The notes below the pieces were generated by a model. That model searched no databases. It was not told the origin of the DNA and saw only the letters and a program-made list of their open reading frames with translations. A stretch of 64,000 bases of DNA from Lewinella sp. LCG006 (GTDB lineage Bacteria > Bacteroidota > Bacteroidia > Chitinophagales > Saprospiraceae). The stretch is taken from NCBI RefSeq assembly GCF_040784935.1, contig NZ_CP160680.1:5437802-5501801 (forward strand), in the 5' to 3' direction. Shown one piece after another: positions 1-64,000 of this stretch (the stretch's first letter is position 1; every line of letters starts with the position of its first letter). Made by a program: the position numbers and the translations under genes.

Positions 1-368
1 CTTGTCAGCTTTCACTTATTCAACACAGCTGAGGCCAATGTCTTTTCCAATTCAAGGTGATCTATTTGTTAAGTATTTCTCGCTTTGGCTTAACATTAGA
101 ATAACATTTTGATTTTCGACTTACGTTGGGTATAAAGTTTGGTGAAAATCAGTTTAGCGTTTTTAATGCTATGCTTGGTCTTTGAAGTTGTAAATAGAGA
201 GGTTCATTACGCTTCGCAGATAGGGGACGTTACTGAACGACTTTTTTTTTCATCATTGGCGCTGTTTTTTTTAAAAAAAATCATGGTTGTGCCGGGGAAA
301 AAATAACAGCTCAAAAACATTATCTGAGTGAAGGCGGGGGGATAAGCTTCCCGTGAAAACGAAGTGTC
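1..368. other. AT-rich intergenic region before the first SPOR gene
   Basis: No open frame of convincing length is seen. The stretch is AT-rich, with a run of T followed by a run of A around 257-280 that could form a weak hairpin. It presumably holds the promoter of the gene starting at 369, but I cannot place a clear TAnnTTTG box. Confidence 0.4.
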
Positions 369-962
369 ATGATGAATTTAGATCCAGCCACAGCTTTGAA
401 TCTTATTCTAGGAGGCATCCTTTTGGGAGTAATCATTTTTGCGCGTCTCTTTGCTTTTGCCCTGGGAAACGCCTGGCGACGTGAACGCTACCAGGAACAT
501 TATAGCACAGGAGCTTCTTTCCGGGGAGGCCTGGAACTATTTGTTCTCTTTGGGATTTTGCTATTGATTTGGTGGAGTTGGGCTGCCCCTAAGGAATCTA
601 CGTCAGAGACATCTCCTGATTCCTACCACCGTTTAGAATCCTTGATGGAGGTGAGTGAGGGAATTGAGCAGCGCAGTCCCGTACTCTATCTATCGGCGAT
701 TCCTGTCGAAGAAGATTTTTTTGCTGGTAGCAGTTTTTACTTGCAGGTAGCTGCTTACGAAAATGAACCAGCCGCAACCCTACATTTAGCAAAATTATTA
801 GAAGCCGGTCATCCCGCAGAAATAAGATTCCCACGGGCGGAAGACGCGCGCTCGTTCTGGCGCGTTTGGATTGGCCCATTTCTCCATCGGGAAGCAGTAG
901 ATTCCTATCAGCAACAGCATCAATTGAAAGGGTTAATTCGCGAAGAATTCCCTCACTTATAA
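369..962 (+). CDS. Membrane protein with C-terminal SPOR-like domain
   Basis: A 197-residue protein with two hydrophobic segments near residues 8-32 and 54-72, then a polar linker and a C-terminal domain (about 120-197) that reads as SPOR-like: a YLQVAAY strand, a helix of the form AATLHLAKLLEAGHPAEI and the closing WIGPFLHREAVDSYQQQ. SPOR domains usually bind denuded glycan strands of septal peptidoglycan, so the C-domain is expected on the periplasmic side. The next gene (1072-1731) is a paralogue: both have two membrane segments and end in QQHQLKG, so this is a tandem duplication. The start was taken as the first ATG before the first membrane segment. The SPOR assignment rests on motif recognition only; the cellular role, perhaps in division or envelope remodelling, is inference. 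Confidence 0.7.
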   Translation: MMNLDPATALNLILGGILLGVIIFARLFAFALGNAWRRERYQEHYSTGASFRGGLELFVLFGILLLIWWSWAAPKESTSETSPDSYHRLESLMEVSEGIEQRSPVLYLSAIPVEEDFFAGSSFYLQVAAYENEPAATLHLAKLLEAGHPAEIRFPRAEDARSFWRVWIGPFLHREAVDSYQQQHQLKGLIREEFPHL

Positions 963-1071
963 GGGACGGAGAAAAAGAAAATAGGTTTATTTCCATCAAA
1001 CTACTAAACGACATTCGCACAAACAACCGGAAAAGGAAAATTCTCTCATTTCATCTTTAAATTCCTTTTCT

Positions 1072-1731
1072 ATGCAATGGATCATCCCTGTTCAGATTCT
1101 TGTCGCCATCATCATCGGCGGCACCGTAGCCCGTTCCCTTAGTGGTGTCATCAGAGCCCTGGTCGTCCGGTCTATTCCCGTGGAAAAACGTCTTTCCGAA
1201 GAAAGCTTTAATATTCAAACCCGGACGAGCACCATTATTGGTGCGGCTGTTGCTTTACTAGTTGCGGGAGGTATTTACTGGGGGATAGAAAGTGTCAAAA
1301 GCTACTTCCCTAAGGAGCCTCTAATGGTAGAAGAACAGACCGTTATTCTGCCCTTCACTCCCCCAACGAAGGAGAAAGATGTGGAAAGTGAAGAAGTGCC
1401 TATTTCTGCTCCTATCACGTCATCACCTGCACAAGCGACTATTCCAGATGCATCGCCAGCAACCAGGCCCACAGCCTACGAGGCATCCGTTCCGATTCAA
1501 ACTGGTAAAGGAACTTACTACCTGCAATTAGGCGCTTATGTGGATGGGACAAAGGCTTTGCGTCATGCACAACGACTCCGCGAGCGTTATGGCAGCCTAT
1601 TGCAAACAGTACAACTGCCAGAAACGACTGGTCCAAACAAAGTACTATTAGGGCCTTTCCTCACCCGGAGGGATGTTGTCCGCTATCGGCAACAACATCA
1701 GCTAAAAGGCTTTGTTCGCCATCTGCCATAG
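1072..1731 (+). CDS. Membrane protein with C-terminal SPOR-like domain (paralogue)
   Basis: A 219-residue protein with two hydrophobic stretches (about residues 4-28 and 54-72), a Pro/Thr/Glu-rich linker (about 80-140) typical of periplasm-spanning spacers, and a C-terminal SPOR-like module from YYLQLGAY to LLGPFLTRRDVVRYRQQHQLKG. The last 30 residues closely match the end of the preceding gene, showing duplication. Predicted role is peptidoglycan binding from an inner-membrane anchor. The two genes are about 110 bp apart and could be co-transcribed. After its stop the palindromic repeat mosaic that leads into CRISPR array 1 begins within about 80 bp. Confidence 0.7.
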   Translation: MQWIIPVQILVAIIIGGTVARSLSGVIRALVVRSIPVEKRLSEESFNIQTRTSTIIGAAVALLVAGGIYWGIESVKSYFPKEPLMVEEQTVILPFTPPTKEKDVESEEVPISAPITSSPAQATIPDASPATRPTAYEASVPIQTGKGTYYLQLGAYVDGTKALRHAQRLRERYGSLLQTVQLPETTGPNKVLLGPFLTRRDVVRYRQQHQLKGFVRHLP

Positions 1732-1814
1732 ACCTGGAATACGAAAGATTTTACCGGTTGTTTCCTGTGCCTTTCGTTCGCCGCTGCTCCTGTCTTGGGG
1801 TGGCGGTTTTTTAG

Positions 1815-2575
1815 CTCCATCCTCCGGCTCTTCCGATACGATCCTTGATCTATCGGAACTAGACCTGCGGTGCACGTCCAGCTTCCTCCCGAGGAAGGAG
1901 TGAGACGCAGCGTTGGATGTCATACGCTTTACGGAGACTCATCCTTGTAGGCTAGTTACTCGGTGATGCTACGGGCCACGGCCCGCCCATATCCTCCGCC
2001 CGGGCGGAGGTGGCCCGGAGGGTCGGAGGTGGGGTACAGGCTTGGTCGGAAGTAGCCTACTCGTCTGGTAGGGTCTATTCCAAGCATCAGGTGGGCTATC
2101 CCGTTGGCGAGGGTGGTCATAGGTCGATTCGACATGTACTTCCAATACAAACAACAAGCATTCAGGGGTATCCTCCTGATCCAACCTCCCCCGGAACTTT
2201 GATGAGGGATTCCCGACCAAACCTCCACATAAGCTTTGGTCGGGATACGTTTTAACTTCCTTTCTAGTCCTGATTTGCCTATGCTGGTTGGTCGCTAGAC
2301 ATACCCCGTCCCGATCCAACCTCCCTCGGAGCTTCGATACGGGATTGAAACCTGCGGAGCACGTTTCAACTTTTCCTTAGTCTATGGTTCCTTTAGCTGG
2401 TTAAGCGCTAGACGTACCCCGTCCCGATCCAACCTCCCTCGGAGCTTTGATACGGGATTGAAACCTGCGGAGCACGTTTCAACTTTTCTTTGTTCTGAGA
2501 TTACTCTAACTGGTTAGGTCGCTAGACGTACCCCGTACGGCTAGTCCCGATAGATTTGCAAGAATCGTATCGGGA
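1815..2575. repeat. Palindromic repeat mosaic, copy I (abuts array 1)
   Basis: Non-coding and built of short hairpins. It starts with a block (CTCCATCCTCCGGCTC; TCCGATA..TATCGGA; CTTCCTC..GAGGAAG), then a GC-rich block with the perfect palindrome CCTCCGCCCGGGCGGAGG near 1991-2010, then a less structured link, then three tandem units with CCCGATC..GATACGGG, TTGAAAC..GTTTCAA and GCTAGACGTACCCC (near 2294, 2407 and 2521). It ends with TCCCGATA..TATCGGGA, which runs straight into the first, truncated CRISPR repeat at 2576. The same block order occurs at 4948-5660 and 27140-28341. Open frames here are by-products of the repeats. Confidence 0.85.
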
Positions 2576-3510
2576 TCGCAGTCCTCACTGTAATGGATGG
2601 CGACTTCTATCTCCCTTATGTAAATCTTAGAATTATGATCTGGATGGTCGCAGTCCTCACTGTAATGGATGGCGACTTCTATTGGATTGTATTTTGAGTT
2701 TTCAACATGTCACTGGGTCGCAGTCCTCACTGTAATGGATGGCGACTTCTATAGCGATGTTGGGAGTGCTTATCGCATTATCACCGTCGCAGTCCTCACT
2801 GTAATGGATGGCGACTTCTATAGCGGAGCGTGCGGGTGAAGGGGGAACCCATATCCGTCGCAGTCCTCACTGTAATGGATGGCGACTTGAAGTTCTGCTA
2901 TATTTTAAAAATCCAAAAAAATGGGTCGCAGTCCTCACTATAATGGATGGCGACTTGAAGCTGGGTTCCTTGAAGCTGGGCGCCGGCCTGAAGTCGCAGT
3001 CCTCACTATAATGGATGGCGACTTGAAGCATGAGACTTTCAGTTGCTGTGCTCTTCGCACTGTCGCAGTCCTCACTATAATGGATGGCGACTTGAAGAGC
3101 TTGATGCATCAACAAACTACATATTGTTGCGTCGCAGTCCTCACTATAATGGATGGCGACTTGAAGCATGAGACTTTCAGTTGCTGTGCTCTTCGCACTG
3201 TCGCAGTCCTCACTATAATGGATGGCGACTTGAAGGTGGAGTAAGAACCGTAAGAAGTAGTGTAAGAAGTCGCAGTCCTCACTATAATGGATGGCGACTT
3301 GAAGTTTATTCATGACTATTACTTCACTTGCACTTCCGTCGCAGTCCTCACTATAATGGATGGCGACTTGAAGACTCCATAAAATCATTACTTATGGAAC
3401 GAATCATGTCGCAGTCCTCACTATAATGGATGGCGACTTGAAGAAAACTATTGCTTATGTGTGTTAACTTAGTTGTCGCAGTCCTCACTATAATGGATGG
3501 CGACTTGAAG
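2576..3510 (-). CRISPR. CRISPR array 1 (14 repeats, 13 spacers; family 1)
   Basis: The 36-nt repeats begin GTCGCAGTCC and end GGATGGCGACTTGAAG. Starts are 2576 (truncated by one base), 2647, 2717, 2786, 2857, 2925, 2993, 3062, 3131, 3200, 3269, 3338, 3408 and 3475; spacers are about 32-36 nt. GTCGC..GCGAC forms the stem, extended by GTCC..GGAT. On the minus strand the repeat ends ACTGCGAC, close to the known Thermus type III handle ATTGCGAC. The homologous AT-rich leader lies on the right, so crRNA is read leftwards. Repeats at the left (old) end differ (CTGTAATGG, ..CTTCTAT). The spacers at 3029-3061 and 3167-3199 are identical. Confidence 0.97.
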
Positions 3511-3860
3511 GCCGGATTTTGGAAAAACTTGATAAAGATAAGTATTTCAGTGAAAAACAAATAAGATGATTTTTTAATAACATGGTTGAAAATGATTTTT
3601 CGTTAGATTTTAACATTTGTTAAAATGTGAAAACAGGGTGTTTTTTGAATATTCAGAATTAAGCAAGATTGCCATAATGTACTGGTTGTTAGTAGTTTAT
3701 GGTTTTGGTGAAAACATTTTGTCTTTTTGGTGGCTTCTAAAAATGCAAAAATCTGCTTAGGTTAAAAAATGATTATGTATTAATTTGTAAATCAATTGAT
3801 TAAGTGACATAAAAACAAATCTTACTTAACATAATGATTACACAAAAAGTTATTTTTTCT
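3511..3860 (-). promoter_or_regulatory. Leader of array 1 (family 1)
   Basis: AT-rich stretch directly after the last repeat. It is homologous over about 345 bp to the sequence after array 3 (28887-29235), including ATGATTTTTCGTTAGATTTT, CTGCTTAGGT and ATGATTATGTATT. Shared leaders on the same side of two arrays fix the array polarity and mark the spacer-integration end. Confidence 0.85.
3533..3561 (-). promoter_or_regulatory. Predicted Bacteroidota-type promoter of array 1
   Basis: On the minus strand TTTG is followed after 17 nt by TATCTTTA, one base from the TAnnTTTG minus-7 consensus, about 22 nt before the first repeat. Both boxes and the spacing are conserved in the array 3 leader at 28910-28938. 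Confidence 0.6.
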
Positions 3861-3961
3861 ACAAATAGCTTTTTGCAGTCAATTTCCCATGATCAGGATG
3901 TCAAAGAACATTACTTAATGATGGCTTTAAGATAAGGGAAAACTTTGAATTTGGTGGGTTT

Positions 3962-4822
3962 TTACTTCCTTTTTTGGGGTAAGCTGTAAGTCGCTACCAT
4001 AAGGTTGTTTTGATCTGCCAGCGCGGAGAACCGCAGCAAATCCGGGGAGAAGTCTGGGCAAAGCAACAAGCCAATACTGGGAGCATCGTGGGCAGGGCGG
4101 TATTGCTGATCAAAGAGCCGTACATAAGTATCCAACTGGCCAATATCACGGTGGGTGAGGGGTGTGGTTTTCAACTCTATCAGTAGATGACAACGACGGG
4201 AGATGTGATAAAAAAGGAGGTCTACAAAATAGCGTTGCCCTCCGGGTAAACAGAGCATCTGCTGCCGGTTGACAAAGCTAAAGCCAGGCCCTAATTCGAG
4301 CAATAAATGGAGCAATTGATCGCATAGGTGTGCTTCTAATTGCAATTCTGATAAGGTGGATGTATCCGGTAGTAAGAAATCAAAGACGTAATGTGCTTTG
4401 ATACCCAGTGGCGAGGCTTGTTGTTGGCGCTGGAAGAAGTGGGTGCGTATTTGTCGTTCCAATTCCCGCGCGGTCCAATTATGGCGAGCGCTCTGATGGA
4501 GGTAAAAATGTCGGGCTTCGGCATTTGCCAGCGCAAGAAGCAAACGGTAATGTTGCCAACGTAGCCTTAGATCAAGCTCCTCCTTAATGGGGAAAGCCAG
4601 GTAGAAGCGATAAGCAAGCCGAAGCTCCGTCACCGAGCAACTCCCCGAGTTCAGGGCTACTAGGCCACCTGCCTGTTGCCTGAAAAAAGCAGTAGCATTA
4701 AGTTGACTTTGCGATAGCGCTTGAGCCAGGTATTGGCCCAACAGCCACCGCTTCAATAAAAGACCATTGCTGGTGTTTTCTCGCGCGAATAAGTGGCGCC
4801 TTAAGGTATTTTCGGGGAGCAT
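3962..4822 (-). CDS. PDDEXK nuclease of the DUF1016 (YhcG) type
   Basis: A 286-residue protein. The C-terminal half carries the PD-(D/E)XK pattern of DUF1016/YhcG proteins: GPGFSFVNRQQ, then FVDLLFYH (acidic residue) and LLIELKT (E-x-K), followed by DAPSIGLLLC. The N-terminal half is helical and diverges from the usual DUF1016 N-domain; compare the fuller homologue at 35915-36925. The family is frequent next to restriction and mobile genes, and its role is not firmly established. It sits alone between the leader of array 1 and the repeat mosaic of array 2, on the same strand as the arrays. It may be a passenger or a defence accessory of this locus. Confidence 0.75.
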   Translation of the reverse strand: MLPENTLRRHLFARENTSNGLLLKRWLLGQYLAQALSQSQLNATAFFRQQAGGLVALNSGSCSVTELRLAYRFYLAFPIKEELDLRLRWQHYRLLLALANAEARHFYLHQSARHNWTARELERQIRTHFFQRQQQASPLGIKAHYVFDFLLPDTSTLSELQLEAHLCDQLLHLLLELGPGFSFVNRQQMLCLPGGQRYFVDLLFYHISRRCHLLIELKTTPLTHRDIGQLDTYVRLFDQQYRPAHDAPSIGLLLCPDFSPDLLRFSALADQNNLMVATYSLPQKRK

Positions 4823-4947
4823 GCAGCGGCGTTTTCAAGATGAAGGAAAACCGGAATCAACTGCTGCCTTTCATTTAGGTAATGCTACTCAAGGGGTTTG
4901 TTTTTCAGGGTTAGGGGTGTTTTATGGTGGCTTGTGCCTGAATTTGA

Positions 4948-5660
4948 CTCCATCCTCCGGCTCTTCCGATACGATCCTTGATTATCGGAACTAGACCTGC
5001 GGTGCACGTCCAGCTTCCTCGCGAGGAAGGAGTGACGCAGCGTTGGCGGCCCTTCGTTTTACGGAGGCTGATTCACTTGTGTTAGTTACTCGGTCATGCA
5101 ACGGGCCACGGCCCGCCCATGTCCTCCGCTTGGGCGGAGGTGGCCCGGAGGGTCGGAGGTGGGCTGTGGCCTGGCGGAGGTAGCCACAGGCCTGGGATGG
5201 ATGGATGCTCGCCATCCACACGAAGCTATTTCATTCCATAGGTGTTTTCAACTTAAACAACAGCCACCTTGGGGGCATTCACCCGATCAAACTTTCCTCG
5301 GAACTTAGATACGGGATTCCCGACCAAACCTAGGTTGCTAGACGTGCCCCGTCCCGATCCAACCTCCCTCGGAGCTTAGATACGGGATTGAAACCTGCGG
5401 AGCACGTTTCCACTTCTCTTTGTTCTGAGATTACTTTAACTGGTTAGGTCGCTAGACGTACCCCGTACGGCTAGTCCCGATAGATTTGCAAGAATCGTAT
5501 CGGGATCGTCCCGATCAAATCTCTTGTTGAGCTTTGATACGGGATTAAAACCTGCGGGGCACGTTTTAACTTCTCTTTAGTCTATGGTTTCTCTCTCTGG
5601 TTAAGCGCTAGACGTGCCCCGCACGGCTAGTCCCGATAGAGCTGATAAGGTCGATCGGGA
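4948..5660. repeat. Palindromic repeat mosaic, copy II (abuts array 2)
   Basis: Same block order as copy I: TCCGATA..TATCGGA, CTTCCTCGCGAGGAAG, the GGGCCACGGCCC / CCTCCGC..GCGGAGG block, then hairpin units with GCTAGACGT near 5334, 5450 and 5605. Here hairpin TTAAAAC..GTTTTAA replaces TTGAAAC..GTTTCAA in one unit. It ends GATCGGGA fused to CAGTCCTCAC, so the first array 2 repeat lacks its first four bases. Confidence 0.85.
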
Positions 5661-6120
5661 CAGTCCTCACTCAAATGGATGGCGACTCCCAGAAGAAGAT
5701 GAAACGGAATGAGAGAATCAAGGCCCAACTGTCGCAGTCCTCACTCAAATGGATGGCGACTCCCAGTAAAGGAGCATACTATTTCGGCTTTGCCATTACT
5801 GTCGCAGTCCTCACTCAAATGGATGGCGACTCCCAGTGCGATCAGTAACGACGTAACGTATTATTTCCGTGTCGCAGTCCTCACTCAAATGGATGGCGAC
5901 TCCCAGCGTAAGGAGTCCAAAGGTCGGTCCTTTCAGGATAAGGTCGCAGTCCTCACTCAAATGGATGGCGACTCCCAGGAAGATTTAAGGATGCACGCCT
6001 TTTCGGCTATTATGTCGCAGTCCTCACTCAAATGGATGGCGACTCCCAGTACTAAATGTGCTGCCTTAGAGATGCAATTCATGTGTCGCAGTCCTCACTC
6101 AAATGGATGGCGACTCCCAG
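5661..6120 (-). CRISPR. CRISPR array 2 (7 repeats, 6 spacers; family 2)
   Basis: Repeats begin GTCGCAGTCCTCACTCAAAT and end GGATGGCGACTCCCAG. Starts are 5661 (truncated), 5731, 5801, 5871, 5943, 6014 and 6085. Stem and minus-strand handle (ACTGCGAC) are the same as in family 1; the loop (CAAA for ATAA) and the distal end (TCCCAG for TTGAAG) differ. The array lies directly downstream of cas2 on the same strand, so read-through from cas1-cas2 is possible. Confidence 0.97.
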
Positions 6121-6178
6121 AGCATACGTGTGTAATATGTATTTTGTTGCAATTCAGGCAATTAAAAAATCGGGATCG
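6121..6178 (-). promoter_or_regulatory. Leader of array 2 (family 2), overlapping the cas2 3' end
   Basis: The sequence GCATACGTGTGTAATATG and the AT-rich bases after it recur nearly unchanged after array 4 (31151-31198). In array 2 it overlaps the last codons of cas2 (stop at 6154). No clear minus-7 box is seen here. Confidence 0.7.
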
Positions 6179-6462
6179 GTAATAATTTTGTCAAAGAACA
6201 AAGCATTAACAGCCCACAACATGTTGGCCAGTTGTGGGTTGGAAGCGGGCCAACACAGGATGCTATCGGAATCGGCACGTCGGGTAGACTGTAAAATCTG
6301 ATTCAGTGCACGTTCTAACGCCCTTATTTCGGCTTGCTTGAAAGCTGGTGCTAAAAATAGGGATTTTTGTAGCCGCCGACAAGCTTTGGCCTTTAATGTT
6401 TTGGCGATTTTGTTGCGGAGTTTATCGTCGGTAATGTCGTAGCTGATGAGGTAGTTAGTCAT
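6154..6462 (-). CDS. cas2: Cas2 adaptation protein
   Basis: A 102-residue protein beginning TNYLISYDITDDKLRNKIAK, the Cas2 first strand with the conserved Asp of YDI, followed by a helix and GRRLQKSLFL-like strand (here CRRLQKSLFLAPAF). With Cas1 it forms the integrase complex that inserts new spacers at the leader. I chose the ATG at 6462 over an in-frame upstream ATG (6492) because the Cas2 fold starts there and because it gives an ATGACTAA overlap with the preceding gene. Its last nine codons lie in leader sequence shared with array 4, so the C-terminus DFLIA may have been fixed by the leader. Array 2 follows directly. Confidence 0.92.
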   Translation of the reverse strand: MTNYLISYDITDDKLRNKIAKTLKAKACRRLQKSLFLAPAFKQAEIRALERALNQILQSTRRADSDSILCWPASNPQLANMLWAVNALFFDKIITDPDFLIA

Positions 6463-7042
6463 GGTGGAACCACATTTTGGCGACGTAGCCAATGGTGATG
6501 CAAACCATCATGGCAATGAGTACATCTTCCAACCGATAATCGTACCAGGAGCGGCGTTTAGCGGGAGGTTCGGCGGCGAAGGCATTGCGCGAGCTCAGAT
6601 TGTTGGTCTCCATTTCACTCAGCGGTTCGGGATGTATGCGGTGCCTGCTGGTGGGGTACATGGCCACGGAATCCTCGTTGATCTGGTACAGCCAAAACCG
6701 TACTCCGCCGAAGCCGCCACAGGCACCGCGGCCACGATCGTCTTTGCGGGTGCCGTCCATGCAGATACAGCCTACCCGGATGCCTTTTGGGGGCGTGAGG
6801 CCGGAGCTGTAACCCACCGCGTCTTCGCCTTCCAGGTCGGAGGTGCGGAAGAATTCTTCCCAGGCTTCTTCTTCGGCGATTACTACGCTGTCTTCGCTTT
6901 CGCCATTGAAGAAGTTGTCTTCCATCTCCCGCGCCAGTTTCTCGTGGATGGCGTCCAATACTTCGCCGGTCAATTCCTGGGCGAAGCTGTCAGTTTGACA
7001 ACCTAATAAACCCAGTAATAGCAAGCAATAAATCGTTCTCAT
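6455..7042 (-). CDS. Predicted lipoprotein with DUF3761-like motif between cas1 and cas2
   Basis: A 195-residue protein. The N-terminus has a lipoprotein signal (LLLLGLLGC, lipobox Cys about residue 15), then an acidic region (about 25-75). A central motif, CICMDGTRKDD and GRGACGGFGGVRFWL, resembles the C-x-DGT...G-x-C-x-x-HGGV-x-x-WL pattern of DUF3761 proteins, although the usual His is Phe. A hydrophobic segment lies near residues 172-188. It starts 10 nt after the cas1 stop and overlaps cas2 by 8 nt, so it is translated within the adaptation operon. An exported protein in that position is not part of any standard cas gene set I know. Its function is unknown; the DUF3761 likeness is from motif memory. 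Confidence 0.7.
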   Translation of the reverse strand: MRTIYCLLLLGLLGCQTDSFAQELTGEVLDAIHEKLAREMEDNFFNGESEDSVVIAEEEAWEEFFRTSDLEGEDAVGYSSGLTPPKGIRVGCICMDGTRKDDRGRGACGGFGGVRFWLYQINEDSVAMYPTSRHRIHPEPLSEMETNNLSSRNAFAAEPPAKRRSWYDYRLEDVLIAMMVCITIGYVAKMWFHHD

Positions 7043-7052
7043 AATTTCTAAA

Positions 7053-8054
7053 TTAAATGATTCGATGAAGGGGGGTAAAGTCTTTCAAACTTTGCGCCAG
7101 TTGCTGGGCATCCAGGTCGATTTTGAAGCGGCGGCTCCGGTTCTTTCCCGCTAAGGGCATTTTTTCATCCAAGTAGCTTAACATGGTGTTTACGACGGCT
7201 GGTTTGCCCGCCGCTTGCAGGTAGAAGCCCTCTTTTTCGGTGGCATCCGTAAAGTGCCCGGTGTTGACTGTTCCGCTGGTACACAATTGCAGGGCGACGG
7301 TTTCGGCCCAGGGGCGGTACAATTCGATGACATCAAAAACCAGTGTCGGGCGTTTGTACTCATCGGCGTGCAAAACGCCCGTATAGGGATCGAGCCCAGC
7401 CTTCATCAAACTCAATTCCACTTGGGCATAGAGAAACCCGTAGAGGTAATTGAGCAGTGCGTTGAAGGGATCCAGCGCTGGTCGCCTACTGCGCAGCGAA
7501 AAGTAAAAAGGCGAAGGCAACAGCTGGGCCAGGCCCCGGAAATAGAAGCGGGAGGCCGTGCCTTCCCAACCCCGAAAAGTGGCGGCAATATCGGGGAGCA
7601 GTTCTCCCTGGTAGCGCCAATTGCTGAATTGCTCGTAGGTTCTTTGTATTCTACCCACTTCGGTGCCCAGATCAAGCATACTGTCGGCCGTGGCCCTGAG
7701 GAGTACCTCCAGCTGGCCAGCTAGTTTACGCAACAAGACCGAACGTACCCAGTTGATGCCCTGCACATCGGTACTCCACAAAGCCTGGTGTTTACGGATG
7801 GTGGCAATACTCCCAAACTGCCCACTCCATACTTGTCCGATCGGGTGTTCCAGTCGGTCCAGCAAGATGATGGGAATACTGTTTTCGATGGCCAGCCGCA
7901 TGGCGTTAGCGGAAATGCTCACCCCCTGCGCCAGCATAATGATCTTCACGTCCCGTACCGGAAACGATCGATCTTCCGCCTGGCGCAAACGGAGGTGAAA
8001 CATCCCGTCGCGGGTGCCAAGGAAGGCACCGTAGGAGTCGAGAAAGAGCTGCAT
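7053..8054 (-). CDS. cas1: Cas1 spacer-acquisition integrase
   Basis: A 333-residue protein of normal Cas1 length. The metal-binding set is complete: Glu164 in GWEGTASRFYF, His229 in GVLHADEYKRP, Asp241/Glu244 in LVFDVIELYRP. The N-terminal beta domain (1-80) and the DPFNALLNYLYGFLYAQVE helix (about 195-213) are typical. It integrates spacers together with Cas2, at 6154-6462. No reverse transcriptase fusion, cas4 or csn2 is seen. It leads a minus-strand operon cas1-lipoprotein-cas2-array 2. As the only cas1 in the window it presumably serves all four arrays, although their leaders fall in two unlike families. Confidence 0.97.
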   Translation of the reverse strand: MQLFLDSYGAFLGTRDGMFHLRLRQAEDRSFPVRDVKIIMLAQGVSISANAMRLAIENSIPIILLDRLEHPIGQVWSGQFGSIATIRKHQALWSTDVQGINWVRSVLLRKLAGQLEVLLRATADSMLDLGTEVGRIQRTYEQFSNWRYQGELLPDIAATFRGWEGTASRFYFRGLAQLLPSPFYFSLRSRRPALDPFNALLNYLYGFLYAQVELSLMKAGLDPYTGVLHADEYKRPTLVFDVIELYRPWAETVALQLCTSGTVNTGHFTDATEKEGFYLQAAGKPAVVNTMLSYLDEKMPLAGKNRSRRFKIDLDAQQLAQSLKDFTPLHRII

Positions 8055-8126
8055 AATATGTTATTTACTTTCGCCGCTTTTCAAGAAATCAACAAGGCCA
8101 TTGTTGGTGAAGAAGGTTATTGCTCC

Positions 8127-8432
8127 TCAATCTTGTAAAGCCGTATGTTCAATAATCCATTTCTGGTACCGGGCCCAGACCACCAGGCCAAAGATGCCAA
8201 AGGTGATAAGGGTAAGTATCCACCAAACGATCCACTTGCCGAACAAGGCGGAGCCGGAACCCCTGAACATCATTCGTCGGCCGTCGACCATCGTATTTTT
8301 AGCTATCCAGCGTTGACGAAGTGTGGTCGCCCAAGGCAAGCCAAATCCGAGTGTAAAAAAAGTAATCAGAAAGGAAGCCAGGAGGATAAAAATGGAATTC
8401 CTCCCTTTTTCAGTAAATTCCAGGTGCTGCAT
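8127..8432 (-). CDS. Small membrane protein, DUF898/YjgN-like
   Basis: A 101-residue protein with two hydrophobic segments (about residues 14-34 and 66-88), and between them GRRMMFRGSGSALFGKWIVW followed by LITFGIFGLVVWARYQKWI. The pattern F-x-G-x-G-x-x-L-F-x-x-(W)...T-x-G-I-(F/Y)-x-x-W-x-R resembles DUF898 (YjgN-like) inner-membrane proteins. It lies about 70 bp upstream of cas1 on the same strand. A link to CRISPR function is not shown; it could be a housekeeping gene caught in the locus. Confidence 0.5.
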   Translation of the reverse strand: MQHLEFTEKGRNSIFILLASFLITFFTLGFGLPWATTLRQRWIAKNTMVDGRRMMFRGSGSALFGKWIVWWILTLITFGIFGLVVWARYQKWIIEHTALQD

Positions 8433-8637
8433 TTTGTTATGTTTTATGAGTTAAAGGAAAAGCGTTGAGTTTAGCATAATAGCAATACCGCATTTCTGGT
8501 GGCAGAAATGACAGTTTTGTTTTTGTCGCGGCTTGCGACTGGTATGGTGGGGACTAAAGGGGTGTTGGGGTTTTAGTGGGGACGTGATTGAATTTGACAA
8601 CGTTTAGTTGTCTTGGAAAAGAGAGAAGATTTATAAT

Positions 8638-9312
8638 CTATTGTGTTTTTTGCCTCTCTAAAACCCCAAATCCATGACTTACCCCCTTGCCAATCCCTAT
8701 CCCGGACGGTAGAAATAATTGCGTGCGGAATTCCAGGTCAAAAGCAGGTCTCAGGACTTCGTGGAGGACTACAGGGTGCTGGCTGGTGAGATTTGTAATC
8801 TCAACATCAAAATGTCCTGGAATGCGCCATTGGATACCTTTAGCAAAGCTGATGAGGTGGCCGGGGATGAGGCGGGTGAGGAGGGCTGTTTTATCAATCA
8901 GCAGCGGCGTAGATTGCCACTGTTTTAGGTTTTCGGAATTGAAGGGTAAATAATTATAAATGCGATAAGTGTGGAATTCCGTATCCCGCTTTAACTCATG
9001 GGTGTTGACCTGAAAATTGGTCATGCTGAGCGGTGTTGTGTGCTCTTTCCATTGGATGTTCCAAATGCTTGAAGCAACTGTACTTTGTACGGCTGGTACG
9101 GCATCTTGTAAGGCAACAAAGCTCGCGCAATCATTATCACAGCGGTATTGAATAAGTGGGTAACGGTACAGTACTTTCCCATCTCCATCTCGATGATTGT
9201 GGAAAAAATCAACGTCCCAACCCACCATCTCGCACCAGGCTCCTCGCCACCGACTAATGTCGCGAAATTTCAAAGGCAAGCCAAAGGTGGTGGTCAGCAG
9301 CTGGATTTTCAT
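8638..9312 (-). CDS. cas6: Cas6b-type crRNA endonuclease, paralogue A
   Basis: A 224-residue protein with the N-terminal pattern DISRWRGAWCEMVGWDVDFF, then HNH and YRYPLIQYR, which it shares with the paralogue at 9945-10715, and a C-terminal Gly-rich loop LPSGIGIGKGVSHGFG of Cas6 RAMP enzymes. Cas6 cuts repeats of the precursor transcript to leave an 8-nt handle. Candidate catalytic His residues are in the FFHNH stretch and in the GVSHGFG loop; which one acts is not decided here. It is the last gene of the csm operon, 14 nt after the preceding open frame. There are three Cas6-like genes for two repeat families. Confidence 0.85.
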   Translation of the reverse strand: MKIQLLTTTFGLPLKFRDISRWRGAWCEMVGWDVDFFHNHRDGDGKVLYRYPLIQYRCDNDCASFVALQDAVPAVQSTVASSIWNIQWKEHTTPLSMTNFQVNTHELKRDTEFHTYRIYNYLPFNSENLKQWQSTPLLIDKTALLTRLIPGHLISFAKGIQWRIPGHFDVEITNLTSQHPVVLHEVLRPAFDLEFRTQLFLPSGIGIGKGVSHGFGVLERQKTQ

Positions 9313-9326
9313 TTTCAGGATTTGAT

Positions 9327-9755
9327 TTACCCGTTGAAGTATTTAATGAAACTCAGCATTTCCTGGAGCCGGGCATAAACCGAGAATGGGGAATTACAGA
9401 AGTAAGCCTTGTCTTCGTAGTCATTAAGCAATTGATTACGGCCTGTTCCAAACCAGAGCAAATAGGCGGGGTGGTTTTCTAAGTAATCCTTTAAAATATC
9501 ATCGTTCTCAAAGCTCTTGGCATCGAAGAAGATGATTTCGAAGTGATCGGTTGCTCCCGTGGTGTTTCCATTCCATTTCGCATTTGGAAAGTAGTCACTC
9601 GGAAAAAGCTGCTTTTTGATGTAATCTACTCTTTGCTCAGAGCAAACTAGTAGAATGTGTTCGAAATGCTTGTCGAGTACGTAAGTCTCTGCGGCTATTT
9701 CTTCTTCAGAAAGTTTGTTGATAAAGCTTGAACAGATTTCAGCAATTCCTGATAT
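9327..9755 (-). pseudogene. Alpha/beta domain open frame without start codon (frameshifted end of the EAD gene)
   Basis: About 142 open codons after a TGA at 9758-9756, ending TAA at 9329-9327. It has no ATG until 15 codons before its end, so it is not a free-standing gene with a normal start. The product reads HFEHILLVC, FEIIFFDAKSFE, HPAYLLWFGTGRN and FSVYARLQEMLSFIKYF, which matches in order the C-terminal domain of the protein at 10727-11503 (RLLLLTP, FDVLIFNDFED, DKAILYYGTG, ARFLSQVYGNLMNLLKY). It is therefore a real coding domain, one frame (-1) away from the upstream EAD frame (9695-9955). A frameshift mutation, a sequencing error or ribosomal frameshifting are all possible. I saw no canonical slippery heptamer in the 9695-9758 overlap. 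Confidence 0.6.
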
Positions 9756-9955
9756 TCAATGTTTAGCTCTTTGCGAGAGACGGTCCCTTCTATTTCTGCA
9801 TCGACATGCCTCTTCATTCTAGCCTGTAACAAGTCCAAGGTGTCTCGTTCGTTCGTTGCAGAGGACTTAAGGTAGGTCGGCAGCAATTGCAGCGCCTTTC
9901 CAGGAGAAGAGACATTCGCCTTTTTCAGGGATTCAATGATTTCGTTAAAAGTCAT
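9695..9955 (-). CDS. Effector-associated-domain (EAD11-like) protein or N-terminal half of a split effector
   Basis: An 86-residue, all-helical product. Residues about 36-78 (TLDLLQARMKRH to EYQELLKSVQAL, with TVSRKE between) resemble effector-associated domains of the EAD11 type, short helical modules thought to pair like with like between sensors and effectors. The same stretch aligns without gaps to the C-terminus of the mCpol partner at 23410-24318 (LIALRRRVIDIE, LITRKE, LLDNLQEEI). The start overlaps the end of cas6b by 11 nt. The frame stops at 9695, while the alpha/beta domain continues one frame away to 9327. If restored, the protein would be EAD plus alpha/beta effector, about 208 residues. 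Confidence 0.6.
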   Translation of the reverse strand: MTFNEIIESLKKANVSSPGKALQLLPTYLKSSATNERDTLDLLQARMKRHVDAEIEGTVSRKELNIEYQELLKSVQALSTNFLKKK

Positions 9956-10715
9956 GAGTCGTATCGTTGGTGGAGAAGCTTTCCTCTACGAAGAAGGCAG
10001 CATTTTCCTCTTGAGGAAGTGATCTGTTTTGAGGTCTTTTTTTACGGTAAGGAAATTGTCTTCCGAAACCATGACTTACGCCTTTTCCGAAGGCTAGGCC
10101 AGGTGGTAGAAAAATATTGGCATCAAAATGCACATCAAATGCTACCCGACCAGCACCGTGCAAACTTAGCTTGCGTGTTTTTTTGAGGTGCTGAATATTT
10201 ACTTCCAGGCGTTCGGGTAATTGATAACCTAGCCCCTTACAAAGGGCCAAAAGCTGGTTAGCTAGGAGTTTTTCTAGGATCTGTATGCGTGCTACTAGAT
10301 TGGGGGCTTTTTGCCATAACTTGTAGTTGTCTTCGTTGAGTGCCAGCCAATCTTCAACCAAATAGAGCTTGGGTGTTTCCAGCATCGCAAAATGAGCCTC
10401 CCTCATTTTAAGGTCTTCGATCCGAAGCGGAAAGGTTTCTCCGTCCCAGTTCAGCTCCCATTTATTGTTGCCCAATACTCTTTGCAAGGCTTCCACGCCC
10501 TCATTAATGGCCAATATCATCGCTTTGCCACGGTACACCCGGTATTGAATGAGCGGATAGCGATAATGGTAATTATCGTCCTTGTGGTTATGAAAGAAGT
10601 CTTCGGTCCAGGCGCCCATTTCTAAAAAAGCACCTCGCCACCGACTAATTTGCTTAGGGTGAAGCGGAAGGTTAAAGACAACTTGGAGGATGCGGATGTT
10701 ATTTTGTTGAGACAT
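9945..10715 (-). CDS. cas6: Cas6b-type crRNA endonuclease, paralogue B
   Basis: A 256-residue paralogue of the protein at 8638-9312: QISRWRGAFLEMGAWTEDFF, HNH, YRYPLIQYRV, and the Gly-rich loop LPPGLAFGKGVSHGFG near residues 204-219. It has a charged C-terminal tail of about 35 residues that the other copy lacks. It starts 11 nt after the two-TM gene and overlaps the EAD gene. Expected role is cleavage of the precursor crRNA at the base of the GTCGC/GCGAC stem. Two diverged tandem copies suggest division of labour between the two repeat families, one copy being redundant, or a non-cleaving binder; this is inference. Confidence 0.85.
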   Translation of the reverse strand: MSQQNNIRILQVVFNLPLHPKQISRWRGAFLEMGAWTEDFFHNHKDDNYHYRYPLIQYRVYRGKAMILAINEGVEALQRVLGNNKWELNWDGETFPLRIEDLKMREAHFAMLETPKLYLVEDWLALNEDNYKLWQKAPNLVARIQILEKLLANQLLALCKGLGYQLPERLEVNIQHLKKTRKLSLHGAGRVAFDVHFDANIFLPPGLAFGKGVSHGFGRQFPYRKKRPQNRSLPQEENAAFFVEESFSTNDTTHDF

Positions 10716-10726
10716 AAGGTTCAGAT

Positions 10727-11503
10727 TTAGGTAATGGAGCGATGCTGTCGGGCACTGCGTTGGTATTTCAGAAGGTTCATAAGGTTACCATAGACCTGGG
10801 ACAGGAAGCGGGCCGAAGATATACTCGGATTAGTCGTGTCTTTGAGAATTCCTGTTCCGTAATAAAGGATCGCCTTATCTGGATAGTCTTGTACAATGTT
10901 TTCAATGATGGTAGTATCTTCAAAGTCGTTGAAAATTAAAACGTCAAAATCATCTAAGCTGCTAGGCAATTTTTTTTGCTCGACAGTTTTCAATTTTATT
11001 TTTTCGAATCCACTGTTTCGGAGTAGTTTGTGTAGTTTTTTATCCGTTTTTCCGCTTGGGGTTAATAGTAACAGTCGGCTATTCTCTACAATTTGCTCTT
11101 CTATGGGGGTGAAGTATTTTTTCATCTCAATTTCCGCTGCTTTTATCGCGCTGTTGTAGGCAAAACGATAAAGGGAATAGCCAAAACCAATCAAAGCAAA
11201 AAATGTGATAGGTATACCCAATGCTAACGGAGCTCCATAGTCTCTTTTGAGGTTAACTTCTACCTGTTGGATTTTTAGATGCAAACCTTTAATTTCTTGG
11301 TGTAGTGCTTTAATAGCTAGCAATTGCTCTTTATCATATATACTGGTATCAACAATACTACTTTGAAGTGAACTGATACGCTGAGTCAATAAGTGAACCT
11401 CCGCAGTTTCTTTCTCAAGTGCTAGATTGAGCGAATGAGTATGAAAAAAAAACAGAATAGCGGCAAAGAGTAATAATATTACTGGGAAGAAGTATTTACT
11501 CAT
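10727..11503 (-). CDS. Two-TM coiled-coil protein with C-terminal alpha/beta domain, candidate type III effector
   Basis: A 258-residue protein: TM segment about 4-22, coiled coil about 30-88 (heptad-like QRISSLQSSI, LHQEIKGLHLKIQQVEV), TM segment about 93-113, then an alternating beta/alpha domain about 137-245 (SRLLLLTP, FDVLIFNDFED, DKAILYYGTG, ARFLSQVYGNL). The last domain is the same family as that encoded at 9327-9755. Its start overlaps the stop of the ATPase gene by 4 nt (ATGA), implying translational coupling. The layout resembles membrane effectors fused to nucleotide sensors, but I cannot name the domain family. Predicted topology is both termini in the cytoplasm, coiled coil outside. 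Function is unknown; its place in the csm operon suggests an ancillary role. Confidence 0.6.
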   Translation of the reverse strand: MSKYFFPVILLLFAAILFFFHTHSLNLALEKETAEVHLLTQRISSLQSSIVDTSIYDKEQLLAIKALHQEIKGLHLKIQQVEVNLKRDYGAPLALGIPITFFALIGFGYSLYRFAYNSAIKAAEIEMKKYFTPIEEQIVENSRLLLLTPSGKTDKKLHKLLRNSGFEKIKLKTVEQKKLPSSLDDFDVLIFNDFEDTTIIENIVQDYPDKAILYYGTGILKDTTNPSISSARFLSQVYGNLMNLLKYQRSARQHRSIT

Positions 11504-14500
11504 TGTTTTATGTTTTGGGTTTCCCTCCAGACTTCATTAGCAAGGCCAGAAAGAAAATTACATTTAAGACCATCTGTTCTCTGGATAATATTTATGTTCT
11601 TGCTTTTTAAATGACTTTTTACCACCCCTAAAATCTTCTTTGAGAACCGAAATTTTTCTGGACTAGAATTATATTGATTTCTAGCAGCTTCTTCGCTTGA
11701 GTACTTTTGTGTCAATGCGCTTATTTTATTATCCCGGGTTCTTTGCTCTTCTTGATTAATTTTATCTCGTAACTCTTCCATACCACTCTCAGACAAGCCT
11801 AAATTAGAGATGTGACTTTCCCTTAGAAAATACCCTTCAATATCGTTATATTCAGTTACAAAAACCTCTACATCACGAAAGTATTCTTTGTTGTCCTTGA
11901 ACGTATCTTCAATCACAAACTGTTTGCCTACTCCATCACTATCTAAGTGAATAATAACTTTCTTGATATGCGTAATTTCTTCAAGAATAATTTTTGCCAT
12001 ACCTGCTGCAAAATGTGCTTTAGTTTTTCCCTTGAAAGATTTGATAAGCACTTCTGACATCCTAAACATATTACTTTCCAGCAAGCATTCAAGGCATTTA
12101 CTGTCATTCCATTTTTCATCTTCAGTAAGCACCAGTATCCTTTTCCCAGCTAGATCGGGAAGTAATTCTTTCTTGAACACCAGCCGTTCTCGCTCATCAT
12201 AGAATCCTTCAGGAAAAGGGGTATTTAATTCTCCCTTCTCAATAATACTGATTTCCTTTTCTAACCGGCCCTCTTTCAAGTAAAGAATTCCCACTTTGTC
12301 GATTTTTCCACCCTCTGCCTGTAAGGCCCGAATAAAATATTCGGAATGCGTTTCTAAGATAAATTGAACTCCCTGGTCAATGGCCTGCAAAAAAAACGGA
12401 GCTAACTTAGATTGTAAGCTAGGATGAAGGTTAGTTCCGGGTTCTTCGACATTAATTAGACCACCAGTTTTTATGTGCAACGCAGTTTGCAGAAGGATAG
12501 GCATCAACTGAGTGATACCGAAACCCAAATCTGCCAAGTGCCTTTGTTTGCCATCTTTAGTCGTTACGATAGCCTTTAAAGACGAACCATCAATAATTTT
12601 TACATTGAAATCAATACCAATATCGAAAGCATCTTTCTGAAATTGTTGCATAAGAAACTGATACTCCTTTTCGGCTTTATAGTTTTCATTTGCCTGAACA
12701 AAACGATGCCAGTCCATTAGTGATATTTCCAAATCCGTTCGATTCTTACTATGGTTATAAATCCGTTCCTGAATGCCTCGGGAAGCAGAAAAATGAGTCA
12801 GTTTTAAACTACCAACTAGTGTTAAAATTAGCGGATTAAGCCATTCTGTCAAGTGATCAAAAATAATATTATCTAAATAGGGAGAAATCAAGACATCTGC
12901 GATCTTACTATCACTATCTCGAAAGACTTTCTCAAGATCTTTTTTGTCTATTGAATCAACTTCCTCACTAATCAGTGATTGAAGTGTTTTGTCAATAAAA
13001 CTTTCATTAGCTTCTCCCCGCAGATATTCTTTTAAACGCCACTTATCACTCAGCAATAAAAGTTCGGATATATTTAAACTACTATTAAATATTATCTTAC
13101 CATTATTAATTTCAATTTTATCTGACTCATTGTTATTTGACACTAACAATCTTTTTAGCTCCTTTGCAAAGGCACTGTCAATCCACCGAACTATCAGATC
13201 ACTTAAATATGTGACTCGATCTTGAACGCTAGACAGCCCATAACTCTCCTTTATTTTTTTGTATTCATCGTGCTCTTCCATATTTCTATCCTGCTGCTGC
13301 TGCTGCTCCTGTTTCGGATTCTGAAACAAGCGTGTTTCGGAACTTTCTAGTGCTTTGAGGTTGTCAACTGCAATTTTGAGTTGGTTCTCTAGATCATTTT
13401 TCTGTTTTGGAAGCTCTTGATATTTTGACGGTTCAAATTTTTCTTTTTCTTTCAATAAGAAGTTACTTTCTTTCTGCAATTTCGACAATCTATCTTGGGC
13501 TAATCCATATTCTTTTTGCAAATTGTTAGATTGCTTTTCTTCTGAAAGTATACCCTGTAATGAATTGACTTTTTTCTCTTCATCCTTTATGTTCCTTTTA
13601 ACATCACTTATTCGCGTTTCTATTTGTGATTTTTTTTCCTCTAACTCAACTTTTGCTGATAGTAGTGTTTCCAGTTCGCTTATCTCTTCTGTTATCTTTT
13701 CTATTTCTTGTTTTAAACGTTCTATTTCTTCTTTCTCTTTTTTACTTTCTAATTCAATACTCGAATTATCTTCCTGAAATTTATCATCGGAAAATTCTTC
13801 CTGATCTTCATCTTCAAGATGACTAAATTGTTCCTCACTCGACAATATTAGTTCTACGGCATTATTTACATCTCTGTCTTGAATTTTATTTGCAACCCAA
13901 GACTTTAACCTATCCTTACGTAACTTCAGAAGTGCAGTGTTATCCCCTAGGAGATCGATAATCCACTGACTACCAAAAGTTACTTCTACCATACCGCTAT
14001 CAGCCCGATAAGTTAATAGTGGTTCCCTGTTCACTTCATTATTTTCACTCTCGCTTAAAGGGGTTATTTCTACTCCTGCCAGGGTAACTCGTTTTACTTG
14101 GTTCTCGGGTTCTCCTGCTTCTCCTTTAAAACGATATTCTACTTTCCACCTTTTTATAGAATTCCAAAAATCATTTCCTCTTTCCGTAGTATTTTCTATC
14201 TGGTGAAAGGAATCTCCATTTTCCTTCTCTACTTCCATTCTCTCTTCAGGAGTACCTTTGCTAGCCTTCTTTTTTTCTTTTATAAAGGAAAAGCATTGAT
14301 TAAAAACAATTTCAGCATCAGGATCATTGGCGACCGATATAAAACTACCCAGTTGGTGCTTTGCACCTTCATCAAATTCCAAATGGCTTAACCCGTTTTT
14401 TTCATAGTTATCACGCAATAGTAATAATGATTTCATCACAGAACTCTTCCCAGCACTGTTAGGACCAATAAGAATAGTAAGCGGCTTAAGGGGCAGCGTA

Positions 14501-14565
14501 ATTTGCTTAAACGAGCGAAAGTTTTCAAAGCCAAGTTCGGTTAAATGCAGGTTAGAGCGTTTCAT
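11500..14565 (-). CDS. OLD-like AAA/ABC-type ATPase with coiled coil and TOPRIM-like C-terminus
   Basis: A 1021-residue protein. Walker A GPNSAGKSS (34-42) follows a RecF/SMC-type start (FENFRSFKQITLPLKPLTIL). The long coiled coil spans about 255-415. The signature/Walker B region reads GFGITQLMPILLQTAL, INVEEPGTNLHP and FILETHSEYFIR. A DUF3696-like FPEGFYDE follows. The C-terminus has TOPRIM-like motifs: LTEDEKW near 812 and HLDSDGVG near 873. OLD-family ATPase-nucleases act in phage defence (Gabija GajA, retron and PARIS partners), but this one lies 6 nt after csm5 and overlaps the two-TM gene, inside a type III operon. It could process nucleic acid or drive the membrane protein; neither is shown. 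It is much longer than usual DUF3696 ATPases. Confidence 0.75.
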   Translation of the reverse strand: MKRSNLHLTELGFENFRSFKQITLPLKPLTILIGPNSAGKSSVMKSLLLLRDNYEKNGLSHLEFDEGAKHQLGSFISVANDPDAEIVFNQCFSFIKEKKKASKGTPEERMEVEKENGDSFHQIENTTERGNDFWNSIKRWKVEYRFKGEAGEPENQVKRVTLAGVEITPLSESENNEVNREPLLTYRADSGMVEVTFGSQWIIDLLGDNTALLKLRKDRLKSWVANKIQDRDVNNAVELILSSEEQFSHLEDEDQEEFSDDKFQEDNSSIELESKKEKEEIERLKQEIEKITEEISELETLLSAKVELEEKKSQIETRISDVKRNIKDEEKKVNSLQGILSEEKQSNNLQKEYGLAQDRLSKLQKESNFLLKEKEKFEPSKYQELPKQKNDLENQLKIAVDNLKALESSETRLFQNPKQEQQQQQDRNMEEHDEYKKIKESYGLSSVQDRVTYLSDLIVRWIDSAFAKELKRLLVSNNNESDKIEINNGKIIFNSSLNISELLLLSDKWRLKEYLRGEANESFIDKTLQSLISEEVDSIDKKDLEKVFRDSDSKIADVLISPYLDNIIFDHLTEWLNPLILTLVGSLKLTHFSASRGIQERIYNHSKNRTDLEISLMDWHRFVQANENYKAEKEYQFLMQQFQKDAFDIGIDFNVKIIDGSSLKAIVTTKDGKQRHLADLGFGITQLMPILLQTALHIKTGGLINVEEPGTNLHPSLQSKLAPFFLQAIDQGVQFILETHSEYFIRALQAEGGKIDKVGILYLKEGRLEKEISIIEKGELNTPFPEGFYDERERLVFKKELLPDLAGKRILVLTEDEKWNDSKCLECLLESNMFRMSEVLIKSFKGKTKAHFAAGMAKIILEEITHIKKVIIHLDSDGVGKQFVIEDTFKDNKEYFRDVEVFVTEYNDIEGYFLRESHISNLGLSESGMEELRDKINQEEQRTRDNKISALTQKYSSEEAARNQYNSSPEKFRFSKKILGVVKSHLKSKNINIIQRTDGLKCNFLSGLANEVWRETQNIKQ

Positions 14566-14571
14566 AAGAAG

Positions 14572-15738
14572 CTATACTTTACTCAATTTTACAAATCCCA
14601 AAGGTTCTCCTCCCAGCGCAAGCTTCCGGGTTTTAGGAGTAGGTATGCCATCGGGGTAAGCACGTTTCTGGACAGCCTCCCGTAACTTATACCAAGTTTT
14701 ATCGTCTACCAAATCCGGGTTTTTAGCCCAGCCGCCAGTCATAAACTGCCAACCAGATGCTGCACCTACTCGTAGGACGCAGCTCTGTTCTGTTTGAGCT
14801 TGTAGGATGGCTCGCTTGATTTCCTGAAGATGATCCATATAGTCGCCAATAACGATAGGGTTGCCTTCTTCTGCCCAAAACTTCAGTTCTTCTTCGATAA
14901 GTCCTAACGTATGATCATTGATTAACCCCGACAATAAGTTCCAATCTGTGTATTTGGCATTTGATTTGATTTTTTCTGCTTTGTACTTAGCGTCTCGTTG
15001 ATTCTTTACGTAATCGATCAAATCAGTAGGAACCTGTAGCCTACCTTCACTGGTTTGTCCTGAGGGAATACATTCCAAGTAGGTAGTTTCTCTTTTTTTG
15101 ACTCCCCACCCGTCTCGGTAATCATTGATAATTTCCAACGTGCGGCATTCGGTAACAGCGGGAAAATAGAAATCTGACAGTCGAAAAAGACGCATAAAAT
15201 CTTTATTTGCGTCCAAATCGTACCCTCCACGAAAACGATTCTCCTGATCTTTTTGGCCGAAGATCGCGGCGTTGATACGACGATCTGAAAAGTAAGTACG
15301 CCCCCTTCTGTTTTCTTGCAACTGGCGTCCGCCCTCCGTCAGAGATGGTCGCTGCTTAAGCAAATAATTGAATAAGACGGTACGAACGCTGCCCTTAAGG
15401 GAAGAGCCCGGAATAGTAGGTCTGGTCGGATTAGCCAAGTGCAGTTGTTCTTTCAATTCGCCACTTCTTGGTTGATGTCCATTAATTTTAACCAATCGAC
15501 TGGATACCTCTTCAGCGGACATACCCTTAAGTAAATGAGCTGTTAAGGGTTCTCCTTTTTCAATCGTACTTACCCATTGCCCCAGCCGGTCTTCACCAAT
15601 TAAGTCAAAAATTTTGCGTTCGTCAATTACGGCGAGTTCTTCATCAAAGGGGATGTAATCAATTTGGGCAGCCAACTTATTTCCTGTACCTACATGTACT
15701 GGGCTTAACGTTTGTAAAATCAGATTTAGCTTACTCAT
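14572..15738 (-). CDS. csm5: Csm5, type III-A effector subunit
   Basis: A 388-residue RAMP protein: N-terminal strand LNLILQTLSPVHVGTGN, then the Gly-rich IPGSSLKGSVRTVLF near 113-127, and the C-terminal GEPLGFVKLSKV typical of Csm5. Csm5 caps the 3' end of the crRNA in the Csm complex and is needed for crRNA maturation in characterised systems. It lies 9 nt after csm4 and 6 nt before the ATPase, within one operon. Length is in the usual range (about 350-420). Confidence 0.92.
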   Translation of the reverse strand: MSKLNLILQTLSPVHVGTGNKLAAQIDYIPFDEELAVIDERKIFDLIGEDRLGQWVSTIEKGEPLTAHLLKGMSAEEVSSRLVKINGHQPRSGELKEQLHLANPTRPTIPGSSLKGSVRTVLFNYLLKQRPSLTEGGRQLQENRRGRTYFSDRRINAAIFGQKDQENRFRGGYDLDANKDFMRLFRLSDFYFPAVTECRTLEIINDYRDGWGVKKRETTYLECIPSGQTSEGRLQVPTDLIDYVKNQRDAKYKAEKIKSNAKYTDWNLLSGLINDHTLGLIEEELKFWAEEGNPIVIGDYMDHLQEIKRAILQAQTEQSCVLRVGAASGWQFMTGGWAKNPDLVDDKTWYKLREAVQKRAYPDGIPTPKTRKLALGGEPLGFVKLSKV

Positions 15739-15747
15739 GGGCTTGAC

Positions 15748-16932
15748 TTAGAGAGGTAGGAAAAGTGCTTGGCCATCACGCCAAACAGGATGATCAACGA
15801 TAGGAATACCCGCCTTGGTCAAGGCGTCAGAATCGGGGCGTAAATCGCCAAGTCTTCCCTCCAAAGAGTGTTGGTTGGAAAATACACTGCCTTCCGTAAC
15901 CATATAAACAGAGCGTTTACGAATACTCAAATGGTTATCATTTGCAGGCTGGGCCATATAGCCCCCTCTACGCTGTAGCTGGTAAGCGGCTCCTTCTTCC
16001 GCAAGAGCTAGCGCTTCATTTTGACGAGGCCAGTACAGTGACAAATTCATTTGCCGGGTAGCAGAAGGTGGAAGTTCTAAGGGATAATTGTCTATAATCT
16101 TAGGAGAGAAACTCCCGCCTCCTGTACTGCGATCCGTCCCCAATCCTTCTTCTCCAAGCAGCTCCCAGGCTGCTTTCACTTGTGCGACCAAAGTCTCGTC
16201 TCTAATATCCATGAGGACGTATAAACCAGCACCCTCGCTGAAGTGCAATTGATCTACCCCGAAAGGCAAAGCATCCTCACCTTCTGGCTGTACCATCACT
16301 TGCTGCTTCATGGCCGTTTTAGTCATTTCCTCTGAAACTATGGTGCCCTTCAATAGATATTTACCTGCCAGCAAATATTTATTACTATATTTTTTTTCAA
16401 TTTGGGCCATGATCCGTTCGCACTCCTCTATCATTTCTTTGCTCTGGTTCTGACGTTTAAGTTCTTTGATGCACTCCTGGTACTTTGTTTTATCCTCTTC
16501 TTTAACCTGTTCAACCGTAATCTTTTCTCGCAATAAATCTCGTAATGTAGAATGTTCTATGAACTCGATATTATGCCTTTCTTTCTCAGCTTTGCTCCCA
16601 AAATCTTCGGACATTATTAGTTGTTCCGCCAGATTTAATGCTGGACGTGGAAAAAAATAATCGATCCCGTGTCGGTGCTCGTAATAAGGAAAAGCGGAAG
16701 ACAATCGAAAACCGTCAAAAAAGGCAGCCCCCTCATTTCCCTTTTCCACATTTTTCATGCCAACAGTATCCTTGCCGTACAACTTAAGAGCTGATACAAA
16801 AAGGGCGGACTTGAGAGTATCCGAATGGAGTCGTAGCTGTGAACGATCGTAGTTCCCTTCTTTTCCACTCGATAAGTGAAAGCCATTCTCGAAGCGAAGC
16901 CTAACTAAGGTATATGAGATTGATGGCTTCAT
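15748..16932 (-). CDS. csm4: Csm4, type III-A effector subunit
   Basis: A 394-residue RAMP protein. It opens LVRLRFENGFHLSSGKEG, carries LHSDTLKSALFVSALKLYG, AFPYYEHRHGIDYFFPRP and the Gly-rich GLGTDRSTGGGSF, and ends HPVWRDGQALFLPL. Csm4 binds the 5' handle (here predicted ACTGCGAC) and docks Cas10. The protein is longer than average (about 300-330), owing to a charged helical insert about residues 125-185 (EEDKTKYQECIKELKRQ). The ATG overlaps the csm3 stop by 4 nt. Confidence 0.92.
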   Translation of the reverse strand: MKPSISYTLVRLRFENGFHLSSGKEGNYDRSQLRLHSDTLKSALFVSALKLYGKDTVGMKNVEKGNEGAAFFDGFRLSSAFPYYEHRHGIDYFFPRPALNLAEQLIMSEDFGSKAEKERHNIEFIEHSTLRDLLREKITVEQVKEEDKTKYQECIKELKRQNQSKEMIEECERIMAQIEKKYSNKYLLAGKYLLKGTIVSEEMTKTAMKQQVMVQPEGEDALPFGVDQLHFSEGAGLYVLMDIRDETLVAQVKAAWELLGEEGLGTDRSTGGGSFSPKIIDNYPLELPPSATRQMNLSLYWPRQNEALALAEEGAAYQLQRRGGYMAQPANDNHLSIRKRSVYMVTEGSVFSNQHSLEGRLGDLRPDSDALTKAGIPIVDHPVWRDGQALFLPL

Positions 16933-17723
16933 AAGCTGGGAGGTATTAATCCGTTCAAGCGGTTTCCAAAGTTAGTTAGATCAATTTTTTCAGCATTATC
17001 ATTACCTTGGTAGAAGGCAGTAGTACGCTCCTCAATGTTGGTAACGGCAAATTTTACGTGTCCGCTACCGCGTGAACCAGCCCCGCCCAAATAGTCGTCC
17101 TGGACTAACCGGAGTGCTTGAAAAACGGTATCCAATAAAATATTTTCCTGATCAACTTCTTCTTCAAAAACATTTAGAACCATTGACCCTTTGAAGGTAG
17201 TACCCGCCGCGATGCGTTCCATCTGGCGTGGCATGGCTGCTGAGGTGATACGGTCGATTACTGTCTCCGTTTTTATCTCAACCAAATCTCTTTCCTGGTC
17301 TACTGTATCCGATAAAACCATATCCCGAACAATCAAGCGCGAAGGTTGCTGAGTTTTGTGTTTGAAATTATCCAAATCTTTAATGGGTTTACCTGCGTTA
17401 TCATATTCTTGATGTTGCGTGTAACCAAAAAGCTGAGCGGATAATGTACTTGCATCCTGGGTCGGTCCGGTTTGGATATCGCGGCTCATCCGTCTTCCTA
17501 AAGTACCATTACTTAGTTCTATCAACGAACGCATTTTTCCTTTCAGCGAACTTCCTGGAATATATGGTAAACGGGTAATAGGATGTCGTATGATACTGTT
17601 ATCGATTCCTCCGATATTCATATCACTATTCGTTCCTCCGATGTGCAAACCGGTAAGTATTTTGACCTCTATTTCGATTACGACTTTCTTATTAAGTCGA
17701 AGGGTATCAATGTTTTTACTCAT
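16929..17723 (-). CDS. csm3: Csm3, backbone subunit and target-RNA nuclease
   Basis: A 264-residue protein beginning VVIEIEVKILTGLHIGG, followed by NIGGIDNSIIRHPITRLPYI and PGSSLKGKMRSLIEL. Asp41 in GGID corresponds to the catalytic Asp (Asp33 of the Streptococcus thermophilus protein), so target-RNA cleavage should be intact. LGGAGSRGSGHVKF near 215-230 is the Gly-rich loop. Several copies line the crRNA in the complex and cut RNA at 6-nt intervals. It is separated from csm2 by 50 nt and coupled to csm4. Confidence 0.95.
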   Translation of the reverse strand: MSKNIDTLRLNKKVVIEIEVKILTGLHIGGTNSDMNIGGIDNSIIRHPITRLPYIPGSSLKGKMRSLIELSNGTLGRRMSRDIQTGPTQDASTLSAQLFGYTQHQEYDNAGKPIKDLDNFKHKTQQPSRLIVRDMVLSDTVDQERDLVEIKTETVIDRITSAAMPRQMERIAAGTTFKGSMVLNVFEEEVDQENILLDTVFQALRLVQDDYLGGAGSRGSGHVKFAVTNIEERTTAFYQGNDNAEKIDLTNFGNRLNGLIPPSL

Positions 17724-17773
17724 TTTTTCTTTTTTGTCAATTCAAGAAATCTTGCTTATGCAAAATAAATTTA

Positions 17774-18241
17774 TCAATCGCGGCCGCCATGAACTTTATG
17801 GTAAGCGAGAATGGATTCAAAAAAATCGACAAAATTGAAAAAAATTCTATCCACCTCGCTCTCTTTGATTTGATCTTCTTTCATTTTATCGGTTACAGCA
17901 ATGTGAGCTCTTTCCAGCACTTCCTGTAATGACTTAGTACCGTGCGTACCTGCGCGCTTTGCGGCATAGGCCATTTTAGGTCTGAGCATCAAAAAGTCTT
18001 TCTTATTCCCTACTAAACTTCCTTCGGGCAGACTTACTCGACTGGCAATTCTTTTCACTTCACTAAAAATTATTCGAATTTGACTTGTAGTCAACCTATT
18101 ATCTACTAATTCTTTAGCAAATTTATCCGTGAAAGCGATTGTCTCGTCTTCGAAATCCGTTTGTATCCATCCATCGATTCTTTTCAATGCATCGGGAGTT
18201 GCTACAGTAGCAGATTCACGTTTTTTATTGTTATAAGGCAT
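17774..18241 (-). CDS. csm2: Csm2, small subunit of the type III-A complex
   Basis: A 155-residue helical protein: LTTSQIRIIFSEVKRIA (about 59-75), LRPKMAYAAKR (about 84-94) and the C-terminal FFNFVDFFESILAYHK are the usual Csm2 elements. It forms the belly filament against Csm3. It overlaps the end of cas10 by 11 nt. Its presence, with Csm5, marks the system as III-A rather than III-B. Confidence 0.92.
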   Translation of the reverse strand: MPYNNKKRESATVATPDALKRIDGWIQTDFEDETIAFTDKFAKELVDNRLTTSQIRIIFSEVKRIASRVSLPEGSLVGNKKDFLMLRPKMAYAAKRAGTHGTKSLQEVLERAHIAVTDKMKEDQIKESEVDRIFFNFVDFFESILAYHKVHGGRD

Positions 18242-20771
18242 CGTTTCGGTTATTATGTTCTTGATTTAAAATAGCACTTTCCGTACGCCGATCTAGTTCG
18301 GCCAATCTTGCTGTGAGCGCAAGTAGGGATAGAGGGGTGTGGTGTAATGAAGACGTCAATCTCCGATCCCAAATATTTCCTACCAGTACAAATTGCTTAA
18401 TCAGCTCAAGGAAGGTTTTTTCCGCATATTGCGACCTCTTCGATAAACGACTTTGTAGTTGCCCAAGTGCATAGGATGCCTGCCAGTGCCAGGCAAATTT
18501 GTTATGGCTGATTATACCACTTTCAAGTTCGCGCAATGTGTACAAATTACGCAGTATGCTTATTGGTATTCCATCAGGATTATGCTTTCCGCGTAATTGA
18601 GTTTTGAGCTTAAGAAATAATTGCTCTAACAAGGCGAATTCATCCGTCCAGGTATCATCAGTACAGGTGTCATCCTGCTTTTGCACTTCGCTCCAGCGAA
18701 GAGTATTTCCTAAAACAGTGAAGGCGTTTTTTTCATGATCCTTTTTTTCTATTGATCCTTTTGATGTTTTGCTGGAAGTCGTTATTGTGTAATCCTTACT
18801 CTGTTTTTCTGCTTTACCCGCTATATCTGCGGCCTTCATCACGGGATACTTATGCGTGACTACTACCATTCCTCCGGATATGCTGATAGCCGGATTAAAC
18901 CCGGTCCATCTAGCAAAATCGCGATTAATTGATCTGGCAAAGTGATAGATTTTATCCCAGCGACCGATTACAAACAAATCATCCCCACCGGCGTAGATAA
19001 TCTGTGTTGTGTCATAACGATAGTCCTGCACCCACAACTTGTTGAGATAGCCCTTGAAGAAATAATCCATGTTTCTACTTAGGGTAGCGTGATTGGCAAG
19101 GCAAGTTTGACTAACTGGTACTCCCTCCCTAAATAAACGTCCGAGGTTGTCGACATCCATGCGTAGTACACCTAGCCGTTTAAAATCCAACTCCGACTTT
19201 ACGTAATCTTCACCCCCGTATTCCAAACGGTCCTTTTCCACGTTACCCGCCATCTCTGAAAAGGTCTTAGGTACGACTAAGTAAGCTGAATTTGGATGCA
19301 AGGGTAGAAGTGTCGTAGGGCCTTCGTTTCCACCGTAGAGATGAAACTGAAATTTCCATTTTGGTGGAATTTTCCACTCAGGAAGCGAGAACTCATTGAT
19401 TTGCAAAATCGTTAATGGGATGCTTCTGAGTTGCTCGAAATGCTCGTCTAAATCAGCAGATGTTAATAAATAATTATAGATTTCTAGCTTACCAACCCTA
19501 GTATGAACGGGCATCCAACGAGGAATATATATCCTACCAAGTTCATCTACCTGTTTCGTAGTCTTGATCCAATAGTTAAACCCTTTCAAGCGTTGTCCGA
19601 GTATTACTTGAGTAGCAGAATTATAAGAAATCAAGTTTTTCCCGCTTGCAATTTCCTCTTTAGATGCTCCCCGAATATCTTCGATATTATTGGGGTCGAA
19701 ATAGCACGCTCTTTCTTTTCTCACATCATCTGTGAGTTCTTGAACAGGAATTTCTTCACCGGTTATTACATCACGAGGACTTATACCTCCTTTTTCTACC
19801 TCTTCAGGATCAAACAAAGTCGAATATTCCTCTACCTGCTTTTTGAAGGGCTGCTGCTTTTTCTTCCTTTGCTGACTTCCAATTTCACTAAACATCTCTC
19901 TCAAGGTGTCACCTCTTCCAAAGACTGTAGTGCCAAAAGCAAAAGTGATCGTAGTTTTATGCTGTTCGAATAATGCTTTACTGATCTCTTCTTCAAACTG
20001 TCTGATCTTTTCTCTTACTTCCTCAGTATTCGGCACAATAAGAAGAAAGTTTCCACCCGAATCATACACAATGTTTCCCTGATATAAATCTAATCTATCA
20101 AGTAAGTCCTCAATAATATTATTGACCAGTATATAAAGATAAAAGGACCGCCCCTTTAAATTACGAGAAGCGTTTTTACTAACAATATCGTACAAAAATT
20201 TCTGGATACCAGAAACATCACCACCCAGCATGAGCACCTTGTTGTTGACTTTATCACCACCCTTAGCGAGCGCTATAACAACTCCTGCTCGCAGACGGGC
20301 AAGATCATAGTAGCAAACAGTATCACGTTCTATGTAATCACAGGGAATTGTTGCCGTATACTTATGGAGCAGTTGAAGTACCATCTCACCTCCATATTTA
20401 TCTGCCATTTCAGCGAACGGAGCAGCTGCTTTGATGAACTCGGCCCATAGCTCATCAAATGGTTGTGCCTCCACATCTTTGATCGGAAAAAAATCGTCAT
20501 TTAATAGCATTTCTGCCGGTTGAAACCAATAGTTAGCCTTCGGCGGGTCATACTTAGGAAGTCGCAATAAAGAAAAAATAGATCGTAGTGCAGTAACTTT
20601 TTCACTTCGCTCTAATTCAGTTCCTAACACCATCCTGTTAGCCAAACGACAAAGCTCAGGCCAATCAGCTGGTATTTCTTGCGAACCCAACAATTCCTGC
20701 TTTACCATAGCTGGTGCATCATACAACAATGCAAATAAATACAAGCGATCCAACGATAGTGAATCAGACAT
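18231..20771 (-). CDS. cas10: Cas10/Csm1 with intact cyclase site and degenerate HD domain
   Basis: An 846-residue protein. The palm GGDD lies near residue 594 (YAGGDDLFVIGRWD) with the partner Asp pair in LGVLRMDVDNLGRLF, so cyclic oligoadenylate synthesis is expected. The N-terminus reads LYLFALLYDAPAMVKQ where an active Csm1 has an HD followed by IGK-type residues: His is Tyr, and no second HD histidine set is evident, so the DNase is probably lost. The Zn-binding cysteine cluster is also absent (only one Cys around ERACYFDP). LRMDVDNLG and the helical C-domain are normal. It is the first gene of the operon. The system thus appears tuned to RNA cleavage plus second-messenger signalling. 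Confidence 0.95.
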   Translation of the reverse strand: MSDSLSLDRLYLFALLYDAPAMVKQELLGSQEIPADWPELCRLANRMVLGTELERSEKVTALRSIFSLLRLPKYDPPKANYWFQPAEMLLNDDFFPIKDVEAQPFDELWAEFIKAAAPFAEMADKYGGEMVLQLLHKYTATIPCDYIERDTVCYYDLARLRAGVVIALAKGGDKVNNKVLMLGGDVSGIQKFLYDIVSKNASRNLKGRSFYLYILVNNIIEDLLDRLDLYQGNIVYDSGGNFLLIVPNTEEVREKIRQFEEEISKALFEQHKTTITFAFGTTVFGRGDTLREMFSEIGSQQRKKKQQPFKKQVEEYSTLFDPEEVEKGGISPRDVITGEEIPVQELTDDVRKERACYFDPNNIEDIRGASKEEIASGKNLISYNSATQVILGQRLKGFNYWIKTTKQVDELGRIYIPRWMPVHTRVGKLEIYNYLLTSADLDEHFEQLRSIPLTILQINEFSLPEWKIPPKWKFQFHLYGGNEGPTTLLPLHPNSAYLVVPKTFSEMAGNVEKDRLEYGGEDYVKSELDFKRLGVLRMDVDNLGRLFREGVPVSQTCLANHATLSRNMDYFFKGYLNKLWVQDYRYDTTQIIYAGGDDLFVIGRWDKIYHFARSINRDFARWTGFNPAISISGGMVVVTHKYPVMKAADIAGKAEKQSKDYTITTSSKTSKGSIEKKDHEKNAFTVLGNTLRWSEVQKQDDTCTDDTWTDEFALLEQLFLKLKTQLRGKHNPDGIPISILRNLYTLRELESGIISHNKFAWHWQASYALGQLQSRLSKRSQYAEKTFLELIKQFVLVGNIWDRRLTSSLHHTPLSLLALTARLAELDRRTESAILNQEHNNRNDAL

Positions 20772-21117
20772 CCAGTAAATAATTTAGGAGCCAGCTTTGC
20801 TAAAAGCAAATCAGCAAGTAATTTAATAACAATCGGCAACCTCCCAGGTAAGGCCAAAATAAGAGTGGAAAAGCGATAGAGTAACCGCTTGTACTCAAAT
20901 GTAAAGCATAAAATCAAAAAAAACAAACGAAAGAAAGAATAATACCGAATTAAGTGCCGTTTTGAAAAAGATTAGTAAAAAGTACTAATTAGTGATGACA
21001 TTTTAATTGGCTTGCAACCACTAGGTAATATACATAAGGCTATGGCACTCACGTGATCCATAACCCTGCTTCGACTTCGGTCGTAGCTACAATACCCCTC
21101 ACGGGGCCATTGCCATT
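20772..21117. promoter_or_regulatory. Divergent intergenic region with two hairpins before the sigma-like gene
   Basis: It separates cas10 (minus) from the sigma-like gene (plus). Just before the latter's ATG (21118) lie GCTTCGAC-TTCG-GTCGTAGC (21068-21087, a UUCG-capped stem with one mismatch) and CCCC-TCAC-GGGG (21095-21106). They would fold in the 5' UTR a few bases before the start codon, so they may control translation. Promoters for both directions are expected here but none is clear. Confidence 0.45.
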
Positions 21118-21648
21118 ATGGATACTTCATTGATATTGCTTACGTCTAGCGTAGCTTTAGATCGATTTTATCATCGCTTACACATGAAAGCTTATCGTCT
21201 GTTACTCAAACCTCACGAATCTCATTTGGAAGACGCTTTGCACAGTGCTGTACAAGATGGTATTCTTATTTTTCTGGATAAGCTAAGTAGTATGACAGAC
21301 ACTATTGAATACCCGGAAGCATTTGCTTTTGAAATCATCAAGCGTAACTATTGGGATAAGCGACGTAAGGCTATGCGTTGTCTAAATGAAAATCTGTTAT
21401 GTTTGATCACATTTCGTGATCGTCAACGTTATCTTAATGCTGAAGTACTTTTTGATTCTTTACCTGAACCGCAGCTTTTACATTGGTTCCATCAACTTTC
21501 TCCGCGTGACCAAAGAATCCTGAATCTTCGCTGTCAGGGCTACCAAGATGACGAAGTAGCGGCTCAATTAGGCCTTAGCTATGGAGGAGTGCGAAATATT
21601 TTCTCAAGACTTTTAACTCAAGCAAGAGAATTAGTCAAAAGAGCATAA
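21118..21648 (+). CDS. Sigma-70 family (ECF-like) regulator
   Basis: A 176-residue protein. The C-terminal region 4-like HTH reads LSPRDQRILNLRCQGYQDDE, then VAAQLGLSYGGVRNIFSRLL (about 124-165). The N-terminal part (about 30-90) is helical, compatible with a region 2 (SAVQDGILIFLDKL, YPEAFAFEIIKRNYWDKRRK). It is divergently transcribed from cas10 and convergent with the CARF nuclease. Sigma-like proteins are known companions of type III-E loci, where they are sequestered by an ancillary protein; here the analogy is only positional. It could drive the csm operon or a stress response. It might instead be a general ECF sigma factor. Confidence 0.65.
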   Translation: MDTSLILLTSSVALDRFYHRLHMKAYRLLLKPHESHLEDALHSAVQDGILIFLDKLSSMTDTIEYPEAFAFEIIKRNYWDKRRKAMRCLNENLLCLITFRDRQRYLNAEVLFDSLPEPQLLHWFHQLSPRDQRILNLRCQGYQDDEVAAQLGLSYGGVRNIFSRLLTQARELVKRA

Positions 21649-21713
21649 GTCCAAAATTATTATAATGAATATTCTAAAAACATCTAACGATTTTAGATTT
21701 CATAAATAACAGC

Positions 21714-22889
21714 TTATTTTAATAATAGTGACACCCATACCTCAGGGCCTTCAACTAAAAGTGTGCGGTCAATGATCTTTACATTTAACAGATCGGCTTC
21801 ACGAGCGAAGTGATTCTGTATTGTACCACCTTTGTGTTTACGAAGTTTTCCTGTTAATGTGATAAGTACAGTTTGAACATGAAAACCATAATCGCGTTTT
21901 AATGCCGCTAAACGGAACAAGGCATTATTAAAATTGACTTTAATTTGTTGCCCTTGTGCTTTTCCTAGCCCTATTTTAGCTTCTATCACGTATAGCTTAT
22001 TCCTGTAACAAAAGAGTAAATCAAATTCGTGATTTCTGCCAGCCAGACGCTCACCATCATTTGCAGGGTATAATTTCCAACCATGTACACATTCCAGACT
22101 GGACAATTTCAATTGCCCTATTATCATACGCATTAGATAGTGTTCAAGCCATAAAGATTGTAAATATTGTACTTCCGAAGCGTTTAGTAGTTGCTTTGTT
22201 TGTGGCGTAAAGTGCAAATGTTTCAACCAATTTTCTAGCCAGACTAAATGGTCATAAGATACGCCGAGTTCACCATTGATCATTCTCATTTCTTTCGTTA
22301 ACTCGTACCCAAGGGCTAATGTCGATTTTTTTATACTGGTAATCGGCTGCTTGCCATCTAAAACATCTTGTAATAGTTGTTTTTCGGTAGCTGGATTAGA
22401 CTGATAACCATAGGATGGCTTCTCGTAGGCTATGCCATATGCCTCTAGGTAAGTTTTTACCGAAAAGCTATAATTTAGGGCATAATCTCCAATATATTCA
22501 GAGGGATGAACTACACGATAAGTATTTACACCGGAAAGCACGTATAGGATTTTTGCTTTAATTGTTTTTTGAATAAAAAAAGACCACGCACCGGCACCAA
22601 TCATTTTTGTACTACCAGTTAAACTGACTATATACCTGTTGTCTTGGTTGTGAGAACTTGATAGTATTGATGCAACCCGAATGGGATCGTCAGGTGGAAC
22701 AATAAAAACTGACAAGCAATCCCTCTTTATTTTGGTTGCTTTTAATAAATGTTCAGTTCTTCCTTGCTTCTCCATTTTTTCTGTCGATATAAACCAGTAT
22801 TTATCAACATGTGAAAAATCCGGTTCCAACAAAACCAAAGCATTAGGTGCAGCTTGTTCTCCTACCAGAATCACTAATATTTCTGTCAT
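21714..22889 (-). CDS. Card1/Can2-like CARF nuclease (DUF1887 type)
   Basis: About 391 residues from the ATG at 22889, chosen over an upstream in-frame ATG (22925) because the CARF fold starts EILVILVGEQAAPNALVLL. The ligand loop YIVSLTGSTKMIGAGAWSFF is the CARF motif. The C-terminal PD-(D/E)XK site is HEFDLLFCYRNKLYVIEAKIG-like, with Asp, then E-x-K, near residues 290-305. Characterised relatives are activated by cyclic tetra-adenylate and degrade DNA and/or RNA. It is the clearest receiver for messenger made by the Cas10 encoded next door, and it replaces the more common Csm6. It ends 65 bp from the sigma-like gene stop (convergent). Confidence 0.9.
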   Translation of the reverse strand: MTEILVILVGEQAAPNALVLLEPDFSHVDKYWFISTEKMEKQGRTEHLLKATKIKRDCLSVFIVPPDDPIRVASILSSSHNQDNRYIVSLTGSTKMIGAGAWSFFIQKTIKAKILYVLSGVNTYRVVHPSEYIGDYALNYSFSVKTYLEAYGIAYEKPSYGYQSNPATEKQLLQDVLDGKQPITSIKKSTLALGYELTKEMRMINGELGVSYDHLVWLENWLKHLHFTPQTKQLLNASEVQYLQSLWLEHYLMRMIIGQLKLSSLECVHGWKLYPANDGERLAGRNHEFDLLFCYRNKLYVIEAKIGLGKAQGQQIKVNFNNALFRLAALKRDYGFHVQTVLITLTGKLRKHKGGTIQNHFAREADLLNVKIIDRTLLVEGPEVWVSLLLK

Positions 22890-23034
22890 GATGCTAATTG
22901 AATTTTTTAAACAGGTTATCTGCAATAGTATCAGATAAAATCCTTACATAGTTTCACTTTGGATGATTGAAAATTTTATCCCATTCTACGAGAAGTTGTA
23001 TAACTTTGTTCTTTATAATTTATTAAGCACTGCT

Positions 23035-23400
23035 ATGGGCGATTATTATATTGGGCTAGACGGAGACAGCATAGGCCGAATAATTGAATCTTTTCTAATT
23101 TCAGGAGAGGAAGCAAAGGTTGTTAAATTTAGCCAATCAATCTCCATGGTATTAGAAGAAATAAAAACTAGAGTTATTGAGCTTAATGGCAGAGTTCTGT
23201 TTTGCTCAGGGGATAGTATTTTATTTTATGGTAAATTCGACATGCCTTTTTGTAGTTCTCTCTTGAAAAGTTTCAAGAGTAGAACAAATTGTAGTGCATC
23301 CATTGGAATAGGGAAAACACTTCCTGATGTTTACCTAGGACTTAAGCTAGCTAAATCGAGAGGAGGAAATCAGGCCGTAGTTTATCCCATTGAATTATAG
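23035..23400 (+). CDS. Minimal CRISPR-polymerase-like (mCpol) cyclase
   Basis: A small palm-domain protein, about 121 residues from the ATG at 23035. An upstream in-frame ATG at 22963 would add 24 residues not expected for the fold. The first metal motif is YYIGLDGDSIGRIIE, then a helix LISGEEAKVVKFSQSISMVL and the hairpin GRVLFCSGDSILFYG, the counterpart of (G)GDD in Cas10 and mCpol. SIGIGKTLPDVYLGLKLAK follows as in Cas10 palms. The second motif is SGDS, keeping the first Asp but losing the last. mCpols were predicted to make nucleotide signals and operate in Panoptes-type defence. Here it is followed after 9 nt by a CARF-like/EAD partner. Activity is not certain given SGDS. Confidence 0.7.
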   Translation: MGDYYIGLDGDSIGRIIESFLISGEEAKVVKFSQSISMVLEEIKTRVIELNGRVLFCSGDSILFYGKFDMPFCSSLLKSFKSRTNCSASIGIGKTLPDVYLGLKLAKSRGGNQAVVYPIEL

Positions 23401-23409
23401 TCGCGTCCA

Positions 23410-24318
23410 ATGAAAAAGAATATTTTCATTTTTACAGCTCATGGGTTGTCACCTGATTTATATATTAATATTATTACCCACTTGTTTGTGCAATATGGGA
23501 AGTCATTAGTAGAGTGTATTACTCTTCTAAAGATTGCCTATGAAGGAGATTCAAAAAAAGAACTCCGAGACGAACTTATTATCATTCGGGAGAATATATC
23601 CATACAAATCCAAAATCTCATCAATAGTAAAGTACGAAAATGGGATAGAAAAATAAATGACTGGGAAAAATCATCAGAAGGTTTCGATTATATCAAATTA
23701 AATAGACAATTTTTACATTCCTATCTGGAAGTAAGTGCTTGGTTGGATGAAAACGAAATAGTAACAAAAGTAGAAAGTTCAGCAACATTAGATCAGTATT
23801 TAGAAAATCAAGCGAGTAACCGAAATTATGACAATATTTTTGATCTAACAGGAGCACCTAAAAAAGATTTTGTCACCATTTCTTTAGCACTCCTTTATCA
23901 AAAAAGTTACCTACATATTTTTGAAGTCTTAAGAGATTTTGGCTCATTTAAGCACCAGTTGATTCATGAGTATATAGATAATGATCAAAATAATCTCTAT
24001 AAGTACCATGATCTTAATTTACCCAATTACAAGGTTAGTAAAAATTACACTGACTTGATGAGTCAAAAAGAAAAATGGAAAGAAATGATTGCCAATGGTA
24101 TTAGTATAGTTGAAATAATCGATACAATTAAGAAAGACCTTTCCGAGTTGCCAAATGCTGAGATTTTTCAAGAAAAATCAAAAGAATTAATTGCACTTAG
24201 GAGACGAGTAATCGATATTGAACAAAATAGAAGCAAGGAATTGATAACACGTAAAGAAGCTAAGACCGAGACTAACAATCTTCTGGATAATCTACAAGAA
24301 GAGATAAGACAGATATAA
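23410..24318 (+). CDS. CARF-like sensor with C-terminal EAD-like domain, mCpol partner
   Basis: A 302-residue protein, 9 nt after the mCpol-like gene. It begins NIFIFTAHGLSPDLYINIIT (first beta strand and helix). YDNIFDLTGAPKKDFVTISL near 155-174 matches the CARF/Rossmannoid TG(G)-x-K ligand loop, as does FVTISLALLYQKSYLHIFEV after it. The last 70 residues are helical and resemble an EAD11-type domain (ELIALRRRVIDIE, LITRKEA, TNNLLDNLQEEI), aligning without gaps to the EAD frame at 9695-9955. No nuclease, protease or membrane effector is seen in this protein, so it should act through a partner, plausibly that EAD protein. Assignments are by eye. Confidence 0.6.
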   Translation: MKKNIFIFTAHGLSPDLYINIITHLFVQYGKSLVECITLLKIAYEGDSKKELRDELIIIRENISIQIQNLINSKVRKWDRKINDWEKSSEGFDYIKLNRQFLHSYLEVSAWLDENEIVTKVESSATLDQYLENQASNRNYDNIFDLTGAPKKDFVTISLALLYQKSYLHIFEVLRDFGSFKHQLIHEYIDNDQNNLYKYHDLNLPNYKVSKNYTDLMSQKEKWKEMIANGISIVEIIDTIKKDLSELPNAEIFQEKSKELIALRRRVIDIEQNRSKELITRKEAKTETNNLLDNLQEEIRQI

Positions 24319-24353
24319 AAAGCTGAGGTACTCCTCCCCAAGAGAAAACTCTT

Positions 24354-25070
24354 CTACTTCTGTCGTACACCCCGCAGCGGCCGCACCACTCCCAAACCTA
24401 ACTGTGCACCACGCCCCAGACCAAGAAACTCGGGAATGAAAAGATTGGTACGGAATTGCAGGTCAAAGCTGGCTTGGAAAATACCTCCCAATCTGCTTTT
24501 CTTTTCTTTGCCGACACGGAGCTGATCGAGGGTTAAAGGCTCTCTGGCTGGCCAGTTCATGCGGTCGGCCAATTCGCTGAGGTGAAACAATAGATGGCTT
24601 TGCAAGAGCGCGTTTTTATCAGCGAGAGAGCGCGCTTGTTGATAGGAGGTGTAAGCTTGGGATCGGAACGGGGTATACCCGAAAAGCAAGTAGGTGTATT
24701 TCTTTTTGCCGTAATCGGCCTGGAAGCGATGTTCGCGCTGGCGAAGGAGCAGGTTTTTTAAGGCCAGTGAGGTGATCGGGGAGAAAGCTGCCTGACCCAG
24801 GCAAACCTCCATCAGCATGAGGACCTGGCGACCCGCATAAGTGCCGATTTTAAACTCCTGCCAGTCGTTTGCGAAAAAGGAAGACCCCGCGGCGGTAGGC
24901 GTCCCCCGACCGGGCGCGTTGAGGGCCTTCTCTAGTGTTTGGATGCCCGCCGCAAGGGTGGCTTGCGTGCAGGGAATGTTCCAGTGTGTTTGACGTACGA
25001 ATAATGGGGACACGTTTATTCTTTTGATCTGCTGCAAAACTAAGGGGGATAAGGGCCTGTTTTTTGCCAA
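24354..25070 (-). CDS. cas6: Third Cas6-like protein
   Basis: A 238-residue protein whose C-terminus SFDLQFRTNLFIPEFLGLGR and GAQLGLGVVRPL parallels AFDLEFRTQLFLPSGIGIGK of the cas6b genes, including the Gly-rich loop, although the loop His is Gln/Leu-like here (GAQLGLG for GVSHGFG). The N-terminal half lacks the WRGA..HNH..YRYPLIQYR block. It may be an inactive or differently acting Cas6, or a Cas6 of another class for which only the RNA-binding half is similar. It is monocistronic and convergent with the mCpol operon, with AAGAG-AAAA-CTCTT (about 24340-24353) between them. Confidence 0.6.
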   Translation of the reverse strand: MAKNRPLSPLVLQQIKRINVSPLFVRQTHWNIPCTQATLAAGIQTLEKALNAPGRGTPTAAGSSFFANDWQEFKIGTYAGRQVLMLMEVCLGQAAFSPITSLALKNLLLRQREHRFQADYGKKKYTYLLFGYTPFRSQAYTSYQQARSLADKNALLQSHLLFHLSELADRMNWPAREPLTLDQLRVGKEKKSRLGGIFQASFDLQFRTNLFIPEFLGLGRGAQLGLGVVRPLRGVRQK

Positions 25071-25158
25071 AAAAATTAAGAAATACGAGTTAATTATAGC
25101 ATATTTGATTCTTAAACAGGTTTTAAATAGCTAATTATCAAATAATTAAAAATTTATA

Positions 25159-26577
25159 GTGATTTCAAAAAACGAGATAAAAAGTATCCTGGCCACGCTT
25201 GATGCAAAAGAATGGTTGTGGTTGGAGAAGTTTTTGAGTTCTCCTTACCATAATTCGGACGAGCGGCTGGTGGTGCTCCATCATTTGTTGCGGGCAGCTC
25301 CTGGTTTCGAGCTGGAAGGGGCTGAAGTCTACCCGACTTTCTTCCCTGGGCAAGCTTATGTCGCTCGGAAATGGGGCGACTTGTTGAGGAAATACCTACA
25401 AGTGTTGCATGCGTTTTTGGTACAGCAAGAACTGCGGGAAAGCCCTACTACCCAGGCGAAACTGGCGATTGACGGTCGCAAGCGGCGCAAGCTTTACGCC
25501 TTGCTGCAAGCGCAGATAGATGCTTACGAGGCGGCCATTGCCACCGAAAATCAAGCTCCCTGGGATACGGCCAATGCCTACCGTGTGCGCTGGCAGCAGC
25601 AGTACGAATTTCCAGGCCTGCTTCCGCAGAAAGAAGACTTCCAGCGGGCGACGGAGTACAATCGGCTCTTGTTTTGCCTCCTGGAGTTGCGCTACTGCAT
25701 CGAGCAGCAGAGTGTCATTAAGGATGATTACGAGAAAAATCGCGCTGAGATTGAGCCCGTCCTGGCCCTGGCCCAAAGCTTGAGTACCACCTGGCCTTTG
25801 TTGCAGCTGAATCTTCGCGTGTACGAGGCCTTCTGTGCAGAAAAGCTGAGCAGTGAACTGATTGATGCCTGTGAGCAGTGCTATTACGCCTTGTTTCCCA
25901 CGCTTTATCCCTACGATCGCACCTTTTTCTTTACCAAGTTGATGATGTTACACAATCGGCATAGCGTAAACCAGGGGCGCGAGGGCTTGGAAAGGTTTTT
26001 TGGCTTGCTAAAATTTGCATTTGATCGAGACCTCTACCTCGACGCGGAGAAAATGACCGAAACGACCTTCATCAACATCTGTATGGTGGGGATTGCAGTG
26101 AAAGAATTCGCTTGGGTGGAGCAATTTCGGGAAAAATACCTGCCCTGGGTATCGGTCGAGGATGCTACCAATATCAGTTTGCTCAGTGCAGCGCAACTGG
26201 CCTTTGGTCGGGGAGATTACGGCGCGGTGTACCGCTTAACGAGCCAGGCAAGTCGTATGCCCCTGGAACAGCGATTGCAGATGTACGGGCTGCAGATCAA
26301 AGCCCTCACCGAGCTTTATCTGACGGAAGAAAGTACGGCTTTTTCGCTGCGGGATTTTCTACGGAACGCAGATCGTTTCTTGCGGTATAACTCAAAGGTA
26401 CCTGCCCGCTCGAGAGAAAGTGTGCTCAATCTGATAAAAATCATTCATAAACTGGTGGTGATGCGGGAGCGTGGCGAGCGTCCGGCAAAAATTCGCCAGT
26501 ACCTAGAGAAGATGCAACAAGCAGCCAAAACGATAGCAGCGGGAGAATGGTTGCGCGAAAAGATCGCCCAAATATGA
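25159..26577 (+). CDS. Large helical protein of unknown function
   Basis: A 472-residue protein starting with GTG (no ATG lies near the start of the open frame). It is rich in Leu, Glu, Gln, Tyr and Trp and appears all-helical, with repeated amphipathic segments, so a TPR-like solenoid is possible. No signal peptide, membrane segment or catalytic motif is evident. I do not recognise the family; similar long helical proteins are common in Saprospiria genomes as uncharacterised entries. It starts about 90 bp divergently from the third cas6 gene; a CRISPR role is not supported by anything in its sequence. Confidence 0.75.
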   Translation: MISKNEIKSILATLDAKEWLWLEKFLSSPYHNSDERLVVLHHLLRAAPGFELEGAEVYPTFFPGQAYVARKWGDLLRKYLQVLHAFLVQQELRESPTTQAKLAIDGRKRRKLYALLQAQIDAYEAAIATENQAPWDTANAYRVRWQQQYEFPGLLPQKEDFQRATEYNRLLFCLLELRYCIEQQSVIKDDYEKNRAEIEPVLALAQSLSTTWPLLQLNLRVYEAFCAEKLSSELIDACEQCYYALFPTLYPYDRTFFFTKLMMLHNRHSVNQGREGLERFFGLLKFAFDRDLYLDAEKMTETTFINICMVGIAVKEFAWVEQFREKYLPWVSVEDATNISLLSAAQLAFGRGDYGAVYRLTSQASRMPLEQRLQMYGLQIKALTELYLTEESTAFSLRDFLRNADRFLRYNSKVPARSRESVLNLIKIIHKLVVMRERGERPAKIRQYLEKMQQAAKTIAAGEWLREKIAQI

Positions 26578-26672
26578 GAGCTGGTCGCCCCAGCCGGAAC
26601 AAGCCGTCCCTTGCTGCTGCGGTGCGCTTTTGGGAAGGTATACAATTTGCGCCCCATTCTCCCGACTTCAAC

Positions 26673-26837
26673 TTACAGGATGATGATATCCTCCGTACCG
26701 GTCACCGGCGGTGGTGGCGGCGGCGTTCCAGTATTTCCATCCCCGCCTTTAAGGGCGAGCATTTCCTTTGCAGATAAGGGTGTTGGGGCTGCCTTGGTGT
26801 TTTTGAGGCAGTCCTTCAGATGCTTGTCTTTAGACAT
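26673..26837 (-). CDS. Short precursor-like peptide with GG leader
   Basis: A 54-codon minus-strand open frame, ATG at 26837 and TAA at 26675-26673, too short for usual gene callers. The product starts MSKDKHLKDCLKNTK, then LSAKEMLALKGG at residues 21-32, then a GDGNTGT segment, six prolines and a short hydrophobic end (EDIIIL). The LS-x-x-E-(M/L)-x-x-(L)-KGG pattern is that of double-glycine leaders in Bacteroidota natural-product precursors, with cleavage predicted after GG. The core would be about 22 residues, Pro/Gly rich. No C39 peptidase transporter or modifying enzyme is visible within the window, so function is open. It ends about 95 bp past the stop of the large helical gene, convergent to it. 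Confidence 0.55.
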   Translation of the reverse strand: MSKDKHLKDCLKNTKAAPTPLSAKEMLALKGGDGNTGTPPPPPPVTGTEDIIIL

Positions 26838-27139
26838 TTTGTTGACGATTGGTCAGTTTTACCCACCACTGCCGGCCGCAGCGAGAACAACTGGGTGAAG
26901 AATAACCGACCTATCAACGGTGTTTTACCTAAGACCTAACCTTACCAACAGGCATAGCACAGCCACCCCACGGAGCGTCAGCTTCGTAGCGAAAAAGTAA
27001 AACCAGCAACGGACAAAGGAAAAGCCTTTCTCACCGGTGCCATCCCGCCATAGATCGGATGAACACCAGGTAGTGGGGGAGAGGAGGGGGAAATGTCACC
27101 TAGGGTAGTAATTTTTTTGGGAAGAGGAGGACGTAAGCT
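26838..27139. other. Intergenic region before repeat copy III
   Basis: No convincing gene. It presumably contains the promoter of the short peptide gene at its left end. Longer open frames on the minus strand that run into 27565 are made of repeat sequence. Confidence 0.4.
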
Positions 27140-28341
27140 GTTTAAGCTCTCCCGATACGATCCTTGATCTATCGGAGCTAGACCTGCGTTGAACGGAGTA
27201 ACGCAGCGTGGGGTATTTAAGACCCCTTCCTGCTCTATAGTCTCGCTGGTAGGCAGGCATCCCAGCCTTCCCTGTGAGGGCAGGAGTTTTTTGAGTTGGA
27301 GGAGAGGGGTGTGTTGGCCTTGTTTTAGGCTCCATCCTCCGGCTCCTTCCTCGCGAGGAAGGAGTGACGCTGGTGAGGTGTGAATGCTCCGTGGGTAGAC
27401 TAGACTAGCGGGGTAATTTATAACGAATACTACGGGCCACGGCCCGCCCATGTCCTCCGCCCGGTCGGAGGTGGCCCAGAGGGTCGGAGGTGGGCTATAG
27501 GCTAGGCCTAAGGTTGCCCACCAGGGGCCGAGGTGGGCAACCTCGTCTATCAGGGTCAATTCCAAGCATCAGGTGGCCTATCCCGCTGTCGAGGGTGGTC
27601 ATAGGCCGATTTGATATGTGCTTCTAACACAAACACAGGCCTTCAGGAGAGCATCCTCCAAATCCAAGCTCCTCCTTAGCTTTGGTCGGGATACGTTTCA
27701 ACTTCTCCTTAGCCTAAGGTTCCTTTAGCTGGTTAAGCGCTAGACGTGCCACTTCCCGAACGTGCGGGATACGTTTTATCTTCCTTTCCAATCTTGATTT
27801 CTCTTGCTGGTTAGGTCGCTAGACGTGCCCTGTCCCGACCAAACCTCTAAATGAGCTTTGGTCGGGGCACGTTTCAACTTCTTTTTTGGTCTTGGTTATT
27901 CTTTCTGGTTAGGTCGCTAGACGTGCCCCGCAGGTCTAGTCCCGATAGAGCTGATAAGGTGGTATCTGGATCGTCCCGATCAAATCACTTGTTGAGCTTT
28001 GATACGGGATTAAAACCTGCGGGACACATTTTAACTTCTCTTTATTCTTCTGAGATTACATTAGCTGGTTAGGTCGCTAGACGTGCCCCGCACGGCTAGT
28101 CCCGATAGATTTGTAAGAATCGTATCGGGATCGCAGTCCCTGTCCGACTGGCGTCTGGCCAGACGGGCTCACTATAATGGATGGCGATCCCGATCAAACC
28201 TCCTCCGGAGCTTCGATGCGGGATTAAAACGTGCGGGGCACGTTTTAACTTCCTTTCCAATCTTGATTTCTCTTGCTGGTTAGGTCGCTAGACGTACCCC
28301 GTACGGCTAGTCCCGATAGATTTGTAAGAATCGTATCGGGA
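27140..28341. repeat. Palindromic repeat mosaic, copy III (abuts array 3), with a lone CRISPR repeat
   Basis: Longest copy. It holds CTGCGTT..AACGCAG, the perfect 22-bp palindrome made of CTCCTTCCTCG and its complement (about 27343-27364), the GGGCCACGGCCC block, then several hairpin units with GCTAGACGT near 27744, 27817, 27917, 28077 and 28287. At 28131-28187 a single CRISPR repeat carrying the 29-nt insert stands between two units (TATCGGGA before, TCCCGATC after). The last unit ends TATCGGGA fused to CAGTCC of array 3. Confidence 0.8.
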
Positions 28342-28886
28342 CAGTCCTCACTATAATGGATGGCGACTTGAAGCACATTAAAAATGAAAAGGGCACATGG
28401 GATAGCGTCGCAGTCTTCACTGTAATGGATGGCGACTTGAAGCATCAAAAAGAACGTCGATCGCCTTAACCCTGTCGCAGTCCTCACTGTAATGGATGGC
28501 GACTTGAAGTATTCGACGCCATGTTCATCAAGGACGGCATCCGTCGCAGTCCTCACTATAATGGATGGCGACTTGAATTATGAAGAAGCGGTGCAAGCGC
28601 AAAATGATTCGTCGCAGTCCTCACTATAATGGATGGCGACTTGAAGACTAAAGAAAATGAAAAAGCCACAGGTCAAGAAAGGTCGCAGTCCTCACTATAA
28701 TGGATGGCGACTTGAAGTGGCCCGGGATGACGTAAACGTAAAGTTTTTATTTGTCGCAGTCCCTGTCCGACTGGCGTCTGGCCAGGCGGGCTCACTATAA
28801 TGGATGGCGACTTGAAGCATTCTGCCACAAACGGGAGACTAACGTTCTTGCCAGGCGGGCTCACTATAATGGATGGCGACTTGAAG
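28342..28886 (-). CRISPR. CRISPR array 3 (8 repeats, 7 spacers; family 1, decaying at both ends)
   Basis: Repeats of family 1 start at 28342 (truncated), 28407, 28474, 28543, 28611, 28682, 28753 and 28850. The repeat at 28753-28817 contains a 29-nt insert after GTCGCAGTCC. The last, leader-proximal repeat (28850-28886) keeps only the final 11 nt of that insert plus TCACTATAAT..TTGAAG, so it lacks the handle-coding part. The repeat at 28543 ends TTGAAT. Leader on the right, transcription predicted leftwards. The damage next to the leader suggests the array can no longer take up spacers normally. Confidence 0.95.
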
Positions 28887-29235
28887 GCCCATTTTTACAA
28901 AACGTATGCTAAAGATAAGCTATTCAGAGAAAAACAAATAAAAGAATAGTTTAATGACATACTCGAAAATGATTTTTCGTTAGATTTTAACATTTGTTAA
29001 TGGAAGCAATATAGTCTTTTTTGAGCAAAAACAAAAATGATGTTTTTCTGCAATTCGCTGATTTTTAGTTATTTGTGTTTTTAGTACAAACAAAATGTAT
29101 TTCGCTTCCTGTAAGAAATTACGAAAATCTGCTTAGGTCAAAAAATGATTATGTATTTCATTGGGGTAGAATAGATTGTGCTGTTTTTCAAAACGCTCTA
29201 TTTAACATAATGATAATACAAAAAATTGGATGGTA
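28887..29235 (-). promoter_or_regulatory. Leader of array 3 (family 1)
   Basis: Homologous to 3511-3860 over its length, with shared blocks ATGATTTTTCGTTAGATTTT, AAATCTGCTTAGGT and ATGATTATGTATT. It confirms common origin and polarity of arrays 1 and 3. Confidence 0.85.
28910..28938 (-). promoter_or_regulatory. Predicted promoter of array 3
   Basis: On the minus strand TTTG, 17 nt, TATCTTTA, exactly as in the array 1 leader and about 24 nt before the first repeat. The match between two diverged leaders supports function. Confidence 0.55.
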
Positions 29236-29500
29236 GCAATAGGGGCGTTTTCTACCACGGAGCACCTACTGCTCTAGTTGATTTGATCCAAAGCTACGCA
29301 GCTGTTGTAGGCCGTTGGTACGGACACTGATCATGCTATAGCTAGCGGCAACTCCTTTCTTTTGGTAGCTATAGTTCCGGTGGTGTCAAAGAGCTTTTTC
29401 TTTTGCCTCTTAAATATAAGGTTTTACTGATTCCCTGGAAACATAATGGATACTTTTTCCTTGTCTGGGCTATTTGCGCAGTCCTTACGCAATTATGGTA
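29236..29500. other. Intergenic stretch right of the array 3 leader
   Basis: No gene recognised. Near 29475-29507 the sequence GCGCAGTCCTTACGCAATTATGG looks like a strongly decayed CRISPR repeat next to the better solo repeat at 29508. Confidence 0.35.
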
Positions 29501-29507
29501 CTGGGAG

Positions 29508-30432
29508 TCTCAGTCCTCACTATAATGGAAGGCGATCCCGATTAAACCTCCACACGAGCTTTGGTCAGAACACGTTTTAATTTCCTTTCCAATCTTGATT
29601 TCTCTTGCTGGTTAGGTCGCTAGACGTGCCCCGCAGGTCTAGTCCCGATAGACCTGAGAAGGTCGTATCGGGATCTCAGTCCTCACTAATTTGGATGGAG
29701 ACTCATAATTCCTATTTTTCATATCTTTTGACAGTGCAAATTTATGGTATTCAACCCATTAAGTCAAAAGAAAAGGTGAAAATACCGACGACGACGGCAT
29801 TGTGTTGATTTTCAAGAGAGTAGATACTCAGAGTGAATGCTGCGATCAACAACAAAAATGCTAAATGCTTGAATGCTAGACCTTGGCACAACAGCAGTAT
29901 TTGAGGTCGACGACTTTGGTTTTTGTTAGCCTTAATTATGGTAGGATTAAAACGTCGTCTCCCGATCAAACCTCCCCCGGAGCTTCGATACGGGATTAAA
30001 ACGTGCGGGACACGTTTTAACTCTTCTTTAGTTGATGGTTTCTTTAGCTGGTTAGGTCGCTAGACGTACCCCGTAGGTCTAGTCCCATAGAGCTGATAAG
30101 GTCGATCGGGACAGTCCCTGTCCGACTGGCGTCTGGCCAGGCGGGCTCACTCAAATGGATGGCGATCCCGATCAAACCTCCTTAGGAGCTTCGATACGGG
30201 ATTGAAACCTACGGAGTACGTTTCAACTTCTCCTTAGTCTATGGTTCCTTTAGCTGGTTAAGCACTAGACGTACTCCGTCCCGATCCTACCTCCCTCGGA
30301 GCTTCGATACGGGATTGAAACCTGCGGAGCACGTTTCAACTTCTCTTTGTTCTGAGATTACTTTAACTGGTTAGGTCGCTAGACGTACCCCGTACGGCTA
30401 GTCCCGATAGATTTGCAAGAATCGTAACGGGA
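29508..30432. repeat. Hairpin-unit cluster with solo CRISPR repeats, abutting array 4
   Basis: It contains degenerate CRISPR repeats at 29508-29535 (followed by TCCCGATT), 29674-29705 (preceded by TATCGGGA) and 30112-30165 (with the 29-nt insert; preceded by ATCGGGA and followed by TCCCGATC). These are separated by hairpin units having GCTAGACGT near 29618, 30058, 30268 and 30379. The unit near 30200 has TTGAAACCTACGGAGTACG and later ACGTACTCCG, its exact complement. 29706-29957 holds only weak open frames and no supported gene. Confidence 0.8.
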
Positions 30433-31150
30433 TCGCAGTCCCTGTCCGACTGGCGTCCGGCCAGGCGGGCTCACTCAAATGGATGGCGACTCCTAGCCAA
30501 CAAAATTAAGCCTCATCGCAAGTTCATAATGAAGTCGCAGTCCTCACTCAAATGGATGGCGACTCCCAGGCAGTTCATAGGATCGCCGTCGATGTGTACG
30601 ACGATAGTCGCAGTCCTCACTCAAATGGATGGCGACTCCCAGGTTAAAACGACTATTAAATACTGATTATGTACTAATTATAAGTCGCAGTCCTCACTCA
30701 AATGGATGGCGACTCCTAGAAAAACAAGCATCGACCGAGGCTTAGTCCACATTGTGTCGCAGTCCTCACTCAAATGGATGGCGACTCCCAGCTGCTTTGT
30801 GTGGATGAATACTACTTCACCCCCTATTGGTCGCAGTCCTCACTCAAATGGATGGCGACTCCCAGATATCTACAACGTGACAAGTGAACCTGCAATTTAT
30901 GTCGCAGTCCTCACTCAAATGGATGGCGACTCCCAGAAGGAGCTAAGTGGAGAGGGGAGAATTTTAAGCCTCCGTCGCAGTCCTCACTCAAATGGATGGC
31001 GACTCCCAGAGAATCAACCCACTATTGGAAAAAAAGACACAAACGTCGCAGTCCTCACTCAAATGGATGGCGACTCCCAGCTCTAGCAACTAAAGGTGCT
31101 TTCAGGTAATCCATGTCGCAGTCCTCACTCAAATGGATGGCGACTCCCAG
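30433..31150 (-). CRISPR. CRISPR array 4 (10 repeats, 9 spacers; family 2)
   Basis: Family 2 repeats start at 30433 (with 29-nt insert), 30534, 30607, 30684, 30756, 30830, 30901, 30974, 31045 and 31115. Those at 30433 and 30684 end TCCTAG, the rest TCCCAG. The inserted repeat is at the old end here, opposite to array 3. Leader on the right is the same as that of array 2, but no cas genes adjoin, so cas1-cas2 must act in trans. Confidence 0.97.
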
Positions 31151-31198
31151 TGCATACGTGTGTAATATGTATTTTGTTGCAATTCAAGCAATTAAAAA
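31151..31198 (-). promoter_or_regulatory. Leader of array 4 (family 2)
   Basis: About 48 bp beginning GCATACGTGTGTAATATG, nearly identical to 6121-6175. Similarity stops at about 31198, which bounds the minimal leader for family 2. Confidence 0.7.
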
Positions 31199-31462
31199 TC
31201 ATGGATGTCTAAAAAGCAGGTCAATGAACATGACATCTCAGCCCTCGGTATGCCAGTGCATAGAGGGGCCGTGTCGTTCAATGTTAAGGTTTCGTCCGCA
31301 GCGGTGCATCGGGTAGATGCTTACATCTTATTCAGCAACTGCTTTGGCGTCCTTATCACAGACGACTTTAATGCGGAAGCTAAAGTAGTGATTTTAAAAT
31401 CCCTTGCAAGCTTTTGGGTGGTGCTTTTTGAAAAAAGGTTTTAGCTTGGACAGGCTTTACCC
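31199..31462. other. Intergenic region between array 4 and the integrase
   Basis: A 79-codon plus-strand frame (31205-31444) exists, but its product has no recognisable family, so I do not call it a gene. It may be a remnant replacing the cas2 that adjoins the sister leader at array 2. Confidence 0.3.
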
Positions 31463-32647
31463 CTACCGAAAATACTCACTCTTAGCCGCCAACTTCGCAC
31501 TATCCATATTGCTACACCGCAGATAAAGCTGCAAGGTCTTCATGTTCTCCCAACCGCCCAGGTCTGCGATCGTTTTGAGGCTGAACTGGCCGCTGAGGTA
31601 GAGGTTGGTGGCGGCGCTGCGACGGGCGGTGTGCATGGTGATGATGGAGCTTTTGGGAGCGGTGATGGCCCCTTGTGTGACCATCTCGTTGATTCCGGCT
31701 GCGGCGATGGCCATCTTTACTTGTCGATTGGCTTGCTGGTTGGTGCCCCAGGAGAAATCGAAGTTGTAGGTCTCCATCAGTTTCATGGCACGTTGGCGGA
31801 CGGGGATGGTGGCTTCTTTTTGGGTCTTTCCGGCGCGGTACCGCAGGAAGGTGGTGCCTTCGATCTGCATGAGGTTGGCGGAGGAGATCTCCTGAAGGTC
31901 GGAAAAGCGCAGGAGGAAGTAGTAGGCGACCAGCCAGCGATCCAGTTCCTTTTGCAGGTGGGGCTGGGCACTGAGGTCGGTGTTCTCCAGGGTGATGATT
32001 TCCTGCTCGTTGAGGAAGACTTTGTCGGACTTGTTCAGTCGCGGGCGACGGAAGCCTTTTTCCTGGTGGACGGTGTTTTGGTGGATCTTTCTTTCCAGAC
32101 CAATGTTCATCACCCGCTTCAGCACTTTGATGTGTTTGTTGATGCCGGGCAGCTGGCAATTCCCGTGCGTGGAGAGGTAAGCGGTAAACTTCTGGTAGAA
32201 GGCCATGTTGATGCCTTCTAAAGTGATGTTTTCGCCAGTCTTCTGCTCGTAGCCTTTCAGGCGGGTGAGCAGCGACTGGTAGTTGTTGACCGTGCCGCTG
32301 GTGAGGGAGAGCATCCCGTCTTTGCCTTCCGAGATGATTTTTTCTAAAAATTCTACCAGGCCGTTTTTGCTGCCTTTGGAAAAGAGGTTGTCCCAGTCGC
32401 CGCCTTCCAGGAAGTGGCGCTCGATGTCGAGCCGCAGGCGGGTGATTTTAGCGTTATAGCGCGCGGCTAGCGGGTGGGTGTTGCGGACGGCCTCCTTGCG
32501 CTCGTCCCAGTCTTTAGGCAGGAGCTGGATGCCGGTGGAGAAATATTTTTTCTTATTTTCATGGCTGCAATAGACCTTCACATCACAGGTTCCATTCTTC
32601 CGGACAAAGTACGTCCACAGTACAGTTCTAAAATTCATGACACTCAA
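31463..32647 (-). CDS. Tyrosine recombinase (Bacteroidota integrase type)
   Basis: A 394-residue protein. It has an arm-type N-domain (VYCSHENKKKYFSTGIQLLP and KDWDERKEAVR), a core-binding SAM-like domain (about 100-200) and the catalytic set: Arg in LLRFSDLQE, Lys in RAGKTQKEA, HTARRSAATN (H-x-x-R), Trp in GGWENM where His is usual, and Tyr in LQLYLRCS. It should cut and join DNA at an attachment site. It is divergent from a second recombinase at 33070-34392, marking the left end of the accessory island. It may be a mobile-element integrase or a shufflon-type invertase. Confidence 0.92.
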   Translation of the reverse strand: MSVMNFRTVLWTYFVRKNGTCDVKVYCSHENKKKYFSTGIQLLPKDWDERKEAVRNTHPLAARYNAKITRLRLDIERHFLEGGDWDNLFSKGSKNGLVEFLEKIISEGKDGMLSLTSGTVNNYQSLLTRLKGYEQKTGENITLEGINMAFYQKFTAYLSTHGNCQLPGINKHIKVLKRVMNIGLERKIHQNTVHQEKGFRRPRLNKSDKVFLNEQEIITLENTDLSAQPHLQKELDRWLVAYYFLLRFSDLQEISSANLMQIEGTTFLRYRAGKTQKEATIPVRQRAMKLMETYNFDFSWGTNQQANRQVKMAIAAAGINEMVTQGAITAPKSSIITMHTARRSAATNLYLSGQFSLKTIADLGGWENMKTLQLYLRCSNMDSAKLAAKSEYFR

Positions 32648-32833
32648 TTTTCTTTAGAAGCATTTTAGCGAAAGCGTGTCAAAAATACACAAATAAAAAC
32701 AATTGAGTGTGGTTAATTTTTTAGTTAAAACAAAAACAAACACGTTTGCGCGACAATGAGTGACCTTTGGGTCTTGTGTTAAGTGTCAGTAAATCAGTTG
32801 TTTATAAATAAAAGAAGGGAAGGGGCACAAAAA

Positions 32834-32861
32834 AAGCCCGCTCCAGGATTGGAGCGAGCTT
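32834..32861 (-). terminator. Intrinsic terminator-like hairpin
   Basis: AAGCCCGCTCCA-GGAT-TGGAGCGAGCTT, a 12-bp stem with one mismatch. Read on the minus strand it is followed by seven T, and on the plus strand by AATTTTT. It lies between the divergent recombinase genes and could act in both directions. Confidence 0.6.
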
Positions 32862-33069
32862 AATTTTTCAGTGATCCCAGCAGGACGGCCAGGGTCACCT
32901 GATTTTCCAAGGTAATCGGTCAAAACCCCTCAAAAGTGAGAGGAGGGCGGTTGAAAAGAGGAGAAATTTTGACAATGATTGGAATACGTGGGAACACTCA
33001 CGACAACCATTCCGACAACGCAGTTGGGGTGCGGAGCGAAATCTATTTTCGTAACCACAACCCACAGAC

Positions 33070-34392
33070 ATGGCTAGATTACCTATTCCAAAGTTTAATC
33101 TCCGACTCCCGAAAAGCGATACCCCTACGCTTATCTCTCTGGTGTATCGTTACCGAGGAAAACGCCTGATGTATTCTACCGGGCATTCTATTGATCCAAA
33201 AGATTGGGACTTTAATATTCAGCGACCGATTGTTCGGACGCACAGAATTGAATTGCTTAAGCTTCAGCGATTACTGGATGAGCTTGTTGCGCATTGTACC
33301 TCTATTTATTTAGATGCTGATCACGGGAATATCTCAACCACCGACTTCAAAAAACAGCTCGAAATGAGACTGAGTGTTAGGGTGGAGGTAAAGGAGGTCA
33401 ATAGCACAATGACCTTCCTTGAATTCCTGGATTATGAGTTAGCGGATATGGAGAAGGGAGGGATGAAAAAAGATACGCTCAAGATGTTCCGGCAGCATTG
33501 TCGAATTATCCAGCAATTTGCAGCTGAATATCGAGATGGGGCTGGCTTTAGCTATGATGATGTCGATTGGAATCTTCGTATAGAGCTGATCGATTGGTTA
33601 TCGCTCCGAGGTGTCCAGTTGGCTTATGGCAATAAAACACTCAAGACGCTTAGACAATTTATGGAACGTGCGCGTCGCAAGAAGCTGCATAATAATACCA
33701 GTTACCAAGGAGTAGGGTGGACAGTCTCGACTAAAAAAGCAAAAGGCGCATTGGTTTTCTTGAATGTGCGAGAACTTCAGATACTAGCCGATCTTCCGCT
33801 TCAGGGGCATTTAGCGAAAATCCGTGATGTTTTATTGATTGGGGCAGGGACGGGGCAACGATTTAGTGATTTCTCCTGCTATACTTCCGATAATTTTTAC
33901 GAAACCCTCTCTGGGGTAATGCTGCTCTCGTTGATCTCAAAGAAGACGGCTACACCCTCCAAAGTACCCTTGAATATCTTCCCATGGTTAATACCTGTTC
34001 TTAGACGGAATCGTTTCCAAACGCCTAGAATCTCCATGCAGAAATTTAATGAAGGGGTTAAAGACTTGTGCCAATTGGCTGGGTTTACCGAGAAAATCTT
34101 ACAGGTAGAACAGTATATGGGACGTAAGGCCGGAATTGAAAAATCATATACGGAAAAGTACAAGCTCGTCTCTTCACATTGCTGCCGCCGAAGTTTCGCG
34201 ACCAATCTCTATCGCATGGGCTACAGCCTTGCCCAGATTATGCCGATGACCGGCCATGCTACGGAATCCCAACTGAGAGATTACATAGGTATTGATGGCG
34301 AGATGAATGCAGAAGAGATCGCGCTGAGTATCGTTGCACGTAACCGACAAAATGCACCCTCTGAGGCCAATATTAGATTGCTAGGCGCATAG
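33070..34392 (+). CDS. Tyrosine recombinase, second copy type
   Basis: A 440-residue protein, only distantly like its neighbour. The arm domain reads LVYRYRGKRLMYSTGHSIDP with KDWDFN. The catalytic residues are Arg in GTGQRFSDFSC, Lys in ISKKTATPSKV, SSHCCRRSFATNLYRMG (H-x-x-R), His in MTGHATESQL and Tyr in LRDYIGID. The full set suggests an active enzyme. It starts a run of same-strand accessory genes, the next one 3 nt downstream. The ATG at 33070 is favoured because the arm domain starts soon after. Confidence 0.9.
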   Translation: MARLPIPKFNLRLPKSDTPTLISLVYRYRGKRLMYSTGHSIDPKDWDFNIQRPIVRTHRIELLKLQRLLDELVAHCTSIYLDADHGNISTTDFKKQLEMRLSVRVEVKEVNSTMTFLEFLDYELADMEKGGMKKDTLKMFRQHCRIIQQFAAEYRDGAGFSYDDVDWNLRIELIDWLSLRGVQLAYGNKTLKTLRQFMERARRKKLHNNTSYQGVGWTVSTKKAKGALVFLNVRELQILADLPLQGHLAKIRDVLLIGAGTGQRFSDFSCYTSDNFYETLSGVMLLSLISKKTATPSKVPLNIFPWLIPVLRRNRFQTPRISMQKFNEGVKDLCQLAGFTEKILQVEQYMGRKAGIEKSYTEKYKLVSSHCCRRSFATNLYRMGYSLAQIMPMTGHATESQLRDYIGIDGEMNAEEIALSIVARNRQNAPSEANIRLLGA

Positions 34393-34394
34393 TA

Positions 34395-35102
34395 ATGAAT
34401 CAACTTTTGAAAAATACCAATATCATGAATAACATCCTTATCAATCAAGATTTTGAAAATGCGATCAAGCGTTTACGCGCAATTTTGCCAAAGCTCAGTT
34501 TTGCACTTCTGATTGCAACCTATCTGATCTCTGCACTCATAATGGGCATCTTTCATGCGCAAAATGCAACAGATGTCGGAATGAAGATAGCGGCTTTTCT
34601 TATTCCCTTAGCCATTCAGACGGGCAGGGGAACGCTAGTGTTTTTCTTCCAGCTCAATCCTGCTCGTTTACAAGACCAGATTTCTATAGGGATAATCGCT
34701 GCAACGGTATTACTCCTGCTTTCCCTATGGGAAGCTTGGCTGGTGATGTCGGTTTATGGACTGGCATGGACGGTATCGGTAGGGACGCTTATGATCATTG
34801 GCTGGGTGATTGAAGTTATGATCCTGAAAGAAACCCTTTTTACGACCCAGATGCAGCTTTACCAAAACAAGGCACAGTGGCAGGAACTGCAGGAATTCTA
34901 TTTGGCAAGAGCCGAGCTGCATAGATTTATGCAAGACGTTCGAGCTGGAAAGCGTCCCAATAGAATTGAAGACGAGGGTGCTGGTGAAAAGAAAAAGGAG
35001 GCCATAGGACACCTTTTCCCAAATCATGAAGAACCTGATAAAATCTTAAACGCGGAGGAGGGAAACGTCTGCCGCCCGTCCCTGAACGGGCAACACTTAT
35101 AA
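34395..35102 (+). CDS. Membrane protein of the mobile element, unknown role
   Basis: A 235-residue protein with four hydrophobic segments (about 33-55, 62-85, 96-120, 122-144) and a charged cytoplasmic tail with a helix (about 150-185). It starts 3 nt after the recombinase stop, so is co-expressed with it. I do not recognise a family; membrane proteins with long charged tails next to integrases occur in Bacteroidota elements. The C-terminal coding may be disrupted: another frame takes over from 35042 (see next entry). Confidence 0.65.
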   Translation: MNQLLKNTNIMNNILINQDFENAIKRLRAILPKLSFALLIATYLISALIMGIFHAQNATDVGMKIAAFLIPLAIQTGRGTLVFFFQLNPARLQDQISIGIIAATVLLLLSLWEAWLVMSVYGLAWTVSVGTLMIIGWVIEVMILKETLFTTQMQLYQNKAQWQELQEFYLARAELHRFMQDVRAGKRPNRIEDEGAGEKKKEAIGHLFPNHEEPDKILNAEEGNVCRPSLNGQHL

Positions 35103-35335
35103 GTGCCACCTTTTATGGCTTAAAGCTAGATGTAAGCGACCCCTATTTATTAAAGAATCTCAGCCGCTTAGAAGCTAGGTTTAAAGCTAGATATTATTCT
35201 TCCGTAAAGAAGGATGCAAACCGAAGGCATCAGGGAAAGCCTTCTCACAAAACCACATTGCAGTCGATTAAAGACAATAAGGAGCGATGGGAGAAAATCC
35301 AGGAAATTCGCTCCATACTGTTTCCAAAATGTTAA
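35042..35335 (+). pseudogene. Open frame without start, likely frameshifted continuation
   Basis: Ninety-seven open codons in a frame different from the membrane protein, with no ATG, overlapping its last 20 codons. The product looks coding (ATLISATFYGLKLDVSDPYL, LKNLSRLEARFKARYYSSV, then a basic helix ending SILFPKC). It may be the original C-terminus of the upstream protein or a separate gene with lost start. Confidence 0.35.
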
Positions 35336-35566
35336 AAAGTGTTAAAGTTTTAGTTTTTCGACAGCTCATTAACTGGGATCGTATGCGCCTGAATGGGACG
35401 AGATGAGAAAGGCTTTTTCGATGGTTGGGAGAGGGTGATCTTCTGTGACCATGAAAGTGCCATTAGTCACTGAAATAGAGGGTTTTGTATTTGTTGAGTT
35501 TGATGAATATGTTTGAAGTAAATCAATGGCTTTAGTGCCGATATTAAACTAAAAACTTCACACATC

Positions 35567-35866
35567 ATGACCAATGAAATTATTCTTCAGGCTATTACTA
35601 CCCAGGAATTAGAAGAGCTATTACGCAGCCTTGTGAGGGCAGAGTTCCAAGCTATGAATACGGAGCTTCAACGGGTAATCGGAGAAGACGATTTAGTGAG
35701 TACAGGAACAGCTTGTCGCATCTTAGGAGTCAGCAACAAGGTTTTGAAAATTCTCCTAGACCAGGGGTATTTCACTATTTACTATCACCTGAAAGAACGT
35801 CGCTACAACCGTGGCGAGTTGCTGGCATACCGGAACAAGTATCGCGTAAACAGAATGCGTGAATAG
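35567..35866 (+). CDS. Excisionase-like helix-turn-helix protein
   Basis: A 99-residue protein with an N-terminal helical part common in Bacteroidota element proteins (TTQELEELLRSLVRAEF) and a winged HTH of the MerR/HTH_17 type: DDLVSTGTACRILGVSNKVL with KILLDQGYFTIYYHLKERRY and RGELLAYR. Such proteins act as excisionases or as regulators of integration. Two recombinases lie upstream, in agreement with that role. Confidence 0.8.
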   Translation: MTNEIILQAITTQELEELLRSLVRAEFQAMNTELQRVIGEDDLVSTGTACRILGVSNKVLKILLDQGYFTIYYHLKERRYNRGELLAYRNKYRVNRMRE

Positions 35867-35914
35867 AATTACGATCATCAATAATTACGATTAGGGCATT
35901 AAGCATTAACAAAA

Positions 35915-36925
35915 ATGGATAAGCATCTAGAAAACAGTAATCAACCTCTTTTTAATGACATCCGCCAACTGATTGAAGATACCCGTAAAAGGGTACATCA
36001 GGCTGTCAATGCCGGACTCACTTTAATGTATTGGAATATCGGTAAGCGTATTAACGAGGAAGTACTGCAAAGTGAACGAGCGGAATACGGAAAGGCAATT
36101 GTCGCGACGCTGTCACGAGAATTGACCCAGCAATTTGGCCGGGGGTATACCGAGAAAAATCTCTGGCGTATGATGCAATTTCATGAGCGTTTTCCTGAAC
36201 ATGAGATTGTCGCGACACTGTCGCGAGAATTGACCTGGTCACATTTTGTCCTTCTTCTCCCCATTCAAGAGGTAGACAAACGCAATTTCTACGCAGAACA
36301 GATTGCCGCCGGTCGGTGGAGTGTGCGTCAAACGCGCCACCATATCAGCCGCAAAGTATATGAACGTACCCAATTGGGAAACTTGCAACTTCCAACGGAG
36401 GAGGGCGAGGTTATCAATTCTTTTAAAGACCCTTACATCCTCGACTTTCTTGGCTTGAAAGAGGGGTACATGGAGGAAGACCTGGAAGGTGCCATCTTGA
36501 AAGAACTGGAATCTTTTATTTTGGAATTGGGAACGGGCTTCAGTTTCGTCGCCCGCCAAAAACGAATGGTCATTGATGGAAGGGACTTCTATCTTGATCT
36601 CTTGTTCTTTCACCGGAAACTCCGCCGTTTAGTCGCCATCGAGCTTAAGATTGGAGAGTTCGAAGCCGCGCACAAGGGTCAGATGGAATTATACCTGCGT
36701 TGGCTCAACAAGCATGAACGACAGGAACACGAAAATGCCCCCATTGGTCTTATCCTCTGCGCTGAGGCTAGTTCTGAGCAAGTGGAGCTACTCGAAATGC
36801 ATAAAGATGGAATTATGGTGGCGGAATATTGGACGGAGTTGCCGCCAAAGGCTTTGTTGGAGCAGAAAATCCATCAGGCGATGGTGGAGGCGAGGGAGCG
36901 GCTTACTTTCCGTCAATTATCCTAA
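35915..36925 (+). CDS. PDDEXK nuclease, DUF1016 (YhcG) family
   Basis: A 336-residue, full-length family member. The DUF1016 N-domain includes VNAGLTLMYWNIGKRI, AEYGKAIVATLSRELT, GRGYTEKNLWRMMQF and LTWSHFVLLLPI. The C-terminal nuclease has GTGFSFVARQKR, YLDLLFFH and LVAIELKIGEF (D...E-x-K) and NAPIGLILCAE. These proteins are widespread near restriction systems and mobile elements; a role in recombination or defence is supposed. It lies 48 bp after the excisionase-like gene. The gene at 3962-4822 is a shorter relative. Confidence 0.88.
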   Translation: MDKHLENSNQPLFNDIRQLIEDTRKRVHQAVNAGLTLMYWNIGKRINEEVLQSERAEYGKAIVATLSRELTQQFGRGYTEKNLWRMMQFHERFPEHEIVATLSRELTWSHFVLLLPIQEVDKRNFYAEQIAAGRWSVRQTRHHISRKVYERTQLGNLQLPTEEGEVINSFKDPYILDFLGLKEGYMEEDLEGAILKELESFILELGTGFSFVARQKRMVIDGRDFYLDLLFFHRKLRRLVAIELKIGEFEAAHKGQMELYLRWLNKHERQEHENAPIGLILCAEASSEQVELLEMHKDGIMVAEYWTELPPKALLEQKIHQAMVEARERLTFRQLS

Positions 36926-37096
36926 AGTTAGTATCGTTTTTATATTTTAAAAAATGGAATAATTGCAGGAACTAATTCTGGGTTTGATCTGTATTAAAGA
37001 TATATAGACTGTCAGGATTCGTTGTTGCCGATTCCTATTCAAACGCAAAGACGGAAGGCATGGCAGTTAACTCCTTTTTCCCAAAAAGCTGCTACC

Positions 37097-37624
37097 ATGT
37101 CGTATTATTATTCTGAGCCACAATTTAATAAACGAGAACTTAGCAAAGCACTGCGTTTTTTGATTTTCGTGCTTACTCCTTTTTTTCTAGCTATTGCGTA
37201 TAAGTCTTTATTAAATCCATCACCATCCATGATTGATCTTGCTGTCGTACTGGGAGCAGGGGTGTTTTTGGCAATGATACTGTGTTCATTCATTCGTAGT
37301 CCGATGCAGTTTATTGTTGCCATTCAAGAACGTATAAGGTGGGTTTATTTTCATTTGGAGGCTGCATTTTATGTGATTTTGAACATCATCCGGTCTGTTT
37401 TAAGGATGGTGATAAGAGTATTCTTCTGGGCTATAGCACTTATCGTTTACTTGGTGAGTCCGATAGACCTTATTCCTGATGTTTTGTTTCCCGTTGGCTT
37501 TCTTGACGATGCCGGGTTCACGCTACTTTTCTTCTACTTTTTAAACTTTGCACTGTCTCAGGAACTTAAAGATAGAGCGAGGAGGGCAATTGAAAATGCC
37601 GCAATTCATACATCATTCCCTTAA
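37097..37624 (+). CDS. DUF1232 membrane protein
   Basis: About 175 residues from the ATG at 37097. The open frame extends to 37022, but the added part is not protein-like. It has two N-terminal hydrophobic segments (about 15-35 and 43-62) and the DUF1232 motif LIVYLVSPIDLIPDVLFPVG with FLDDAGFTLLFFYFL. DUF1232 (YkvA-like) proteins are small membrane proteins of unknown biochemical role. The gene is followed after 17 nt by a second small membrane protein. Confidence 0.7.
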   Translation: MSYYYSEPQFNKRELSKALRFLIFVLTPFFLAIAYKSLLNPSPSMIDLAVVLGAGVFLAMILCSFIRSPMQFIVAIQERIRWVYFHLEAAFYVILNIIRSVLRMVIRVFFWAIALIVYLVSPIDLIPDVLFPVGFLDDAGFTLLFFYFLNFALSQELKDRARRAIENAAIHTSFP

Positions 37625-37641
37625 CTACAAATATCTAAATA

Positions 37642-37926
37642 ATGAAAGATGAAAACGGGAAAAGAAAAGATCGGAAGTGGTCCTTTGGCTTAGAAGTCTT
37701 TAGCGTACTGTTTGCTTTTGCTTTATCCTACTTCTTCTTAACTCCTGATGCGGCTGGGGGAGGAGGAGATACTGTCATTAACAATACAACGATTTGGAAT
37801 ATTGATGGGAATTTGGTTGCAATTCTCGAATGGGCTGGTATTGGCTTTCTTGTTTTAGTTGCATTGAAAATTCTTAGCGTAATTGCGGATGCGCTTGATA
37901 TTTTTGATATTTTTGACATTTTCTAA
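37642..37926 (+). CDS. Small two-TM protein, unknown
   Basis: A 94-residue protein with a basic N-terminus, TM segments about 16-32 and 60-80, and a glycine-rich/polar loop between them (AAGGGGDTVINNTTIWNIDG). It ends in a repeated DIFDIF motif. No family recognised. Spacing suggests co-transcription with the DUF1232 gene. Confidence 0.6.
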   Translation: MKDENGKRKDRKWSFGLEVFSVLFAFALSYFFLTPDAAGGGGDTVINNTTIWNIDGNLVAILEWAGIGFLVLVALKILSVIADALDIFDIFDIF

Positions 37927-38013
37927 ATGTCAAATTTAGACTATCATTTGCTCGACTTCACAAATTGAGCTAGCCTCCAAAACGAAAGAAGCGTTTTTCT
38001 GCAACTAATCAAT

Positions 38014-40896
38014 ATGCCCCTAACCCCCTACCACGCCAAATACTACGCCTACGAACTGACCAAACGCAGCCCCTCGGACAGCATCCAAAAACTGGCGACG
38101 ACTTTGGTCGATGCCCAAGTCGATCTAAACCCTCATCAGGTGGAGGCGGCATTATTTGCTTTTAGGTCACCCTTGTCGAAGGGAGCAATACTGGCGGATG
38201 AAGTAGGTTTAGGTAAAACGATTGAAGCTGGCTTGGTCATTTCTCAGAAATGGGCAGAGCGCAAGCGGCGCATCCTCATCATCAGCCCTTCCAGTTTGCG
38301 GAAACAGTGGAGCCAGGAATTAGCGGATAAGTTCTTTATCCCATCGGTCATTCTGGAGGCTAAGGCTTTTAACAACGAGATCAAAGCAGGCCATCTCAAT
38401 CCCTTCGAGCAGGACGATCAAATTGTCATTTGTTCTTTTCACTTTGCCCGAAATAAGGAAAGTTATCTTCGCCAAACGCCCTGGGACTTGGTGGTGATCG
38501 ACGAGGCGCACAAACTGCGGAACGTTTACAAGCCCACCAATAAAATTGGGAAGGCCATCAAAAGGGCACTATTGGATACTCCCAAAATCTTACTTACCGC
38601 TACTCCTCTACAAAATTCCCTGCTGGAACTCTACGGATTGGTGAGTATCATTGATGACTATGCTTTTGGTGATTTAAATAGCTTTAAACAGCAATATGCC
38701 CGCTTGGATGAGGCGGCATTTGCCGAATTGAGAGAACGTCTAAAACCATTGTGCAAGCGCACCCTGAGAAGGGATGTGCTGGAATACATCAAGTACACCA
38801 ACCGCAACGCCATTTTACAGTCCTTCGTCCCTTACGAGGATGAACAGCGGCTATACGATCTGGTTTCTGTTTACTTGCAAAAGCCCAATCTATACGCACT
38901 CCCGGCCAGTCAGCGGAAGCTAATGACGCTAATTCTGCGTAAGCTTTTAGCCTCTTCCAGTTATGCTATTTCAGGTACGCTTCAAAGGCTGTTACAAAAA
39001 CTGGAGGTCATCAAACGGCAACATAGTAATGCTGATAAGGACTATCTAGATGATCTCGAAACAGATTACGAGGCTTTCGATGAGACGGAAGACGAATGGT
39101 ACGAGGAAGAAGATGAGCTTCTCGAAACAGTCCATATTCAGTATAGCCCCGAAGAATTAGCCGAGATTGACGCAGAGATTAGGGAACTCCAGGTTGTCAG
39201 CCAATTGGCTACTTCTATTGAGCAAAATGCTAAAGGAGAGGCACTGCTAACGGCACTCAAGACGGGTATGCAAGCCATGGAGCGCCAAGGGGCCAATCAG
39301 AAAGCGATCATCTTTACGGAATCGCGCCGAACCCAGGCTTACCTTCAGGAGCTATTAGAGCGCAACGGCTACGCCGGACGCATCGTGCAATTCAATGGTA
39401 ACAATGACGGACAGCGTGCCAAACAAATTTATAAAGATTGGCTCCTCCAGCATCAAGGAACAGGGAAGATCTCCGGCGCGAAATCTGCTGATCAAAGGGC
39501 GGCACTCGTGGATTATTTTCGGAAAGAGGGTTCTATTATGATTGCCACTGAAGCTGCCGCCGAAGGCATTAATCTTCAGTTCTGTTCTTTGCTGGTCAAT
39601 TATGATCTGCCTTGGAATCCGCAACGGATTGAACAGCGTATCGGGCGCTGCCACCGTTACGGACAGCGTTTCGATGTGGTCGTCATTAACTTCCTGAACG
39701 AAGCCAATGCCGCAGACCGAAGAGTATATCAATTGCTCAACGAGAAATTTCACCTTTTTGATGGTGTCTTTGGTGCCAGTGACGAAGTGATTGGCAGCAT
39801 TGAATCAGGCGTAGATTTTGAAAAACGTATTGCGGATATTTATCAGAACTGCCGTAGCGAACAAGAAATTCAAGCGGCTTTTGATGAACTACAATCACTC
39901 ATGGATTCCCATATTCAGGAGCGTATGAGCGTTACCAAACAACAGCTCTTGGATCATTTTGATACGGAAGTACACGAAAAGCTACGAATTAGCTTAGAGA
40001 AAAGTCGTGCCTATCTAAATCGCTACGAAAAATGGCTGTGGCAACTAACTCGCTTTGCACTACAAGGTCAAGCCATCTTTAACGAGGAGGGGGCTTATGC
40101 TTTTTCGCTCACGCAAGCACCTTTTGAGGATCATAAGATACCTACGGGGAATTACCGGATTGGTAAAAACATTGCCGAGGATTATACTTATCGTATCGGG
40201 CACCCTTTAGCCCAACGTATTATTCAGGAATACCAGCAAGTAGAACTACCTCCCGCTACTATCCAGTTTGATTACTCAGGTACCCCCAAGCGCATAGCCA
40301 TTCTAGAATCTCTGGTTGGGCAATCCGGTTGGATGAAGGTAGTCAACTTGCGGATTGACGCTTTTGAAGAGGAAGACCATGTGTTAGTTTGTGCCTGTAC
40401 GGAAACTGGCCAGTGGTTGGACGAAGAACAAGCCTCTCGTTTGCTTACGCTCTCAGGAGTGGTGGTGCAGGATTTAAGTGCTGTTCCTGCCCAAGTGCTT
40501 GGTGATTTAGATAATCGGTTGCATCATTACCGGAAAAATATCATACAAGCTCATAGTGAACGAAATGCGCACTTTTTCGATGAAGAGATGGGTAAATTAG
40601 AACACTGGGCCGAAGACATAAAGAGCAGTCTGGAGCTTGAATTGCGCAACCTTGAACAGGAAATCAAGACCCGTAAAGCAGAAGCACGGAAGGTGTTGAA
40701 CCTGGATGAAAAGATAGCCGCACAAAGGAAAATCAAAGCCCTTGAAACCAAGCGCAATCAACAGCGTCGAACATTATTTCAAGCACAGGACAAAGTGGAT
40801 GAGCAAAAAGAACAGTTGATTGACAATATTGAACAGCGGATGCAGCACGAACTTATCCTAACTGAACTATTCACAATTCAATGGAATGTTATTTGA
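38014..40896 (+). CDS. SNF2/RapA-type helicase of a defence cluster
   Basis: A 960-residue SF2 ATPase: Walker A ILADEVGLGKTIEAGL (about 67-82), DEAH in VVIDEAHKLRN, TATPLQN, and helicase C with FTESRRTQAYL, ATEAAAEGINLQFCS and RIEQRIGRCHRYGQ. An acidic insert (about 350-375) and a C-terminal coiled coil (about 870-945) follow. RapA/DrmD-like SNF2 enzymes accompany adenine methylases in restriction-like clusters, and here HigBA and a type III Mod/Res follow on the same strand. There is no nuclease domain in this protein. It is 88 bp after the small membrane gene, so may have its own promoter. Confidence 0.88.
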   Translation: MPLTPYHAKYYAYELTKRSPSDSIQKLATTLVDAQVDLNPHQVEAALFAFRSPLSKGAILADEVGLGKTIEAGLVISQKWAERKRRILIISPSSLRKQWSQELADKFFIPSVILEAKAFNNEIKAGHLNPFEQDDQIVICSFHFARNKESYLRQTPWDLVVIDEAHKLRNVYKPTNKIGKAIKRALLDTPKILLTATPLQNSLLELYGLVSIIDDYAFGDLNSFKQQYARLDEAAFAELRERLKPLCKRTLRRDVLEYIKYTNRNAILQSFVPYEDEQRLYDLVSVYLQKPNLYALPASQRKLMTLILRKLLASSSYAISGTLQRLLQKLEVIKRQHSNADKDYLDDLETDYEAFDETEDEWYEEEDELLETVHIQYSPEELAEIDAEIRELQVVSQLATSIEQNAKGEALLTALKTGMQAMERQGANQKAIIFTESRRTQAYLQELLERNGYAGRIVQFNGNNDGQRAKQIYKDWLLQHQGTGKISGAKSADQRAALVDYFRKEGSIMIATEAAAEGINLQFCSLLVNYDLPWNPQRIEQRIGRCHRYGQRFDVVVINFLNEANAADRRVYQLLNEKFHLFDGVFGASDEVIGSIESGVDFEKRIADIYQNCRSEQEIQAAFDELQSLMDSHIQERMSVTKQQLLDHFDTEVHEKLRISLEKSRAYLNRYEKWLWQLTRFALQGQAIFNEEGAYAFSLTQAPFEDHKIPTGNYRIGKNIAEDYTYRIGHPLAQRIIQEYQQVELPPATIQFDYSGTPKRIAILESLVGQSGWMKVVNLRIDAFEEEDHVLVCACTETGQWLDEEQASRLLTLSGVVVQDLSAVPAQVLGDLDNRLHHYRKNIIQAHSERNAHFFDEEMGKLEHWAEDIKSSLELELRNLEQEIKTRKAEARKVLNLDEKIAAQRKIKALETKRNQQRRTLFQAQDKVDEQKEQLIDNIEQRMQHELILTELFTIQWNVI

Positions 40897-40937
40897 TTTT
40901 TATAAAATTTTTCACACTTACTCTGAATAATAATTTG

Positions 40938-40945
40938 TATTTTTG
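40938..40945 (+). promoter_or_regulatory. Predicted minus-7 box before higB
   Basis: TATTTTTG fits the Bacteroidota TAnnTTTG consensus, but the ATG of the toxin gene is only 6 nt further on, so the message would be leaderless or nearly so. No convincing minus-33 box. Confidence 0.35.
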
Positions 40946-40950
40946 CCGAA

Positions 40951-41283
40951 ATGATTATATCATTTAGTGATAAAACCCTTAAAAAGGTAGCCAACGATGA
41001 CCGAAAACTAGTTAAGAAGTACGGGCAGCGAAGGGCCGATCTCATCAAGCGGCGCTTAGATGCGCTACGCGCTGTCGACACACTGGAAGAAGCTAGGCAC
41101 TTACCCGGCAACTTTCACGAACTCACGGGTGACCGCAAAGGTCAATGGGCGTGTAACCTGGATCACCCTTACCGACTCATCTTCGTACCCCACGAAGACC
41201 CGATACCAACCGACGAAGACGGAAAGTACATTTGGATTGAGATTAAAGGTGTTGATGTCACGGAAATCGTAGACTACCACTAA
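40951..41283 (+). CDS. higB: HigB-type toxin (RelE/ParE superfamily)
   Basis: A 110-residue protein of the plasmid-maintenance killer type: LEEARHLPGNFHELTGDRKG, QWACNLDHPYRLIFVP. RelE-fold HigB enzymes cut mRNA on the ribosome and are neutralised by HigA. The HigA-like gene follows after 11 nt. The C-terminal part is longer than in E. coli HigB by a short acidic segment. Placed between two restriction-type genes, the pair may guard the island against loss. Confidence 0.88.
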   Translation: MIISFSDKTLKKVANDDRKLVKKYGQRRADLIKRRLDALRAVDTLEEARHLPGNFHELTGDRKGQWACNLDHPYRLIFVPHEDPIPTDEDGKYIWIEIKGVDVTEIVDYH

Positions 41284-41294
41284 AGACAGAGGCA

Positions 41295-42407
41295 ATGGCA
41301 ATCATGAAGCAAGAATATCAACCACAAACTGTAACGCACCCCGGGGAAGACCTGCGCGAAAAGTTGGAGGAGCTGCAAATGTCTCCCAAGGAATTCGCCG
41401 TGCGTTGTGGTAAACCGACGCAAACCATTTCGGAAGTGATGAACGGCAAGAGTGCGATCACGCCTGATATGGCTATACAATTTGAAAGTGTACTTCAAAT
41501 TCCAGCAAGTTACTGGCTACAACGTCAGTATCACTATGATGAGGCCGTAGCACGTAATAATCGCCAAGCTATCATTATAGAAGCAGTGCCTTGGGCAAGA
41601 GCGTTTCCGTATGCGGAGATGGCTAAGAAAGGCTGGCTACCGGTAACCCGTAAAGCCGAAGAAAAAGCCGAAGCGCTGCTGGAGTATTTCGGTATTGCCC
41701 GTGCAGGAGCCTGGGAGAATTTCTACATAAAAAAGGAATTGAAAGCATCCTTCCGCATTTCACTCGCTCATTCCAAGACGCCTCATGCCTTAAGTGCATG
41801 GTTAAGACAGGGAGATATTCAAGCCCGAGACATAGATGCACCTGAGTATTCTGCTAAAAAACTGAAAGTGATCCTGCCAGAACTGAAAGCGATTATGGCT
41901 GCCCATCCGCCTGATTTCTTTGCGCAGGCGCAAGCCTTGTGCTTAACGGTTGGTGTTAAGGTTGTCTTTACGCCTTGTCTACCCAAAGCACCAATCAATG
42001 GGGTGGCACGGTGGATTGATAATAATACGACTCCGCTCATCCAGCTCTCTTCTCGCTATAAGCGTAACGATATTTTCTGGTTTTCCTTCTTTCACGAACT
42101 GGGGCATATTCTGCTACACGGCAAGAAAGATGTCTTCTTGGAAAATGTTGATTACGAAGGGGTAGACAAGGAAAAAGAAACCGAAGCGGATGACTTTGCC
42201 GTAAAGTGGACGCTCTCCGAAAAGGAAGAAGCTGAAGTACTGGCCGCCGTAGAATATTTGGATGAAGACGCAGTACTAGCATTCGCCGAAAAGTTCGGTA
42301 CCCACCCCGCCATTATCATTGGCCGCTTGCAATACAAGAATATACTCGATCATACTGATGGAAGACAATTCATTGTGAAACTGGACTGGGAAAGTACCGA
42401 CTGCTAG
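41295..42407 (+). CDS. higA: HigA-like antitoxin fused to an ImmA/IrrE metallopeptidase domain
   Basis: A 370-residue protein. Residues about 10-85 are a HigA-type XRE domain (HPGEDLREKLEELQMSPKEF, TQTISEVMNGKSAITPDMA, IPASYWLQRQ). A long linker leads to an ImmA/IrrE-type Zn peptidase with FHELGHILLHG (HExxH) and EKETEADDFA near 250-300. The peptidase may degrade the antitoxin or another repressor on signal; this fused form is common. The toxin gene is directly upstream. Confidence 0.88.
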   Translation: MAIMKQEYQPQTVTHPGEDLREKLEELQMSPKEFAVRCGKPTQTISEVMNGKSAITPDMAIQFESVLQIPASYWLQRQYHYDEAVARNNRQAIIIEAVPWARAFPYAEMAKKGWLPVTRKAEEKAEALLEYFGIARAGAWENFYIKKELKASFRISLAHSKTPHALSAWLRQGDIQARDIDAPEYSAKKLKVILPELKAIMAAHPPDFFAQAQALCLTVGVKVVFTPCLPKAPINGVARWIDNNTTPLIQLSSRYKRNDIFWFSFFHELGHILLHGKKDVFLENVDYEGVDKEKETEADDFAVKWTLSEKEEAEVLAAVEYLDEDAVLAFAEKFGTHPAIIIGRLQYKNILDHTDGRQFIVKLDWESTDC

Positions 42408-42431
42408 ACCTCAAAAGCTACTGAAAAGAAA

Positions 42432-44102
42432 ATGAAACAAAACAATAAACAACGCCTCGAACTCACCTGGATCGGTAAAGGGGAAGAACCCCGCCTGGAG
42501 CCGCGCATCCTCATTGAAGATGAAAGCAAGTCTTATGGTGATCCCAAGGCAGAGAATATGCTGATTCATGGGGATAATCTGCTGGCATTGAAAGCGCTAG
42601 AGCAAGATTATGCGGGGAAGGTAAAGTGCATTTATATTGATCCGCCTTACAATACAGGCAGTGCTTTTGAGCATTATGATGATGGTTTAGAGCATTCGCA
42701 GTGGTTGAATCTAATTGTGCCGAGGCTAAAGATTCTAAGAAGGCTTCTTACCGAAGATGGATCTATTTGGATTTCAATAGATGACAATGAATGTCATTAT
42801 CTTAAGATTATTTGTGATGAAATTTTCGGGAGGTCGAATTTTAAAACAATGATCACTTGGCAGAGAAAGTACAGTGTGAGCAATAACTTTAAAGGAATTG
42901 CTACAATCTGTGACTATGTTCTAGTCTACTCAAAAACCGACCAATTTCAAAACAACTTACTTCCAAGAACCAAGGAATCACAAGCGAGGTATTCAAACCC
43001 TGACAACGATCCAAGGGGCCCATGGAAGGCTGTGGATTACCTTAATCAAGCATCTCCTGAAAAAAGACCGAACCTTTGTTACGATATAATAAACCCGAAC
43101 ACAGGAGAAGTAATCAAGAACAAAAACAAGGCATGGAAGTACGACCCTACCACTCACCAAAAGCATATTGACGAAAATCGGCTGTGGTGGGGAGTAAACG
43201 GTAGTAATACAGTACCGGCGGTAAAATTATTTTTATCGGAGGTAAGAGATGGAATGACTCCACATAATTGGTGGACTCACCAGGAAGTAGGACATACAGA
43301 TGAAGCCAAAAAGGAGAATATTAGTCTATTTGGTGCAAGGAATACATTTGGAACTCCCAAACCAGAAAGGTTAATAAAGCGCATTATCGATCTTTCAAGT
43401 AATGAAGGAGACTTAGTACTTGATTCTTTTCTTGGATCGGCAACTACAACAGCCGTTGCCCACAAAATGAACCGTCGTTGGATTGGGATTGAACTAGGCG
43501 AACATGCCTATACTCACTGCCAACCTCGTTTACAAAAAGTAGTCGATGGCCTGGACGAAGGCGGTATTACTAAGACTGTCAACTGGGAAGGCGGTGGAGG
43601 CTTCAAATTCTATGAGCTGGCTCCTTCCTTGCTTAAGAAGGACGACTTCGGCAATTGGGTGATTGACCCCAGTTATAATGCGGATAGATTAGCGGCAGCA
43701 ATGGCCAAGCATCAGGGCTATGATTATCGTCCCGATGAGCAGTTTTTCTGGAAGCAGGGACAGTCTACAGAAAAGGACTACATTTTTACCACCACCCAAT
43801 TCGTGACCGTAGAGCTGATCGATAAAATCCATGAGCAGATGCAAGAAGATGAAAGTCTACTGATCTGCTGCAAATCTTACCAGGAGGTGGTCGAGACACG
43901 CCATCCCAATATCAACATTCACAAAATACCGGTAATGCTGCTGGGGAGGTGCGAGTTTGGCAAGGAAGACTACAGCCTGAATATCATCAATATGCCTACC
44001 GACGAGGCGGCGGAACCTTTTGTGCCCGCTGCACGTAAACTGGAAGAGGAAAAACGGCAAGCAGAGGAACAACGTCCTGGTGCACAAAAGAAACTCTTTT
44101 GA
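42432..44102 (+). CDS. mod: Type III restriction-modification methylase (Mod), adenine-specific
   Basis: A 556-residue beta-class N6-adenine methyltransferase: DPPY at 70-73 (IYIDPPYNTGSAFEHYDDGL) precedes the AdoMet motif VLDSFLGSATTTAVAHKMNR with RWIGIELGEH near 330-360, the order expected for type III Mod. The middle (about 130-310) should contain the target-recognition part and has different composition (AT-richer codons, 42830-43420) from the flanks, in keeping with exchange of recognition domains. The Res subunit gene starts 48 bp downstream. Confidence 0.9.
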   Translation: MKQNNKQRLELTWIGKGEEPRLEPRILIEDESKSYGDPKAENMLIHGDNLLALKALEQDYAGKVKCIYIDPPYNTGSAFEHYDDGLEHSQWLNLIVPRLKILRRLLTEDGSIWISIDDNECHYLKIICDEIFGRSNFKTMITWQRKYSVSNNFKGIATICDYVLVYSKTDQFQNNLLPRTKESQARYSNPDNDPRGPWKAVDYLNQASPEKRPNLCYDIINPNTGEVIKNKNKAWKYDPTTHQKHIDENRLWWGVNGSNTVPAVKLFLSEVRDGMTPHNWWTHQEVGHTDEAKKENISLFGARNTFGTPKPERLIKRIIDLSSNEGDLVLDSFLGSATTTAVAHKMNRRWIGIELGEHAYTHCQPRLQKVVDGLDEGGITKTVNWEGGGGFKFYELAPSLLKKDDFGNWVIDPSYNADRLAAAMAKHQGYDYRPDEQFFWKQGQSTEKDYIFTTTQFVTVELIDKIHEQMQEDESLLICCKSYQEVVETRHPNINIHKIPVMLLGRCEFGKEDYSLNIINMPTDEAAEPFVPAARKLEEEKRQAEEQRPGAQKKLF

Positions 44103-44150
44103 ACGCATAAGCTCAGGAAAATTAATTGATCTGGAACCCCACGCAGGATA

Positions 44151-46835
44151 ATGAATAAAAACGCGAATTACATCAAAAACCGCCTCTCTCTTCGCAAACC
44201 GCAGGAGGAAAGTCTCCGCATTTTAGCGGAAATGGCGGATCAGCTTAGGCTTGATAAAATCAATGATGCTGCTTTACTGGCCGAGGAACTCGAAAAGGTA
44301 ACAGCACGTTATCCCACTAGTACAGACTTTGAGCGGAATTTTCCTTCGCTCTGCTTTGCTCTAGCTACAGGCGTAGGGAAGACCCGGCTGGCGGGTGCTT
44401 TTGTCGCTTACCTTTATCTGGAAAAGGGCATCCGTAATTTCTTCATCCTTGCTCCCAATCTGACCATCTACAATAAGCTGATCGAAGACTTTTCTAATCC
44501 TGCTCATCCGAAATACGTGTTTCAGGGGATTGGACAGTTCGTGAATCAGGCTCCGCGCATTATTACCGGCGATAACTATCAGGAAATCGCTCAGACAGCG
44601 CTTTTTGAGTCCGACCTGAATATCAATGTCTTCAATATCTCCAAGATCAACTCAGAAACGCGGGGTGGGAGTACGCCTAATATCCGCAAAATGGTGGAAT
44701 ACCTGGGCGAGCCTTACTTTGATTACCTATCTGGCCTGGATGATCTGGTAATGATCATGGACGAGTCGCACCACTATCGCGCCGCCCGTGGTATGGAGGT
44801 ACTCAACGAACTCAATCCAATCATAGGCTTAGAATTGACCGCTACCCCGCAAATAGAGCGGGGAAATCAGACCGTCAAATTTAAGAACGTCGTCTACGAA
44901 TATTCCCTGGCACGTGCCATACAGGATGGCTTCGTCAAGACCCCGGCCATTGCCACCCGCAAAGACTTTGACCCGAGTCAGTATTCGAAGGAGGAGCTGG
45001 ATCGGATTAAATTGGAAGACGGTCTACGCATCCACGAAGACACCAAAGTAGCCTTGGATATTTTTGCTCGTGACAACAATGTCAAAACCGTCAAGCCCTT
45101 CGTGCTGGTCGTTGCCAAGGATACGCCTCATGCTTCACGGCTGAAAGCACTCATTGAATCGTCTGCCTTTTTTGATGGCTACTATGCCGATAAGGTGATT
45201 GAAATCCACTCTAATCAGCGTGGATCGGAGAAGGATGAGAACATTGCTCAGTTGGTTTCTCTGGAAAGCGAGCACAATCGAGTGGAGATCGTCATCCACG
45301 TCAACATGCTTAAAGAGGGCTGGGACGTTACCAACCTTTATACGATTATCCCTCTACGTACCGCCGCTTCCATGACGCTGCGCGAGCAGACTATTGGTCG
45401 AGGTTTACGCCTACCTTACGGTAAGCGTACAGGAGACGAAAAGGTAGACCGCCTCACCATCGTTGCACACGACCGTTTTCAGGAAATTGTAGACGCGGCC
45501 AATGCACCGGATTCAATCATCCGCCAAGAGAACATCATCCAGATTGATGAAGAAGACCTAGGTCAGCGCAAAGAAGTAGTGACCGCTACTTCGCTTGTTG
45601 AAAAGAAAAACTACGAGCTGGAGCAACGTATTACTACCCTTGATGAACCCGAAGCGCAAAAGCTGGCTACTCAAGAGTTGGAGGCTCGTAGAACGCTACT
45701 TACCGTGCTCCCCGAGATGAATCGTACAGTGCGCAGTGTGCAGGAATTAAGCCAAGCAGAGACCCGGAAGATCGTTATCCAAAAGGTTCGCGAACAACTT
45801 ACTGCTAGTCCCCAGCAGCAAATGTTCGTAGAGGAGCGGATCAGGGAGGTCGAAGCCGTTTATGATCAAGTGATTGAAGACTTTACCGAGCACTTCATCG
45901 AGATTCCGCGTATTAGCATTGTCCCTGATGAGCAAGTCCGGCACGGCTTCCGCGACTTTGATCTGGACACCGGCAAGCTAAACCTCCAGCCCGGCGAAAA
46001 CAAGATCATGATCCGCGAGCTGCAAAGCGGCATCATTGAGATCATCGACGCTTCTGGCCAACGGGTACAGTTCGATACCGTAGAAAATATGATCGTTGGC
46101 GAACTCATCAACTTCGCCGAAATCGACTACGATGAGCAGGCAGGCTTTCTGTTTAAGTTAGCAGGGCAGGCGGTCGCTCATTTTCGTTCCTACCTGGATG
46201 AAGACGACAAGATCATCAATGTAGTGCAGAACAATAAGCGGCTAATTGGCAAGTACATCCACACGCAAATGATGGATCACTTCTACTACGAAGCACCCGA
46301 TTTTCAGGAACCCGTCATCAATGTTCGTGCCTTCACGGAAATAAGACCCCATAACTATACCAAATACACGCAGGACAACATCCACGATCTGCGCGATACC
46401 ATTGTACCCACAAGTGCTATTCGGATGAAGGTGTTCACCGGCTTCACCAAAGCCTGTCACCACCTTTATAAGTTTGACTCCAAGACAGAAAAAGACTTTG
46501 CCATCATCTGTGAGCAAGATGACTACTGCCTGAAGTGGCTACGTCCCGCGCAAGCGCAGTTCCGTATTTATTACCGCCATAATTCTCGCCTGTACCAGCC
46601 TGACTTCGTCGTCGAAACCCCAGAGACGATCTACATGGTGGAGACCAAAAAAGAAAACGAGATGGAGAGCCAGGATGTGCTGGATAAGGCGCGCGCAGCG
46701 GAGGAATATTGTAAGCACGCTTCTACCTTTACCGGTCAGCACGGCGGTAAAAACTGGGTTTATGTGCTCATCCCACACGGGGTGGTGCAGGTAAATATGG
46801 GGCTGGAGCGATTGGTGGGGCAGTATGGGCAGTAG
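44151..46835 (+). CDS. res: Type III restriction endonuclease (Res)
   Basis: An 894-residue SF2 translocase-nuclease: Walker A LATGVGKTRLAG (72-79), MDESHHYRA, ELTATPQ, then helicase C NMLKEGWDVTNLYTIIPLR and QTIGRGLRLPYGKR. The C-terminal nuclease has YQPDFVVETPETIYMVETKK (PD...E-T-K). With Mod it cleaves unmethylated DNA between two inversely oriented sites. Size and motif order are normal, so the system appears intact. Confidence 0.9.
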   Translation: MNKNANYIKNRLSLRKPQEESLRILAEMADQLRLDKINDAALLAEELEKVTARYPTSTDFERNFPSLCFALATGVGKTRLAGAFVAYLYLEKGIRNFFILAPNLTIYNKLIEDFSNPAHPKYVFQGIGQFVNQAPRIITGDNYQEIAQTALFESDLNINVFNISKINSETRGGSTPNIRKMVEYLGEPYFDYLSGLDDLVMIMDESHHYRAARGMEVLNELNPIIGLELTATPQIERGNQTVKFKNVVYEYSLARAIQDGFVKTPAIATRKDFDPSQYSKEELDRIKLEDGLRIHEDTKVALDIFARDNNVKTVKPFVLVVAKDTPHASRLKALIESSAFFDGYYADKVIEIHSNQRGSEKDENIAQLVSLESEHNRVEIVIHVNMLKEGWDVTNLYTIIPLRTAASMTLREQTIGRGLRLPYGKRTGDEKVDRLTIVAHDRFQEIVDAANAPDSIIRQENIIQIDEEDLGQRKEVVTATSLVEKKNYELEQRITTLDEPEAQKLATQELEARRTLLTVLPEMNRTVRSVQELSQAETRKIVIQKVREQLTASPQQQMFVEERIREVEAVYDQVIEDFTEHFIEIPRISIVPDEQVRHGFRDFDLDTGKLNLQPGENKIMIRELQSGIIEIIDASGQRVQFDTVENMIVGELINFAEIDYDEQAGFLFKLAGQAVAHFRSYLDEDDKIINVVQNNKRLIGKYIHTQMMDHFYYEAPDFQEPVINVRAFTEIRPHNYTKYTQDNIHDLRDTIVPTSAIRMKVFTGFTKACHHLYKFDSKTEKDFAIICEQDDYCLKWLRPAQAQFRIYYRHNSRLYQPDFVVETPETIYMVETKKENEMESQDVLDKARAAEEYCKHASTFTGQHGGKNWVYVLIPHGVVQVNMGLERLVGQYGQ

Positions 46836-46874
46836 AACAATCAATCAAATAAACATCGAACAAAAGACTAGAAT

Positions 46875-48599
46875 ATGAAAAGTGCGAATAAAGAAATCCT
46901 ATCTTCCTTCTTCACCAACAACTACCAGTATATGATCCCATTCTTCCAAAGGTCATATGTATGGAGTGAAGAAAACTGGCAGTTATTTTGGGAGAACATT
47001 GAAGAAGAGTTGGAGTCATTTAATCGCCAAGAAAAAAGCGAACATTTCATTGGCACCATAATCACCAAGCAATTAACCTCCGACAACTTCAGTACGCAGC
47101 CGATGGAGTTGATAGACGGTCAGCAAAGACTTACGACGGTCTCTCTTATTCTTAAAGCGATTGCTGATACTGCTGATGGCACTTATCCGAAGCTCAAAGA
47201 GCAGACTGATCAGTTGATCAAATTTCAGGATACCAAAGGGGATACATTTCTCCGATTGCGTCACAGTAAGATCGATTCCAAATATTTTGATGCCGTCATG
47301 TTAGGCAGGGACTTCAGTGACCTTGATAATAAACACCATCCCATCATTCTTGGTTATCAATTTTTCAAAAATCGACTAAAGGACTTTTCGGATGAACAGC
47401 GTGACAACCTCAAGAATATGCTCCTCAACCGTTTTCCCGTTATCAGTATGTTGCTGGAAGAGAGGGATGATGAACAGGAAATCTTTGATACGATTAATTC
47501 ACTTGGAGTTCGCTTAACAATTGGAGAGCTACTTAAGAACTACATCTTTCGTGATGAAGAGTTAAAAGAGCATTATCAAGAACACTGGTACAAAGTATTT
47601 GAAGCAGACGAAAGTACAATCCAGTTCTGGGAAACCACTAAAACTGCTGGACGGGTTCAACGAACGAACTTAGAACTTCTGCTTTACTGCTTTCTCATAA
47701 TCGAAACAGGGTCTGAGGTTCGACTAGAAAAACTCTACAAAGAATACAAAAAGTACCTGAAGGACAGGTCAAATGACGAGAAGATCGCCTTTTTGGTTAA
47801 CCTGAAAAACTACGCGGCCGACTATCAACAGTTTCCGGCAGGGACCGAACTCAATGAGATAAGTTTCAGCGAACATGAGAAGCGGCTATTCCACATAATA
47901 GAGTACCTCGAAATTACGACCGTTTATCCTCTCTTGCTCTTTTTATATCGACAGGTTCAGGATGCTGCTGAAAAAGAAAAATGCCTGCTCCTTTTGGAGT
48001 CTTATCTGGTAAGGCGGATGGTTTGTAAGTTAACCTCCAAGAACTATAATCGCTTGTTTATAGGGCTTATAAATAACCTCAAAAAGGTAGCTCGTTTAGA
48101 CTATAATGCGTTCGAGGAATGCATTAAAGACTTCAGTGAAGATACAAATCGAATGCCCGATGATGATGAATTCAGACGGGGTTTCCTAGACAGTTACCTA
48201 TATAACAAGTACGCGAGGGAAGTCCTGTACTGCATAGCGCTCTACCAACTCGACAATAACTACTCGGACGTAAGGAAATTAAGTGCTCAGTCTTATTCTG
48301 TAGAACACATGATGCCTAAAAAGTGGGAAGAAAATTGGCTTGATAAGGATATGACCGAAGCGGAAAAAGACATTCGGCACCGAAAGCTTAAGACGCTAGG
48401 GAATCTTACCCTTGTGACCAAAGCACTAAACAGTAAACTCAAGAATTTTGCCTGGGCTAACAAACGCAGCATACTTAAAGAATACTCGCTTCTCACTCTA
48501 ACCAGTAAATATCTAGAACTTGAAGAGTGGGATGAAGATCAGATTTCAGCAAGAGGTGACACACTGGCTGAATTAGCGCTTAAAATCTGGAGACGGTAA
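46875..48599 (+). CDS. GmrSD-like DUF262/DUF1524 nuclease
   Basis: A 574-residue protein. The DUF262 domain has PFFQRSYVWSEENWQLFWEN, FIGTIITKQ and ELIDGQQRLTTVSLIL (the DGQQR nucleotide-hydrolysis motif). The C-terminal DUF1524 HNH-type domain has SYSVEHMMPKKW and LGNLTLVTKALNSKLKN. Single-chain GmrSD proteins cut DNA with modified bases using NTP hydrolysis, complementing the methylation-sensitive type III system beside it. It starts 39 nt after res and may share its transcript. Confidence 0.88.
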   Translation: MKSANKEILSSFFTNNYQYMIPFFQRSYVWSEENWQLFWENIEEELESFNRQEKSEHFIGTIITKQLTSDNFSTQPMELIDGQQRLTTVSLILKAIADTADGTYPKLKEQTDQLIKFQDTKGDTFLRLRHSKIDSKYFDAVMLGRDFSDLDNKHHPIILGYQFFKNRLKDFSDEQRDNLKNMLLNRFPVISMLLEERDDEQEIFDTINSLGVRLTIGELLKNYIFRDEELKEHYQEHWYKVFEADESTIQFWETTKTAGRVQRTNLELLLYCFLIIETGSEVRLEKLYKEYKKYLKDRSNDEKIAFLVNLKNYAADYQQFPAGTELNEISFSEHEKRLFHIIEYLEITTVYPLLLFLYRQVQDAAEKEKCLLLLESYLVRRMVCKLTSKNYNRLFIGLINNLKKVARLDYNAFEECIKDFSEDTNRMPDDDEFRRGFLDSYLYNKYAREVLYCIALYQLDNNYSDVRKLSAQSYSVEHMMPKKWEENWLDKDMTEAEKDIRHRKLKTLGNLTLVTKALNSKLKNFAWANKRSILKEYSLLTLTSKYLELEEWDEDQISARGDTLAELALKIWRR

Positions 48600-48635
48600 A
48601 TTTGCCATATTAAAACCCTAAGCCTTACGAATAGA

Positions 48636-51600
48636 ATGAAAAAAATCATCCTTCCAGAAATCCTCTTTGGTCCGATAAAATATTCTATCGGATTCGCATT
48701 TGTTTTATTGAGAGATAAAGAACAGCTAAATATTTTAGAAACTACTGAGATTCAAATATCTCCAAGAGTAAAGGAGGAGTTACTTACCCTTGAAAATGGG
48801 GAGAAAATTATTGTTACCAAAAGGAAAACCATTGAGATTCCAGATGGTGTTGATGGTGTAATTCGAAAAAATGATGACGGATCAATAGAATGGATTTATC
48901 ATAAAGACATTAGAACATTTAGGAAAGATCTCAAAACTCTCAGTAAAACCGCAGATGCTATTACTGAAAGTTGGAAAAATCAATTACGGTATAAAGAGGA
49001 AGCACTACCTATAAGGTCTTCTGACGATAAGGGACTGAGACCACCTCAAATTGGTGCTCTTCATGCATTAGGTGCACATTGGAGCTTGGACGATTCACCT
49101 GTAACTGTAGTCATGCCGACTGGTACAGGTAAAACAGAAACGATGTTGGCGGCAACTGCCGCGTATCAACTAAACCGAGTACTTGTCGCAGTTCCGAGTA
49201 AAGCCTTACGAGAACAAATTTCAAAAAAGTTCATAAGCTTTGGCAAGTTGAAGTCACTGGGTGTCTTACCTAAGCAAGCTAAAAACCCAATTGTGGGGAT
49301 TGTGACAAAAAGACCTAAGAATAAAGATGATTTAAACATTTTCCACGACTGCAATGTAGTTGTGGGAGTAGTATCCTCTTTATCAGGAGGCACGGCTTCA
49401 GTATTCTTAAAGAATATTGCAGATGTATGCGGTACATTGATTATTGACGAAGCTCACCATGTTGCAGCAAAAACCTGGCATCAATTAAAAGCTGCTTTTA
49501 CAAAAAACAAAGTTGTTCAATTTACAGCAACGCCTTTTAGGAACGATGGGAAGCTAGTTGATGGGAAAGTCGCATATTCCTACCCTCTCAAAAAAGCACA
49601 AGAAAATGGTTATTTTAAGAGTATAAATTTTTATCCAATTTACGAACCGGACTTGGGAATAGCCGATACAGAAATCGCTAAAGCAGCAATTGCACAACTG
49701 AGGGAAGACATTAGTTCGGGAAAGCCTCATCAAATGATGGTGAGGTGTAAATCAAAATCACGCGCTGAAGAGGTTTTTGAAATCTACAAGGAAGAAGCTT
49801 CTGATTTAAATCCAATAGTTGTCCATTCTGAAGTAAGTGATAACGATGGCCGTGTAGAAAAAATTCGATCAGGTGAAGCCAAGATTGTGGTTTGTGTCAA
49901 CATGCTTGGGGAGGGGGTAGATATACCGTCACTGAAGGTTTCTGCCATTCACGACATGCACCAAAGTTTGGCAGTTCTCCTTCAGTTTATAGGTCGCTTC
50001 ACCCGGAATGGCGATAATGATCTGGGAGATGCTTCTGTCATTGCAAATATCGCAAATCCACATATATCAAGAGCTTTAGAGGACTTATACAGTGAAGACG
50101 CAGATTGGAATTCCTTACTACGAGAATTAAGTTCTACCGCAGCTAAGGAACACGCGGCTTTTATAGAGTTTTTAGAAAATTCGGAGCAATTTGATATTGA
50201 TGAAGAAAGCGCTAAAGTTGGCATTTCAAAGAACTCTATACAGCCAACTTTCAGTACTCTCTTTTACGAGTGCGAGGATTTTCACCCCAAACGTATTATT
50301 GAAGCCATTTCAGACAAAGTTGAACTGATTAAACTTTGGATGAACGAGAATAAAAACACGCTCTATTTTGTTACAAGAAGAAAAGAGCGAGTAAAATGGT
50401 CGAAAACTAAAGAGGTTACCCACATAGAATGGCATCTTTATGTTTTCCATTATGATTCAGTCAACAAGCTACTTTATTTGGCGTCCTCGAATAAAAGTTC
50501 CAATCACGCTGAATTAGCTAAAGCCGTAGGTGCAACCAAGCAAATAGTAGGTGAAGATATGTTTCGCTCTCTTGGTCATATTGGAAGATTGGTTTTTAAT
50601 AATATCGGTGTCACAAAACATGGACGTAGGAATCTAAGTTTTGCCATGTATACGGGAGCTGATGTTAAGCAAGCTTTGAGTGAAACAGAGAAAAAAGGAG
50701 CTAGGAAATCCAACATAGGTGGCTATGGATGGGAAAACGGAAAACAAATAACTATTGGGTGTTCTTATAAAGGCCGTGTCTGGTCTAAAGCCAATGGGTC
50801 TATCCCACAATTTATTGAATGGGCTAGCAACGTCGGTCGGAAGCTAATAGATGTTTCAATAGATACAAAGTCAATCATAGCAAATGTCTTAATTCCTGAA
50901 TATGCAGACTCATTACCTGATTTTGAGGTTTTAACTGTGGATTGGCCAGTAGAACTTATCGGTCTTCCAGAAGATAGGGTAACTATTCTGAAAAAGGGGA
51001 GTGAGTATGATTTTTTTGAAGTTGCTATAAGGTACTTACGAAAGGATGTTGCCAAAAATTCTCTTGAATTTGCAATTGTTTCTGGAGAGTCTGACACTGA
51101 GTTAGGTCGTTATGCAATGGTTATCAAAGGAGAGAACGGGTTTGACATTTTAGCGTTAGATGATGCTGAATTAGAGATTCGAATAGGAACGCAGCAAGAT
51201 TCTCTGAGACTTTTCTTTACGGAACGCCCTCCTCTATTTAGGTTCTTTGACCTTTCCGAACTTGATGGAAATATTATTCTTCGCTCAGAAGATGCCGGAC
51301 TTGTTTCCGTTCCAGCTGAGAGATTAAACGCCTGGGACTGGCCTGACAGCATTGATATCACTAAAGAATCGATTTGGAAGGATGGAGTTCAAAGGCTTGA
51401 TTCTGTCCAGTGGTATACGGCTCAACAATATATCCATCAAGATTTTGCTATTGTTTATGATGATGATAGGGCTGGCGAGGCAGCAGACTTAATCTGTATA
51501 AAGGAAGAAGAAGATTACATTAAGGTATTACTCGTTCATTGTAAATTTTCTGGAAGTACTGATAAAGGGAAACGGATCAAAGACGTTGTAGAAGTCTCCT

Positions 51601-51905
51601 CGCAGGCAATACGCTCAGCGAAATGGCCTGGAAAGTTTAAAGAACTTATCAAACACATCAGGCGGAGAGAACAAAAATACAGAAACGATCCGAATCGAAC
51701 AGGCTTTCTAGAGGGGGAGATGGCGACATTAAATTCCTTTCAACGAATGGCTCGCCTTAAAGAGATTCGGCCTGAAATAATTATTGTTCAGCCTGGTGTG
51801 TCGGAAAAAAGCATAACGAAAGATCAAGCAGTAGTTTTAGGGGCTGCTGTTGCATACATCAAACAAACATTAAATGTTGACCTAAATATCATTTGTAGCA
51901 AATAA
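48636..51905 (+). CDS. DEAD/DEAH helicase with possible C-terminal PD-(D/E)XK domain
   Basis: A 1089-residue SF2 enzyme: VVMPTGTGKTETMLAA, LIIDEAHHVAAKTW, FTATPFRNDGK, CVNMLGEGVDIPSLKVSAIH and FIGRFTRNGD. The C-terminal region includes EAADLICIKEEEDYIKVLLV followed by HCKFS, which could be a D...x-x-K nuclease core of the restriction type. It is followed after 32 nt by a small GGCT-like protein, suggesting a two-gene unit. Codon use is AT-richer than that of the Mod/Res genes, so it was probably acquired separately. Confidence 0.8.
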   Translation: MKKIILPEILFGPIKYSIGFAFVLLRDKEQLNILETTEIQISPRVKEELLTLENGEKIIVTKRKTIEIPDGVDGVIRKNDDGSIEWIYHKDIRTFRKDLKTLSKTADAITESWKNQLRYKEEALPIRSSDDKGLRPPQIGALHALGAHWSLDDSPVTVVMPTGTGKTETMLAATAAYQLNRVLVAVPSKALREQISKKFISFGKLKSLGVLPKQAKNPIVGIVTKRPKNKDDLNIFHDCNVVVGVVSSLSGGTASVFLKNIADVCGTLIIDEAHHVAAKTWHQLKAAFTKNKVVQFTATPFRNDGKLVDGKVAYSYPLKKAQENGYFKSINFYPIYEPDLGIADTEIAKAAIAQLREDISSGKPHQMMVRCKSKSRAEEVFEIYKEEASDLNPIVVHSEVSDNDGRVEKIRSGEAKIVVCVNMLGEGVDIPSLKVSAIHDMHQSLAVLLQFIGRFTRNGDNDLGDASVIANIANPHISRALEDLYSEDADWNSLLRELSSTAAKEHAAFIEFLENSEQFDIDEESAKVGISKNSIQPTFSTLFYECEDFHPKRIIEAISDKVELIKLWMNENKNTLYFVTRRKERVKWSKTKEVTHIEWHLYVFHYDSVNKLLYLASSNKSSNHAELAKAVGATKQIVGEDMFRSLGHIGRLVFNNIGVTKHGRRNLSFAMYTGADVKQALSETEKKGARKSNIGGYGWENGKQITIGCSYKGRVWSKANGSIPQFIEWASNVGRKLIDVSIDTKSIIANVLIPEYADSLPDFEVLTVDWPVELIGLPEDRVTILKKGSEYDFFEVAIRYLRKDVAKNSLEFAIVSGESDTELGRYAMVIKGENGFDILALDDAELEIRIGTQQDSLRLFFTERPPLFRFFDLSELDGNIILRSEDAGLVSVPAERLNAWDWPDSIDITKESIWKDGVQRLDSVQWYTAQQYIHQDFAIVYDDDRAGEAADLICIKEEEDYIKVLLVHCKFSGSTDKGKRIKDVVEVSSQAIRSAKWPGKFKELIKHIRRREQKYRNDPNRTGFLEGEMATLNSFQRMARLKEIRPEIIIVQPGVSEKSITKDQAVVLGAAVAYIKQTLNVDLNIICSK

Positions 51906-51937
51906 AAATTTGACATATAAAAGTCAAAAATCAAGAT

Positions 51938-52549
51938 ATGAAAATTGGAATTTTGGCATTTGGATCATTGGTAGACGATCCCGGCGATGAGCTTATTAAG
52001 CACATAACCAAACCTAGAATCAAGGTCGAAACACATTTTATGGTTGAGTATTGTAGATCAAGTAACGGTAGAAATGGTGCGCCAACATTAGTGCCTGTTC
52101 AGGAAGGGGGGAGCACTGTTCAGGCTTACATTCTTCCTTTGCTTGGTGTCTCTCTTTCAAAAGCAAAAAACATGATTTATCGAAGAGAAATCAATAAGCC
52201 CGGAGAAGTATCTAACCTATATCATCACACCGATACACCTAGTATAAACAAGACAATAATTGACGAGCATAAAAATATCCATGGATTTGACATACTACTC
52301 ACAGCTAGGCTTCAGCCGAACCTTGATGAAGTTACTCCTGAAGTTCTTGCTGACTTAGCTATAAAAAGTGCTAGAGGGAATTCTATCGTAAAAGATAGAG
52401 ACGGAATTACATATTTGTGGAGGAATATTTCGAATGGAATCATTACGCCTTTAACGTCATCTTACGAGCAGTCAATTCTGGATAAGCTAAATGTTGAAAC
52501 CTTGGAAGAGGCGATTAGTATCATGAAAATTAAAGCCTCGTCTTCATAG
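51938..52549 (+). CDS. Gamma-glutamylcyclotransferase-fold-like protein paired with the helicase
   Basis: A 203-residue protein beginning KIGILAFGSLVDDPGDELI; the (Y/F)GS-L loop after a hydrophobic strand is the hallmark of GGCT/AIG2-like folds. THFMVEYCRSSNGRNGAPTL is a plausible following strand and loop. The catalytic Glu usual in GGCT cannot be assigned with confidence. Its role next to a defence helicase is unknown; it could act on a small molecule or a modified nucleotide. Fold assignment is tentative. Confidence 0.5.
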   Translation: MKIGILAFGSLVDDPGDELIKHITKPRIKVETHFMVEYCRSSNGRNGAPTLVPVQEGGSTVQAYILPLLGVSLSKAKNMIYRREINKPGEVSNLYHHTDTPSINKTIIDEHKNIHGFDILLTARLQPNLDEVTPEVLADLAIKSARGNSIVKDRDGITYLWRNISNGIITPLTSSYEQSILDKLNVETLEEAISIMKIKASSS

Positions 52550-52564
52550 CTTAATCATGAATAA

Positions 52565-53005
52565 TTACTTCGCATACTCAGTAACCTCCACAATCCTACG
52601 TATTATCCAGTCCATACTAATAGCCTGCCCAGTACAAGTACGTCCCCACCAAGTACCGTAATCACAGTCGAGCACGGGTTCTTCAAATTCTTTGAGTTTA
52701 CTGGCTAACCAGTCAGAGACGAGCCACCACTCAAAGATTTCTTGTGGTTGCGCTTCAAAACCCTCTGCTTGAGCCAGGTTTAGTCGTTCGTGGACATCCA
52801 ATTCTTGCCAATCTGTTTCAGGAATATCGGTTTCGTACTGCAAGTATTCTTCTATGGTGGCCGAGCTTTCATCATAAAAGTTTTCGATGCACTCAATCAT
52901 ATCTGGATTAGGCTTGAGAATGAGGTCTTCTACCAGGGCGTATTGGTTTAAGTATATTTCACGATGGATGAGTGTTTCAATTCTTTTTTCAATAGTAGTG
53001 GTCAT
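52565..53005 (-). CDS. Mobile-element protein of unknown function
   Basis: A 146-residue acidic protein: IFEWWLVSDWLASKLKEFEE and YGTWWGRTCTGQAISMDWII. The WGRT-x-TGQAI pattern with a preceding EWW-x-VSDWLA occurs in a widespread small protein of plasmids and conjugative elements in many phyla; its function is not known to me. It points the opposite way from the helicase operon and ends 16 nt after it, so the two are convergent. Confidence 0.65.
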   Translation of the reverse strand: MTTTIEKRIETLIHREIYLNQYALVEDLILKPNPDMIECIENFYDESSATIEEYLQYETDIPETDWQELDVHERLNLAQAEGFEAQPQEIFEWWLVSDWLASKLKEFEEPVLDCDYGTWWGRTCTGQAISMDWIIRRIVEVTEYAK

Positions 53006-53237
53006 TTTGTAGCTCCTTTTCTGTGCTGAATTACTGCATCAAGAGCCGGGGACAAGGGCGAAATGTGCGCTTCGCTTTTTGGAGGTGCCGCTTGCGGAGG
53101 AGCCGAAAACGAACGTCACATCTTCGACCGGCACGGCTAAGCAGGGAATGATTTAGAACAGGGGAGGGGCTACGAGAAATTGACTATTTGGTGTTTGAAA
53201 TAGCGGCAACATTCAATCTGGTAGAGTGATAGACGTC
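53006..53237. other. Short intergenic region
   Basis: Nothing gene-like. It holds the sequence GGAGGTGCCGCTTGCGGAGGAGCC, locally GC-rich compared with its surroundings, and presumably the promoter of the minus-strand gene at 52565-53005. Confidence 0.35.
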
Positions 53238-53867
53238 TTATTTTTCTGGTGCAAAAGCTTGGTACAAGAATGAGTGTTTCAATTTATGAATGATTTGCAA
53301 TCGCTGCGATGTTTGTGCTTCTATGGCATCTATAGTTCGTAATAATTGAGTAGTTCGTTCAAAACGTTGATCTCCTTTATCAGGAATGGGGATTTCTAGC
53401 TGTCCAAACAAGTAAGGATCAACGTGCTGGATAACGGAACCGCGTGAACGCCGATTCAGTAATCGGTAATTGGATTGTAGGAAATACTGAAGATAGCTCA
53501 TTGGAATGTAGGAGAACTTTTCCTTGAGAGAAATCTTCTTGAGTGTTGATCCTGAAATTCCATCTATCCCACGCCCTACTAGCCCGCAGCGAGCACCGTC
53601 CAAGACCATGACAAGGTTTTCGTTATTTACCGGAACTCCATCATCGGATTCGACATATTGCTCAATAATGCCGCGCTCGAAGGCTTTGATATTCACATAA
53701 GGTTTCACATACGTATTAAACGTACTCGTCAGAGATGCAGGAACACGTCCTTTACGCGTATTGACAATTTCTTTCAAAGGGTAGCGAGGGCAATTTGGAG
53801 GGGGGCGAATTTCCTGCTCAACATTGGCCTTAAGGAAGTATTGAGTAAGAGTAGTTAAGGTGTCCAA
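53238..53867 (-). CDS. Half-length HsdS-like specificity subunit
   Basis: A 209-residue protein with one target-recognition-type domain (YPLKEIVNTRKGRVPASLTS, RCGLVGRGIDGISGSTLKKI, GSVIQHVDPYLFGQLEIPIP) followed by a coiled spacer (RFERTTQLLRTIDAIEAQTS). Normal HsdS has two such domains in about 400 residues. No HsdM or HsdR gene is near. It may be an orphan remnant of a type I system, a half-subunit that dimerises, or a spare recognition domain for shuffling. It precedes radC on the other side by 12 nt in the same direction. Confidence 0.75.
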   Translation of the reverse strand: MDTLTTLTQYFLKANVEQEIRPPPNCPRYPLKEIVNTRKGRVPASLTSTFNTYVKPYVNIKAFERGIIEQYVESDDGVPVNNENLVMVLDGARCGLVGRGIDGISGSTLKKISLKEKFSYIPMSYLQYFLQSNYRLLNRRSRGSVIQHVDPYLFGQLEIPIPDKGDQRFERTTQLLRTIDAIEAQTSQRLQIIHKLKHSFLYQAFAPEK

Positions 53868-53879
53868 AGGGTTGATCCC

Positions 53880-54338
53880 CTAAATTTTACATTCATCCGC
53901 AAAAGAATAATACTTCCCTTGTGGAGTGAGAATTAGATGATCGAGAACGGGGATGTCTAGAATATCTCCAGCTTGTTTAAACTTTTCAGTTAAGGCAATA
54001 TCGGCGTTACTAGGAAAGAGATTTCCGGAAGGGTGGTTGTGTGCCAATATAATCGAAGTTGCTCTAGCTTTCAAAGCGGTGGCAAAGACTAACCTGAGAT
54101 CGACAACAGTGCCAACTATACCACCTTTAGAAATAGGGCAGAAGGCCATTACTCGATTAGCTCGGTCTAAAAGCAAGCAATTGAAGGTTTCCAGGAGTTC
54201 TATTTGATCGCCCCAATTTGCCTCAAAAATCCAATAGGCATCTTGTGATTTTCTAATTTGCGGGCGATCTTCAGGCTTGACCTTACTGTTATAGACTAAC
54301 TTTACTTCGCTTACTTGTACCGGTATTTTGTAGCTCAT
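53880..54338 (-). CDS. radC: RadC-type JAB domain protein
   Basis: A 152-residue protein with the JAMM metal motif ILAHNHPSGNLFPSNADI. RadC-like proteins are typical passengers of genomic islands and anti-restriction regions; the name is historic and a direct DNA repair role is unproven. It lies upstream of the HsdS-like gene in a two-gene operon. Length is shorter than chromosomal RadC (about 225) because the helix-hairpin-helix part is missing, as is common in mobile versions. Confidence 0.85.
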   Translation of the reverse strand: MSYKIPVQVSEVKLVYNSKVKPEDRPQIRKSQDAYWIFEANWGDQIELLETFNCLLLDRANRVMAFCPISKGGIVGTVVDLRLVFATALKARATSIILAHNHPSGNLFPSNADIALTEKFKQAGDILDIPVLDHLILTPQGKYYSFADECKI

Positions 54339-54402
54339 CTACCAACCACTCCCCCAAGTGGTAATTTACGAATTGTTTACCATTAGAATGCTACAATAGA
54401 GC

Positions 54403-55350
54403 ATGTCGAATCAAGAGGGAAATTCTGGTAAAAAGAAAGAAAGCCTATACGAGCAGGGTGGTGTTTTGAGGTTAGAGTTTTCAATGGCTGCTAGTAATAC
54501 ACCTGCTAATATAACCCACCTGCAACAACTCGTACCGATGATTAATTTATCGGGAATGGATGACCTAAGTCAGCTACCATTACCTTTATTACGAGGACAA
54601 AATATAGCTATGATAAAACGCTTTCTGGAGAAGCGTAGAGAACGAGAGGCAGACCTGCTACAATTCCTATTTCAAGCTGCGATTGACAGAGCGCTAGAGG
54701 CTATAAACAGTAATATCGAGTATTGGCAAGAACAGATGGAGTTGATACTGGTCGAGATAGCTGAGCAACAGCAGCTATTGGAAACACTTCTAGTTTATGA
54801 CAGTGCTCTTCATGATAGTATATCAGAATATCAACAATCTGGACAAATTTCCCGTGAAGCTAATGGAGCATTAGTCAACGAAGATGCAGACCTGGCACTG
54901 GTGAGTTATCTGCAAGAAAATGACTTGCCGGAATACTATTCTTCAAGTGATGCCTTACTTTATGAACTAATGCTCGAAGCTAGGGCCCATAAAGAAAGCC
55001 AGACTCAAGACGCTGAGCGAAAAATTGGGCAACTGACTCAAAATTATGATCGATACAAACTAAATATTGAAGAATCCCTGGCTATTAGAGAAGAATTAGA
55101 AAGTGATGACCCTGTGCGCCAACAAGCTGCTATGCTTGCTTATTATGAACTGGAGAAAGATGTTCAGTTGGAGATTGAAACCGATCTAGGAAAGTCAATT
55201 ATTGGTAATAATAACTATCGGCGACACCTGCTATCTGAGGAAGAGAATTTATTTACTGAAAGGGAAATAAGGGAGATTGATATCCTGTCCGATTTAGAGC
55301 CATTTCCTGAAAGTAAGCAAACTGCACTGAATACTACTCCCAAATTATAG
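54403..55350 (+). CDS. Coiled-coil protein, unknown
   Basis: A 315-residue acidic, soluble protein rich in Glu, Gln and Leu. It contains helical coiled-coil segments (about 90-130, NIEYWQEQMELILVEIAEQQ; about 195-270) and no recognisable catalytic motif. The ATG is 64 bp divergent from radC. It might be a structural or mobile-element protein; nothing more can be supported. Confidence 0.6.
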   Translation: MSNQEGNSGKKKESLYEQGGVLRLEFSMAASNTPANITHLQQLVPMINLSGMDDLSQLPLPLLRGQNIAMIKRFLEKRREREADLLQFLFQAAIDRALEAINSNIEYWQEQMELILVEIAEQQQLLETLLVYDSALHDSISEYQQSGQISREANGALVNEDADLALVSYLQENDLPEYYSSSDALLYELMLEARAHKESQTQDAERKIGQLTQNYDRYKLNIEESLAIREELESDDPVRQQAAMLAYYELEKDVQLEIETDLGKSIIGNNNYRRHLLSEEENLFTEREIREIDILSDLEPFPESKQTALNTTPKL

Positions 55351-55366
55351 TAACCTATTATGGTTT

Positions 55367-55807
55367 TTATTTTACCGCCACAAATTCCTTATATGCGTCC
55401 CTGACCAACATATAGAAATCACTGCTTGTCTTAGCACCTGCTATGACATCTTTCATTAAGGCATAGGTGTGGCCTCCTGCGTAGATAGCTATAGTTGTAC
55501 CTGTGTCGTCTGTAAATCCATTTGCCAGTACTAAAACTACTCGCTCAAATCCATTATACATCAAAGCTCTCAACTCATTGTGAGTTTGATCGATAAGTTC
55601 TTGTGTACCATCTTTCACCATAATGACAATTACCTGCTTTTTTGAAGCCTGCAAAGCACTCACTACCGCTGTTTCTGCCGTTTCATTGCGTAAATCAATT
55701 TGCCGGACGACTATAGCCATATCGATTTCTTGAGTAATTCCTTGTAATGGGCGGACAACTAGAATAGCAATTGTAGTAAAAACAAGGAGAAATATTCTTT
55801 GCATCAT
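55367..55807 (-). CDS. Small secreted or anchored protein, unknown
   Basis: About 146 residues from the ATG at 55807; an in-frame upstream ATG at 55879 would place 24 residues before the hydrophobic export segment. The N-terminus QRIFLLVFTTIAILVVRPL is a signal peptide or anchor. The rest alternates strands and helices (KKQVIVIMVKDGTQELIDQT, RVVLVLANGFTDDTGTTIAI), suggesting an alpha/beta domain like that of some TPM/YgcG-type proteins, but no clear family. It is convergent with the coiled-coil gene. Confidence 0.5.
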   Translation of the reverse strand: MMQRIFLLVFTTIAILVVRPLQGITQEIDMAIVVRQIDLRNETAETAVVSALQASKKQVIVIMVKDGTQELIDQTHNELRALMYNGFERVVLVLANGFTDDTGTTIAIYAGGHTYALMKDVIAGAKTSSDFYMLVRDAYKEFVAVK

Positions 55808-55907
55808 GATCTGAGTATTAGTAGTTAATGCAAAGATATAAAAAGATTCTAATAAGAGGTATTTTATAAGCGGTACCACAAGAGCGGTAGTCTGCTTTAA
55901 TTTGTGA

Positions 55908-56159
55908 ATGGCTGATCATGATGAATACACCAAGCAACAATTGGAAAAATTAGGAAAACGCATCAAGGCACTGCGTAAGCAGGCCGGTTACAGTAATTAT
56001 GAGCAGTTTGCATTTCAGAATGAGATTAACCGAAGTCAATACGGTCGTTACGAGAATGGGGAGGATTTGCGTTTTAGTAGCTTACTCAAGGTACTAAAGG
56101 CATTGGATGTCTCTCTCGAAGAATTCTTCTCAGAGGGGTTTGAAGATCAGTCGAAGTAG
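55908..56159 (+). CDS. XRE-family helix-turn-helix regulator
   Basis: An 83-residue protein that is almost entirely an XRE/Cro HTH: LGKRIKALRKQAGYSNYEQF, NEINRSQYGRYENGEDLRFS, LLKVLKALDVSLEEFFSEGF. It probably represses its own or neighbouring genes. Small XRE proteins often mark toxin-antitoxin or element control; no toxin partner adjoins, unless the broken frame at 56180-56347 is one. Confidence 0.8.
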   Translation: MADHDEYTKQQLEKLGKRIKALRKQAGYSNYEQFAFQNEINRSQYGRYENGEDLRFSSLLKVLKALDVSLEEFFSEGFEDQSK

Positions 56160-56179
56160 AGTTGGTGAAAAAACACTAG

Positions 56180-56347
56180 TGGTCTGTCAAACAAGAGCTG
56201 CTACACAAGGAAGGGAAAAAGCAATACGATTTCCTGCTTTATATTTTTGTGCCTGCTGATAAGTCATCTGAAATCCAGATACTACTTTTTCACTATGATG
56301 GTGAAACGGAGGAGGCTAGAGCTTTATCAGTCAGTTACGGACTCTAA
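56180..56347 (+). pseudogene. Short open frame without start, possible gene remnant
   Basis: Fifty-five codons open between TAG (56177) and TAA (56345), with no ATG. The product (KQELLHKEGKKQYDFLLYIF, VPADKSSEIQILLFHYDGET) has protein-like composition, so it may be the end of a decayed gene downstream of the XRE regulator. Confidence 0.3.
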
Positions 56348-56487
56348 CTATATATGGAATGTGATAATGTAAATTATGGGAAATAGAAGAACTTTCGCAT
56401 TACATCGTCTAATACGAACAATTTTAGGATTAATAGATAAATAAACTATCGAAAACTACTAGGATTTTTGTTGTAACCATTCGCCTT

Positions 56488-56628
56488 CTATTCAGCAGAA
56501 GGCGAAAGGCATTGCTCGAAGCCTAATAAATCGCCTGAAACCAGTTGTTCTGTCCAATTTTCTAACTGCGATAATACCTGACTTTCAAATAACTCTTGTA
56601 TTTTTGATGCGGTAGTGAGGGTAGGCAC
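56488..56628 (-). pseudogene. Short frame, possibly a truncated transposase start
   Basis: A 46-codon frame with a GTG at 56628 and TAG at 56490-56488. The product TLTTASKIQELFESQVLSQL, ENWTEQLVSGDLLGFEQCLS is regular coding-like sequence. It recalls the N-terminus of some large transposases but stops early. Its end coincides with the 9-bp stem TCGCCTTCT..AGAAGGCGA (56481-56505). Confidence 0.3.
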
Positions 56629-56742
56629 TTTTTTTGATTAAGCACCTTAAATATGCTAAATCCTCACTACTTATTCTAGTTATCAGTCAGGGGGACAAAT
56701 CGCAACTGCACCCCATTTATCTCTCTTTTAAAAAACGTGAAT

Positions 56743-56976
56743 ATGCACTTTCTCGATCAACTTCGCTTGATAAAAAAACTTCATACTTCTATTCTAAGAA
56801 AGAAAACTGGAACTGCTTCACAACTGGCTAAACATCTCGAAACATCGAGATCATCTCTTTTTAGATATATATCAATATTAACATCAATGGGGGCCAATAT
56901 TCAGTATTCTTACGACTATAACACTTACTTCTACAAAGAAAATTTTGAACTTAATTTAGAGAGTCTCATTTTTTAG
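56743..56976 (+). CDS. Small HTH protein (DeoR/WYL-type N-domain)
   Basis: About 77 residues: FLDQLRLIKKLHTSILRKKT, GTASQLAKHLETSRSSLFRY, ISILTSMGANIQYSYDYNTY. This is the HTH_11-type winged helix found at the N-terminus of WYL-domain regulators, here without the C-terminal sensor. Stand-alone forms are common in Bacteroidota. The ATG at 56743 is preferred over a GTG two codons upstream. A hairpin GAGAGTC..GACTCTC (56960-56986) overlaps its end. Confidence 0.65.
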   Translation: MHFLDQLRLIKKLHTSILRKKTGTASQLAKHLETSRSSLFRYISILTSMGANIQYSYDYNTYFYKENFELNLESLIF

Positions 56977-56989
56977 GACTCTCTATTCC

Positions 56990-56997
56990 TATCTTTG
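56990..56997 (+). promoter_or_regulatory. Predicted minus-7 box for the T9SS gene
   Basis: TATCTTTG matches TAnnTTTG about 80 bp before the ATG at 57080, and just after the GAGAGTC..GACTCTC hairpin that could end the previous message. Confidence 0.5.
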
Positions 56998-57079
56998 TAA
57001 TGCTATCATTGAGCACACCATAAGCTTTGCATCTAGCAAAGGTTAAAGTATTTATTCTTAATTATAAAAATCATCAAAA

Positions 57080-58261
57080 ATGATCCTAAAAACAACTTCA
57101 AAAACGACATTAAAGTCTCCCTTTATTTTGTTAATAACAGGAGTGATTCTGTTTTTTTCTGCAACATCATCAGCCCAAACACTCACATTGCGTTTTGTCT
57201 CTGGCTATTGTAACAAAGTTGAAGCAACACTCACAGGAGTTACCTCTCCTTTACTATTTAATGATACAGGAGACGTAAATTGTGGCGGTTCTATTTTTGA
57301 CATAGGTGGAACGGAATATAAAAGATTTAGCTACCAACTACAGAAACTGGTAAGCGGATCGTTTGTAAATCAAGGAAGCGCAAAAACTGACGTTTTGCAA
57401 GATATTACTTATCGTGATTTAACATATGGAGATACATGGAGGGTAAGAGTGGAAATCACCCTAGGCAACGGAGTTCCTAGTGTTCATCCCTATTTGTTAT
57501 GTTCTGGCATTATTGGAGAAACTCCCGGTTCTGGCAAAGTGACGGTTTTTTCAAATGCTCTTGATACAGAAACATATAATGGACTCACTGATGCTGATTT
57601 AAGTGGAGTACTTGATCCTACTAATAGCTTCGGATCAGGTAATGGCACTTCATTTTCCCAACGAAGACAGTATTGTCAAGCTGACGTACAAGCTGATATT
57701 GCTTATGATATTAGTGGAACTCACGGACCAGATCACTGGGTAATAAACTTAACAAGAACAAATCTGACCGGGGGATCTGCTGGGGGCTCCTGGCATGATT
57801 ATACGCCAGCCAAAATAACGGCAAGTGTTAATGTATTTGGTGAAGGCTGGTTATCAAAGTATGGTTCGAGTTCTATCTGGCCTGGGCAATATAAAGTTTC
57901 GATGAATGGTTATCAAGATTGCGATGGTAATCCATGGGCATATCATGAAGATTATTTCGAAATTTATGCTCCCGGCACCCCTGGAACTCCTTGTAGGTTA
58001 GATATAGAAGAGGCTGTTGCTGATGTGGTATTATACCCTAATCCATCTCCTAATGGCATCATAAATTATCAGACAATAGGAGAAGAAATGGAAAAGTTAG
58101 ATTACACTATATATGGAATGAACGGCCAAATTATCAAAACTGGTATGTTATTTGGAGGTGCTGGGCAACTGGATGCTGGTAATCTTGAAGCAGGACTTTA
58201 CATTATTAAATTCCAATCTGCTAATGAAACCATAAGTAAACGATTGTCAATTGCTAAATAA
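57080..58261 (+). CDS. Secreted protein with type IX secretion C-terminal domain
   Basis: A 393-residue protein with a signal peptide (about 1-33, ending SSAQ) and a middle region of Gly/Ser/Thr-rich beta structure without recognised catalytic motif. It has a C-terminal T9SS type A sorting domain of about 75 residues: VVLYPNPSPNGIINYQT, YTIYGMNGQIIKTG, LEAGLYIIKF. It would cross the inner membrane by Sec and the outer membrane by T9SS, with removal of the C-domain. A long hairpin terminator follows. Confidence 0.85.
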   Translation: MILKTTSKTTLKSPFILLITGVILFFSATSSAQTLTLRFVSGYCNKVEATLTGVTSPLLFNDTGDVNCGGSIFDIGGTEYKRFSYQLQKLVSGSFVNQGSAKTDVLQDITYRDLTYGDTWRVRVEITLGNGVPSVHPYLLCSGIIGETPGSGKVTVFSNALDTETYNGLTDADLSGVLDPTNSFGSGNGTSFSQRRQYCQADVQADIAYDISGTHGPDHWVINLTRTNLTGGSAGGSWHDYTPAKITASVNVFGEGWLSKYGSSSIWPGQYKVSMNGYQDCDGNPWAYHEDYFEIYAPGTPGTPCRLDIEEAVADVVLYPNPSPNGIINYQTIGEEMEKLDYTIYGMNGQIIKTGMLFGGAGQLDAGNLEAGLYIIKFQSANETISKRLSIAK

Positions 58262-58280
58262 TTGTCTTATTATCTTTTAA

Positions 58281-58325
58281 TTGCCAAAGCTCGGGCAGAT
58301 ATAATATCTAACCGAGCTTTAGCAA
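58281..58325 (+). terminator. Terminator-like hairpin after the T9SS gene
   Basis: TTGC-c-AAAGCTCGG..CCGAGCTTT-a-GCAA with an inner AGATAT-a-ATATCT, a nearly continuous long stem 20 bp after the stop codon. It lacks a strong T run but is the obvious transcript end. Confidence 0.65.
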
Positions 58326-58343
58326 TTTATGTAAATTATTTCC

Positions 58344-59534
58344 ATGTCACCTAAATTTTTGCTTTCGCTGGCTATGATTTTTCTTTCTTCTTCTTTTACT
58401 ATAGGACAAACATGTACCTATACCAGTGACTATTATCCCTCTCGTATAATTCCCTCCAAATCCCGTACTCCCTCCCCTCTCTATGTAGCTATTGTCGTTC
58501 ATATTATAGAGCAAAAATCCCAAGTACAGCCTTTTCTATCAGATAGGCAAGTCATTAATCAAATATCTGCTCTTAATCGGGATTATAACTTAAAAAACAA
58601 CGAGTGGAGTGGATTACCCACGCTGATAAAAAACACTATCGGCAATGCCAATATCGTGTTTTATTTAGCCAGAGAAACTCCTGACGGGCTTCCTTCAAGC
58701 GGGATAACGAGAACAACGGACTATGATGGTAACAACCCTCTAGAAGATGTTTTTTTTACAAATAGAGGGGGGCATGATCCATGGCCAGGAATTCACTATT
58801 TAAATATTTGGGTTATGGACTTTCCTGATTCTTATGATGGGATACTTGGTTTTTCATCCTCGCCCAATGATATTGGTCTTGTTTCGGATGGTGTTGTAAT
58901 CAATAGTAGAGCATTTGGTCTTTCTCCAGCTCCGTTTATATTAGGAAGAAGCTTAGTTCATGAAATTGGCCATTATTTAGGATTACTTCACCCATGGGGA
59001 CATTTATCTGGAGAATGCAGTGAAGATGATGGTATTATTGATACCCCCATACAATCTTCCGGACACAAGGGCTGTCCTCCTCAAGAAAATATGGGCTGTG
59101 AGACAGATGATCCTATCTATTGGAATTTTATGGATTATACTCCAGATTGCTGTATGGCTTTATTTACCCAAGGACAAGTAGCTGTGATGCGTCATGTATT
59201 ACAAAATATCCGTACCTCATTAACTACATATGGAGAACAAAATTTCTCTGAAGAACTACCTATACTCAGCAACCATACCATTAGTGTTTATCCCAATCCT
59301 GCTATGGATTATTTCAGTATCGATTGGTCATTGATGATTTTAAAAGAGGGTGTTTTTATTAAATCAATTCTTATTTACGATTTATCAGGCAAGAAGGTAA
59401 CCGAAATTTCTGTTTCACCCGCTAGAAATCGTTCTGAGTTGTGTACGATGGAGTTACCAAGAGGTCTACTTACTTTAATTATAGAAGATTCAGAACACAC
59501 CGCTCATTATGCGGGAAAGTTAATTCGATTATAA
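58344..59534 (+). CDS. M43-family (pappalysin-like) metalloprotease with T9SS domain
   Basis: A 396-residue secreted protein with a signal peptide (about 1-21, ending TIGQ) and the zinc motif HEIGHYLGLLHPWG (HExxHxxGxxH, residues 206-216). The Met-turn is in YWNFMDYTPDCCMALFTQGQ. The C-terminal T9SS sorting domain is ISVYPNPAMDYFSIDWS to GLLTLIIED. Gingipain-like routing to the surface by T9SS is expected; the M43 fold cleaves external proteins. All metal ligands are present, so it should be active. Confidence 0.9.
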   Translation: MSPKFLLSLAMIFLSSSFTIGQTCTYTSDYYPSRIIPSKSRTPSPLYVAIVVHIIEQKSQVQPFLSDRQVINQISALNRDYNLKNNEWSGLPTLIKNTIGNANIVFYLARETPDGLPSSGITRTTDYDGNNPLEDVFFTNRGGHDPWPGIHYLNIWVMDFPDSYDGILGFSSSPNDIGLVSDGVVINSRAFGLSPAPFILGRSLVHEIGHYLGLLHPWGHLSGECSEDDGIIDTPIQSSGHKGCPPQENMGCETDDPIYWNFMDYTPDCCMALFTQGQVAVMRHVLQNIRTSLTTYGEQNFSEELPILSNHTISVYPNPAMDYFSIDWSLMILKEGVFIKSILIYDLSGKKVTEISVSPARNRSELCTMELPRGLLTLIIEDSEHTAHYAGKLIRL

Positions 59535-59584
59535 AAAAAGAAACGGATTGTGGTCGAGATCGGATCAGGTTTGCCTATTTTTCT

Positions 59585-60835
59585 CTATTCTTCTGCGTTT
59601 GCCTTGGGTGGAGGATAACCTACAAGAAAAAAAATAAAGGAGAATGCAACTAGAGACAAAATCTTATAAAACTGAAATAAATCATAAAGATGGTCCCCTA
59701 AAACATCTCTTCCTATTACAGGTGATATAAGCAAGAGTAAGAGTATAAAAATGACTTTAGCATAATAGGAGAAAGAGTTATCTTTTCGAAAAAACTGGAA
59801 GGTAAGGTAACAGATGCATGGCATCATGAACCAAAAAGAATACTTTTGTTGATGGGGAAAGATAAGCGGGACAATTAACAATATATAAGACAATTCCCAC
59901 CAAATATATGATTTAGACTGGGCCTTGCAAAACGGCCACCAACGAAGAAAATAGAGTGTAAGAAGGATTAAACAGGCACGTATTATCTGAATAAGCGTCT
60001 TTACCGTTTCTGGAGAAAAATCAAAGATTTGGCGTTTCCCTGAAAAACCATCTATAGATTCCATGAAATAAGCGGGAATCACAGCAGCAAGACTGTGCAT
60101 TAATTTATTACCCTTGAGGCTATTATCAGGAGAGATGGGATTAATAATGTGTCCCCACTCTGTTAAAAGAAAGTAATTTTCTTGAGTACCGATCCAAAGA
60201 GCAGGAGCAAATAGTAGCAATAACACCATGAATATGGTAGAAAAAAACGCGACATAATATGATCTAAATAAAAGATAAGGTAAAATTACCAACGGAAGTA
60301 ATTTTATATTTATCGCTATACCTAAAATCAATCCTCCATAAAATTGTCTCCCTTTATATGATTGATAAACTGCCTCTAAAGCAGCCCATAATAAAAAAAG
60401 TGTCAGTTGTACCGCTAAAAAATTGTACAAAATAAAACGGGCAGAAATAACAATTATGATAATCTTCCAAATTAGGTAGTGTTGCTTTGTAAGTTGACCT
60501 TTCGCCTCAACAAAGAATTGCATAATACACCAACTACGATAAATGCACCAAGTCGAAAAAACTAACCACAAAAATTTACCTATGACCGGAATAGATAGAA
60601 ATAAACTAAGCACCAGAGCAAAAGCGACGCTATAATAATATTGTAACCCTTTTGCAAAAGGAGGGGCATAAATGTTTTTTCCCTCCATTAATTTGTTTGC
60701 AGCGTCAAGGTAGACATCAAAATCACCTCCTTTTAAGGCTTTGATATAGCAAAAAATCAGCCAACTAGCTAGAAGCAAAGCATATATCCATCTTGGGTTT
60801 GCTTTACGGAAGACAACTTGTAGATGAGGTAACAA
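59585..60835 (-). CDS. GT87-like membrane glycosyltransferase (DUF2029)
   Basis: A 416-residue protein with about ten hydrophobic segments. The early motif GGDFDVYLDAANKLMEGKNI followed by YAPPF is that of the DUF2029/GT87 family (polyprenyl-phosphate-mannose-type C-class glycosyltransferases), and AINIKLLPLVILPYLLF is the conserved internal loop/helix. It transfers sugars on the outer face of the inner membrane. It is followed upstream on the same strand, 34 bp away, by an FkbM methyltransferase, indicating a glycan-related operon. Confidence 0.8.
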   Translation of the reverse strand: MLPHLQVVFRKANPRWIYALLLASWLIFCYIKALKGGDFDVYLDAANKLMEGKNIYAPPFAKGLQYYYSVAFALVLSLFLSIPVIGKFLWLVFSTWCIYRSWCIMQFFVEAKGQLTKQHYLIWKIIIIVISARFILYNFLAVQLTLFLLWAALEAVYQSYKGRQFYGGLILGIAINIKLLPLVILPYLLFRSYYVAFFSTIFMVLLLLFAPALWIGTQENYFLLTEWGHIINPISPDNSLKGNKLMHSLAAVIPAYFMESIDGFSGKRQIFDFSPETVKTLIQIIRACLILLTLYFLRWWPFCKAQSKSYIWWELSYILLIVPLIFPHQQKYSFWFMMPCICYLTFQFFRKDNSFSYYAKVIFILLLLLISPVIGRDVLGDHLYDLFQFYKILSLVAFSFIFFLVGYPPPKANAEE

Positions 60836-60869
60836 TATAAAATAGCTTAAAATAGTGATGAAAAGGAAG

Positions 60870-61724
60870 TTAACGAGCTAGTCGTCTTAAGAGCTGCTCT
60901 TTTCCACTTGGAATAGCAAGCATCTCAAAGTGTCTTTCGTCATTCATTTTGTTTTCTGTTAAAGGAAGGTATGATGTATCGCGCTTAAAACTTGCTATCT
61001 TAAATAATTGGTAACCAAGAGAAGTGATTGTTCTGTAAAGATCAATACGCTCATCTTCATCCAAGCGTTTATAGCATTCGACAAGAATAACTGGTTGATA
61101 TTCTTCAAGAATCCGCGGAATAGTCTTCAGAATTTCCTTGTCGTATCCTTCCGCATCTACTTTAAGAAGCGATAATCGATTAAGATCTTCACGATGGTTC
61201 GTAAGTAAATATTCTTGTAGGTTTATCCCCTCAACTTCAAGGGAATAATTGTGATTGTGCCTGTTGTTCTTGATTTTTTCCAGATAACCACCATTGCAAA
61301 AAGAAGCATCAGAGTAGTTGAAAATAAAGGCTCCTTCTTCTAGTGTTGCTGCTTTCCGCAAAGGAATAATACTACCAGCATCTTTATTAAGAGTCGAATT
61401 TTTCTCAAGAATCTTAAATACATAGGGGTTAGGTTCCAATGCAAGAATTTTTCCTTGTTTACCTGTCGCGACAGCCATTGGAACCGTTGTATCTCCTGTA
61501 TGAGCACCTATATCAATGAGAAAGTCGCCTTTCTGTATAAATTGTGCGTAGAAATCGATTTGAGCCTGAGTTATTTCTTTCTCACTCTCAAAAGGATGTA
61601 ACCATTGAGCATACTGGACATTACCATAATCTTTCAGGGAAAATTCCTTTAAGTTATATCCATATTCTTGGAATGTTCTCTTAAGCTTAGCCCGTTCCAA
61701 CTTTCTTTTTATGAAACTAATCAT
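60870..61724 (-). CDS. FkbM-family methyltransferase
   Basis: A 284-residue protein with the class I AdoMet fold: GDFLIDIGAHTGDTTVPMAV, ILALEPNPYVFKILEKN, then LSLLKVDAEGYDKEILKTIP and PVILVECYKRL, all typical of FkbM enzymes that O-methylate sugars or polyketides. It is paired with the glycosyltransferase, suggesting methylation of an exported glycan. The ATG is followed by a basic N-terminus with no signal peptide. Confidence 0.9.
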   Translation of the reverse strand: MISFIKRKLERAKLKRTFQEYGYNLKEFSLKDYGNVQYAQWLHPFESEKEITQAQIDFYAQFIQKGDFLIDIGAHTGDTTVPMAVATGKQGKILALEPNPYVFKILEKNSTLNKDAGSIIPLRKAATLEEGAFIFNYSDASFCNGGYLEKIKNNRHNHNYSLEVEGINLQEYLLTNHREDLNRLSLLKVDAEGYDKEILKTIPRILEEYQPVILVECYKRLDEDERIDLYRTITSLGYQLFKIASFKRDTSYLPLTENKMNDERHFEMLAIPSGKEQLLRRLAR

Positions 61725-61917
61725 CTATACACTTGTGTTTAATAAAAAATAAAGACTCCGTTGCAAGTCAATAATTTTAATGAAGCAACCTAGATTGGTA
61801 AAGTAAAGATACAATAGAATTAAACAACTTTTACAGTAGCCTACCGTTTAATAAGTAACTATTCCCTTTTAGTTTTACTCTATATATTAACAATTCACCT
61901 TTCTGATTCTTACGCGC

Positions 61918-63873
61918 ATGAAGCACTTCCTACTCTCACTTTGCTATTTCTGTTTCCTTTCGCAAAATATACTGCAAGCTCAAGACCCTTTATGGACATG
62001 TGATGGTAGCTTGATTATCGTTACTGGAGGAGATTTCTATAGAAGTTATACCCAACCGGAAGACGAAGAGATTGTTTTGGATCGACTGCCTTTACCTAAT
62101 TTTGGAAGAGTTGACTGCATTGGATATCGAAGGATAGATAATTGTATTTACGGAATAGATAATAATCTACCAGGACTACCTAGAATATTCCGTTTGTCTC
62201 CCTTTGGAGAATTCGAGATATTAGATACAATAGAAAATGTCGTTGGATTTCTTGTGTCAGGAACAATATCTTTTGATGACGATCATCTTCTCTTACCCCA
62301 TGGTAATAATATCATCTCCATTGATCTTACTGATTTTGAAGCAGCACCGTCGTTTATCCCAGTTCTTCCTGCCCTTCCTCCTGGATTTGGAGACATCGCA
62401 ATGAATCCTAAAGATGGTCGATTGCATGGATATTATCATGATTTAAGTGAGTTTTGGAATATTGATCCTGAAACAGGAAATATTGAGGATGGGTATAGTT
62501 TTGCTTCAAATACAGAATTTATTGGAATTAATAGTATAGGGTTTATCGGAAACGAAATATTAGTAGGACTTACTTCAGCTGAAACTACTCCTGTTATGGG
62601 GTTTTACCATCCCTATACAAATCAGTATTTCGAAGTGGCTTCTGAGATAGCATCTGTGGAAACTTGGCAGTATATTGATGGTTGTACTTGTCAGGATTTT
62701 GATCTTTATGTCAGTCAGTCAATGCAAGAAGACTCTCTTTTTCAATGTACTGCGAGAAAATCTGTTATTAAGGTTGTCAATCGATCTATCACGCAATCTT
62801 GGGGTAACCTTACTTTGACGGATACCTTCCCGTCAGGAGTAGTTATTGAGGAAATTCTGTACAATCCCTATCCTGGGGAAATTAGTGGTATAGGTACAAA
62901 CATTTTAAGGATTGATAATTTTGATCCTCCATTTGGCATTGATAGTATTATTCTTGGTTTGATCATTACCGAATCTGCGGCAACAGGTATGCAGCAAGTT
63001 CAGGCCACACTGAGTGGTATTACTGACACACCAGCCCATCCCGAAGGTCTAGTACGGTCAGATGACCCTAAAACGTATGAATACGCTGATGATCCCACTT
63101 CTTTTTACATTCTATCTAGGGATAATTTACCGAACGTAGAGACTAATTTTAACTTATGCCCTGATTCTCTACTCGTGCTGAACCCACTTGGAGATCAATT
63201 TCCAGATGGCTTTACCTTTCAATGGATGGATGGGCTCACAACGCCAACTCGTGAAGTCAATAATCCCGGGATCTACCATTTGACGGTCAGCGATGATTGT
63301 GAATCTAGAGAATTTGATATAGTAGTAGAAGAAGTAGACCTCACTACTAATTTAGGAGAAGACATAAACATTACGATTGGCAATTCCATTGAGTTGGAGG
63401 CAGCAACAAATAATTCGCAACCGATCACCTCTTATTCCTGGTTTCTGAATGACTCTTTGTTCATTTCCTGTCTGGAAGATTGTGCTTCATTAACGCTGAC
63501 CCCAGAGCAAAGCTTACTAGTTACGGTCAGCGTTATGGATACGGAAGGCTGTGTTGCTGAAGATGAATTGCAAATTACCGTCGAGTTTCCTTTTTTCGCG
63601 CCTAATGCTTTTTCGCCAAATAGAGATGGCGTTAATGACTATTTCTATCTCCAAACAAAAGTACCGCTAAAGCTTACTAATTTTTCGGTATTTGACCGAT
63701 GGGGAGGTTTAGTCTTTGAACATACCAACAGCTACACCAATACCCCGTCAGCAGGTTGGGATGGTTCTTCTAAAGGGCAGCAAACAGCGGTAGGCATCTA
63801 TTTATGGCAAGCAATTTTTGATATTAACGGAAAAAACTACACGATGTCAGGCGATGTAACACTCATTCGATGA
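61918..63873 (+). CDS. Secreted protein with CHU_C/gliding-motility C-terminal domain (T9SS type B)
   Basis: A 651-residue protein: signal peptide about 1-21 (FLSQNILQAQ), an N-terminal propeller-like region with repeating turns (CIYGIDNNLPGLPRIFRLSP, about 50-260), a DUF11-like beta domain (about 280-370; TQSWGNLTLTDTFPSGVVIE), an Ig-like segment, and the C-terminal FFAPNAFSPNRDGVNDYFYL to VFDRWGGLVFE and AVGIYLWQAIFDINGKNY module that marks T9SS type B cargo. Predicted role is a surface-exposed or released adhesin-like protein. The gene ends 127 bp before the window edge. Confidence 0.85.
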   Translation: MKHFLLSLCYFCFLSQNILQAQDPLWTCDGSLIIVTGGDFYRSYTQPEDEEIVLDRLPLPNFGRVDCIGYRRIDNCIYGIDNNLPGLPRIFRLSPFGEFEILDTIENVVGFLVSGTISFDDDHLLLPHGNNIISIDLTDFEAAPSFIPVLPALPPGFGDIAMNPKDGRLHGYYHDLSEFWNIDPETGNIEDGYSFASNTEFIGINSIGFIGNEILVGLTSAETTPVMGFYHPYTNQYFEVASEIASVETWQYIDGCTCQDFDLYVSQSMQEDSLFQCTARKSVIKVVNRSITQSWGNLTLTDTFPSGVVIEEILYNPYPGEISGIGTNILRIDNFDPPFGIDSIILGLIITESAATGMQQVQATLSGITDTPAHPEGLVRSDDPKTYEYADDPTSFYILSRDNLPNVETNFNLCPDSLLVLNPLGDQFPDGFTFQWMDGLTTPTREVNNPGIYHLTVSDDCESREFDIVVEEVDLTTNLGEDINITIGNSIELEAATNNSQPITSYSWFLNDSLFISCLEDCASLTLTPEQSLLVTVSVMDTEGCVAEDELQITVEFPFFAPNAFSPNRDGVNDYFYLQTKVPLKLTNFSVFDRWGGLVFEHTNSYTNTPSAGWDGSSKGQQTAVGIYLWQAIFDINGKNYTMSGDVTLIR

Positions 63874-64000
63874 TAATAGACTTCTAGTGTGGGCGTTATG
63901 AGGTTCCACTTGGGCAAACAACCTGTATGGTGCCTCTCGCAATTATCTAGCAGGAAGCTATATCTACAACTAAATGGTAGATGAGCAAACGGCAGCGGGG
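63874..64000. other. Sequence to the end of the window
   Basis: No gene start or terminator can be supported in the last 127 bases. Confidence 0.3.

Follow-up and report, generated by a model that had tools for sequence, protein, structure and literature searches.

The question raised by this locus is how an mCpol cyclase might protect its host when the sensor encoded beside it has no recognised killing part of its own. In the window (the whole stretch of DNA analysed, 64,000 nucleotides from Lewinella sp. LCG006, whose genome is a single contig of 7.5 Mb and which shares its genus with Lewinella cohaerens, G618), an mCpol gene and a gene for a 302-residue CARF sensor lie 9 nt apart on the plus strand, inside a type III-A CRISPR locus. 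The best-supported model, to which we assign a probability of roughly one half, is a Panoptes-like guard whose effector acts in trans and is encoded in another gene.

The first paper on mCpol was reportedly that of Burroughs in 2015. The representative in the window (22963..23400, plus strand) matches PF18182 with an E-value of 3.3e-26 and a score of 92.3 bits against a curated cut-off of 26.4, over profile positions 1-114 of 114. It also matches NF033576 (E 1.4e-19) and aligns with the solved Panoptes OptS chains PDB 9mnr and 9nwn. The metal-binding catalytic aspartates of OptS are given as D6 and D57 in the text of PMC12657218, and in the alignment to 9nwn/9mnr these correspond to the retained residues D33 and D84 (numbered on the 145-residue frame). 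The full-length match and the kept aspartates agree with an earlier note on this DNA, which had taken the small protein for an mCpol palm. According to the text of PMC12657230, OptS contacts ATP through S30 and the partner N34; in the alignment the former is kept as S57 and the latter is replaced by S61, so that 2',3'-c-di-AMP is not necessarily the product. The nearest homologues start no more than three residues from the ATG at 23035, and this codon, which gives a protein of 121 aa, is therefore probably the true start. Profile searches found a bare palm domain, with no recognised sensor domain.

The second gene occupies the frame 23410-24318 (plus strand). Residues 1-207 of its product (23410..24030) form a CARF domain with a Rossmannoid fold and the conserved loop DLTGAPKK, and all eight CARF partners of mCpol that were tested, of the EAD11 type and the 2TM type alike, match the PADLOC model CARF_m9 (CARF_m9--CARF_TM). 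Residues 211-301 (24040..24312) form a four-helix EAD11 domain, recognised through PF19964 and by hhalign of the family. The window sensor by itself scores 15.3 bits over residues 220-300 and does not reach the Pfam gathering score of 26, which is a curator's threshold rather than a biological trait. Two homologous sensors exceed it, with 62.9 bits in a Saprospiraceae MAG (L023) and 32.4 bits in G497 (L091), and that of L. cohaerens (L022) has no Pfam match, so that the family of four comprises two members above the cut-off, one below and one without a match. In single hhalign comparisons, the four tails together match eight other EAD11 domains at 96.9% (E 1.4e-10), and the window and L022 tails alone match EAD11 at 61% (E 7.9e-5). 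A profile built from 17 EAD11 domains lists neither of these two sensors at E 0.5, which indicates that their EAD11 has drifted far from the family.

Peak C-terminal hydropathy ranges from 0.36 to 0.99 in the four EAD11-type sensors versus 2.06 to 2.86 in eight CARF-2TM proteins. The window sensor, at 0.79, has no membrane segment. Together with the alignment, these values place EAD11 where sister CARF proteins carry membrane helices, and any killing part must therefore lie in another protein. Neither profile searches nor hydropathy revealed an enzymatic or membrane part in the four CARF-EAD11 proteins. The claim of the earlier note that the second protein is a CARF sensor with a C-terminal EAD is thus borne out by the CARF_m9 match and, for EAD11, by the family profile.

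The same pairing of genes recurs in other genomes. Scanning a single genome for each species gave 13 mCpol loci, to which two plasmid loci were added, and the next gene was sought in all 15. Ten loci (L020 and L026-L034) have a CARF protein whose C-terminal part holds one to three hydrophobic segments, as judged by a crude scan, and two (L022 from L. cohaerens and L023) have a CARF protein of 300 or 304 residues without membrane helices. A 204-residue membrane protein adjoins mCpol at L021, and L024 and L025 have no convincing neighbour. PF18182 was also searched in four overlapping genome sets, in which the window's own genome is counted where searched, and was found in 6 of 395 genomes of the phylum set, 26 of 396 of the order set, 7 of 20 of a further family (f66) and 25 of 398 of the window's own family. 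Most of these matches are long frames resembling Cas10 or fusions, among which those of G642, G436 and G818 were read. Eleven short-frame matches and the G642 fusion make up 12 mCpol loci in 10 genomes.

A CARF-EAD11 gene stands beside mCpol at 4 of these 12 loci: the window, L. cohaerens, MAG-109 (G990, contig C319) and G497, which belongs to another family. The two-gene operon is thus present in the window and three further genomes. Another four loci (G990 contig C382, G838, G734 and G878 contig C625) have a CARF protein with membrane helices. The remaining four comprise an S-2TM-beta neighbour (G586; Cap15 PF18153, 48.6 bits), a Csm6-HEPN-like neighbour (G878 contig C153; PF09670, 20.5 bits, below cut-off), a CARF alone with a transposase-like gene adjoining (G507), and the mCpol of G642, which follows a longer protein in one fusion and whose locus resembles type III by eye. 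MAG-109 carries both kinds of operon, one with CARF-EAD11 (L118, on the same contig as L023) and one with CARF-2TM (L117). Similarly, the mCpols nearest to that of the window (50-56% identity) are partnered either by CARF-EAD11 (L022, L023) or by CARF with membrane helices (L117, L119).

Two of these loci show further features. At the Csm6-HEPN-like locus (L120, 4573-6566), mCpol is followed by a 266-residue protein with the sub-threshold PF09670 match; upstream lies a divergently oriented TM-NARF gene, and downstream are frames that by eye resemble reverse transcriptase and Cas1. In L. cohaerens a Cas6-like gene adjoins the operon, again by eye, and no CRISPR array was seen in 19.9 kb around it. 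The CARF-EAD11 sensor gave no tblastn match in plasmids or phages, no DNA match in plasmids and no confirmed relative in viral contigs. The mCpol query gave two matches in plasmids.

The trees suggest that the two genes have not always travelled together. A tree of 14 CARF domains places the four EAD11 proteins in a single group (support 98/97; 99% of 200 bootstrap trees), whereas in a tree of 18 mCpols the enzymes of the EAD11 operons are united in none of 200. There the window enzyme, along with those of L022 and L023, clusters with two mCpols from CARF-2TM operons, L117 and L119 (91/89), while the enzyme of G497 joins its L121 counterpart (94/82). Before L117, L119 and L121 were added, the EAD11 rows came together in 94% of bootstrap trees for CARF, 2% for mCpol and 44% for both joined. 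CARF-EAD11 thus looks like a cassette, and the trees are most simply read as meaning that it was combined with different cyclases, whichever of the two genes was the one to move. With four EAD11 rows and some long branches, these small trees give a lead and no proof.

If the killing part lies in another protein, the genome offers a pool of candidates. EAD11 has 13 matches in the source genome, 12 of them above the cut-off, spread over 12 proteins other than the sensor (L010 and L012 belong to a single protein) that include the 86-residue csm-operon product, P0003. The Pfam scan for further domains took in 11 of the 12, all save L008. Above the cut-off it found CHAT (L001), caspase (L004), iSTAND (L011) and TPR (L005) domains; below it, TIR (L009) and abortive-infection (L003) matches, and nothing informative in the remaining proteins scanned. 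Relatives have such pools too, with 12 EAD11 matches in L. cohaerens and 13 in MAG-109 and fusions that include caspase (L036), TIR (L039) and EAD1 (L035). The text of PMC7159879 proposes that EADs act through homotypic contact, with a core protein and with effector copies adjoining it or encoded elsewhere, and the EAD11 pool with its effector fusions fits this principle. The EAD1 fusion (L035, 1189-1737, plus strand) is a 182-residue protein with no other domain above the cut-off, and apart from itself the EAD of the L023 sensor matches nothing better; this protein may link two EAD networks.

Among 1643 ORFs from 37 sources, the 17-domain profile detected no EAD11 effector linked to the operon. 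It otherwise found the sensors L091 and L023 (the latter twice, its contig also being L118) and the EAD11 proteins of csm operons (window, L141 and L144), with marginal matches to window 34395-35102 (E 0.23) and to the mCpol of L121 (E 0.35).

The guard model would work as follows. The mCpol would produce a cyclic dinucleotide continuously, which the CARF domain would bind, and in the bound state the C-terminal EAD11 would be unable to dock. Removal of the nucleotide by a phage sponge or phosphodiesterase would free the EAD11, which could then gather and activate one or several EAD11 effectors through EAD11-EAD11 contact. Candidates for these, encoded elsewhere, are the CHAT- or caspase-type proteases, the TIR-like protein and the iSTAND protein, and the activated effectors would kill or arrest the cell. 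Counting for this model, the text of PMC12657218 predicts CARF-2TM proteins to be OptE-like effectors. Against it, the same text leaves the sign for other mCpol partners, inhibition or activation, to either alternative. Also weighing against it are the failure to find an EAD11 effector in the operon flanks examined, the sub-cut-off EAD11 score of the window sensor, the tail of L022 without a Pfam match, and the outcome for CBASS, the usual companion of Panoptes: the SMODS model found a cyclase in one of the four operon genomes, and none in the source genome or L. cohaerens.

The same parts could also serve activating signalling after the manner of CBASS or type III CRISPR: infection would switch on mCpol, the nucleotide would open the CARF domain, and the EAD11 would then recruit effectors. 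CARF effectors of type III systems are switched on by cyclic oligoadenylate, an analogy that would favor such a scheme. The text of PMC12657218 also allows for activation of other mCpol partners. However, the texts of PMC12657230 and PMC12657218 describe the characterised mCpols as constitutive, and the bare palm in the window offers no recognised sensor domain on which infection could act. We therefore regard activation as unlikely, though deserving of consideration.

A second alternative is suggested by the surroundings of the operon, where it would guard the type III cyclic-oligoadenylate pathway by watching for attack on Csm1 signalling from phage ring nucleases or sponges. On one side of the operon lie csm1, which encodes a Csm1/Cas10 protein with an intact GGDD cyclase motif (18231..20771, minus strand; TIGR02578 E 1.9e-112), and, back to back with mCpol, a gene for a CARF-PDDEXK nuclease of the Card1/Can2 kind (21714..22925, minus strand; PF23400 CARF_Card1 E 1.9e-16; PADLOC CARF4--CARF_PDDEXK E 5.1e-32; first in-frame ATG at 22889). 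On the other side, a cas6 gene is convergent (24354..25070, minus strand; Cas6b-like, PF17262 E 1.7e-15). Csm1 and Cas6b were assigned by profile, and csm2-5 by eye; with the CRISPR arrays, they uphold the type III-A setting named in the earlier note. This layout, the intact GGDD and the failure to find a SMODS cyclase in the source genome all speak for the alternative. Nevertheless, Csm1 scores above the cut-off in only two of the four operon genomes, with no such match in L. cohaerens or in a MAG that is about 80% complete. Guarding of type III signalling is plausible in the window, given the adjoining Card1-like nuclease and nearby csm1, but not in general, and as an account of the operon we consider it rather improbable.

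Other features of the locus can be recorded here. It contains three Cas6b-like genes (window 8638-9312, 9945-10715 and 24354-25070), and its arrays at about 2572-3511, 5654-6121 and 28335-28887 differ in their repeat variants. Between csm1 and the CARF nuclease lies a sigma-70 region-4-like regulator (21118-21648, plus strand; 23.4 bits, below cut-off). No RNA family was found at window 20700-25200, and a scan for promoters and terminators gave no more than chance.

A third alternative dispenses with partners altogether, so that loss or gain of the nucleotide would cause CARF-EAD11 oligomers to form that are themselves toxic or regulatory. The failure to find a linked effector gene and the divergence of the window and L022 EAD11 from the family model are what such a protein would lead one to expect. 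Yet EAD11 is often fused to effector domains elsewhere, and the CARF-EAD11 proteins have no recognised enzymatic or membrane part, so this proposal appears quite improbable.

There remains the pairing suggested in the earlier note, in which the sensor would pass its signal to P0003. This protein (9695..9955, minus strand; 86 aa) overlaps the end of cas6 by 11 nt and matches PF19964 with E 2.7e-5 and 24.5 bits, just below the cut-off, and by hhalign at 76%. The proposed kinship of the two helical segments stands insofar as both match EAD11, but P0003 is not the sensor's closest EAD11: in pairwise scores with shuffles it ranks 10th among all 33 EAD11 domains and third among the 13 that its own genome contributes, and hhalign gives it 2% probability against the four-sequence profile of sensor tails. 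Nor did the expected co-occurrence with the mCpol-CARF/EAD operon appear, as 297 other family genomes yielded two weak matches to P0003, both inside longer frames (E 0.003 and 0.006), and L. cohaerens, which has the operon, yielded none.

P0003 appears instead to be half of a longer gene. A NARF-like open frame with no ordinary start codon near its beginning (9327..9755, minus strand; a stop-to-stop frame) overlaps the end of P0003 in another reading frame. It was matched by tblastn with the EAD11-NARF protein of another locus, L141 (E 2.4e-10 in a 3.2-kb stretch), and although it has no Pfam match alone, a profile of it with two intact homologues matches TM-NARF at 93% (E 3.2e-7). TM-NARF itself is a type III accessory gene of the csm operon (10727..11503, minus strand; PADLOC Mem_03, E 4.2e-6; PF20299 NARF, E 1e-8) whose product has an N-terminal hydropathy peak of 2.21. 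It is matched in 13 of 398 family genomes, including the source genome but not L. cohaerens, and in 8 of 11 neighbourhoods elsewhere it adjoins cas6-, csm- or cmr-like genes, as assigned by eye. In two of five wider TM-NARF neighbourhoods an intact EAD11-NARF frame follows type III-A csm genes, at L141 of G692 (13638-14291, minus strand; EAD11 53.7 bits) and at L144 of G1027 (8316-9083, plus strand; EAD11 14.4 bits, below cut-off). The NARF halves of these two match TM-NARF at 95% (E 3.9e-8), with no PF20299 match by hmmscan. EAD11-NARF with a separate TM-NARF thus constitutes a second EAD11 module in nucleotide-signalling loci (window 9327-9955, L141 and L144). Directly before TM-NARF in the csm operon is a gene for a 1021-residue AAA ATPase with AbiEii- and OLD-like matches (11500-14565, minus strand).

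In the window, the EAD11-NARF gene appears to be split over two frames, whether by mutation, ribosomal frameshifting or a sequence error. Since P0003 has no effector domain and is followed by a NARF-like second half, and since intact EAD11-NARF frames exist elsewhere, it more likely belongs with the TM-NARF module and does not qualify as an effector in wait for the sensor of the mCpol operon. A dedicated pair was accordingly rejected on the pairwise scores, hhalign and the search of 298 genomes, and even though the two EAD11 proteins lie only 13 kb apart in one CRISPR locus, we consider it very improbable, given that EAD11 is common in the genome and that P0003 is neither co-conserved nor equipped with an effector domain.

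We return to the guard with an effector in trans. A broader idea, which we put forward tentatively and with clearly less confidence, is that EAD11 serves as a shared socket: two or more dissimilar nucleotide-associated domains, CARF beside mCpol and NARF in csm operons, would through their fusion to EAD11 feed a common pool of EAD11 effectors. If this were true, then cyclic-nucleotide immunity would run through death-domain-like adaptors, on either side of which cyclases and executioners could be exchanged. In Panoptes as characterised so far the killing part resides within the sensor protein, whereas here the sensor retains only a docking domain. Such a sensor would let one guard use several effectors, and would allow cyclase, sensor and effector to evolve apart. 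With two genes and a short list of EAD11 proteins, the system is a small test case for homotypic EAD signalling, and one that also bears on whether mCpol nucleotides inhibit or activate their other partners.

Two elements of this arrangement are already known, namely mCpol with CARF-2TM (text of PMC12657218) and EAD7 in CRISPR-linked CARF systems (text of PMC10910872). Term searches of the running text of PMC12657218 and PMC12657230 gave no instance of mCpol combined with CARF-EAD11. The wider literature searches, which covered the running text of mostly open-access papers among those listed, also agree with the earlier view that the arrangement is undescribed. The CARF/SAVED systems of PMC10910872 are likewise multi-component CARF signalling systems involving an EAD, but this is EAD7, together with vWA-MoxR-VMAP components, and the term mCpol is absent from that text. 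Similarly, the EAD-coupled conflict systems of Kaur et al. 2020 (PMC7159879), as described in its text, have an EAD core protein and further EAD copies fused to effectors at other sites of the genome, as here, although the core protein in the window differs in being a CARF sensor paired with a cyclase; by term counts, that text mentions CARF once and neither mCpol nor EAD11.

The closest likenesses are to the mCpol systems themselves. CARF-2TM operons, which according to the text of PMC12657218 account for 40% of mCpol genes and have a predicted function, share with the window the CARF family, the gene order and some of the nearest mCpols, but carry membrane helices where the window sensor has EAD11. 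Panoptes OptS-OptE (mCpol with S-2TM-beta) appears alike, at the level of sequence, in its mCpol with the same catalytic aspartates, its two-gene operon and a partner of the nucleotide-sensing type. It often has a CBASS companion, a frequent rather than strict association, whereas the source genome has no SMODS match. Its sensor is a Cap15-like beta-barrel, whereas that of the window is a CARF protein without membrane helices that ends in EAD11. Because the partner has no two-helix membrane part, the window system is not to be filed as Panoptes proper.
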